Source of the DNA: Ruminococcus flavefaciens
GTDB taxonomy: Bacteria > Bacillota > Clostridia > Oscillospirales > Ruminococcaceae
Reading direction: 5' to 3'
Assembly: GCA_902766595.1 (NCBI GenBank)
Contig: CACXEJ010000071.1
Span: 1 to 33,821 of the forward strand
DNA length: 33,821 nt
Shown here: positions 1 through 33,821 of the stretch, one piece after another
Layout of the letters: every line of letters begins with the position of its first letter
How positions within the stretch are numbered: position 1 is the stretch's first letter
Position numbers and translations under genes: made by a program
The notes under the pieces: model-generated
What the model was told of the DNA's origin: nothing
Databases searched by the model: none
Seen by the model: only the letters and a program-made list of their open reading frames with translations

Positions 1-1033
1 TAGCTGTACAGGTAGGATTTTTCTCTCTTGTCCAGTTGCCGGGGTTGTGACCGAGAGCCTTTGTGTTTCTTGTCTGAGATGCGCTGCATCCGGAATTAGC
101 ACAAACCCAGATCTCTACGCCGCCTGTTGTGCAGGTAGCTGCTCTTGCAGTCATCTTGAACTTGTATCTGTGAGAAGTACACTTTGCTGCATATACAACA
201 GTATCTGCATTGTCTTCCTTTGAAGCCTCAAAGCTTGTTGACTTGTCAGCAACATAAGTTTCTCTTATATCTGATGCAGACTTTTCAGGAGACTGCTGCA
301 TAGTTATAGCTGCAAATGCTGCAACGTTCTGAGCTGCACCGGAAGTACCGTCGCTCCATTCAACGAATGTATCAACGTAATCGCCGAAGTTGGAATAATC
401 CTGCACATTTCCGTTCTCATCGAGAGCGCCGACAGAGATTACAGTCGGATATGCAGCCGGGTAACAAGCCTTTTCGCTTGAATAGTTGCCGGCGGAGGCA
501 ACTACGAGCACCTCGTGCTCCTCGGCATAAGTAAGAGCGTTCTCGAGCAGAGCGGACTTCTTATCACCTACAAAGCTCATTACGATGATATCAGCGCTGT
601 TGTCAACTGCCCAGCGGATACCCTTCTCTACATTCGCATATGTTCCCTTGCCGTCGTCATCGAGGACTCTTACATCGAGAACGTCTGCGCCGGGAGCTGT
701 ATCCTTGAGAATGGACATCATATCGTTACCGTGATCGGAGTCGATAGTGTCATCGTCAATAAATGATGTCTTTCCGGCAGTTTCGTAGTTTGTAACACCT
801 GCATCGAGGAGCGCGATAGTTACGCCCTGACCTGCCGGTGCCTCTTCGCCGCAGCATCCGCCGCAGCAATCGTCGTGAACGTGATCGGCAGCTTCCGTAT
901 GCTCTTTAGTCTGAGCAGCAGGAGCGACACTCTCTGCGTTTGCAGCAAGGACTGTGTTGAGTCCAAGTGAAGTTACTGCAAGTGTCGTTGCAGAGATCGA
1001 CGAAAGAATTCGCTTTAAAATCTGTTTCTTCAT
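1..1033 (-). CDS. Secreted subtilisin-like (S8) serine protease, 3' end outside window
   Basis: The reading frame opens at an ATG at 1033 behind a GGAGGG ribosome site and runs off the window edge after 344 codons. Residues 1-30 form a signal peptide (KKQ..KR, hydrophobic core, VLAA). The S8 triad is recognisable though divergent: Asp77 in ALLDAG, His101 in SDHGND, Ser231 in DGTSGAAQ, with the oxyanion Asn in ASAGNYSS. The usual HGTHVAG and GTSMAAPH signatures are altered and the Asp-His spacing is short, so the catalytic domain is compact. No I9 propeptide is seen; between signal and catalytic domain lies a His/Cys cluster (HVHDDCCGGCC, residues 51-61). After about residue 285 a Cys-rich repeat begins (TCTTGG...C..SGC...KALGHNPG), like the cell-surface repeats of ruminococcal secreted proteins. 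Inference: exported surface or extracellular protease; substrate unknown. Confidence 0.85.
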   Translation of the reverse strand, partial: MKKQILKRILSSISATTLAVTSLGLNTVLAANAESVAPAAQTKEHTEAADHVHDDCCGGCCGEEAPAGQGVTIALLDAGVTNYETAGKTSFIDDDTIDSDHGNDMMSILKDTAPGADVLDVRVLDDDGKGTYANVEKGIRWAVDNSADIIVMSFVGDKKSALLENALTYAEEHEVLVVASAGNYSSEKACYPAAYPTVISVGALDENGNVQDYSNFGDYVDTFVEWSDGTSGAAQNVAAFAAITMQQSPEKSASDIRETYVADKSTSFEASKEDNADTVVYAAKCTSHRYKFKMTARAATCTTGGVEIWVCANSGCSASQTRNTKALGHNPGNWTREKNPTCTA

Positions 1034-1291
1034 TGGTATTCCCTCCATTTTTATTTCTTTTTACGGGTTAATTATTTTGTAACTATCACTCTCCTTCGTC
1101 CGGTCTGTTTCCGACAGCGCTCATTTCAGCGCTGTCGTCTTTTGATTATTTAAGTAGAGCTGCATGCTGACAGACCATTATTTACAGTACAGCCAATCGC
1201 ACAGGCATCAGTCATTCTAAGCGGTGATAGCACCGCAAAGCAAAGCCTTCGCCGTATAAAACTGACCGTCTGTATTCACAGCACAAATTTT
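1034..1291 (-). promoter_or_regulatory. Long structured 5' leader of the protease gene
   Basis: The consensus promoter at 1292-1320 places the transcript start near 1285, leaving about 250 nt of untranslated RNA. It contains a perfect 9-bp stem (GACAGCGCT, loop of 6, at 1113-1136), flanked by a 7-bp outer pairing (GGTCTGT with ACAGACC). Further upstream are a 6-bp stem (GCGGTG/CACCGC, 1222-1237) and another possible pairing around it. The 9-bp stem has no U-tract on the minus strand, so it is not an ordinary terminator. No known riboswitch class was recognised. A regulatory leader is an inference. Confidence 0.5.
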
Positions 1292-1320
1292 ATTATAGCA
1301 GACAGAGTACATTATGTCAA
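1292..1320 (-). promoter_or_regulatory. Consensus sigma-A promoter for the protease gene
   Basis: On the minus strand TTGACA (1315-1320) and TATAAT (1292-1297) are separated by exactly 17 nt. Both hexamers are perfect matches. Confidence 0.85.
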
Positions 1321-1835
1321 GGCTATATTTTACGGTATACAGCGAATTTCAGCACATTAAAGCTGAAAAAGATATACAAAAGGTAGTATTGCAGCAAGGT
1401 GTTAATGTGATTTATCGTGTACAAAATCAGCCGCAATTTTTGATTGGTCAAAAAGCAAGTATCAGACCGCCGGTCACAAGAAATTCGCCGATATTAGCCG
1501 AATGCTTTAAGTTACAAATCAGTAACAGCTTTTGATAAAACATGCGAAGCAACTCCTGACAATAATTTAATATTTATTCATAAGTTATGCACTAACGTCT
1601 CACAGCTACACATTGCAATTAAACTTTTTGTATATTCTGCAAAAAATATTTTTATGTGAAAGCGCAATCATTTTTTGTTAGCCGTGTATATCACTTGCTG
1701 CCTGAACGTTTCCTGTCATTTATTGACAATTTGTGAATTTTTTTCTTAATTCCTGTGAACAAATACCCTCAATGTCGCAGATTATATAAAAATAAGACAG
1801 TTTTTTATATGTATCAGACAAACATTTATCAAACA
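1321..1835. other. AT-rich intergenic stretch without a recognisable gene
   Basis: This part of the gap between the two divergent promoters is AT-rich. A 73-codon open frame from 1314 to 1535 on the plus strand has no ribosome site and no familiar composition, and it begins inside the minus-strand promoter. No RNA gene or repeat was recognised. Confidence 0.6.
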
Positions 1836-1864
1836 TTGACAACAGCGTAAAAATATTGTATAAT
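1836..1864 (+). promoter_or_regulatory. Consensus sigma-A promoter for the PAS/GGDEF/EAL gene
   Basis: TTGACA (1836-1841), 17 nt, TATAAT (1859-1864). The expected transcript start (about 1871) lies downstream of the ATG at 1867. This rules out that ATG and supports the start at 1897. Confidence 0.88.
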
Positions 1865-1896
1865 AAATGTATACCAGCTTATGGAGGGATGAAAAA

Positions 1897-4800
1897 ATGT
1901 GTGAAAAAGATAGTATTTTCTTTAGAATAGCAGAAGCCCTGCTCATTGACTACACCAGCGTTTACTACGTCAACGCCGTGACCAATGAGTATCAGTGGTA
2001 TTCAAACGATCCGGAATTTCATTCGCTCCACATTGAACAGGGCGGCGACGACTTTTTCAAGAACCTCGTCCGCGATGCCGATAAGGTCATCTATGAGGAG
2101 GACAAGCACATCTTTATGCAGGATATGCAAAAGGATAACCTCCTCGCTATGATGAAAAAAGGCACAATGAAAAGCATTGAATACCGCCTTATGATCGACG
2201 GCAAGCCCGTCTACCACACCCTCCGTCTCATCAGAGGGCTCAGTGACGAGGATGACTACTTCATTCTCGGCGTGATAAACGTTGACAAGGAGGTCAGAGC
2301 GCGTCAGAACGCCCAGAAAACAGCTCTCGAGCGCACTACCTACAACCAGATCGCCGAGAGTCTCGCTTCACGTTTCGATGTTATATACTATATTGAGCGC
2401 GATACCGGCAAATACGCCGAGTTCACAACCAACAACATCTACGGTGCTCTTGAGATAAAGGAGGAGGGCAAAGACTTCTTCTCCGATGCCCAGCATAACG
2501 GTCAGCAGGTGCTCCACCCCGACGATATGCCGCGCATACTCAGCGCCCTCAACAAGGACTACTTCATCTCCACTCTCGAGTCCAAAAGGCAGTTCAGCCT
2601 CGATTACAGGCTCATAATCAACGGCAGGCCGCATTACACCCGCCTGTCCGTTATGAGCCCCGGAAGCGGTTCTCACTTCATTGTCGGCGTTGAAAATATC
2701 GACGACGAGGTCAAAAAAGAAAACGAAAAGATCCGTGCGCTCAATCAGGCAAACGAGCTCGCAAGACGCGATGAGCTGACAGGCGTCAAGAACAAAAACG
2801 CCTTCTGCGAACTCGAAGCAAATATTCAGAAAAATCTCGACAGGGGTGACGAATACCTATCCTTCGCAGTCGTTATCTGTGACCTGAACGAGCTCAAGCA
2901 TACAAACGACATCAAAGGTAACAACGCCGGCGATGAGATGATACGTTCCGCAAGCCGCCTCGTCTGCAATGTATTCACCCACAGCCCGGTATTCCGTATC
3001 GGCGGCGATGAATTTGCAGTTTTTCTCAACAGCAGCGACTACAACAACAGAGATGCTCTCTTCGACAGGCTGCGCGATCAGGTCCTCGACAACCTCAGAC
3101 ACGGTGACGGACCTGTTCTCGCTGCCGGTATGGCGGTTTATAATCCGCGCAAAGACAAGACCTTTGCCGAAGTCTTTGAACGTGCCGACAATATGATGTA
3201 TGAAGAGAAAATGCAGCTCAAGAACTTCAAGTACGCCACCAATCCCGGCAGCTTCGTCCGCATACCCAAAGAAGAGGTCCAGAAGCTCAACGGGCTGTTC
3301 GATGCACTCGAGCTCGTCTCCGAAGGCTCTTACGTCTACCTATGCAATATGCAGTACAACTACTCGAAATGGTCAAAGGCTGCGGTGGAGTGCTTCGGGC
3401 TCCCCTCTGAGTATATGTACGATGCCGGCTCTATCTGGGAGGAGCATATCCACCCGGAGGACATAGATATCTACCGCAGTACGATCAAGGATATTTTCAC
3501 CGGAAATGCTTCAACGCACGATATGCAATACCGTGCCCGAAAGCTCGATAAGGAATACGATGTCTGCACCTGCCGCGGTCTCGTTCTCAGGGACGAGAAC
3601 GGCAAGCCGAAATACTTCGGCGGTGTTATCCGCAACCACGGTATACACGGCAATATCGACGAACTGACAGGTCTCAGAAACCAGTACGGCTTCTTTGAGG
3701 ATCTCCAGATGTATATGCTAAAACACGCAAGCCTCAAAGTCGTTATGGTCGTCATAAACAAGTTCTCAGAGCTGAACGAGGTCTACGGCTACCAGTTCGG
3801 CAACCTCATACTCCAGCGCTTCGCAAGATACCTATTCGAGAACGTCGGTAACACCGGAAGCGCTTACCGTCTCGACGGAACCAAATTCGCTATTATCAGC
3901 AAACGCCGCACTCCTGACGATATAAGGCAGAAGTACGACGAGCTCCGCGAGTATTTCCGCAAAGGCTTCTCGATCGACAATAAAATGATAATCCTCGACC
4001 TCAGCGCAGGTATGCTGAATGTCAATAACTACGACATCGACTACCAGACCGTCTACGCCTGCCTGAACTTCGCTTACAGCGAGTCAAAGCTCCGCAGACA
4101 GGGCGAGCTCGTCGAGTTCTACAACAACATCAACGACAGCAACCGCGAACGTCTCGAGAAGATCTATGCTATCAGAGCGTCCATTATGCAGAACTACAAG
4201 GGCTTCTATCTGCTCTACCAGCCCGTTGTTGACGCGACTACCGAAAAGCTCATCGGCGCAGAGGCTCTTCTCAGGTGGAAGAACGACACCTACGGTATGG
4301 TGCCGCCGGATCACTTTATCCCTATCCTCGAAAAGGATCCGCTCTTCTGCGACCTCGGTCAGTGGATACTCAGAACAGCTATCAACGGCGCTAAGCTCAT
4401 TATGGAGGATTACCCCGACTTCGTTATCAACGTAAACCTCTCCTACACCCAGCTCGAAAAGCCGGATTTCGTGGATATGGTCCTCAGAACGCTCAAGGAG
4501 GAGGGCTTCCCGCCCGAGCATCTCTGTATGGAGATCACGGAACGCTGCCGTCTGCTTGATATGTACCTTCTCAAAAACGTCATCATCAACCTCCGCGGTC
4601 ACGGCATCAAGATAGCCCTCGATGACTTCGGAACCGGCTTCTCGTCAATAGGTCTCGTCAAGAACTTCCCGTTCGACACCATTAAGATCGATAGGAGCTT
4701 CGTGCTCAGGATCGAGGAGGACGAAAAGGAACGCGAGCTTATCAAGTACTTCGCAGGCGTGGCTTCGACCTTCGGCGCTAAGGTCTGCGTTGAGGGTATC

Positions 4801-4938
4801 GAGACCGAGGGTATGATAGATATTCTCCAACAGTACAATATCCAGAGCTTTCAGGGCTACTACTACGCAAGACCGCTCGAGCTCCGCGACTTTCTCATCT
4901 GGAAGCCCAATAAAGAAAAATCCAAAAAACAGTCATAA
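1897..4938 (+). CDS. PAS-like/GGDEF/PAS/degenerate GGDEF/EAL cyclic-di-GMP signalling protein
   Basis: A soluble protein of 1013 residues, started at 1897 because GGAGGG (1882-1887) is 9 nt upstream and the in-frame ATG at 1867 precedes the predicted transcript start. Two similar N-terminal PAS-like modules (about 1-130 and 140-280) are followed by a GGDEF domain with an intact GGDEF at 369-373. A third PAS-like module (about 465-590) follows. A second GGDEF-type domain carries LDGTKF at 659-664 and should be inactive as a cyclase. The EAL domain has E789 in EALLRW, then INVNLS, EITE, DDFGTG, KIDRSF, EGIET and QGYYYARP, so all metal and substrate residues are kept. It could both make and degrade cyclic-di-GMP, with PAS inputs choosing between them; that is inference. 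No membrane segment. It is monocistronic, ending in a strong terminator. Confidence 0.93.
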   Translation: MCEKDSIFFRIAEALLIDYTSVYYVNAVTNEYQWYSNDPEFHSLHIEQGGDDFFKNLVRDADKVIYEEDKHIFMQDMQKDNLLAMMKKGTMKSIEYRLMIDGKPVYHTLRLIRGLSDEDDYFILGVINVDKEVRARQNAQKTALERTTYNQIAESLASRFDVIYYIERDTGKYAEFTTNNIYGALEIKEEGKDFFSDAQHNGQQVLHPDDMPRILSALNKDYFISTLESKRQFSLDYRLIINGRPHYTRLSVMSPGSGSHFIVGVENIDDEVKKENEKIRALNQANELARRDELTGVKNKNAFCELEANIQKNLDRGDEYLSFAVVICDLNELKHTNDIKGNNAGDEMIRSASRLVCNVFTHSPVFRIGGDEFAVFLNSSDYNNRDALFDRLRDQVLDNLRHGDGPVLAAGMAVYNPRKDKTFAEVFERADNMMYEEKMQLKNFKYATNPGSFVRIPKEEVQKLNGLFDALELVSEGSYVYLCNMQYNYSKWSKAAVECFGLPSEYMYDAGSIWEEHIHPEDIDIYRSTIKDIFTGNASTHDMQYRARKLDKEYDVCTCRGLVLRDENGKPKYFGGVIRNHGIHGNIDELTGLRNQYGFFEDLQMYMLKHASLKVVMVVINKFSELNEVYGYQFGNLILQRFARYLFENVGNTGSAYRLDGTKFAIISKRRTPDDIRQKYDELREYFRKGFSIDNKMIILDLSAGMLNVNNYDIDYQTVYACLNFAYSESKLRRQGELVEFYNNINDSNRERLEKIYAIRASIMQNYKGFYLLYQPVVDATTEKLIGAEALLRWKNDTYGMVPPDHFIPILEKDPLFCDLGQWILRTAINGAKLIMEDYPDFVINVNLSYTQLEKPDFVDMVLRTLKEEGFPPEHLCMEITERCRLLDMYLLKNVIINLRGHGIKIALDDFGTGFSSIGLVKNFPFDTIKIDRSFVLRIEEDEKERELIKYFAGVASTFGAKVCVEGIETEGMIDILQQYNIQSFQGYYYARPLELRDFLIWKPNKEKSKKQS

Positions 4939-4950
4939 TTTTCCTCATAC

Positions 4951-4985
4951 AAAAAGGAGTCCCTTTTGATAAGGGACTCCTTTTT
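4951..4985. terminator. Bidirectional Rho-independent terminator
   Basis: A perfect 15-bp stem (AAAAAGGAGTCCCTT, loop TTGAT) with an A-tract on one side and a T-tract on the other. It serves the cyclic-di-GMP gene on plus and the TSCPD gene on minus. Confidence 0.92.
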
Positions 4986-5057
4986 CTGATATATTGTTTT
5001 AGGGTAGGGACTGTGTTCACTGCCACATAATAAACCTCAAATAAAATACAATATAAC

Positions 5058-5133
5058 GGGCGCCGGAACGGCGCCCCTACGATCTGAACTCTGACTTCTG
5101 ACATCTGATTTGCTGACGCCCAAAGGGCGTCCC
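5058..5133. repeat. Composite palindromic intergenic repeat, copy 1
   Basis: A GC-rich palindrome (GGGCGCCggaaCGGCGCCCCTAC, in two halves, 5058-5080) is followed by a degenerate tail of TCTGAACTCTGACTTCTGA type (5083-5111). A second palindrome GACGCCC-AAA-GGGCGTC follows at 5115-5131. The same parts recur at 5622-5816, 27005-27183 and 32861-32888. Confidence 0.7.
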
Positions 5134-5138
5134 TGCAT

Positions 5139-5390
5139 TTACTGCTCCTCGTAAGCCGCGCGGACTGCGAGACAGAGCTGGTCTGCGCAGGAAGTAGGCT
5201 TTCTGCCGCAGGTATTGCCCTTGAGCTTTGCCTCGATCTGCTCTACTGTCCAGCCGTCAACGAGCTTTGCGATAGCCTTGAGGTTGCCGTTGCAGCCTCC
5301 GTAGAACTTTATGTTCGTGATAACGTCTCCCTCGATGTGGAAGCTGATCTGCTGAGCACAGACCATTTCTGTATTGTATGTGTAGTCCAT
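5139..5390 (-). CDS. TIGR03905-type TSCPD domain protein
   Basis: An 83-residue protein matching the small TSCPD family. It has four spaced cysteines, C11, C33 (YGGCNGN), C61 (NTCGRKPTSC) and C68 (TSCADQL), the set expected in the family, plus C73. The TSCPD domain also occurs at the C-terminus of some ribonucleotide reductases, where it is thought to bind metal. The function of the free-standing form is unknown. A GGAGG site lies 10 nt before the ATG and the gene has its own promoter at 5424-5452. The length is typical for the family. Confidence 0.9.
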   Translation of the reverse strand: MDYTYNTEMVCAQQISFHIEGDVITNIKFYGGCNGNLKAIAKLVDGWTVEQIEAKLKGNTCGRKPTSCADQLCLAVRAAYEEQ

Positions 5391-5423
5391 AATTATTGAC
5401 CTCCTTGTTTTTCCTGTACCTTA

Positions 5424-5452
5424 ATTGTATACTATACAGGCGCGATTGTCAA
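5424..5452 (-). promoter_or_regulatory. Sigma-A promoter for the TSCPD gene
   Basis: Minus strand: TTGACA (5447-5452), 17 nt, TACAAT (5424-5429). Confidence 0.82.
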
Positions 5453-5518
5453 GTACAGCGCTCCAATCACAAAAATCCGTTTCCTGAATATAATGTAGTA
5501 TACAAAGGGGGGATACAT

Positions 5519-5605
5519 ATGAAGATAGTTGTGATAAAGAGCCCGAAGCTGATCTCGGGACTTCTCCGCGTTATATTCCGCATCAAAAAAGATGACGAAT
5601 GCTGA
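5519..5605 (+). CDS. spoVM: Stage V sporulation protein SpoVM
   Basis: A 28-residue protein starting MKIVVIKSPKLISG and ending KKDDEC. Its length and pattern match SpoVM (in B. subtilis 26 residues, starting MKFYTIKLPKFLGG): basic N-terminus, the IK-PK motif with its helix-breaking Pro, a short amphipathic helix and a charged tail. SpoVM recognises the curved forespore membrane and helps anchor the spore coat. AGGGGGGA lies just upstream of the ATG. A TATAAT (5489-5494) is present but no matching -35, so a sporulation sigma factor may read it; the element could not be assigned. The gene implies that the organism has sporulation machinery. Confidence 0.9.
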   Translation: MKIVVIKSPKLISGLLRVIFRIKKDDEC

Positions 5606-5621
5606 CAAAAAAGCGCATTTC

Positions 5622-5700
5622 GGGACGCCGGGGGGGGCGGCGTCCCCTACAAAAACAACTACGCAGCTCAGATGTAGGGGCGGGCGCCCTCGTCCACCCG
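5622..5700. repeat. Paired GC-rich palindromic repeat, copy 2
   Basis: Two imperfect hairpins face each other: GGACGCCG...CGGCGTCCCCTAC (5622-5650) and GTAGGGGCGGGCGCCC... (5674-5700). They share the (G)TAGGGGCG / CGCCCCTA(C) edges of the family. The arrangement resembles REP/BIME elements. No coding potential was recognised. Confidence 0.65.
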
Positions 5701-5741
5701 TCAATTATATAATTCTTCAGTTTTGATAAAGAAAAGCTAAC

Positions 5742-5816
5742 GCGGGCGGCGGAACGCCGCCACTACGGGAAATACGGTATACCATTCAATGTAGGGGCGC
5801 CGTACCGGCGCCCACG
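5742..5816. repeat. Paired GC-rich palindromic repeat, copy 3
   Basis: GGGCGGCG-GAA-CGCCGCC (5744-5761), followed after about 30 nt by GTAGGGGCGCCG-TAC-CGGCGCCCACG (5791-5816). Same family as the copies at 5058 and 5622. Confidence 0.65.
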
Positions 5817-5853
5817 CTATTGCTTTGTTATTTTTGACTTTGATTATGATACA

Positions 5854-5878
5854 AAAAGCTCCCATAAAGGGAGCTTTT
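5854..5878. terminator. Terminator downstream of the pspA transcript
   Basis: AAAAGCTCCC, loop ATAAA, GGGAGCTTTT: a perfect 10-bp stem usable in both directions. It lies just past the stop of the small membrane protein gene. Confidence 0.85.
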
Positions 5879-5884
5879 ATTTGC

Positions 5885-6049
5885 TTATATACCGCAGTCT
5901 TCGTAATCCTTCCAGCGCTCAGCATCGAGCTTATTGCTCCAGCTCTTATACATAACGTAAACCACTGAAGCGATCGCGAGAAAAATTGCAGTGAGCAAAG
6001 GAAGAGAGTCCTTGACAAATCTGCGTGAGTTATTGAAATTGCTGCGCAT
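5885..6049 (-). CDS. Small single-pass membrane protein downstream of pspA
   Basis: A 54-residue protein (MRSNFNNSRRF...EDCGI) with an arginine-rich N-terminus, one hydrophobic segment (about residues 16-33, LPLLTAIFLAIASVVYVM) and a charged C-terminal tail. An AAGGAAG site lies upstream of the ATG. It starts 46 nt after the pspA stop and is followed by the terminator, so the two are almost certainly co-transcribed. No family is recognised. The context suggests a membrane partner of PspA, comparable in position only to the small membrane proteins of psp operons. Confidence 0.75.
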   Translation of the reverse strand: MRSNFNNSRRFVKDSLPLLTAIFLAIASVVYVMYKSWSNKLDAERWKDYEDCGI

Positions 6050-6095
6050 CGTAATACACTTCCTTCCCTGCCTGAATTTCGTTTATATGCTGCAA

Positions 6096-6800
6096 TTATT
6101 CAGCGTCTGCTGTATCGGCAGCTGCTGCGGGAGCTCCGCCGTTCATCTCAGCCATAAGTCTCTGAAGCTCTGCATCGACCTTTGCATCAGACTCGATCTT
6201 GTCGAAAGCGTCATTGAGGTCGTTATCAGCGCCTGCTATCTCAGAGAAAGCAGCAGCCTCGGCTTCCTTCTGCTCGATCTTCTCTTCCATTCTGTTGAAC
6301 TTCTCGAGAGATGAGTTTCCGTCAAAACCGCCGGCAGCCTTAGCGAGACCCTTCTGTGTATCAGCCATCTGTGAACGTGCGATGAGCATTGCCTGACGGC
6401 TCTTAGCCTCGTCGAGCTTAGCCTTGAGCACCTCTACCTGATTGCCGATTGCCTCGGTCTGATCGGAGATAGACTCATACATCTGCTTGTAGTTTGCAGT
6501 ATCCTCGTCTGCCTTTACCTTCTTGGCAAGAGCCTGCTTTGCGAGCTCTTCGTTGCCCTGAGAAAGAGCCGCCTTAGCCTTGTTCTCCCAGTTCTGGGAC
6601 TGCTTCTGAGCCTCAAGGTATCTCTTTTCTGCAAGGTGTTCGCTTGCCTTAGCCTTACCGTAATTCTGTGTAGCCTTGGTAAGCTCTGTCTGCATATCAA
6701 TAATGATCTGCTTGACCATCTTCTCAGGATCTTCAGCCCTGTCGATAAGGTCATTGACATTAGACTTGAGCAGATCGCTTAATCTACGAAATATTCCCAT
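6096..6800 (-). CDS. pspA: PspA/IM30 family envelope-stress protein
   Basis: 234 residues, nearly all alpha-helical. The N-terminal amphipathic helix (MGIFRRLSDLLKSNVNDLID) and the ...AEDPEKMVKQIIIDM segment are characteristic of PspA/IM30/ESCRT-III-like proteins. A long charged coiled coil follows and the tail is Ala-rich (GGAPAAAADTADAE). Family members bind and stabilise stressed membranes. AGGAGG precedes the ATG and the gene has a perfect consensus promoter. It heads a two-gene unit with the small membrane protein. Confidence 0.93.
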   Translation of the reverse strand: MGIFRRLSDLLKSNVNDLIDRAEDPEKMVKQIIIDMQTELTKATQNYGKAKASEHLAEKRYLEAQKQSQNWENKAKAALSQGNEELAKQALAKKVKADEDTANYKQMYESISDQTEAIGNQVEVLKAKLDEAKSRQAMLIARSQMADTQKGLAKAAGGFDGNSSLEKFNRMEEKIEQKEAEAAAFSEIAGADNDLNDAFDKIESDAKVDAELQRLMAEMNGGAPAAAADTADAE

Positions 6801-6864
6801 TTTTCAAATCCTCCTGTAAATAAGTGTTTATATCATGTGCGCCGCCTGTTACGGCGTTGATATT

Positions 6865-6893
6865 ATTATAGAACAATATGACCGGAATGTCAA
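6865..6893 (-). promoter_or_regulatory. Consensus sigma-A promoter for pspA
   Basis: Minus strand: TTGACA (6888-6893), 17 nt, TATAAT (6865-6870); about 60 nt of leader follows. Confidence 0.87.
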
Positions 6894-6964
6894 GAAGCTG
6901 AGACGTAATTTCATCAAATTTTAACAGCTGTGACATAATTTGACAACACCCATTAATAAGTGAG

Positions 6965-7246
6965 TTACTTTTTATCTTCTCCGTCACAAGTCTCAATATC
7001 GTCAATGCATTTTCCGAGTTTTTCGAGAGATATGACCTTTGAGTCTATGGGCTCATCACCGCTCTGACGGAGCAGCTTTTCGCGGAGGTCGAGTGCCTTT
7101 TTCCTGCGTCCGAACGCTTCGGCGTTCATCACTATGAGATCCGGACGTCCCTCCTTGACCAGCTTCACGGGCTCTGACGTTATCTCGCAGAGCTTTACGA
7201 AGAGGTCGTAGTTATTGCTGAAATCTTCATACTTGATAGAGAGCAT
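6965..7246 (-). CDS. Phd/YefM-like antitoxin-type protein without toxin partner
   Basis: 93 residues. The N-terminal half (SIKYEDFSNNYDLFVKLCEITSEPVKLVKEG and the PDLIVMNAEAF segment) has the Phd/YefM pattern, a DNA-binding antitoxin fold in which the 'EPVxLxKxGRxDxVVM' stretch is typical. The C-terminal part (RKKALDLREKLL...) would bind a toxin, but no RelE/Doc-like gene follows. AGGGGAG lies about 7 nt before the ATG. It is the last gene of the regulator-ttcA-antitoxin unit, 29 nt after ttcA. It may be a solitary regulator or a relic of a toxin-antitoxin pair. Confidence 0.75.
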   Translation of the reverse strand: MLSIKYEDFSNNYDLFVKLCEITSEPVKLVKEGRPDLIVMNAEAFGRRKKALDLREKLLRQSGDEPIDSKVISLEKLGKCIDDIETCDGEDKK

Positions 7247-7275
7247 ATCATAACTCCCCTTTCATATTTATGCGG

Positions 7276-8139
7276 CTATTCTCCGGCATCGGAGTTGCGT
7301 GTTCCGCGAACTGTAATGCCCTCGGAGTAGTCATCGAGGAAGTGGTGGCGTTCGCTGCCGGAGTGGTAGGAAATGAGCTTGCGGAGATTGACGTTCTCGG
7401 CGCTGCGGAAGATATTCATATCCACAGCCGGATTGGTCTTTCTAAGCTGAACGAGCAGCTGCTTTATCTCCTGACGCTTCGAGGACTGCTGGTTGTCCTG
7501 ACGCTCCTCCGTCATACGGCAGGCACAGCGTATAAACTCCAGCCCGTTGTGCTCAGCCCAACTGATTATGTCCTGCTCGCGGACGAGGTAGAGCGGTCTT
7601 ATGAGCTCCATACCGGCGTAGTTCTCGCTGTGGAGCTTCGGGAGCATCGTCTGCATCTGCGAGCCGTACAGCATACCCATAAGTATGGTCTCGATCACGT
7701 CGTCGAAGTGGTGACCGAGCGCTATCTTGTTGCAGCCCATAGACTTTGCGGTCTTGTAAAGCCAGCCGCGGCGGAGTCTCGCGCAGATGAAGCAGGGATT
7801 TGAAGCCTCGTTCTCGACAGAGTCGAAGATACGAGTTTCGCGTATCGTAACCGGTATCCCGAGCAGCGCGGCGTTTTCCTCGATCTTTCGGCGGTTCTGC
7901 GGACTGTATCCCGGATCCATAACGAGGAATTCCACCTCGAACGGCACCTTGCTGAAGCGCTTCATTCTCAGCATACACTGCGCCATAAGCATTGAGTCCT
8001 TGCCGCCCGATATGCAGACCGCTATGCGGTCGCCGGGGAGCACGAGCTGATAGTCCCTTACTGCCCTGTTGAACTTCGTCCATATCTGCTTGCCGAACCT
8101 TCCGGCAATGGTCTCTTCGATACTGTTCATCGCGCTCAC
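7276..8139 (-). CDS. TtcA-like PP-loop tRNA thiolation enzyme
   Basis: 287 residues with the PP-loop ATP pyrophosphatase motif SGGKDS at 44-49, a CFIC motif (C116/C119) in the TtcA-like context NPC-IC-RLRRG, and further cysteines C205/C207 (RCACRM). TtcA uses three cysteines to hold an Fe-S cluster and thiolates cytidine 32 of tRNA, so the same job is likely here. The start is a GTG at 8139 overlapping the TGA of the upstream regulator gene (GTGA), indicating translational coupling. An ATG three codons later (8130) is also possible. Middle gene of the regulator-ttcA-antitoxin operon. Confidence 0.85.
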   Translation of the reverse strand: MSAMNSIEETIAGRFGKQIWTKFNRAVRDYQLVLPGDRIAVCISGGKDSMLMAQCMLRMKRFSKVPFEVEFLVMDPGYSPQNRRKIEENAALLGIPVTIRETRIFDSVENEASNPCFICARLRRGWLYKTAKSMGCNKIALGHHFDDVIETILMGMLYGSQMQTMLPKLHSENYAGMELIRPLYLVREQDIISWAEHNGLEFIRCACRMTEERQDNQQSSKRQEIKQLLVQLRKTNPAVDMNIFRSAENVNLRKLISYHSGSERHHFLDDYSEGITVRGTRNSDAGE

Positions 8140-8810
8140 GGTTCTCCGAGGCTGTCAACAAGGTCGTAGTGCTCGTCGATCGCAGCCTCGCAGCGTTTGA
8201 AGTCGCCGTCGAGAAGAGCATCGGTGATGTGCTGGTGAGTGATCTGGAGCTTTGCCCTTATCTCGTCGCTCGCTATGGTCACCATATCGTCTATCCACTT
8301 CTTGTGTACGCCTGTAACGGCGTCCAGCAAGGTTATCATAAAGCTGTTTGCAGTCGCGTTGATGAGCGTATAATGGAACTGCGTATCGGCTTCGGTAAGC
8401 TCACGGCTGTCCGCTGCATCGAGCAGTCTCTTCACAGCATCCTTGATATCCCTGCGGCTCTCTTCACTGCACCCGTTCAGGATTATATAGCTGCAAACCG
8501 CCTTTTCCATATACCTGCGGAACGAGAATATCTCGTCCTTTGTGGTATGCTTCATCATAAGCATAATGTTGATGATCTTGGTAAACGTCTCTGAGACACG
8601 GTCCGTGAGATATGTTCCTGAACCCTGTCTGCATTCCACGAGACCGAGATCCTCCATAGTTCTGAGAGCCTCGCGGACGGAATTCCTGCTGATACCGAGC
8701 TTTTCGGAGAGAGCTCTTTCAGTCGGCAGCTTATCTCCGGTGCTTATCATACCGCCTTCGATCAGCTCGAAAATATAATCCATGATCATCTGATAGCCTG
8801 TCTTTTCCAT
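8136..8810 (-). CDS. FadR-subfamily GntR transcription regulator
   Basis: 224 residues. The N-terminal winged helix-turn-helix (about 1-70) has the GntR signature: GDKLPTERALSEKLGISRNSVREAL, read here in two parts around residue 30, then ...LGLVECRQGSGTYL. The C-terminal FCD-type all-helical effector domain contains D..FHYTLINATANS and HQHITDALLDGD, whose Asp/His residues usually bind a metal and a carboxylate ligand. GGAGGG precedes the ATG. It is the first gene of the operon with ttcA and the Phd-like gene. It may control its own operon, but nothing in the window shows its ligand. Confidence 0.92.
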   Translation of the reverse strand: MEKTGYQMIMDYIFELIEGGMISTGDKLPTERALSEKLGISRNSVREALRTMEDLGLVECRQGSGTYLTDRVSETFTKIINIMLMMKHTTKDEIFSFRRYMEKAVCSYIILNGCSEESRRDIKDAVKRLLDAADSRELTEADTQFHYTLINATANSFMITLLDAVTGVHKKWIDDMVTIASDEIRAKLQITHQHITDALLDGDFKRCEAAIDEHYDLVDSLGEP

Positions 8811-8868
8811 GATCCCTCCGCTCCTTTTACAATGGTTTTCTTATCCTTTAAAAATAAACTGTACGTTC

Positions 8869-8897
8869 ATTATACCACAAAAATATCAAATAGTAAA
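8869..8897 (-). promoter_or_regulatory. Promoter of the regulator-ttcA-antitoxin operon
   Basis: Minus strand: TTTACT (8892-8897), 17 nt, TATAAT (8869-8874). The -35 is weak and the region is very AT-rich, which suits a regulated promoter. Confidence 0.65.
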
Positions 8898-8977
8898 TAG
8901 AATTTTGCAAATTTTAACAAAAAGTTCGCAATTTGCCGTCATCTCCCCTGCATTACACCTTGAAGTTCCAAAACAAA

Positions 8978-9001
8978 AAAACTCCCCTTCCGGGGAGTTT
9001 T
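8978..9001 (-). terminator. Terminator of the PIG-L gene
   Basis: AAAACTCCCC, loop of 4, GGGGAGTTTT; on the minus strand it is followed by a T-rich run (TTTTTTTGTTTT). Confidence 0.9.
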
Positions 9002-9037
9002 CGGCGGATAATATCCGTTATCGCTTTTGTAAAAGAA

Positions 9038-9763
9038 TTATTTCCAGTCCTCGCAGAGTACCCAGTCCTCGTGACGGTTCATATGTGAGAACATATCTAT
9101 CGTCTTGGACTGCGATTTGTAAACAGTTAGCAGATCTTCCTTGAATTTCAGCTGCTCGTCGGTGATGTACGGGATTGAAGCGTCAACATCGCCTATCTTC
9201 GTCTTGGTATAGTACCTGCCGAAGTAGTAAAGACTGGTATCGAGCTTCTCCTTGTTTGCCTTGTAGATGTCCGTAACAAAGCCGTTTGTCATCTTGTGGT
9301 GGATATGCCCGTACTCGCCTTCGGGGTTGTGAGTAACGATGAGGTCCCAGTGCTTGTAGCTGATTATCTTCTCGAGGTCTTTCCTGATGCCGTCCTTGTT
9401 GTGCTTCCAGCTGTCCTTCTTGCCGTAGGACTTGTCCGGATAGCTCAGGATCATACCTCTGTTGCCGCTCTTTTCGAGCATCTTATCGTACTCCTGCTTG
9501 CGGACCGCGTTGTTCGCATTTGTTACGACAACAACGAAATAGCCGCCCTCCATAAGGTGAGCGCCGCCCCAGAGAACATCGTCGTCGGGGTGAGCAACTA
9601 TCATCAGTTTATCTGCACTGCCTATATCCCTGTCCTCAAGCTGGCTGTCGGTGAGCTGCGGTACACGGAACGTACTGTACGAATAGCCAGCGATAACGCT
9701 CATAAACATCATCACAAAGCTCACTATGAATATCGGTATTTTGAATTTTGCAGTCTTTTTCAT
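9038..9763 (-). CDS. Membrane-anchored PIG-L family N-deacetylase
   Basis: 241 residues. One N-terminal hydrophobic segment (about 9-27) anchors the protein, placing the catalytic domain outside the membrane. The LmbE/PIG-L signature is clear: AHPDDD at 57-62 and the second zinc-binding stretch HNPEGEYGHIHHK. Family enzymes remove acetyl groups from N-acetylglucosamine-type sugars in glycolipids, thiols and antibiotics. The external location suggests a cell-wall or surface-glycan substrate, by inference only. GGAG lies 8 nt before the ATG. Its promoter sits inside the end of the upstream EAL gene and its leader carries two strong palindromes. Confidence 0.9.
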   Translation of the reverse strand: MKKTAKFKIPIFIVSFVMMFMSVIAGYSYSTFRVPQLTDSQLEDRDIGSADKLMIVAHPDDDVLWGGAHLMEGGYFVVVVTNANNAVRKQEYDKMLEKSGNRGMILSYPDKSYGKKDSWKHNKDGIRKDLEKIISYKHWDLIVTHNPEGEYGHIHHKMTNGFVTDIYKANKEKLDTSLYYFGRYYTKTKIGDVDASIPYITDEQLKFKEDLLTVYKSQSKTIDMFSHMNRHEDWVLCEDWK

Positions 9764-9794
9764 AACATCAGCTCCATTTGCAGATCCGCACGAA

Positions 9795-9876
9795 GCAAAC
9801 TATAGTTTGCGTATGTGCGAGGCACTTTAAATCATTTATAGTGAACGTCAGATTATTTTTGACGTTCACTATAAAT
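9795..9876 (-). promoter_or_regulatory. Leader/operator region with two perfect palindromes upstream of the PIG-L gene
   Basis: A 17-bp inverted repeat (ATTTATAGTGAACGTCA at 9834-9850, its complement at 9860-9876, loop of 9) begins within a few bases of the predicted transcript start. A second perfect 16-bp palindrome, GCAAACTATAGTTTGC, lies at 9795-9810 and is extended by CGCAC/GTGCG flanks. Neither is followed by a U-tract, so an operator or RNA-stabilising hairpin is more likely than a terminator. Confidence 0.6.
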
Positions 9877-9884
9877 ACATTCAT

Positions 9885-9913
9885 ATTTTACCACAAATGA
9901 AAAGCCATGTCAA
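9885..9913 (-). promoter_or_regulatory. Sigma-A promoter for the PIG-L gene
   Basis: Minus strand: TTGACA (9908-9913), 17 nt, TAAAAT (9885-9890), just downstream of the stop codon of the EAL gene. Confidence 0.82.
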
Positions 9914-9922
9914 TCGGGAAGC

Positions 9923-12094
9923 TCACGCATACTGCTTCGATACCGAAAGCTCGCCGGAAGCTATCTTCATCTTCATATCCTCATACGCCACAGGCTTACT
10001 GAAATAGAAGCCCTGCACCTTGTTGCAGCCTATACTGCCGAGGAACTCAAACTGCTCCTTTGTCTCGACACCCTCAGTGAGTGATACCATACCGAGCTGC
10101 TGAGTGAGGTTGACGATATTCTGGAGAATGGTCTTGGTCCTTTCGTTGTCGCCGAAGCCGTTGAGGAACTTCATATCTATCTTCAGAACGTCAAACTGAT
10201 AGTCCTTGAGGACGTTCAGCGATGAATAGCCACTGCCGAAGTCATCGAGCCATATGCTGTAACCCGAGGAGTGCAGCCGCTTCATAGCATTCTGGAGGAA
10301 GCTCTGCTGCTCTGTGAGAGCGCTTTCGGTTATCTCGACATCGAGGTAGTTCTTTGGAACGTTGTACTTCTCGGCAGTCTCGGTGAGGTAGCCCACAATA
10401 TCGCAGAGCTCGAAATCGAGACGTGAGAAGTTGAGCGATACAGGTGCGAACGGCTCGTGATGATCGCGCGCATTGCGGTAATCGCGGCAGACGAGCTCGA
10501 TTATGCACATATCCAGCTTGTGTATCTGGCGGTACTCCTCAAGGACGTCGATGAACATTCCCGGAGGGAGCAGTCCGTAATTGGGATCCTGCCACCTCGC
10601 AAGAGCCTCAAAGCCAATGATAGAACGATCCACAGTCGAGATGACCGGCTGGTAGAATACCTTGATATAGCCGTTTGCTATCGCGTTATCTATGTTGTTG
10701 ACGATGTACTGCCTGAGCGTGAAGCGCTTCTCGAGATCCTCGTCGTACAGGCAATAGCTGCGGTCGTAGTGCTTCTTTACGCTGTTGCAGGCAAAACGCG
10801 CCTTGTCGCAGGCGTGGCTTATCTCGTCGCTGCTGCCGGGCTTGTAAGCGCCGCACTTGAGTGTGAGCTGTACCTCGCCCTGAAGCTCCTTTATGCGGTC
10901 GGAGAGCCTTGCTATGATTTCATTAGAACCTTCCTGCTTGGTCAGGACAACGAAGTGGTCATCGGAATATCTCGCAACGAGCGAGCCGCTGAACGCTTCA
11001 TTGATGTGCTTTGCAAATTTGATGAGGAGCTCATTGCCCTCAGAGAAGCCGTACTTGTCGTTGTAGGACTTGAAATTCTCTATATCAAAGAAGAGGATAA
11101 TGGAGTTCTCCCTGTCCGTTGTGACGTAGTTGAGGAGCTTTTCGCCCTCGGCACGGAAGTATACCATATTGTGTATGCCGGTCAGCTCGTCCTCGATAGA
11201 TATACGGCTGAGGTAGGAGTTTATTTCCTCAAGGTGCTCGTCCTTCTGAGCCTGAGAGAGAGTCTTGTTATAGTTTGCGATGCAGAAGAGCATCGTCGAG
11301 AGCCACATCGTAAAGCCGTTTATCTTGATACCGTCTCCGAGACCGGGCTTGACCGTTGAGAAGTCGATCACGCCGTTGAACTTGCCGACGGTGCTGAGGT
11401 CTATCATACCGCTGATACGGTAGTAGAATATCAGATACGATGATGTGAGCACGAGAAATCCGTAGACCGGTCTCCACACGAGCAGACACACAACGAAGAG
11501 CTCCATCGTGAGGAACGCAAGCATCTGTTCGCCCTTGGCATAGCCGTTTGCGGAGATATAGATGCCGAAGTTGATACATACAGCCGAAAAGACGTACATA
11601 ACGCACAGGCTGTAGCGTTTTTTCGCCTCGCCGTTGCCGAGAAGTATGAACGACAGCACCATCATTGTCAGTGCACCGATAAGCAGCACCAGATAATTTA
11701 CAAGGTCAGCAAGATGTCTGTTGCTTCCGGGGTAGTCGATGAGCATTTTCACCTCAAATGCCGCGACCGCTCCGCACATCAATATAACTGCTACCGCCAG
11801 CCACCGCTGCTTCCGCATATTGAAAAGCGCGCGCACAGCAAACAGCAGCATCAGTATTCCCGAGCCGAGCAGCAGGAAATAATTCGAGAAGTATTTCTCT
11901 GTCAGCAGCCATACCTGACTCTGTAAGTTTTTCTGATATATTGTCCTTATCATACGGATTATCATCCACACTTCAAGTACGATAACGACAACAGACATAT
12001 ATATGCTCGCGCGCATATTTGTTGCGTAGAAGTAGTCTCTGACATACTTTGTCTGCTTGTCCAAGCCGAGATACCTCTGAAGTTTTTTATTCAC
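9923..12094 (-). CDS. Membrane protein with degenerate GGDEF and intact EAL domain
   Basis: 723 residues from the GTG at 12094; a GTG three codons earlier overlaps the GAGGTG ribosome site and is therefore unlikely. Residues 1 to about 275 hold seven or eight hydrophobic segments and no large external domain. The GGDEF-type domain has YSDDHF at 376-381 in place of GGDEF, so cyclase activity is not expected. The EAL domain keeps E496 (EALARW), SLNFS, EITES, DDFGSG, KIDMKF, EGVET and QGFYFSKP, so cyclic-di-GMP phosphodiesterase activity is expected. Such degenerate GGDEF domains often act as GTP or cyclic-di-GMP sensors for the EAL domain. Monocistronic with a perfect promoter. Confidence 0.92.
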   Translation of the reverse strand: MNKKLQRYLGLDKQTKYVRDYFYATNMRASIYMSVVVIVLEVWMIIRMIRTIYQKNLQSQVWLLTEKYFSNYFLLLGSGILMLLFAVRALFNMRKQRWLAVAVILMCGAVAAFEVKMLIDYPGSNRHLADLVNYLVLLIGALTMMVLSFILLGNGEAKKRYSLCVMYVFSAVCINFGIYISANGYAKGEQMLAFLTMELFVVCLLVWRPVYGFLVLTSSYLIFYYRISGMIDLSTVGKFNGVIDFSTVKPGLGDGIKINGFTMWLSTMLFCIANYNKTLSQAQKDEHLEEINSYLSRISIEDELTGIHNMVYFRAEGEKLLNYVTTDRENSIILFFDIENFKSYNDKYGFSEGNELLIKFAKHINEAFSGSLVARYSDDHFVVLTKQEGSNEIIARLSDRIKELQGEVQLTLKCGAYKPGSSDEISHACDKARFACNSVKKHYDRSYCLYDEDLEKRFTLRQYIVNNIDNAIANGYIKVFYQPVISTVDRSIIGFEALARWQDPNYGLLPPGMFIDVLEEYRQIHKLDMCIIELVCRDYRNARDHHEPFAPVSLNFSRLDFELCDIVGYLTETAEKYNVPKNYLDVEITESALTEQQSFLQNAMKRLHSSGYSIWLDDFGSGYSSLNVLKDYQFDVLKIDMKFLNGFGDNERTKTILQNIVNLTQQLGMVSLTEGVETKEQFEFLGSIGCNKVQGFYFSKPVAYEDMKMKIASGELSVSKQYA

Positions 12095-12190
12095 CCCGTT
12101 CACCTCACTGACATACTAATTTCAGCAAACCACAATTTGATTTATGATATGATCAATTCCAACCTGATAATACAAACACATTACATAATT

Positions 12191-12219
12191 ATTATAGCAA
12201 AATGCACTCATTTTGTCAA
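12191..12219 (-). promoter_or_regulatory. Consensus sigma-A promoter for the membrane EAL gene
   Basis: Minus strand: TTGACA (12214-12219), 17 nt, TATAAT (12191-12196). Confidence 0.87.
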
Positions 12220-12263
12220 TGCTTGTTTATGAATTATGTGTAAACAATTCAATATATCACAAC

Positions 12264-12290
12264 AAAAGGCGAACCGTTTCCGATTCGCCC
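12264..12290 (-). terminator. Terminator of the hydrogenase-sensor gene
   Basis: GGCGAA...TTCGCC stem (12268-12273 with 12284-12289) followed on the minus strand by TTTTGTTG. Confidence 0.8.
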
Positions 12291-12310
12291 TGATGATCAT
12301 ATTCAGTGTA

Positions 12311-13990
12311 TCAGCCCTCTGTCTTGACAAGAGCTTCGTTGATGTTTTCAACAAGTGCTCTGATAGCGTCAATGGACTTGTGTATGCCCTCAGAACTCTC
12401 GGTGGTCTTGGTAACGTTGTCATCGAGTGCACTGAATGCGGAAATAGTCATCTCGAGGATATTGATGAGCTGCTTTACGCTGTCGGCGTCCATAGTGGGA
12501 TTTTCGTTACAGAACGCAACAACGTTCTGGAGAAGATCCTTAACTACGGCAGCTCTCTCGCTCGTTGCAGATGTGGACTCTCCGATAGTCTCCATATTCG
12601 CTGTGATCTCCTTGACCTCTCCCTTGAGGTTGTTGGAAAGCTCGAGACATTCAGCGGTTATCTCAGCAAGTCTCTCGTGCTGCTTAGCGAGCTCGGAGTG
12701 TCTTGCGAGAAGCACGGACTTAGCGTGAACTACGCAGTTCTCAGGAGTATTGACACCGCGTGCAATAGCAATAGCCATATCGCGGCAGGAATTGTATCCG
12801 CAGGCACGGCAGTTATAGTTCCTGTCATCCTCAGTATGCTTGCCCATTTTCTCAAAGATAGGCTCAAGCTGCTTTGCATTCGGAACAGGCGCCGGCATAG
12901 TGCCCTTGTATGTTCTTACGAAGTCAGCCACTCTGAGCTCCTCATCGAAGCGCTTGAACAGCTTATCCTCGCCTCTGCCCATAATTCCGGCAGACTTGCG
13001 GCGTCCCTTGGCTTCGAGCTCGATAGTTCTCATCGTTGCCATAACGTCGAAAACAGTCTGTGCGCTGCCGGTAGCCGGTCCGATATTACATCCGAATTCG
13101 CAGGAGAGAACGTCGAATACCTGAGGATGCTTCGACTCAGACATTCTTGAATACATATCCAGCTCGGGGTAAACCTTATGTACGCCCTCGGAGGTAGTGA
13201 TATTCAGCTCGGGATCATGCAGCCAGAGGTTGTCTCTGAGTCCGCCCGGACGGGAATATACCGAACCGAGCTGTCCCTGAGTATCCTCAAACTTATATTC
13301 AAAATCTTCAGTAGTGTTTGTAGGTATAGTTATGCCGTTTCTCTCGAAGTAATCCATCAGCTTCTTGAAGGTAACGTTGTAGTCGATGAGACCTGTCTCC
13401 TCAAACTCAGCCTTCTTTGCGATACAGGGCGAGAGGAAGGCGATTGGATTTGTTCTTCTGAGATACTGCTTTATGTATACTGCTCCGCAGGCTACCGGAC
13501 TGTGTACCGGAGAAAGATTTGAGAGCATCTTCGGAACATAGGTCTCGATGTACTTTACGATAGCAGCACACTGCTGTGTTACGATATTGCCGAACTTGCC
13601 CTGCTCGATCATTCTGAGATGTGCCCATGTGCATATATCAGCGCCGAGCGATACGTCGTATACAGAACAGCCCTGTTTCTTGAACCAGTCGAGTATTCCC
13701 TTCCACTTGTTCGGGAAAACGGTCTTGATAGCAGGAGAAGCCATAATTATTATCTTCTCCTTGATGACTCTCGACATACATTCCTCTGTATCATCGATAA
13801 AGTCTCTTGCTCCGTGCTGGCAGACCTTTACGCATTCGCCGCAGGCGATACACTTGTTAGGATTTACCGAAGTAACAAATCTGCCGTCGTCCAGACGCTT
13901 TACGACATTTGCTTCGGAAGCAGGACAGGCACGAACGCAGGCATTACAGCCCTGACATTTTTCGGGCTTTACGATAACGAGTTCATTCAT
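12311..13990 (-). CDS. [FeFe]-hydrogenase-like redox sensor with C-terminal coiled coil
   Basis: 559 residues. Two 4Fe-4S ferredoxin motifs (C12/15/18/22 and C47/50/53/57) precede an Fe-hydrogenase large-subunit domain. All four H-cluster ligand positions appear kept (C141, C189, C297, C301). Second-shell residues differ from catalytic enzymes: the proton-relay Cys of TSCCP is Gln140 (TQQCA), the MPC motif is SPC, and the third motif is LSCEFGCNIG. A further 4Fe-4S domain (C394, C397, C402, C419) follows, then about 130 residues of helix rich in heptads and Ser/Thr (ITANMETIGESTSATSERAA), similar in style to methyl-accepting signalling helices. This fits the sensory [FeFe]-hydrogenase groups, but no PAS domain is present. 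GAGGGG precedes the ATG. It lies 71 nt after the DivIVA-like gene, probably in the same transcript. Confidence 0.88.
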   Translation of the reverse strand: MNELVIVKPEKCQGCNACVRACPASEANVVKRLDDGRFVTSVNPNKCIACGECVKVCQHGARDFIDDTEECMSRVIKEKIIIMASPAIKTVFPNKWKGILDWFKKQGCSVYDVSLGADICTWAHLRMIEQGKFGNIVTQQCAAIVKYIETYVPKMLSNLSPVHSPVACGAVYIKQYLRRTNPIAFLSPCIAKKAEFEETGLIDYNVTFKKLMDYFERNGITIPTNTTEDFEYKFEDTQGQLGSVYSRPGGLRDNLWLHDPELNITTSEGVHKVYPELDMYSRMSESKHPQVFDVLSCEFGCNIGPATGSAQTVFDVMATMRTIELEAKGRRKSAGIMGRGEDKLFKRFDEELRVADFVRTYKGTMPAPVPNAKQLEPIFEKMGKHTEDDRNYNCRACGYNSCRDMAIAIARGVNTPENCVVHAKSVLLARHSELAKQHERLAEITAECLELSNNLKGEVKEITANMETIGESTSATSERAAVVKDLLQNVVAFCNENPTMDADSVKQLINILEMTISAFSALDDNVTKTTESSEGIHKSIDAIRALVENINEALVKTEG

Positions 13991-14061
13991 CTTGATATAC
14001 CCCTCATATATGTTATTTACACCGGAGACACCAGAGCTCCGTAGGTTACTTGTGCGCTTAC

Positions 14062-15159
14062 TTACTTGTCACCGAGTGCGCTTGCCTGAGCTGCGAGCGC
14101 TGCAAGGTCGATCTTTCCGCCCTTCTTGCCGGCTGGCTTTTCCTCCTCAGGGGCAGCTGCACTCTCTTCGGGAGCAGCCTCTTCCTTTGCATCGGCAGGT
14201 TTATCGCCTGTCTTTTCGAGCTTCTCAAGAGCCTCAGCCATCTGCTTCAGCTTATCGAGGCCCTCCTTCTGCTTCTGCTTTTCCTCTTCACGGGCGGCAT
14301 TCTCTTCCTCTCTTGCCCTGAGAGCTTCTCTCTTGGGAGGCTCCGGGAGATCAAGGTCGAGGCGTTCAGGCTCTCTGAACACGGGAACTCCGCCCTCTCT
14401 GAGGGTATTGCTCACGTTGAAGAGTCTCTCCTCGGCATCGCTTATATCAGCGAGACCGTTATCTACGAATTTCTCAAGCACCGTTCTGAGCTGCGACATC
14501 TGTGCACCGATCCTTGTCACGTCGTCGAGCATTACAGCCTTGAGGTTGTTGTTTGAAGTTTTAAGCTCCTCAGCGGTATTCTTAACGTCTGCGAGCTTTA
14601 CTGCCGCTTCTCTTTCTGCGTCATATATTATCTGCTTAGCCTCGTCGTTGGCATCGGCAACAGTGGACTCTGCGAGTCTCTTGGCTTCAGCCTCTATGTT
14701 GGCAGCTTCGTTCTTGGCATTTGAAATGAGCATATCTGCCGACTTCTGCGCTTCTATGAATACCTGACTGAGTGAAGCAGCATCAGTTCCTGCCTTCATG
14801 GCAGCAATAGATTCCTTTGCCTTTTTGAGCTGATCCTCGAGACCTGTGACCGTACCCGTGAGCTCTGTGATCTTGTCGTTGCACACGCGGTTTTCCTCTT
14901 CGACAGCCTTCAGCTTTGTGGAGAGCGTCTCATTCTGTACCTGGACCTGTGTGAGCTTGGCTCTTTCGCCTGCCATAACGGTCTCGTGAGCCTTTTCAGC
15001 CTCAGTACCCTTCTTATAGGCTTCCATAAGGAGCTTGGTCTCTCTCAGTTCATTTTTCAGGTCAAACACCTGATTATTGAGGTATTCAAGGCGTCTGATG
15101 ACCTCTGCCTTATCATAGCCGCCGAACGTAACGGTCTTTATGAATCTTGCCTCTGCCAT
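14062..15159 (-). CDS. DivIVA-like coiled-coil protein
   Basis: 365 residues. The N-terminus (IKTVTFGGYDKAEVIRRLEYLNNQVFDL, split here as FGGYDKAEV and RRLEYLNNQ) resembles the DivIVA/GpsB membrane-curvature-binding module 'GYD..EV..FL'. About 220 residues of coiled coil follow, then a Pro/Glu/Lys-rich linker and an acidic Ala-rich tail ending in a short conserved-looking helix (IDLAALAAQASAL). DivIVA proteins mark poles and septa and recruit partners. Its partner here may be the hydrogenase-like sensor encoded next. Own promoter and a hairpin leader. Family assignment is by pattern only. Confidence 0.7.
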   Translation of the reverse strand: MAEARFIKTVTFGGYDKAEVIRRLEYLNNQVFDLKNELRETKLLMEAYKKGTEAEKAHETVMAGERAKLTQVQVQNETLSTKLKAVEEENRVCNDKITELTGTVTGLEDQLKKAKESIAAMKAGTDAASLSQVFIEAQKSADMLISNAKNEAANIEAEAKRLAESTVADANDEAKQIIYDAEREAAVKLADVKNTAEELKTSNNNLKAVMLDDVTRIGAQMSQLRTVLEKFVDNGLADISDAEERLFNVSNTLREGGVPVFREPERLDLDLPEPPKREALRAREEENAAREEEKQKQKEGLDKLKQMAEALEKLEKTGDKPADAKEEAAPEESAAAPEEEKPAGKKGGKIDLAALAAQASALGDK

Positions 15160-15174
15160 TTTTCAATCCTCCCC

Positions 15175-15215
15175 GGCACCATTATGCGCATAAATAAGCG
15201 CTGAGAGGGGGTGCC
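15175..15215 (-). promoter_or_regulatory. Hairpin immediately before the ribosome site of the DivIVA-like gene
   Basis: In the leader, GGCACC and GGTGCC (6 bp) enclose an inner GCGC/GCGC pairing, and the 3' arm directly touches the GGGGAGG ribosome site. This could influence translation; no known class was recognised. Confidence 0.45.
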
Positions 15216-15236
15216 ATTAACTATATTATAAAATAT

Positions 15237-15265
15237 ATTATACATCATATTGCAACTAAAGTCAA
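15237..15265 (-). promoter_or_regulatory. Sigma-A promoter for the DivIVA-like/hydrogenase-sensor unit
   Basis: Minus strand: TTGACT (15260-15265), 17 nt, TATAAT (15237-15242). Confidence 0.85.
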
Positions 15266-15344
15266 TATAAGAAATATACAAAATACTTCCCGCTTTTATG
15301 CACGTTGCACAGATTATTTACTTATCTTAAATATAAAACAAAAA

Positions 15345-15368
15345 CGTTTCCGGTCTTTTCCGGAAACG
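15345..15368 (-). terminator. Terminator of the 183-residue hypothetical gene
   Basis: CGTTTCCGG, loop TCTTTT, CCGGAAACG; on the minus strand followed by TTTTTGTTTT. Confidence 0.88.
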
Positions 15369-15381
15369 CCGTAAAATGCGA

Positions 15382-15933
15382 TCATATATCGTTGTCTCTG
15401 ATGAGCTGTCTGACCTCGTGATTGTCATAGAGTCCCAGATCGAAGAGCTTGTCCGCCTGACGCCGTGTGATCTTTCCGTTTCCGGAGTGGACATACTGTC
15501 CGTGCTGACGTTCTCTGCCGTCCCACGAGTCGATTATCTTGAGCCAGCCTGCACGTTCGAGGGCTGTCTCTGGGTACTTAGCCTTCGGGAAGAACTTCCT
15601 TGCGAGCATTATCGCACATTTGTTGTGGTTGGTGTAGCTGCAAGAGTAGGTATCGCCGTCCGGGGACATCCAGCCGAGCTTGAATTCGGGATCGTTCTTG
15701 TAGTACATATCCTCGAGTCTGAGGGGGAATTCATCGTCTGATTCGATTATCTTCACAAAGCGGAAGTCGCCGAACTCAAACCTGAAATAGCCGCCCGTTC
15801 CGTCAAGGACTATCGGGAGCTGTTCTTCGGTTATGATCTCTTCAAAGCCCGTGTCCTTAAGTCCGTCCATACTGTCGATGTACTCATAGCAATATAGTCC
15901 GGTAGGAGACCTATAAACGGCATATTTTTTCAC
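15382..15933 (-). CDS. Hypothetical soluble protein
   Basis: 183 residues starting with GTG at 15933, behind GAGGTGAGAGG. No signal peptide or membrane segment. It is rich in aromatic and acidic residues (YFRFEFGDFRFVKI) with a later segment ALERAGWLKIIDSWDGRERQHG and a basic helical end (ITRRQADKLFDLG). No family is recognised. It forms its own unit with a consensus-type promoter and terminator, so it is very probably a real gene. Confidence 0.8.
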   Translation of the reverse strand: MKKYAVYRSPTGLYCYEYIDSMDGLKDTGFEEIITEEQLPIVLDGTGGYFRFEFGDFRFVKIIESDDEFPLRLEDMYYKNDPEFKLGWMSPDGDTYSCSYTNHNKCAIMLARKFFPKAKYPETALERAGWLKIIDSWDGRERQHGQYVHSGNGKITRRQADKLFDLGLYDNHEVRQLIRDNDI

Positions 15934-15972
15934 CCTCTCACCTCTTTCTCAAAAATATATAGCTCTATGTAT

Positions 15973-16001
15973 ATTTTACCATTAATCATACTATTTGTCA
16001 A
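15973..16001 (-). promoter_or_regulatory. Sigma-A promoter for the 183-residue hypothetical gene
   Basis: Minus strand: TTGACA (15996-16001), 17 nt, TAAAAT (15973-15978). Confidence 0.85.
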
Positions 16002-16056
16002 ACTATATTTGAGACCTCTGCAAGACAGGTATTTGTATACTTTGCACAAAAGAAAA

Positions 16057-16081
16057 CTGCCGGTACTTTCCGTACCGGCAG
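16057..16081 (-). terminator. Terminator of the lipoprotein-GGDEF unit
   Basis: CTGCCGGTAC, loop of 5, GTACCGGCAG; on the minus strand followed by TTTTCTTTTG. Confidence 0.9.
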
Positions 16082-16097
16082 CTGTTGATCATTCAGA

Positions 16098-17336
16098 TCA
16101 GATGTCAACAACAGTATTTATCATATTACCACCGTTGAGCTTAGCATTTCTGAGTGCTGTATCGAGTTTAACGAGCAGCGAGTTTACGTTGAGGCAGTCG
16201 CCCGGCAGGTAGTGGTAAACGCTTCCTGATGTCGGGAGCTGTACTGTGAGGTTAAGCACATCGTAAGGGCTGCACATTACAGCGTGGATATTCTGAACGA
16301 TACCCATTGCCTGGCTCTCGGAGATCTCCTTGTTGAATACGAAGCAGAACTCGTTACCGGTGATGTTGTAGATCTCGGCAGATCCGCTGAACTCGTTCTT
16401 GAGTCTGTCAGCAACTGCGATGAGGTACTCGTCGCCGAAGTCATAGCCGTATGTATCGTTGATGCTGCGGAAGTTATCCATATCGAATACCGCGATGTTG
16501 AAGCGGTCGGACTCGAGTCTGCCGCTGATATCCTCATCGAGGGCATAGCGGTTCTTCATACCGGTAAGGATATTTGTAAGAGCAAGGTCGCTTGCCTTCT
16601 GACGTGTGGACTTGAGCTTTGCATCGACCTCACGGAGGCTCTTCTCACGCTCTTCAAGGTCAATTCTTGCCTTCTTAGCCATCTTAGCGATGAACATAAT
16701 AGCGATCTCACCGAGGATAAGGAATATGAGCATGAGGGCTTCAACAAGGATAAATACCTTGACAATTCTTGCGCCCTGTGCAGCAGCATCCTTATTAGCG
16801 ATATCAATAGTAGCCTTAAGCATTTCTGAAGCTGTTACCTGAAGAGGATAAAGATCCTGAACGTAAAGGTTTCGGTAGTCGCCGCCGAAGGCTTCGAGAC
16901 CGGTACCGGCAGCCTTAGCTTCCTGATCTTTGAACTTCTGAAGTGCACTATTGAGCTTATCCTCATAGAGCTTGATAAAAGCCTTAGCGCTGTTGTAACG
17001 GCGTTCAACATCATCAGATTTACCGTCTATCTCTTCAAAGTCAGCCATAGCGTTGTAAATGTTTGTGAATGCGAGCTGTGTATCGACAACAATAGCGTCT
17101 GTATCACTGCTCATCTGTGAAACGATACGAAGAATGTTACCGTTGACGATAAGCAGCTCAGTATTCATTCGGTTTACCGCGCTCATAGTGCTTGAAGTTT
17201 TTGTTGAGATATTTCTGTTCGTTCTTGAAAGGAAAGCAACGAGTGCCATATTTGCAAGAACAACGACAGCCAGAAGAATAGCACCAAAGGTATAAGCTCC
17301 GGATTGATAACTTGCATTATTCTTATCTTTTGCCAT
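16098..17336 (-). CDS. Transmembrane GGDEF-domain protein with external helical sensor
   Basis: 412 residues: a membrane segment at about 17-38, an extracytoplasmic helical region (about 40-190, like the four-helix sensors of chemoreceptors), a second membrane segment (about 192-216), a coiled coil, and a GGDEF domain (about 250-410). The signature reads TGNEF at 326-330, so the first Gly and the Asp are replaced. Metal and substrate binding may be weakened, but the Glu is kept and some activity cannot be excluded. GGAGG precedes the ATG. It begins 15 nt after the stop of the lipoprotein gene, so the two form a tight bicistron. Inference: the lipoprotein reports its ligand to this protein. 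Confidence 0.9.
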   Translation of the reverse strand: MAKDKNNASYQSGAYTFGAILLAVVVLANMALVAFLSRTNRNISTKTSSTMSAVNRMNTELLIVNGNILRIVSQMSSDTDAIVVDTQLAFTNIYNAMADFEEIDGKSDDVERRYNSAKAFIKLYEDKLNSALQKFKDQEAKAAGTGLEAFGGDYRNLYVQDLYPLQVTASEMLKATIDIANKDAAAQGARIVKVFILVEALMLIFLILGEIAIMFIAKMAKKARIDLEEREKSLREVDAKLKSTRQKASDLALTNILTGMKNRYALDEDISGRLESDRFNIAVFDMDNFRSINDTYGYDFGDEYLIAVADRLKNEFSGSAEIYNITGNEFCFVFNKEISESQAMGIVQNIHAVMCSPYDVLNLTVQLPTSGSVYHYLPGDCLNVNSLLVKLDTALRNAKLNGGNMINTVVDI

Positions 17337-17351
17337 AGTCTCTTACCTCCA

Positions 17352-18530
17352 TTAATAATTCTCAGGATGGAGAAGAAGCTGGATATATTCTTCATTCATA
17401 TTCTTAGCGTCAACCCATGTTACACCTGTATCAAGCTGCTTAGGAACGTTTTCACCTTCCAGCGCCTTCTTAGCATATCTTACTGCAACATATCCCATAT
17501 TATATGGGTTCTGAACAACTGTGCCCTTGAGAACGCCTGTTCTGATGAAGGCGAGCTCCTGTTCATCAGAGTTGAAGCCTATAACATACACAGTATCAGA
17601 CTTGCCGAGTGCTTCAACAGCCTTGCAAGCTCCGATAGTTGTATTTGTATTTGTTGCAAAGATACACTTAATGTTGCAGTCAGCAGCTTCAAGGAGCTTT
17701 GTTGTTGCTTTTTCAGCATCTTCGACAGATGAAACGCCATCGGCAACCACAAAGTATTTATCAACAGCATCGCTATTTACCATCGTTTTAAGTGCTGATT
17801 CATCTACATTTTTACCGAAGTCCTTTTTGATCTCATCAATAACCAGGTCTTTGGTCGCCTCTTTAAAGCCATTAACACGATCAGCAGCAGTAGCAGCTGT
17901 ATGAGGTATAATACCAACCATACCGCGGCCGAGATTCTCAATACTTGTATAAACATTAACACCGCCCTCCTTACTCTGAAGGGCATTAAGAATATTCTTT
18001 ACTTCATCTGCTACATAATCAGAATTAAGAACTCCCGAAGAAGCATATCTTGCTGCAACGTATCCGCCGTCTCTGTCAGAGGAGCTGACGAGTGAGAGCA
18101 CATCTACTGAGGGGATTTTTTCGTCAACCGGTTTTTCGTCGATCTTTGAGTTGATGTTTATGATCTTGATGTCCTTTGCCTGTGCCTTTGCCAGAGCCTC
18201 ATTGAGCTCTGTCTGACTGTTAGGTGCTATGATGATCGCCTCAACACCCTCGTCTACAGCCTTGTTTATGGCATCTACCTGTGTAGCAAAGTCATTATCA
18301 CCTGTAGCTATTGTATAGACGATCTCATATCCGAGCTCATCACCGGCATCTTCAGCGCCGTTCTTAACTTCATCCCAGAAGGATACTACATTAGAGTTCT
18401 TTGTGATAACAGCTATCTTGCTCTTCTTTTTTCCACCAGGCTTACCACAGCCTGTTGCGGCAAGAAGTGTAGCGCTTACGGTACAGAGTGCGATAGCGCT
18501 GAGAATTCTTTTTCTTTTCTCTTTGTTCAT
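17352..18530 (-). CDS. Sugar-binding-type (RbsB-like) substrate-binding lipoprotein
   Basis: 392 residues. The signal peptide ends in a lipobox (LLAATGC, Cys28). The mature part is a type 1 periplasmic-binding fold: KIAVITKNSNVVSFWDEVKNG, read as the first strand and helix, then VDAINKAVDEGVEAIIIAP and, near the end, VIGFNSDEQE..FIRTGVLKGTVVQNPYNMGYVAV. These are the usual ligand-pocket segments of ribose/galactose binding proteins. No ABC permease or ATPase gene is nearby; the partner is a transmembrane GGDEF protein. The role is therefore probably sensing rather than import. AGGAGG lies 9 nt before the ATG; the leader is structured. Confidence 0.92.
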   Translation of the reverse strand: MNKEKRKRILSAIALCTVSATLLAATGCGKPGGKKKSKIAVITKNSNVVSFWDEVKNGAEDAGDELGYEIVYTIATGDNDFATQVDAINKAVDEGVEAIIIAPNSQTELNEALAKAQAKDIKIININSKIDEKPVDEKIPSVDVLSLVSSSDRDGGYVAARYASSGVLNSDYVADEVKNILNALQSKEGGVNVYTSIENLGRGMVGIIPHTAATAADRVNGFKEATKDLVIDEIKKDFGKNVDESALKTMVNSDAVDKYFVVADGVSSVEDAEKATTKLLEAADCNIKCIFATNTNTTIGACKAVEALGKSDTVYVIGFNSDEQELAFIRTGVLKGTVVQNPYNMGYVAVRYAKKALEGENVPKQLDTGVTWVDAKNMNEEYIQLLLHPENY

Positions 18531-18547
18531 AAGAACTGAACCTCCTT

Positions 18548-18650
18548 AAAACATTATATTTAAGTCTGCACAAGGGGAACCGCTCCGGACTTACAGTGCC
18601 AAATTGTTACCGGATCATCCCCGCCGGCTCCAAGTGCTTTCTCTGCACTT
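18548..18650 (-). promoter_or_regulatory. Structured leader of the lipoprotein-GGDEF bicistron, candidate riboswitch of unknown class
   Basis: The roughly 118-nt leader opens with a perfect stem AAGTGC-AGAGAAA-GCACTT (about 18630-18648). A GC-rich part follows, with GCCGG/CCGGT and GGGGA/TCCCC pairing options, and a closing AAGTC...GACTT pairing before the ribosome site. The density of pairing in an otherwise AT-rich gap is notable. It did not match the cyclic-di-GMP-I, cyclic-di-GMP-II, cobalamin, fluoride or ykkC consensus as I know them. Confidence 0.45.
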
Positions 18651-18653
18651 ATA

Positions 18654-18682
18654 ATTTTATCACAAATCTTTCAGGATTTCAA
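18654..18682 (-). promoter_or_regulatory. Promoter of the lipoprotein-GGDEF bicistron
   Basis: Minus strand: TTGAAA (18677-18682), 17 nt, TAAAAT (18654-18659). Confidence 0.75.
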
Positions 18683-18932
18683 CAAAAAACCGAAAATATT
18701 TTATTCACACTTTTACCAATAATTCAGGCAAGAATATATGCAAAATAAACTATTATTATACCATAATTTATCATAGCTCACGATATTACTTCTCGTATAA
18801 TGTCGGTGCACATTCTCTGCCGCAGCCCTTAGTGTGCTGTTTTCACAGTAATTTCCGGCATTTCTGACATTTTTTCCTATACCTATTGTTAATATTTTTC
18901 TATAAGAAATATTATCTTAAACTTATTTTTGC
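18683..18932. other. AT-rich gap between divergent promoters
   Basis: About 250 nt with no open frame, RNA gene or repeat that I recognise. It separates the promoter at 18654-18682 (minus) from that at 18933-18961 (plus). Confidence 0.6.
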
Positions 18933-18961
18933 TTGACAAGTATTACAAAAAGTGTTATACT
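18933..18961 (+). promoter_or_regulatory. Promoter of the TerY-P-like operon
   Basis: TTGACA (18933-18938), 17 nt, TATACT (18956-18961); a leader of about 100 nt follows. No further strong promoter was seen before 24870, so it probably serves five genes. Confidence 0.85.
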
Positions 18962-19068
18962 ATTTGTGATAGCAATGTGTAAATATTCGTGTAATATCAC
19001 TGCTACTGTTAATTGTAGTTATTCCGACTATTAATTTCAATATAACTTTTAACGTCAGGAGGGTAATT

Positions 19069-20103
19069 ATGCAGTGCGAGAAATGTGAAGCCGAAGTCAG
19101 CGCGAAACTCGTGTCCTGTCCGAACTGCGGCGCGCCTGTCCCACAGAATATCGAAGGTTTTGAGAATACCATGGAGTTCCAGAAAGAGCTGCGTTCGATC
19201 GTCGTCAATCACGGTCCGTACGGCGTATTGAGGAAAAATAGATTTATCGGTCTTCTCAACGACTATATCCCGGATTATAACAGAGAACGCCGTCTCCTTA
19301 TTAATATGTATAATATGGGCGTCCTCACCCTTATGCTTAAAGAACCTAACAGAGAAATTTCCATTATGAGAGCCAAGAGCTTTATGCTCAGCGACGTTTT
19401 CCTCTCAGAAAACGCTACCGAGTTCGTTCTTGCCTGCTATACATATATGCTCGGCTGGCCTTATGAGTCCCCCCTCAAGGTGCTCCCGCCGGAAGAAGGC
19501 GAAGTTGAGGAAGAGGTCGAAGAAGCTCCCAAGAAAGCGGTCAGCGTCAACGATATGGTATTCACACCAAGAAACGCTTTCAGATACCGCCTGAGCAGCA
19601 ATATCGTTATCCCCGAAGGCTTTACAAAGCTCGATGCCTTCTGCTTCGATAAGTTCGGCTCGCTCAGAACTATCCAGCTTCCCTCTACGCTCCTCGCTAT
19701 CGGCGAGTATGCCTTCTCAGGCTGCAAGCGCCTCAGAGGTCTCGAGCTCCCCGAATCACTCAGGATAATCAAACAGGGCGCGTTCAGCCAGTGTGCTAAG
19801 CTCGTCGTTGTTAAAATACCAAAGGGCGTTATGGAGATCGAGGACAGCACGTTCTCTTTCTGCACCAGTCTTGAGGTAATTGAGATCCCCGATACTGTCA
19901 GCAGCATCGGTGCAGAAGCTTTCTCCGGCTGCGATAAGCTCAGAAAGCTCTTCCTCCCGGACAGCGTTAAGTTCATCGACATCAACGCCTTCTCATATTG
20001 TCCTAATCTCACTATCCATTGCCTCGAAAATTCTTACGTTCACAAATACTGCCTCGTAAACGGCCTCAGCTGCAAGCTCGTCGCCTCATCGGCAGAAGTC
20101 TGA
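19069..20103 (+). CDS. Zinc-ribbon protein with BspA-type leucine-rich repeats
   Basis: 344 residues. The N-terminus is a zinc ribbon (CEKC at 3-6 and CPNC at 17-20). A helical domain (about 30-130) contains LRKNRFIGLLNDYIPDY and RERRLLINMYNMGVL. An acidic linker (EEGEVEEEVEEAPKK) leads to five or six LRR_5/BspA-type repeats (LRTIQLPSTLLAIGEYAFSGC pattern, about 175-325). No signal peptide or membrane segment is seen, so it is probably cytoplasmic, unlike surface BspA proteins. GGAGGG is upstream of the ATG. It is the first gene of the kinase/vWA/phosphatase operon, 31 nt before the kinase gene. Inference: scaffold or substrate-recognition partner. Confidence 0.88.
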   Translation: MQCEKCEAEVSAKLVSCPNCGAPVPQNIEGFENTMEFQKELRSIVVNHGPYGVLRKNRFIGLLNDYIPDYNRERRLLINMYNMGVLTLMLKEPNREISIMRAKSFMLSDVFLSENATEFVLACYTYMLGWPYESPLKVLPPEEGEVEEEVEEAPKKAVSVNDMVFTPRNAFRYRLSSNIVIPEGFTKLDAFCFDKFGSLRTIQLPSTLLAIGEYAFSGCKRLRGLELPESLRIIKQGAFSQCAKLVVVKIPKGVMEIEDSTFSFCTSLEVIEIPDTVSSIGAEAFSGCDKLRKLFLPDSVKFIDINAFSYCPNLTIHCLENSYVHKYCLVNGLSCKLVASSAEV

Positions 20104-20134
20104 ACACCACTAACTAACGAAAGGATGATCTCAG

Positions 20135-21478
20135 ATGGTTGAGCTTGAAATTGGTCAGGAAGTCGAAATGGAATACGGCGGCAGCGCCAAGGTTTTGAGC
20201 GTTATCGGCAGCGGCGGTCAGGGTACCGTTTATCTCGTAAGATTTAACGGTATGAAATGGGCGCTCAAGTGGTACGACATCGACAAGATGAAAAAGCCCA
20301 AGGAATTCCGTAAGAACCTGCAGAATAACATAAATGACGGTCCGCCCAGCAACAAGTTCCTCTGGCCTAAGTACCTCACTAAGGAAACAGAGGACGGCAC
20401 GTTCGGATACATAATGGACCTCAAGCCGGAAGGCTTCGATTCATTCGTTGATATACTCAACACCTACAAGCTGGAAATTGATCCGCTCACCGGACACGCA
20501 GTCAAGAGACCGGTAAAATTCAACAGCCTCAATGCTATGGTGACAGCAGTTATAAACATCGTAAATGCTTTCCGTCAGCTCCACCGTGCCGGTAAGAGCT
20601 ATCAGGATCTTAACGACGGAGGCTTCTTTATCAATGTGAACACCGGCGCCGTTCTCGTCTGCGACTGCGATAATATCGCTCCTGACGGCAGCAACTTCGG
20701 TATCGGCGGTAAGCCCGGATATATGGCTCCCGAGGTCGTAAGAGGCATCGCCCAGCCGAATGTGCAGACCGATAAATACTCCCTCGCAGTAGTCCTTTTC
20801 AAGCTCCTCTTCAGAGGCGATCCTATGGAGGGCGAAAAGGTAGTAAAGGACGTCTGCCTCACAGAATCCTCAGAACTCAAGCACTACGGTCAGAACGCCG
20901 TTTTCGTATATGACCCGAACGACGCTTCCAACCGTCCCGTAAGAGGTATCCACGACAACGTTATCAAGTTCTGGAGGATATACCCCGACTACATCAAGGA
21001 CGCTTTCATACGCTCATTTACCACAGGTATCAGCGAGCCTACAAAGCGTATCATAGAAAATGAATGGCAAAAGCTCTTTATCCGTCTCAGATCTGAGATC
21101 ATAATGTGCGGCTGCGGCAGAACGAATTTCTCATCAATGTTCGTTCAGCCCAATCCCAAGACATTCAAGTGCCCGAAGTGCGGTATGGAATTCGCTTCGC
21201 TCGGTTTCAGCGACAGAGATTACCGTATGCCGCTCTACCTCGGCTGCCGCTTCTATGAATGCGAGATCAGCCCGGATTCAGATGACTTTACTAAGGTCGC
21301 CGGAGAGCTCGTCGAAAACAAGCTCAAGCCCGGAGTCCTCGGCATAAAGAACTGCTCCGAAAGACAGTGGAAGGCAAAAATGCCGGACGGCGCGTTCTAT
21401 GACATAGCACCGGGAAAAGGTTTCCCTATCTGGCAAGGTCTTGAGATAGACTTTGGCGTGATCAAAGCACAGATATAA
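20135..21478 (+). CDS. Divergent Ser/Thr protein kinase with C-terminal zinc ribbon (TerY-P triad type)
   Basis: 447 residues. Kinase landmarks: glycine loop GSGGQGTVY (25-33), ALK with Lys45, catalytic loop YQDLNDGGFF with Asp158, metal-binding CDCDN (Asp177), activation-segment GYMAPE and DKYSLAVVLFKLL. The loop position five after the catalytic Asp, normally Asn, is Gly163, so activity may be altered. After the kinase domain (about 290) come a zinc ribbon (CGCGR and CPKCG) and a beta-rich end domain (LGIKNCSERQWKAKMPDG, PGKGFPIWQGLEIDFG). Kinases of this type travel with a TerY vWA protein and a PP2C phosphatase, as here. AAAGGA lies 9 nt before the ATG. No membrane segment, so cytoplasmic. 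Confidence 0.9.
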   Translation: MVELEIGQEVEMEYGGSAKVLSVIGSGGQGTVYLVRFNGMKWALKWYDIDKMKKPKEFRKNLQNNINDGPPSNKFLWPKYLTKETEDGTFGYIMDLKPEGFDSFVDILNTYKLEIDPLTGHAVKRPVKFNSLNAMVTAVINIVNAFRQLHRAGKSYQDLNDGGFFINVNTGAVLVCDCDNIAPDGSNFGIGGKPGYMAPEVVRGIAQPNVQTDKYSLAVVLFKLLFRGDPMEGEKVVKDVCLTESSELKHYGQNAVFVYDPNDASNRPVRGIHDNVIKFWRIYPDYIKDAFIRSFTTGISEPTKRIIENEWQKLFIRLRSEIIMCGCGRTNFSSMFVQPNPKTFKCPKCGMEFASLGFSDRDYRMPLYLGCRFYECEISPDSDDFTKVAGELVENKLKPGVLGIKNCSERQWKAKMPDGAFYDIAPGKGFPIWQGLEIDFGVIKAQI

Positions 21479-21529
21479 ACCGCTGTTCCTATTTAGCCAA
21501 CAGCAGGATCGAAAGGATGTATGTTAATT

Positions 21530-22396
21530 ATGAGCAATGAGAATATGACAGAGCCCGTAGTAAATGAGAATACTTCAGGTCTCGACGATTTCGAGCCCGC
21601 AGCTGCTGAGAATACAGCTCCTGCCGCTGCAAGCGCTCTCGATTTCGACGACGATCCCCTTAGTGCTACCGGCGTTTCAAGAAAGAGCCTTGTTATTTTC
21701 TTCCTGATAGATACTTCAGGAAGTATGAAGGGCAAGAAAATGGGCGAGCTCAATACCGTTATGGAAGAGCTTATCCCCGAAATACGCAGAGTCGGCGAAG
21801 CTGATACAGAAGTTAAGGTCGCTGTTCTTACCTTCTCAACAGAGGTTAGATGGATGTACTCTACTCCTATCGCTATCGAGGACTTCGAGTGGGCAAGACT
21901 CCGTGCAAGCGGCGTTACAAGTATGGGCGCTGCATTCAAGGAGCTCTCTCTCAGAATGTCCAGAAACAGCTACCTCAATTCGCCCTCTCTTTCATTCGCA
22001 CCCGTTATCTTCCTTATGACTGACGGCTATCCGTCAGACGATTACAGAGAAGGTCTTAAGGAGCTCCAGTCCAACAGCTGGTATAAGTTTGGTCTTAAAG
22101 CTGCTCTCGGTATCGGTGATGAGGCTAACGATGACGTTCTCGCTGAATTCACAGGCAGCAAGGATACTGTCGTTCACGCTTATTCCGGTACTCAGCTCGC
22201 TCAGATGATCAAGATCATCGCTGTTACTTCCGCTCAGATCGGCAGTAAGTCTATGACTCTCTCCGATGACAGCGGTCACGAGCTCGGTGAAGAAGACGTA
22301 TTCTCCGCTAAGCAGAAACTCCTCGGTCAGCAGATCCAGGAGCTCGTAAGCAACAAGGTCGAGGATAACGACGTTCCTTTCGATACCGGTTGGTAA
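21530..22396 (+). CDS. TerY-like von Willebrand factor A domain protein
   Basis: 288 residues from the ATG at 21530; an in-frame ATG at 21521 lies only 3 nt after the AAAGGA site and is less likely. An acidic, Ala-rich N-terminal stretch (1-50) precedes the vWA domain. The MIDAS metal site is complete: DTSGSM (D61, S63, S65), T130 in GVTSMG and D165 in MTDGYPS. A 60-residue charged tail follows. TerY-type vWA proteins are the adaptor member of the kinase/phosphatase triad and are thought to bring targets together through the metal site. It lies 51 nt after the kinase gene and 46 nt before the phosphatase gene. Confidence 0.9.
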   Translation: MSNENMTEPVVNENTSGLDDFEPAAAENTAPAAASALDFDDDPLSATGVSRKSLVIFFLIDTSGSMKGKKMGELNTVMEELIPEIRRVGEADTEVKVAVLTFSTEVRWMYSTPIAIEDFEWARLRASGVTSMGAAFKELSLRMSRNSYLNSPSLSFAPVIFLMTDGYPSDDYREGLKELQSNSWYKFGLKAALGIGDEANDDVLAEFTGSKDTVVHAYSGTQLAQMIKIIAVTSAQIGSKSMTLSDDSGHELGEEDVFSAKQKLLGQQIQELVSNKVEDNDVPFDTGW

Positions 22397-22442
22397 TGCC
22401 GGAGCTACTTTTCAGATCTAATCGGAAGGAGGACTGAGTTCT

Positions 22443-23360
22443 ATGTTCAACGGCTTCAGCCACTCGGTCAAAGGCGCAAGCCATGAGAAAACCGGTCTCG
22501 TCTGCCAGGACAGTTCAGCATATAAGGTCACTGACAACTATGCTGTCGCAGTAGTCGCAGACGGTCATGGCAGCAAAAAGCATTTCAGGAGCAATATGGG
22601 CTCTAAATTCGCTGTCGAGGCAACTATCGAAGCTATCGACACTTTCTTCGGGGACTACGACCAGTTTGTAAGTAATTTCCCTAAGAACCACAGAATGATA
22701 ATCAGGAATATTCAGAAACAAGCTATATACAACTGGAACCTCAAAGTAAATGCCCACGTTGAAGCCAATCCTGTTACTGAAGAGGAAAAGAGCAAGTTCA
22801 CAGAAGAGGAATTTGCTGATATTCCGCAGGCTTCCTACTATGGTACGACACTCATCGCAGGCGTTGCTGCCAATGACTTTACCTTCGGTCTCCAGATAGG
22901 CGACGGTACTCTCGTTGCTCTCTTCGATGACGGCGAGGCTGTTATGCCTATGGAGTACAACGAGGCTGCTCCCGCTAACGTGACCGCTTCGATGTGCAAC
23001 TCCAACGCTGCTTCTATGTTCAGCGGCTTCTACGTTGAAAACAAAAAGCTCATAGCTATGTATGCCTCCACCGACGGTCTCTACACCTCCTTCGGAAGCG
23101 AAAATGATTTTCTCGATTACCATACTATAATCACCAGCCAGCTCTCAAATCTTGAGAACTTCAAAGCAGTTATCATCAATAACCTCACCAAGCGCTCACA
23201 CTACGGCACAGAGGACGATATTTCCCTCTCCTGCGTGTACGATACGGATATGATCGCTGATAATATGGATCTTATCCTCTCCAAGGTCGAGGAGAACAAG
23301 AAGCGCGCTGCCGAGCGAAAGGCTGCACTTCTTACCAAAAAGATTGATAACTTTGAATGA
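22443..23360 (+). CDS. PP2C-family Ser/Thr phosphatase
   Basis: 305 residues. The metal-binding motifs of the PPM/PP2C family are present: ADGHGS (Asp40), YASTDGLY (Asp211) and TEDDISLS (Asp258/Asp259). The N-terminus HSVKGASHEKTGLVCQDSS is the usual 'G..H...G..CQD' opening of stand-alone bacterial PP2C proteins. It has no membrane segment and ends with a basic helix. AGGAGG precedes the ATG. It is expected to reverse phosphorylation by the kinase two genes upstream. Confidence 0.93.
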   Translation: MFNGFSHSVKGASHEKTGLVCQDSSAYKVTDNYAVAVVADGHGSKKHFRSNMGSKFAVEATIEAIDTFFGDYDQFVSNFPKNHRMIIRNIQKQAIYNWNLKVNAHVEANPVTEEEKSKFTEEEFADIPQASYYGTTLIAGVAANDFTFGLQIGDGTLVALFDDGEAVMPMEYNEAAPANVTASMCNSNAASMFSGFYVENKKLIAMYASTDGLYTSFGSENDFLDYHTIITSQLSNLENFKAVIINNLTKRSHYGTEDDISLSCVYDTDMIADNMDLILSKVEENKKRAAERKAALLTKKIDNFE

Positions 23361-23463
23361 TCTGTGTCCAGAACGGCTCAATGCCGTTATAATACCTGCC
23401 GATGCGCTGTATTTAGGCATTTTAAGCGCAGATGGTCAGATAATATCATAACGAAAGGTAAAA

Positions 23464-24720
23464 GTGGTGTTTGCTATGGAAATTAGTGCTTTCTACAATA
23501 CTGCAAAAAACTTCGCAGACAAGATCAAAAACCAGAAACCGGAATATGTTTCCGATCCCGATGCCTGTCTCTGTCTTATCATTGCCGATACTGACGAGAT
23601 CTTCTCAGGCGTTACTACAATAGGCGTAAACGACGAGGGCAATGTCGTTACTATACCGGCTGATACTATCGCCGTTATGTCTCTCCTTGCCAACGGAAAG
23701 GCAAAGGCTCGTCAGATGATAAATATCACCTTCGACGACTACGGTTTCTTCGAGCCCAGCCAGACAAGTATTGATCTGCTTGTAAAATCCGGTGCTGAAA
23801 ACAGCAGCTGTCAGGTAGTTATCTCCCCCGAGGAGTCGGCTACCGCAGCAAGTATGTCAAACAGCACTCCTGACTTTATCAGCGGCTTCGATGATGCTGT
23901 TGCACCTCCGCTCGGCGCTCCCGCAGACTTCTCCGCAGGCTTCGATGTTGATGAGTCCAATCCCTTTGCAGCTCCCGGCGGCGATCAGCCTGCTGCTCAG
24001 AACAATCAGAACGGCAATGATCCTAAGTTCCTGTATGAGTCAGCTGCTGAAGCTCAGCAGCAGGGTGCAAGCGGATTTATGAGCCAGCAGAGCGGTTACC
24101 CTCAGCAGGCAGGCTATCCTCAGCAGAGTGGTTACCCGCAGCAGAGCGGCTATCCTCAGCAGAGCGGCTACCCGCAGCAGGGCGGCTATCCCCAGCAGGG
24201 CGGCTATCCCCAGCAGGGCGGCTATCCCCAGCAGGGCGGCTATCCTCAGCAGGGCGGTTACCCTCAGCAGGGTGGTTACCCTCAGCAGGGCGGTTATCCC
24301 CAGCAGGGCGGTTATCCCCAGCAGGGCGGCTATCCTCAGCCTAACCCCTATATGGGCGCAGGCGGTCACACTTCCGTTTACCAGAACAATATGAACGCTG
24401 CTCCTTACAGACAGGGCGCTTATGCAAGCCATTCCGTTCATTCTGTTCATGTAGGCGGTGCAGCTCCTATGCGCAGCAACTATCAGCAGAGCAGTGTTAT
24501 GCTCTCCAAGTCAAGCGGCGGAGCTTTCAAGAAACGTCTCAACAGCTTCCTTGACGATGAAGACGGCAATGTAGACGCTGAAACAGCAGAGATTGCTGCA
24601 AATGCTGCTACTGCCGGTGAGACAAGCCTCGAAGACGGTCCTATGTCCAAGAATGATATGCTCAAACAGGCTAAGGACAGAAAGAAGATCGCTAAGGCTA
24701 ACCTCAAGAACAAACTCTGA
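23464..24720 (+). CDS. Operon protein with possible dead deaminase-like head, GGYPQQ repeat region and basic tail
   Basis: 418 residues from GTG 23464; GTG 23467 or ATG 23476 are alternatives (AAAGG at 23454-23458). The N-terminal 115 residues resemble the order of a cytidine-deaminase fold: [17 protein letters not shown], then [14 protein letters not shown] where deaminases have C/H-A-E, then [10 protein letters not shown] where they have PCxxC. The zinc ligands would be missing, so any such domain is inactive; this is a tentative reading. A Ser/Asp/Ala linker follows. Then come fourteen 6-residue units (Ser/Ala/Gly-Gly-Tyr-Pro-Gln-Gln, residues about 210-293), a Tyr/Asn/Gln-rich part, an acidic patch ([12 protein letters not shown]) and a basic helical end. 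The middle is prion-like, suggesting condensate or scaffold behaviour, and offers many Tyr/Ser sites to the operon's kinase. Last gene of the operon. Confidence 0.85.
24091..24342 (+). repeat. Fourteen in-frame 18-bp tandem repeats
   Basis: Units of 18 bp (for example GGCGGCTATCCCCAGCAG) repeat without interruption. The first five encode Ser or Ala in place of the first Gly, and the last ends in Pro. Neighbouring units differ mostly at third codon positions, while three adjacent units from 24181 to 24234 are identical, a sign of recent copy-number change. Confidence 0.95.
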
Positions 24721-24730
24721 TCAAATATGA

Positions 24731-24766
24731 ATATGTGTTTCTCACTCAAGAATGAGAAACACATAT
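24731..24766 (+). terminator. Hairpin ending the TerY-P-like operon
   Basis: A perfect 14-bp stem (ATATGTGTTTCTCA, loop of 8) 10 nt after the stop codon, with only a short T-run behind it. A second perfect 10-bp stem, TGCCTGTATT...AATACAGGCA, follows at 24779-24811. Termination is likely but not from a textbook U-tract. Confidence 0.65.
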
Positions 24767-24869
24767 TTATCCCGATACTGCCTGTATTATCACTTTATCC
24801 AAATACAGGCACTTAAGTCCCTTAATTATTCACGAAAATTGCAAAAATGTCTTTTTCAGCACTTCCCTA

Positions 24870-24898
24870 TTGCAATTTTCTGTTCAATGTGATATAAT
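24870..24898 (+). promoter_or_regulatory. Promoter of the 176-residue membrane protein gene
   Basis: TTGCAA (24870-24875), 17 nt, TATAAT (24893-24898). Confidence 0.7.
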
Positions 24899-24996
24899 TA
24901 TTTTGTAGGACTATGCTTATTTGATTACTACGATTCATTTTGTATTATAGAAATCTGTTATCTCTGTAAATATACAACGTCAAGGAAGGGATATTT

Positions 24997-25527
24997 ATGA
25001 CTTATTTGCTTAGTATTGATGAAGCTATCGACAGGAAATTTCTTGTGACAAAATCTATAAAAGGACAGGCAGAGGCTGGAACTATTATCCACGTTATGGA
25101 CGCCGAAAAAGTCAAGACAGACCTTCTCGTGACTTACCGTGTTGCTCGTTTTAACGGCAAATTCCACGACTATCAGGACTATAACGTTAAGTTCGATGAC
25201 ATCAACCAGTTCTGTAAATGGGCTCAGCCTGATAACTTTATCGCAAGAAATTACGAGAGCTTCAGCATCAGAGACATCCAGCATTACATCAAGATAAAGA
25301 ACAGAACAGTCGCTTCTTTCTGTCTGCCGCTCATCATCGTTCTGGCAGCTATCATCTGGGCAGTTGCATTTCTTGCCCTCAGCGGCATTCTCAGATTTAT
25401 CGTCGGTGGTGCTCTCACAGTCGTTGCTATCGTCTTTGTATTCGCTCAGTTCAGATCTCAGAAGAAGAAGGAAAAGATGCGAATGTACAAAAAGATCAGT
25501 TCCGGCTGGGGCGTCGTTATCAATTAG
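24997..25527 (+). CDS. Hypothetical membrane protein with cytoplasmic N-terminal domain
   Basis: 176 residues. The first 100 form a soluble domain of mixed strands and helices (FLVTKSIKGQAEAGTIIHVMD, YRVARFNGKFHDYQDYNVKF). Two hydrophobic segments follow (about 106-128 and 130-150) and a strongly basic tail (RSQKKKEKMRMYKK). GGAAGGG precedes the ATG. No family is recognised. It has its own promoter and terminator; being next to the phosphorylation operon may be chance. Confidence 0.8.
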   Translation: MTYLLSIDEAIDRKFLVTKSIKGQAEAGTIIHVMDAEKVKTDLLVTYRVARFNGKFHDYQDYNVKFDDINQFCKWAQPDNFIARNYESFSIRDIQHYIKIKNRTVASFCLPLIIVLAAIIWAVAFLALSGILRFIVGGALTVVAIVFVFAQFRSQKKKEKMRMYKKISSGWGVVIN

Positions 25528-25533
25528 TATTTT

Positions 25534-25563
25534 AAGTCACACAGGTTACAGCTTGTGTGACTT
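25534..25563 (+). terminator. Terminator of the 176-residue membrane protein gene
   Basis: AAGTCACACA ... TGTGTGACTT (10 bp) followed by TTTTATT. Confidence 0.88.
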
Positions 25564-25586
25564 TTTTATTCCCTGAAAGGAGATAT

Positions 25587-26990
25587 ATGCTCAAGGCATT
25601 CAGAAATAAATTCATCGGCGACCGCGCTTTCTATTCATCGGTGCTCCGTATGGTCATACCTATGATACTCCAGATGCTCGTCACAAACTTCGTCAGTCTC
25701 CTCGACAACATTATGGTCGGTCAGATAGGTACGGAACAGATGAACGGCGTCTCGATCGTCAACCAGTTCATCTTCGTTTTCAACATCACTGTGTTCGGAG
25801 CCGTATCCGGTCCCGGAATATTCGGCTCACAGTTCTTCGGCAAGGGCGACTATGAGGGACAGAAGCAGACTGTCCGTTTCCGTCTGCTCATCTGTGCTGC
25901 TATCATCGCAGCCGGAATAGCGCTGTTCAGCATCTTCGACGATCCGCTCATCTCCCTGTTCATCAGCGATGACGACTCCCCCGAAAAGATCGCGGCAACC
26001 CTCCGCTACGGCAGGCAGTATATGTCCATTATGCTCATCGGACTCGTTCCGTTTGGCATAGGTCAGGCTTATTCTAGCGTCATCCGCGAGTGCGGCGAGA
26101 CAAAGATACCTATGATCGCTGCATTTTCGGCTGTCGGTATCAACATAGTCCTCGATTACGGACTTATCTTCGGCAAACTCGGTATGCCGGAGCTCGGTGT
26201 GCGCGGTGCAGCCATAGCGACTGTTGCGGCAAAATTCATTGAAGCCGGAGTCGTAATGATCTGGGCTCACACTCACCCTCAGCGCAACAAATACATCGTC
26301 GGGCTATACAAGGGCTTCCGCATCTCACGCGACCTCACCAAGAAGATCTGCATCAAGGGACTCCCACTTATGCTGAACGAGTTCCTGTGGGCAGCCGGAA
26401 TGTCCGTCATCGCACAGAGCTACTCGGTGCGCGGTCTTGACGTAGTTGCCGCAAGGAACATTTCCGGCACTATCACAAACCTCTTCGGCGCGGTATATAT
26501 ACAGCTCGGCGCTTGTATCGCCATTATCGTCGGAATGAGACTCGGTGCGAACAAGCTCAAAGAAGCGCGCGACCTCGACAACAAAATGCTCTTCTTCGCT
26601 GTGGCAGCGGCAGTAGTGGTCTCACTCTGCATAATACCGCTCGCAGCGTTCTTCCCGCGGCTCTACAACACCGACTCAGGGATACGTTCCCTCGCTTCGT
26701 ATATGATACTCATACAGGCTGCCGCGATACCGCTGTGGTCCTATACCAACGCCTGCTACTTCACTCTGAGAAGCGGCGGCAAAACCGGTATAACCTTCCT
26801 TTTTGACTTTGGCTTCACATGGCTGCTTATGATACCGCTGGCGTTCGCGCTCGTACACCTCACCTCCCTGAGCATCTACGTCATATTCGCCGCTGTTACG
26901 CTCTCGGAAATCGTCAAGGTGGTCATCGGCTACTTTATGGTGCGGAGCGACATCTGGATAAACAACATCGTCAATAACATCAAGGAATGA
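25587..26990 (+). CDS. MATE family efflux transporter
   Basis: 467 residues with about twelve membrane segments in two similar halves. The MATE pattern is clear at the N-terminus (FYSSVLRMVIPMILQMLVTN, then SLLDNIMVGQIGTEQMNGVS) and in the loop after it (FFGKGD). MATE proteins export drugs or metabolites in exchange for Na+ or H+. The start at 25587 follows AAAGGAG by 6 nt; an ATG in frame at 25557 lies inside the terminator hairpin and is rejected. No promoter of its own was recognised in the 60-nt gap, so it may depend on read-through. Confidence 0.93.
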   Translation: MLKAFRNKFIGDRAFYSSVLRMVIPMILQMLVTNFVSLLDNIMVGQIGTEQMNGVSIVNQFIFVFNITVFGAVSGPGIFGSQFFGKGDYEGQKQTVRFRLLICAAIIAAGIALFSIFDDPLISLFISDDDSPEKIAATLRYGRQYMSIMLIGLVPFGIGQAYSSVIRECGETKIPMIAAFSAVGINIVLDYGLIFGKLGMPELGVRGAAIATVAAKFIEAGVVMIWAHTHPQRNKYIVGLYKGFRISRDLTKKICIKGLPLMLNEFLWAAGMSVIAQSYSVRGLDVVAARNISGTITNLFGAVYIQLGACIAIIVGMRLGANKLKEARDLDNKMLFFAVAAAVVVSLCIIPLAAFFPRLYNTDSGIRSLASYMILIQAAAIPLWSYTNACYFTLRSGGKTGITFLFDFGFTWLLMIPLAFALVHLTSLSIYVIFAAVTLSEIVKVVIGYFMVRSDIWINNIVNNIKE

Positions 26991-27004
26991 TGTGAGAGCA
27001 CCGC

Positions 27005-27183
27005 TCTCAGATTTCAGAGATTAGAAATCAGAAGCCAGAAATAAGAGTTCAGCTTGTAGGGGCGCCCTTTGGGCGTCCTTGCCATTTGTAATTGTAACAC
27101 GGAACGCCGAGGGCGGTGCGGGTGTCCGGTGGACACCTCTGCGAAGCAGAAGCACCGACCGAACCGACAGGTGAGAACGTTCC
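27005..27183. repeat. Composite palindromic intergenic repeat, copy 4 (inverted orientation)
   Basis: Read on the minus strand: GGACGCCC-AAA-GGGCGCCCC (27059-27078), then the degenerate tail (TCTGAACTCT...TTCTGATTTCT, 27005-27053), matching copy 1 at 5058. GC-rich hairpins GTGTCC/GGACAC (27121-27137) and CTGC/GCAG follow up to the FeoB-associated gene. Confidence 0.65.
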
Positions 27184-27318
27184 CTACTTACAGCCTTTGC
27201 AGCTGCTGCAGTCTCCGCAGCAGCTTTTTCCGTTTTTTCTGTCGCTGACGCATTTTCTCAGCGCCGCAGCGACTCCGGCTGCAACCGCCGCCAGCAGAAG
27301 TATATCTATCCAGTTCAT
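27184..27318 (-). CDS. FeoB-associated Cys-rich membrane protein
   Basis: 44 residues, MNWIDILLLAAVAAG... with one membrane helix and a Cys-rich end (SCCGDCSSCKGCK). This is the typical size and shape of the FeoB_associated family, small partners of Feo iron transporters thought to bind Fe2+. Its ATG shares one base with the feoB stop (TGATG), and AGGAG lies 8 nt before it. It is translated together with feoB. Confidence 0.88.
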   Translation of the reverse strand: MNWIDILLLAAVAAGVAAALRKCVSDRKNGKSCCGDCSSCKGCK

Positions 27319-29663
27319 CAGCCAACTCCTATCAGTATTCCGATGAGTCTTACGGCAAATGCTGCTACCCACGCGATAACGCACTGCCACATTACTACTA
27401 CAAGTGCCCATTTCTTGCCGAGCTCACGCTTCACAGATGCTATTGCCGCAACGCAGGGCGTGTACAGCAGCGAGAATACCAGCATCGAACCCGCTGCCAG
27501 TGATGACATATACATCTTTATATCGTCGCCGAAGAGTATCTCCATTGTCGATACGACGCTTTCCTTAGCCATAAATCCGCTGAACAGCGAAACGATTATG
27601 CGCCAGTCACCGAGTCCGAGCGGTTCCATAAGCGGCTCGAAGAGGCTTGCGGCCCCTGCAAGGATACTGTCCTCGGCATCGCTGACCATATTGAGGTGAG
27701 TGTCGAAGCTCTGGAGGAACCACACAACGACCGTTGCAATGAGTATTACTGAAAATGCGCGCTGGAGGAAGTCCTTTGCCTTTTCCCAGAGGAGCTGAAC
27801 GACGTTTCCGGCGCTGGGCATACGGTAGTTCGGGAGCTCCATTACGAACGGAACGGGTTCGCCGCGGAAAAGAGTGCTCTTGTAAACGAGCGCCACGATT
27901 ATTCCCGTGAGGATACCGAGCAAGTAGAGTCCTATCATAATGAGCGCACCGTGTCCGGGAAAGAATGTGCTCACGAAAAATGCGTAGATAGGCAGTTTTG
28001 CGGTACAGCTCATAAAGGGCGTGAGGAGAATGGTCATTCTTCGATCACGCTCACTGGGGAGGGTTCTCGTAGCCATTATCGCCGGAACCGAGCAGCCGAA
28101 GCCTATCAGCATCGGAACGATACTTCTGCCGGAAAGTCCTATTTTTCGCAGGATCTTGTCCATAAAGAACGCCACTCGCGCGATATAGCCGCTATCCTCG
28201 AGCAGCGATAGGAAGAAGAACAGCGTCACAATAACCGGCAGGAAGCTGATAACGCTGCCAATACCGGCGAAAATACCGTCGATCACAAGGCTATGTATAG
28301 CGGTGTTGACGTTGGCGTTCGTGAGAGCCTTGTCGGTCGCGTCCGTGAGAGCGTCAACGCCCTTTTCACAAAGCCCTTGCAGAAGAGCTCCGATGACGTT
28401 GAACGTCAGCCAGAACACCAGTGCCATAATGCCGATAAATGCCGGTATTGCGGTATATTTACCGGTCAGGAACGTGTCTATGCGTCGGCTTCTGATGTGC
28501 TCCTTGCTCTCCTTCGGCTTGGTGACCGCCTGTGCGCACAGCCTGAGTATGAACGAGAAACGCATATCGGCTATCGCTGCGCTGCGGTCGAGACCGCGCT
28601 CCTTTTCGAGCTGGAGAACGATGTGCTCGACGAGCTCCTCCTCGTTCCTGTCAATAGAAAGCTGCTTCAGAATGAGCGGATCGCCCTCGATGACCTTGCT
28701 CGCGGCAAACCTCAGCGGCAGTCCGGAGAGCTCCGCGTGATCCTCGATGAGGTGCTCCATACTGTGTATGCAGCGGTGTACCGCGCCGCCGTTGGCAGTC
28801 TTGCCGCAGAAGTCCTGATACAGCGGCTTTTCCTGATACTTCGCAACGTGCAGGGCGTGTTCCACAAGCTCGTCTATACCGGAATTCTTAGCCGCCGAAA
28901 TAGGCACGACCGGTACTCCGAGGAGCATTTCCATCGCATTTATGTCCACACTGCCGCCGTTCGAGGTGAGCTCATCCATCATATTCAGCGCAACGACCAT
29001 CGGTATGTCCATTTCGAGGAGCTGCATCGTGAGGTAGAGATTTCGCTCGATATTAGTCGCGTCGATGATGTTTATTATCGCGTGAGGCTTGTCGTTCAGG
29101 ACGAAATTACGCGAAACTATCTCCTCGCTCGTATACGGCGACATCGAGTAGATGCCGGGAAGATCGGTGATGAGGGTGTTCGGATAGCCCTTTATCGCGC
29201 CGTCCTTGCGGTCAACGGTCACACCCGGGAAGTTTCCGACGTGCTGCTTTGAGCCCGTCAGCCTGTTGAAAAGAGTGGTCTTGCCGCAGTTCTGATTGCC
29301 GATGAGGGCAAACGTGAGAACGGTGTCGTCGGGGAGAGCCTTTCCGGAGCCCTTGGGGTGAAACTTTCCTCCCTCACCGAGACCGGGGTGAGCTACCTTC
29401 TTTTTACCGGACTTTCTGTCCTCTTTAACGCTCGCCTTATCCACCTTTGTGACCTCTATCTTTTCAGCGTCTGCAAGCCGCAGCGTCAGCTCGTAGCCGT
29501 GGAGTCTCAGCTCGACAGGATCGCCCATCGGAGCGTATTTCACGACGGTCATCTCAGTTCCGGGGAGCACTCCCATATCGAGAAAATGCTGGCGGAGCGC
29601 TCCCTCGCCGCACAGCTTTTCGACCTTTGCAGTTTCGCCAATCTTAATATCCTTCAGCGTCAT
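27318..29663 (-). CDS. feoB: FeoA-FeoB fusion ferrous iron transporter
   Basis: 781 residues from the ATG at 29663, with AGGAGG 12 nt upstream; in-frame codons further up have no ribosome site. Residues 1 to about 75 are a FeoA SH3-like domain (LKDIKIGETAKVEKL, then DMGVLPGTEMTV). A basic linker leads to the FeoB G-domain: GNQNCGKTT at 122 (usually GNPNCGKT), DLPGIYS, NMMD. The GDI helical region and the membrane part with gate motifs (GFGCSVPAIMATRT, FMSCTAKLPIY) follow. It imports Fe2+ across the cytoplasmic membrane under GTP control. Fusion of FeoA to FeoB is known in some bacteria. One promoter; feoB and the Cys-rich gene form the unit. No recognisable Fur/DtxR site was identified. Confidence 0.95.
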   Translation of the reverse strand: MTLKDIKIGETAKVEKLCGEGALRQHFLDMGVLPGTEMTVVKYAPMGDPVELRLHGYELTLRLADAEKIEVTKVDKASVKEDRKSGKKKVAHPGLGEGGKFHPKGSGKALPDDTVLTFALIGNQNCGKTTLFNRLTGSKQHVGNFPGVTVDRKDGAIKGYPNTLITDLPGIYSMSPYTSEEIVSRNFVLNDKPHAIINIIDATNIERNLYLTMQLLEMDIPMVVALNMMDELTSNGGSVDINAMEMLLGVPVVPISAAKNSGIDELVEHALHVAKYQEKPLYQDFCGKTANGGAVHRCIHSMEHLIEDHAELSGLPLRFAASKVIEGDPLILKQLSIDRNEEELVEHIVLQLEKERGLDRSAAIADMRFSFILRLCAQAVTKPKESKEHIRSRRIDTFLTGKYTAIPAFIGIMALVFWLTFNVIGALLQGLCEKGVDALTDATDKALTNANVNTAIHSLVIDGIFAGIGSVISFLPVIVTLFFFLSLLEDSGYIARVAFFMDKILRKIGLSGRSIVPMLIGFGCSVPAIMATRTLPSERDRRMTILLTPFMSCTAKLPIYAFFVSTFFPGHGALIMIGLYLLGILTGIIVALVYKSTLFRGEPVPFVMELPNYRMPSAGNVVQLLWEKAKDFLQRAFSVILIATVVVWFLQSFDTHLNMVSDAEDSILAGAASLFEPLMEPLGLGDWRIIVSLFSGFMAKESVVSTMEILFGDDIKMYMSSLAAGSMLVFSLLYTPCVAAIASVKRELGKKWALVVVMWQCVIAWVAAFAVRLIGILIGVG

Positions 29664-29720
29664 TATAGTTACAGACCTCCTGTGATCCATATAAATGTCC
29701 ATATCATTCCATTCTATATT

Positions 29721-29749
29721 ATTTTAGCCCATTCAGACATTTTTGTCAA
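29721..29749 (-). promoter_or_regulatory. Sigma-A promoter of feoAB
   Basis: Minus strand: TTGACA (29744-29749), 17 nt, TAAAAT (29721-29726). It lies downstream of the convergence point of two minus-strand genes. Confidence 0.85.
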
Positions 29750-29810
29750 CCCTGCCGCACTCCGGAAAATGTTCAAAATCATTGCCGAATGGGACAAAAC
29801 ATAAAGAAAA

Positions 29811-29828
29811 GGCGCACGAATGTGCGCC
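29811..29828 (-). terminator. Terminator of the dockerin gene
   Basis: GGCGCAC, loop GAAT, GTGCGCC; on the minus strand followed by TTTTCTTTATG. Confidence 0.85.
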
Positions 29829-29837
29829 CTGTATATT

Positions 29838-32696
29838 TTATTTATCGACCGGGAAGCTCTTTATTCTGCCGAGAAGGAAGTCGTTCAGGAGCTTGACGTC
29901 TTTGATGTTCACCACGTCATCGCCGTTGAGGTCAGCGGCTCCGAAGCAATCCGATGAACCTTCTGCGACTGCCTTTTTCAGGAGAATGAGGTCATAAACA
30001 TCAAGCCTGCCGCTGCCGTCCATATCACCGCAGACCGTCTCTTTTTCAGCCATATTCAGCCTCCACCAGTTCAGGTTGTAGAGGTAGCCCTCGCCGCCCC
30101 TGAACACGAAATAGAGGTCGTGAACGCCGCTTGTCTGCTGAATGGAGCAATTCTGCGTAGCCCACTTCTGCCAGCCGCCTGTACTTGCAACGTCCATAGA
30201 ACCGATGAGCTTGCCGTCGGGAGCATCAAGGCGGACTTCAAGCGAAGCCTCAGCGCCGTTCGAGCCGATGCGGAAGTCAATGGAGTCAGCGTCGCCAGTG
30301 CCGAAGTCAACGTTCTTGAAGCCGATGTAGTCGCCGTCCTCGATGTAGGCAACGTCGCTGCCGCCCTCACTGCAATCCTCGGTCTGTATGCCGGACCGAT
30401 AATCGCAGCTCTCAGCCTCAACGCCTGACGATGAGCCGCTAAGTCTGAGAATGTGGCTGGACTTGCTGAGAACCTTGCCGCTCTTGTCAAGGACGTAGAT
30501 GCGGTATTCGCCCTCGTCGGCGGGAGTCTTGATCGTCTCGGCAGTGCCGGAAGCCTTTGTCATAGATGAACCTGCCTTGAATGAGGAGGTTTCGTCGGGA
30601 GCTATCCAAACGGTATTGCCCTCACCGCCCCTGCGTATCGGAAGCGCGCTTTCGCAGGCAGTCTGACAGCTTGCCGGGAACACCTGATCCGCTTCGGATT
30701 TGAGCCATACTGGAACGAGTCCGCTGTACTGTCCCGAAACGCCCGATGCAAGACATATCTTGTACTGCGCAAGAGGCCATACATTGTCCGGAACCACAAT
30801 AGGTGTGTCGATGTCGCTGTAAGGCGGATTTTTGCCCATTTTGTTTACGGTAGCGTATGTTCGTTTGATAGTGAGGTGGTGCTTGTCGCCGTACTCCTCA
30901 CAGTTTATCGTGTAGGTAACGTCCTTGCTTATCTCGAGAACGTTGTCGTTCTCCTCGATGTAAGCCGTTCCCTCGTCGTTGTGGAGACCGTAGGTCGGCT
31001 GCCACTGAGCTGCTGCCGGGATACCCTGAATGTAGTTCTCGTTGATGACAGTGCCCTCCATCTGACCGATCGTGTAGATACCGCCGCTGTCGTGCAGACG
31101 GTTGAGGCTGTTGATAACGCGGTTGTAGCATATCATATTGTTACGGCAGGTGGTGCTGTCCTTGAAGTTGCACCAGCCCCAGCCGAGGTGGATACCGTTA
31201 TAGGCGGTCTTTTCGATAGTGTTGCTTAGTATCTTCACGGAGTCAACATAGTACGCGGTTATCGCAGCACAGCCGCCGAAGCCGTGCACCACGCTTATGT
31301 CATAGAGCATATTCTGCGAGATAAGGTTGTTCTTGCAGATGCCCTCAACGCCCTTGGGGAACTTCTCGTGGTTGTCCCACGCAGCGTCTCCGATGTAGAT
31401 ATGCTGAGGGTGACCGACAGTGATACCGCTGGAGGTTATGTCGGTGATATAGTTGCCGGTAACGTTGGAATTTATAACGTCGTTGGACATCGAAACGCCG
31501 TCAGCGCCGGTGTGCTTAACAACGTTTCCGGTGAAGTTTATGGAGTCGCTGCTGGTGATATTTACCGCAGCCGGAAGAGTGTCCGCCATTTCGTACTTCT
31601 TGCTGTGCCAGTTGGAGTCAGCATAGGCAATGTAGGTCTGGGCAGCCTGACAGGTGGTCTTGCCGTGAGAACCGTCAACGTCCGTGAGCTGATAATCGGT
31701 ATTCGCAAAGGTGATACCGCTGAAATCAATGCCCGAAACGCGCTTGTCGGTGGACTCGCCCTTTATCACGATGAGCTGGTCAGCGATAGGAGCTTCAACG
31801 TCCGCCTTTGACATATCCTCGCCCTGACGCGGATAGTAGTACAGCACCTTTGCGGTCTTGTCGTAGTAGAATTCGCCCGGCTCGTCAACGAACGAGAAGG
31901 CGTTATATACGGTATGTGTGCCCTTTACGGCAAAGCCTGCGTTCCAGCCCGGAGTCTGAGCGATAGCACCGTAGGGCTGCTGGAGGAGCATTATCAGTGA
32001 GCCGTTTTCGTACTTCACATCGCGCGTGCAGACGATATTCTCGTTCCACGTCGTGCCGTTGATTATCTCAAGATCGTCGAAATTCGAGGTTATCTTCGGG
32101 AGGTCCGAGGCGTTGTAGGAGATGCCGTCCGACGCTTTGCCGGAGTCCCACGCCCAGTCAGCCTGTCCCTTGGTAACATTGTACTGACCGTAGCCGTCCT
32201 TGGAATTCACCCTCACGCTGCCCATATTAGCACGTTTGTCGTTGACGTAGAGGTTGCGGAGCTTATAGCCGCGGCCGAGCGGAGCAGCATAGAGCTTGTC
32301 GTTGTACTTCTCCCAGCCGGTGACCTTTTCAGCGCCGTTTATGACCGGAGTTTCACCCTCGTATGCGCGGTAGTGTATCCGGCAGCCGTTTGTCGCGGAG
32401 TCGCGCGTGTCAAAGACGACAGGCTCTGTTATGCGGTAATCGCCGCCGCGGAGGTAGACGGTTATGTCCGAAGACATATCCTTGTTGCACTCTCTTACAG
32501 CGTCACGGGCTGCCTCGAGAGTCCTGAACGGTGAACGTATCGAACCGTCATTGCTGTCGCTGCCGTCCGGAGAAACGTAGAACACAGTCGCAGGCTGTTC
32601 CGCCGAGACATTTCCGAAAAACACAGCCGGTTCGAGCGACACAGCAGCACTTATGACGACTGCCGTTATTGCACTTGCATACCTCTTCAACTTCAT
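29838..32696 (-). CDS. Secreted beta-helix carbohydrate-active protein with CBM6-like and dockerin modules
   Basis: 952 residues from the ATG at 32696 (GGGGTGG upstream; a GTG at 32705 overlaps that site). The signal peptide runs to about Ala32. The N-terminal FYVSPDGSDSNDGS...PFRTLEAARDAVR and the following asparagine-rich rungs (ITSSGITVG, NNMICYNRVINS, HDSGGIYTIG) mark a right-handed parallel beta-helix of the kind found in GH141-type enzymes, xylanases or fucosidases. The assignment to GH141 is from memory of the pattern. A CBM6-like module (about 758-885, AESCDY...GGWQKW...NWWRLN) and a type I dockerin (about 889-949, D-D-G repeats DMDGSGRLDVYD and DLNGDDVVNIKD) follow. Dockerins attach enzymes to a cellulosome scaffold, so it probably acts extracellularly on plant polysaccharide. 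Confidence 0.88.
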   Translation of the reverse strand: MKLKRYASAITAVVISAAVSLEPAVFFGNVSAEQPATVFYVSPDGSDSNDGSIRSPFRTLEAARDAVRECNKDMSSDITVYLRGGDYRITEPVVFDTRDSATNGCRIHYRAYEGETPVINGAEKVTGWEKYNDKLYAAPLGRGYKLRNLYVNDKRANMGSVRVNSKDGYGQYNVTKGQADWAWDSGKASDGISYNASDLPKITSNFDDLEIINGTTWNENIVCTRDVKYENGSLIMLLQQPYGAIAQTPGWNAGFAVKGTHTVYNAFSFVDEPGEFYYDKTAKVLYYYPRQGEDMSKADVEAPIADQLIVIKGESTDKRVSGIDFSGITFANTDYQLTDVDGSHGKTTCQAAQTYIAYADSNWHSKKYEMADTLPAAVNITSSDSINFTGNVVKHTGADGVSMSNDVINSNVTGNYITDITSSGITVGHPQHIYIGDAAWDNHEKFPKGVEGICKNNLISQNMLYDISVVHGFGGCAAITAYYVDSVKILSNTIEKTAYNGIHLGWGWCNFKDSTTCRNNMICYNRVINSLNRLHDSGGIYTIGQMEGTVINENYIQGIPAAAQWQPTYGLHNDEGTAYIEENDNVLEISKDVTYTINCEEYGDKHHLTIKRTYATVNKMGKNPPYSDIDTPIVVPDNVWPLAQYKICLASGVSGQYSGLVPVWLKSEADQVFPASCQTACESALPIRRGGEGNTVWIAPDETSSFKAGSSMTKASGTAETIKTPADEGEYRIYVLDKSGKVLSKSSHILRLSGSSSGVEAESCDYRSGIQTEDCSEGGSDVAYIEDGDYIGFKNVDFGTGDADSIDFRIGSNGAEASLEVRLDAPDGKLIGSMDVASTGGWQKWATQNCSIQQTSGVHDLYFVFRGGEGYLYNLNWWRLNMAEKETVCGDMDGSGRLDVYDLILLKKAVAEGSSDCFGAADLNGDDVVNIKDVKLLNDFLLGRIKSFPVDK

Positions 32697-32860
32697 TTTT
32701 ACCACCCCTGTATTATTTATATTTTTCTTTGCCGTCAGTGCAAATAACTGTTTAAGAGCTCAAAGAGCACACTGCACCAATCTTATATACTATTCTACAA
32801 CATTTTGTGAAATATGCAACCCACTAAACGACGGCAGAAGTGGACAAAACGAATGCGGGC

Positions 32861-32888
32861 AGTTCTGAGCTCTGAACTCTGACTTCTT
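32861..32888. repeat. Isolated tail of the composite repeat, copy 5
   Basis: AGTTCTGAGCTCTGAACTCTGACTTCTT-type sequence matching the tail next to the palindrome at 5083-5111, but without the GC-rich palindrome here. Confidence 0.55.
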
Positions 32889-32903
32889 TAGACTGTCATG
32901 GCA

Positions 32904-32942
32904 TTGAAAAGTTCCCGGAAATGTGATATACTGTATACAGTA
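32904..32942 (+). promoter_or_regulatory. hpt promoter with overlapping palindrome
   Basis: TTGAAA (32904-32909), 17 nt, TATACT (32927-32932). A perfect 14-bp palindrome, TACTGTATACAGTA (32929-32942), covers the end of the -10 element and the expected start of transcription, a place typical for an operator. Confidence 0.7.
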
Positions 32943-32977
32943 CCAAAATATCACGAAACGGAGCTGAATTCAGCATT

Positions 32978-33532
32978 ATGAAGGATATAAACGATTACAG
33001 AGACGGCATCAAGCGCATCGTCATCTCCGAGGAGGAGATACGTTCCGCTGTCAAAAAAGCCGGCGCTATGATAAGCGAAAAATACAAGGGCGAACCCATA
33101 CTCCTCGTGAGTGTTCTCAAAGGCGCGTTCATCTTCCTTGCCGACCTCGCAAGAGCTGTTGACATTCCCTGCGAGATAGACTTTATGGAGGCAAAAAGCT
33201 ACTTTACCGACACGAAGTCCTCCGGAAGCGTTGCCGTCACTATGGACCTCAAGCACGATGTCAGCAAGTACCACGTCATAATCGTCGAGGACATCATCGA
33301 CACCGGCAGGACTCTCAAGGAGATCGCCAAGATAATCAAATCGCACTCTCCACTCTCGCTCAGTATCGTCACCCTCCTCGACAAGCCCTCGCGCCGCGTC
33401 GTCGAAATTGAAGCGGACTACTCCCTCTTCACTATCCCCGATCTGTTTGTCATCGGCTACGGTCTCGACTTCGACGAATATTACCGCAATCTGCCCTATA
33501 TAGCAGAATTCGACGAAAGCCGGCTGAAATAA
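32978..33532 (+). CDS. hpt: Hypoxanthine phosphoribosyltransferase
   Basis: 184 residues, a usual length for Hpt. The PRPP-binding motif VIIVEDIIDTGRTL, the N-terminal LKGAFIFLADLAR region and the end motif FVIGYGLDFDEYYRNLPYI are diagnostic. It salvages hypoxanthine, and often guanine, into IMP and GMP using PRPP. GGAG lies an unusual 14 nt before the ATG, and the gap holds the perfect palindrome GCTGAATTCAGC, which could fold and shorten the distance. In many Firmicutes hpt sits by tilS and ftsH; that arrangement is not seen here. Confidence 0.96.
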   Translation: MKDINDYRDGIKRIVISEEEIRSAVKKAGAMISEKYKGEPILLVSVLKGAFIFLADLARAVDIPCEIDFMEAKSYFTDTKSSGSVAVTMDLKHDVSKYHVIIVEDIIDTGRTLKEIAKIIKSHSPLSLSIVTLLDKPSRRVVEIEADYSLFTIPDLFVIGYGLDFDEYYRNLPYIAEFDESRLK

Positions 33533-33656
33533 TGATACCGCTCCGATATAAGAGAAATGCTAATAAAGAAGTATATGCGACTTTACCGGGGGCAAACCTT
33601 TCTGATGTAAGATGTCCTTAACGCAGAAAACAAAAAACAAACCGAATAGGACAATG

Positions 33657-33686
33657 AATCCCGATACAGTTGTATCGGGATTTTTG
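33657..33686 (+). terminator. Terminator downstream of hpt
   Basis: AATCCCGATAC, loop AGTT, GTATCGGGATT, then TTTTGC. It is 120 nt after the hpt stop; the gap contains nothing else recognised. Confidence 0.88.
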
Positions 33687-33764
33687 CTTTATTGTAATTT
33701 GAGGTCTCGGACTGATTATAAAGTGACAGCTGTGTAGCACCTTACAAATTCAAAAATTTAATAT

Positions 33765-33821
33765 GCTTGTGTAGCACAGTTGGTAGTGCAGCTCATTCGT
33801 AATGAGCAGGTCGCAGACTGA
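33765..33821 (+). tRNA. tRNA-Thr(CGU)-like gene, cut by the window end
   Basis: Acceptor 5' strand GCTTGTG, D arm GCAC-AGTTGGTA-GTGC, anticodon arm GCTCA-TTCGTAA-TGAGC with anticodon CGT, and the variable loop AGGTC. All parts to position 48 are canonical. The expected T arm should continue GCAGG-TTCGA, but the sequence reads GCAGACTGA and lacks the TTC start of the T loop. The window ends there, so it may be an altered, interrupted or pseudo tRNA. Confidence 0.7.

Follow-up and report, generated by a model that had tools for sequence, protein, structure and literature searches.

A Ruminococcus operon in which a TerY-P-like triad lies between genes for an LRR protein and a deaminase-fold protein

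Layout of the operon

The window, by which we mean the whole stretch of 33,821 nucleotides of Ruminococcus flavefaciens DNA that was analysed, carries five same-strand genes that the ORF list places in the order LRR, kinase, vWA, PP2C and repeat protein, with intergenic gaps of 31, 42, 46 and 103 nt. The operon comprises the following features.

18933..18961, plus strand: sigma-70-type promoter of the operon, TTGACA-17-TATACT (11/12 match)
19069..20103, plus strand: LRR protein gene, zinc ribbon, helical domain and LRR (344 aa; Pfam LRR_5 1.1e-36)
19147..19488, plus strand: helical domain of the LRR protein, a putative adaptor (AF2 pLDDT 96.4; without Pfam match)
20135..21478, plus strand: Ser/Thr kinase gene, C-terminal zinc ribbon (447 aa; Pfam Pkinase 2.5e-11)
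21521..22396, plus strand: TerY-like vWA protein gene (291 aa; Pfam VWA 6.4e-11)
22443..23360, plus strand: PP2C phosphatase gene (305 aa; Pfam PP2C_2 5.1e-33)
23464..24720, plus strand: repeat protein gene, pseudo-cytidine-deaminase, low-complexity tail with GYPQQ repeats, basic C-terminus (ORF list)
23476..23853, plus strand: cytidine-deaminase-fold domain of the repeat protein, zinc ligands lost (AF2 pLDDT 93.8, pTM 0.87; Foldseek)

The repeat protein gene starts at either GTG 23464 or ATG 23476 and ends at 24720. Ribosome sites read AACGAAAGG near 20118 and 23450 and ATCGAAAGG near 21508. The first-pass annotation had proposed one promoter for five co-directional genes, and both the ORFs and the relatives bear this out. 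The pattern TTGACN-16..18-TANNNT occurs within 350 nt 5' of the LRR gene in 76/76 relatives that have 200 nt or more there, where a Markov-shuffle control gave an expectation of 2.85; before the downstream genes of the relatives it was found in 0/79 (kinase), 0/77 (vWA), 0/74 (PP2C) and 1/65 (repeat gene). Hairpins do follow the last gene, as had also been proposed, but the terminator-like call for the strong one (24730-24767) applies to the minus strand alone, so it is no classic plus-strand terminator.

Conservation and neighbourhood

Gene order was surveyed in 80 fetched loci, the best 80 of 242; these are close relatives by choice, and two of them (L039 and L040) come from the same assembly. 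At testable loci the order was kept for the LRR gene in 79/79, vWA in 79/79, PP2C in 74/75 and the repeat protein in 75/75. This census rules out that the LRR and repeat genes are chance neighbours, and it upholds the earlier proposal that they stay with the triad in related genomes.

Across the genus, 90/125 genomes have a kinase of the orthologue class (820 bits or more); the larger count of 97/125 takes in genomes with a distant paralogue only, so we use 90. Pairs were counted from the 92 strongest deaminase matches (fragment G366:C9 excluded) and 114 kinase matches of at least 582 bits. A deaminase gene lies downstream of the kinase on the same strand in 82/125 genus genomes, which accounts for 83/92 of the counted strong deaminase matches and 83/114 of the kinase matches; some of the other 31 kinase matches belong to a paralogous class and some lie near contig ends. 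Deaminase-positive genomes number 88/125, including three with a paralogue or weak match only. The locus offers a stable example of a triad, retained by the majority of sampled genomes in a genus to which the rumen fibre degraders R. flavefaciens and R. albus belong.

In a class sample of 291 genomes the kinase was found in 3, one of them the window's own, and the adaptor in 4, including all 3 kinase genomes; the adaptor match in genome G609 (E 1.6e-4) comes with no kinase match in the same genome. The triads examined outside Ruminococcus have other partner genes. The five-gene set, flagged at first reading as a candidate system, is thus a Ruminococcus arrangement. We found no description of the operon, or of the pairing of deaminase and GGDEF genes considered below, in the open-licence literature.

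Several further genes recur around the operon.

12311..13990, minus strand: [FeFe]-hydrogenase-like protein, syntenic neighbour
14062..15159, minus strand: DivIVA-like protein, syntenic neighbour (below curated cut-offs; present in the fetched flank at 55/80 loci)
16098..17336, minus strand: divergent protein with a hydrophobic N-terminus and a degenerate GGDEF domain (TGNEF), flanking gene (relative in 63/80 loci)
17352..18530, minus strand: periplasmic-binding-type lipoprotein, flanking gene (Pfam Peripla_BP_4 6.5e-43)
24997..25527, plus strand: small membrane protein, frequent operon neighbour (80-locus census)

Over the 80 loci the membrane protein gene lies on the same strand in 38 and on the opposite strand in 24, is absent from 5 and is untestable in 13, while the lipoprotein gene lies upstream on the minus strand in 52, elsewhere in 2, was not found in 20 and is untestable in 6.

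The hydrogenase-like gene raises the idea of a hydrogen or redox unit, in which the neighbouring protein would sense H2 and signal to the triad. Its four H-cluster cysteines are kept in 22/22 rows. In 13/80 loci the gene precedes the LRR gene on the same strand, and in L137, L139 and L141 it precedes paralogous kinases. Complete H-cluster cysteines near kinase and phosphatase genes are a feature shared with the putative sensory [FeFe]-hydrogenases of HydDB groups C3 (phosphatase-linked) and C2 (chemotactic), as given in excerpts of PMC5037454; the window's gene differs in being simply a neighbour, and Pfam lists no PAS domain in its product. For an R. albus sensory hydrogenase, a passage of PMC5707799 reports the proposal that it passes its signal to a neighbouring Ser/Thr kinase; according to an excerpt of PMC6776011, however, the published R. 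albus sensor contains a PAS domain and shares its transcript with a ferredoxin-only hydrogenase and an alcohol dehydrogenase. In the window the gene is also more than 5 kb away and divergent, and it falls within the fetched flank in only 25/80 loci, bearing in mind that a 6-kb flank can cut it off. We regard a hydrogen-sensing role for the operon as quite doubtful.

The triad and its LRR partner

The TerY-P triad was reportedly defined by Anantharaman et al. in 2012 as a TerY-like vWA protein, a PP2C and a Ser/Thr kinase fused to a zinc ribbon. Work on such triads has covered their gene neighbourhoods and tests of phage defence. The same composition is described in passages of PMC11090510 and PMC4978471, and the initial assignment of a TerY-P-like triad agrees with it: the kinase, vWA and PP2C genes are adjacent in a single operon, the kinase has a C-terminal Cys4 zinc ribbon as predicted from its residues, the vWA protein appears TerY-like by its VWA domain and its five MIDAS residues (kept in 78/78), and the six aspartates checked in the PP2C are kept in 75/75. 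The operon differs from the published triads in having LRR/adaptor and pseudo-deaminase partners, no Ter or DNA-processing genes, a recurrent neighbourhood spread over much of one genus, and a kinase with Gly in place of Asn.

That last difference bears on the phosphorylation switch proposed at first reading. Lys45, Asp158, Asp177 and the four zinc cysteines of the kinase are kept in 81/81 orthologues, but the usual metal-binding Asn is replaced by Gly163, likewise in 81/81, and strong kinase activity is therefore not a given. The kinase could instead be a pseudokinase and the triad a binding switch with PP2C as its sole active enzyme, in line with this substitution and with the loss of the catalytic Asp in the seven middle-class paralogous kinases examined. 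We think this unlikely, as Lys45, Asp158, Asp177 and the G-loop Gly25 are invariant among orthologues and, of the six proteins compared, the kinase has the highest conservation (mean identity 87%).

Stress resistance of the Ter type is another alternative that we consider improbable, namely a metal- or chemical-stress triad whose TerD and TerC partners are encoded elsewhere or have been lost. It draws on paralogous kinases of the same genus that adjoin TerD genes (L136, TerD 2.5e-56; L142, L153 and L154) and on TerD in 22/60 genus genomes and in 17/42 sampled genomes with the kinase-deaminase pair; against this, the other 25/42 show no TerD. The early remark that TerC and TerD are missing holds for the locus and for the window's own assembly, which is 82% complete and in which neither was found, but it was incomplete, given the TerD genes beside paralogous kinases and triads of this genus.

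The operon is probably not a phage-defence system either. TerY-P protects P. aeruginosa against phage according to an excerpt of PMC10889362, and in part of PMC11090510 TerY-P-like modules in which the kinase has an OB-fold instead of the zinc ribbon are reported to act against phage on their own, so that a chromosomal anti-phage system with a lineage-specific sensor (LRR) and effector (deaminase-derived) can be envisaged. Partners of the triad outside the lineage do vary, including a helicase and a transglutaminase-like protein, and PADLOC matches the kinase to defence kinases (best 1.2e-11), mostly over about 50-100 residues of generic kinase domain. PADLOC is nevertheless silent on the LRR, vWA, PP2C and last proteins, although its library may hold no TerY-P models, and none of the Pfam-scanned window proteins is a mobile-element protein. 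Neither recognition of the locus by defence models (PADLOC) nor a variable or mobile island was found; instead the kinase-deaminase pair extends over the genus as counted above, with fixed order, promoter and recurrent neighbours. These observations make a defence role unlikely in our estimation.

What recruits a triad may be indicated by the LRR protein. Its zinc cysteines are kept in 78-79 of 80 rows, the remaining rows being gaps, and its helical domain, for which PDB comparison gave no fold name (no match at E<=0.001), recurs by profile matches in proteins encoded beside other triads. By hand tally, an adaptor protein is present in the fetched stretch of 10/14 complete triads outside the orthologous operon and absent from that of the other four (L124, L130, L137 and L141). 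Locus L126 has an adaptor near a kinase without a vWA or PP2C match, and in L162 (the window's own genome), L163 and L166 helical-domain proteins occur with no triad in the examined stretch. Because the helical domain is also present in proteins whose genes adjoin other triads, the suggestion that the LRR protein acts as an adaptor gains support, and this domain may explain how triads choose their partners.

The deaminase-fold protein and GGDEF-type genes

The last gene had been taken to encode a low-complexity repeat protein. This is true of its tail, which is Q/Y/G/P-rich with GYPQQ repeats, a conserved NPF motif and a basic end, but a folded N-terminal domain (pLDDT 93.8) had been missed, and the AF2 model and Foldseek matches rule out a purely low-complexity protein. 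All 50 matches listed by Foldseek against PDB are cytidine or blasticidin deaminases (best E 7.7e-6). Pfam gave no match for the last protein of the window, PHROGs gave none for it, the PP2C or the membrane protein, and a profile of the deaminase-like domain found no meaningful match among PDB sequences (best E 0.081, a ribosomal protein). Pfam does assign PF00383 to 6/38 relatives, and the profile picks up stand-alone zinc-motif deaminases in other genomes; the fold assignment thus rests on structure comparison, Pfam on relatives and profile matches elsewhere.

The catalytic zinc motif of cytidine deaminases is C/H-x-E and PCxxC. The window copy reads PAD and PSQTS at these positions and so lacks the zinc ligands. 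Across 88 distinct domains the zinc site is full in 18, partial in 6 and absent in 64, and 8 of the 18 full sites belong to a zinc-intact paralogue. A tree was made of the window and those kinase rows that also have PP2C and a typed deaminase domain that is no duplicate, 51 of 81 in all; the full motif occurs in 10/51, and hence some members of the operon family could still be active enzymes. The last protein accordingly shares its N-terminal fold, and through some relatives the full zinc motif, with the cytidine/blasticidin S deaminase family (PF00383), and differs in the lost ligands, the long tail after the domain and its place inside a phosphorylation operon.

Relatives of this domain adjoin GGDEF-type genes in two settings. 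In sister lineages such a gene lies inside the operon: of the 13 loci whose gap between PP2C and the last gene exceeds 600 nt, 12 have a GGDEF-type ORF there, with the exact letters GGDEF in 10/12 and, for L107, on which Pfam was run, a match of 6.5e-33. The other is the zinc-intact paralogue, of which the window's own genome has a copy on contig C139: of 20 paralogue genes examined, drawn from 37 weak deaminase matches, 19 have a GGDEF-type neighbour. There the cyclase genes read GSDEF, GDDEF or GADEF and never GGDEF (19/19), which leaves their activity uncertain. What is new here is the deaminase-fold start of the last protein, the recurring helical domain and this deaminase-GGDEF adjacency.

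Our preferred reading, to which we give a probability of roughly 0.4, is that this is a signalling operon kept stably at genus level, with a TerY-P-type triad at its core and a nucleotide-binding pseudo-deaminase scaffold as the component on which, or through which, it acts. The helical domain would dock the LRR protein to the triad and the LRR part would pick a partner or signal, while kinase and PP2C would control how far the complex is phosphorylated, the likeliest site being the last protein's tail. The deaminase-fold domain may have turned into a nucleotide- or nucleoside-binding receptor and scaffold, and the adjacent GGDEF-type genes of its relatives, along with the degenerate GGDEF gene that flanks the window copy, suggest that its input or output could belong to a cyclic-di-GMP-type network. 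The last protein is thereby a candidate for the substrate or for a receptor, its folded part being a putative retired nucleotide enzyme, and with this locus what a triad acts on and how it is recruited become directly testable questions.

A bolder extension, speculative and on balance rather unlikely, is that the Ruminococcus deaminase-fold proteins form a new nucleotide-signal class, in which zinc-intact members work with GGDEF-type cyclases and the pseudo-enzymes receive the same cyclic-nucleotide signal or a related one, or provide a scaffold for it, and come under a TerY-P switch through a new adaptor domain. If true, it would bridge Ser/Thr phosphorylation and cyclic-dinucleotide signalling.

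GGDEF genes are common in general, and the one flanking the operon in the window is degenerate. Of its relatives at 63 loci, five (L089, L105 and L107-L109) are the operon GGDEF gene instead; the flanking degenerate gene reads TGNEF in 55/60.

A conserved five-gene operon

The first-pass annotation had drawn five genes behind one promoter. All five open reading frames were confirmed at the positions it gave, with intergenic gaps of 31, 42, 46 and 103 nt:

19069-20103 (+), LRR protein (Pfam LRR_5)
20135-21478 (+), kinase (Pkinase)
21521-22396 (+), vWA protein (VWA)
22443-23360 (+), PP2C (PP2C_2)
23464/23476-24720 (+), last protein, a deaminase-fold domain with a low-complexity repeat tail (no Pfam match)

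The promoter at 18933-18961 has 11/12 matches. When the 350 nt that precede the LRR gene were searched for TTGACN-16..18-TANNNT, the pattern was found in 76/76 relatives with enough sequence, where Markov shuffles expect 2.85, whereas ahead of the kinase, vWA, PP2C and last genes it occurred in 0/79, 0/77, 0/74 and 1/65 respectively. Because the pattern precedes the LRR gene and almost never the other four, the five genes behave as one operon, and the claim of a single promoter is borne out.

Searched for the kinase, the species-genome collection gave 242 confirmed relatives, the best 80 of which were fetched, all with titles naming Ruminococcus, Oscillospiraceae, or Clostridia/Clostridiales bacteria. 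Among these 80 the LRR gene lies upstream in 79/79 testable loci, and vWA is present in 79/79, PP2C in 74/75 (the exception being L110) and the last gene in 75/75; the LRR and last genes are thus kept with the triad of kinase, vWA and PP2C, as had been proposed. The following membrane protein gene (24997-25527, +) shares the operon's strand in 38 loci and lies on the other strand in 24; 5 loci lack it and 13 are untestable. Measured against the window, mean identity drops from 87% (kinase) through 79% (vWA), 68% (PP2C), 66% (LRR) and 58% (membrane protein) to 49% (last protein). Across 125 genus genomes the kinase profile matches 97 at E<=1e-40, distant paralogues counted in, and one scoring 820 bits or more occurs in 90; a profile built on the deaminase-fold domain matches 88, a few via a zinc-intact paralogue only. 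A same-strand kinase lies upstream in 83/92 counted strong deaminase hits (82 genomes), and the nine exceptions include three operon-type genes not downstream of triad genes (L138, L144, L145), that of L138 being upstream of a kinase-vWA pair. An anti-phage defence system would be one explanation of such an operon, as phage protection by TerY-P modules is known from elsewhere (PMC10889362); we disfavour it because the locus recurs at genus level and PADLOC was silent on four of the five proteins.

The TerY-P triad and its neighbours

The triad had been called TerY-P-like, and this holds. The vWA metal-site residues are invariant in 78/78 rows, the PP2C aspartates in 75/75, and kinase Lys45, Asp158, Asp177 and four zinc-ribbon Cys in 81/81. 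As described in PMC11090510, TerY-P comprises a TerY-like vWA, PP2C and a kinase with a C-terminally fused zinc ribbon, and every one of these components is found here. Neither TerD nor TerC was found in the window's own genome (assembly 82% complete); TerD occurs in 22/60 genus genomes and in 17/42 sampled genomes carrying the kinase-deaminase pair, and two TerD genes precede each of the genus triads L153 and L154. Kinases usually have Asn five residues after the catalytic Asp; Gly stands there in 81/81 orthologues, and Asn in 7/9 more distant kinases read. The kinase family was found in 8/295 genomes of an evenly drawn order sample. Outside the orthologous operon its partners differ (Sel1-repeat, LRR, helicase, transglutaminase-like and other proteins), so the triad is the more widespread unit and the set of five genes its arrangement in Ruminococcus.

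The catalytic Asp has been lost from seven paralogous kinases of intermediate similarity. For two of these, L136 and L142, profile hits place TerD in the operon, and L140 looks alike. All three have this kinase followed by PP2C and what we take to be a sugar-isomerase-like gene, and L136 also an AIM24-like gene; judged by sequence, the arrangement is a pseudokinase Ter operon. The window's genome itself holds a second triad-type kinase (L123, contig C77, 5762-7078). Neither vWA nor PP2C was hit in the stretch fetched around it, which stops at the contig end, and the ORF downstream presumably encodes an RNA polymerase beta subunit-like protein.

In the window, two further genes lie upstream of the operon:

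12311-13990 (-), [FeFe]-hydrogenase-like protein, all four H-cluster cysteines in 22/22 rows
14062-15159 (-), DivIVA-like protein, adjoining the hydrogenase-like gene

Hydrogenase-like genes recur in 25 and DivIVA-like genes in 55 of 80 fetched flanks, and both are also found ahead of paralogous triads (L137, L139, L141), which makes H2 or redox input to the triad through the hydrogenase-like neighbour a serious rival. Parallels are offered by the phosphatase-linked group C3 hydrogenases of HydDB (PMC5037454) and a proposed R. albus sensor hydrogenase (PMC6776011, PMC5707799).

First and last proteins

The LRR protein has a Cys4 zinc ribbon followed by a helical domain of ~110 residues (19147-19488; AlphaFold pLDDT 96.4), which has no PDB match at E<=0.001 and no Pfam hit. 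A profile of its orthologues detects this domain in the products of genes that adjoin other triads: L129 (two hits, ~1e-9), L125 (a Sel1-repeat protein, 1.3e-9), L135 (7.8e-9), L128 (6.5e-6), L153 (9.8e-10), L154 (5.9e-17), L164 (3.8e-8) and L165 (7.6e-11 and 1.3e-9). Another profile, whose build included some of these proteins, added others that it did not contain: L126 (7.9e-11), a third one in L129 (2.2e-9) and L127 (1.1e-5). Of 291 genomes in a class sample, 3 have the kinase and 4 the adaptor, as we call the domain, and all 3 kinase genomes (one the window's own) have both. The adaptor is absent from the fetched stretch in 4/14 other complete triads, and L162, L163 and L166 have adaptor proteins with no triad in theirs. 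We infer a docking domain of triad partners, not necessarily encoded beside the triad. L162 is a second adaptor-domain protein of the window's genome (contig C58, 6894-8456; 520 aa, E 1.5e-8), with no triad gene within the 14 kb read.

Residues 1-126 of the last protein (from ATG 23476) are predicted to adopt a cytidine deaminase fold (pLDDT 93.8), and all 50 PDB hits listed are cytidine or blasticidin deaminases. PF00383 was not found in the window copy and was found in 6/38 relatives (best 8.1e-8), four exceeding the curated cut-off. In the order sample the deaminase profile matched 15/295 genomes, two operon-type and 13 in open frames of 125-181 aa; C-x-E...PCxxC is present in 7/8 of these non-operon loci read, with a near version in the eighth. 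The window domain has none of the zinc ligands. Among 88 distinct domains, paralogues included, the site is full in 18 (8 of them paralogues), partial in 6 and absent in 64, and 10/80 operon-type domains are full. A kinase+PP2C tree of 51 loci requires at least 4 changes to explain these 10 cases, 2 of them forced by strongly supported branches, so the zinc state changed more than once; as regain is unlikely, it is most naturally read as lost repeatedly. In the tail, which is rich in Q, Y, G and P, five or more YP[QPY] occur in 58/67, NPF in 66/67 and a basic end in 62/67.

GGDEF-type neighbours and a possible mechanism

The operon is flanked by a divergent pair that looks like a ligand-to-nucleotide sensor, and two GGDEF-EAL genes lie further off:

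1867-4938 (+), GGDEF-EAL protein
9923-12103 (-), GGDEF-EAL protein
16098-17336 (-), degenerate GGDEF (TGNEF; 55/60 relatives)
17352-18530 (-), periplasmic-binding lipoprotein

In 13 loci more than 600 nt separate PP2C from the last gene; 12 gaps hold an ORF with a hydrophobic N-terminus (no ORF was found in that of L086), 10/12 with exact GGDEF letters, and that of L107 is GGDEF by Pfam (6.5e-33). A zinc-intact paralogue built the same way, from a deaminase, a low-complexity part and a basic end, lies in the window's genome (L143, contig C139, 481-1188). Of 37 weak deaminase-profile hits, 20 such genes were read (L143, L146, L147 and L167-L182 among them): the zinc motif is present in 20/20 and a co-directional GGDEF-type gene within 300 nt in 19/20. 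The Pfam-tested neighbours of L143, L146 and L147 match GGDEF and dCache, the latter above cut-off in L147 only. The signature of the 19 GGDEF-type neighbours is GSDEF in 15/19 and GDDEF or GADEF in the others, so cyclase activity is uncertain. We know of no described system resembling this pairing, and searches of an open-licence library turned up no paper apparently describing it or the five-gene operon. As far as that literature goes, we file the operon as a variant of the TerY-P kind not previously described; part of the partner list, perhaps with the helical domain, may already be in Anantharaman et al. 2012.

The data establish the operon's anatomy alone. In our reading of the roles, the adaptor-LRR protein would dock onto the triad and the kinase and PP2C would set how far the complex is phosphorylated; the pseudo-deaminase may serve as a scaffold and a receptor of nucleotide type, linked to signalling of the cyclic-di-GMP type. 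Among the zinc-intact paralogues read, the one without a nearby GGDEF-type gene, L174, has a same-strand PP2C relative within 3 kb.
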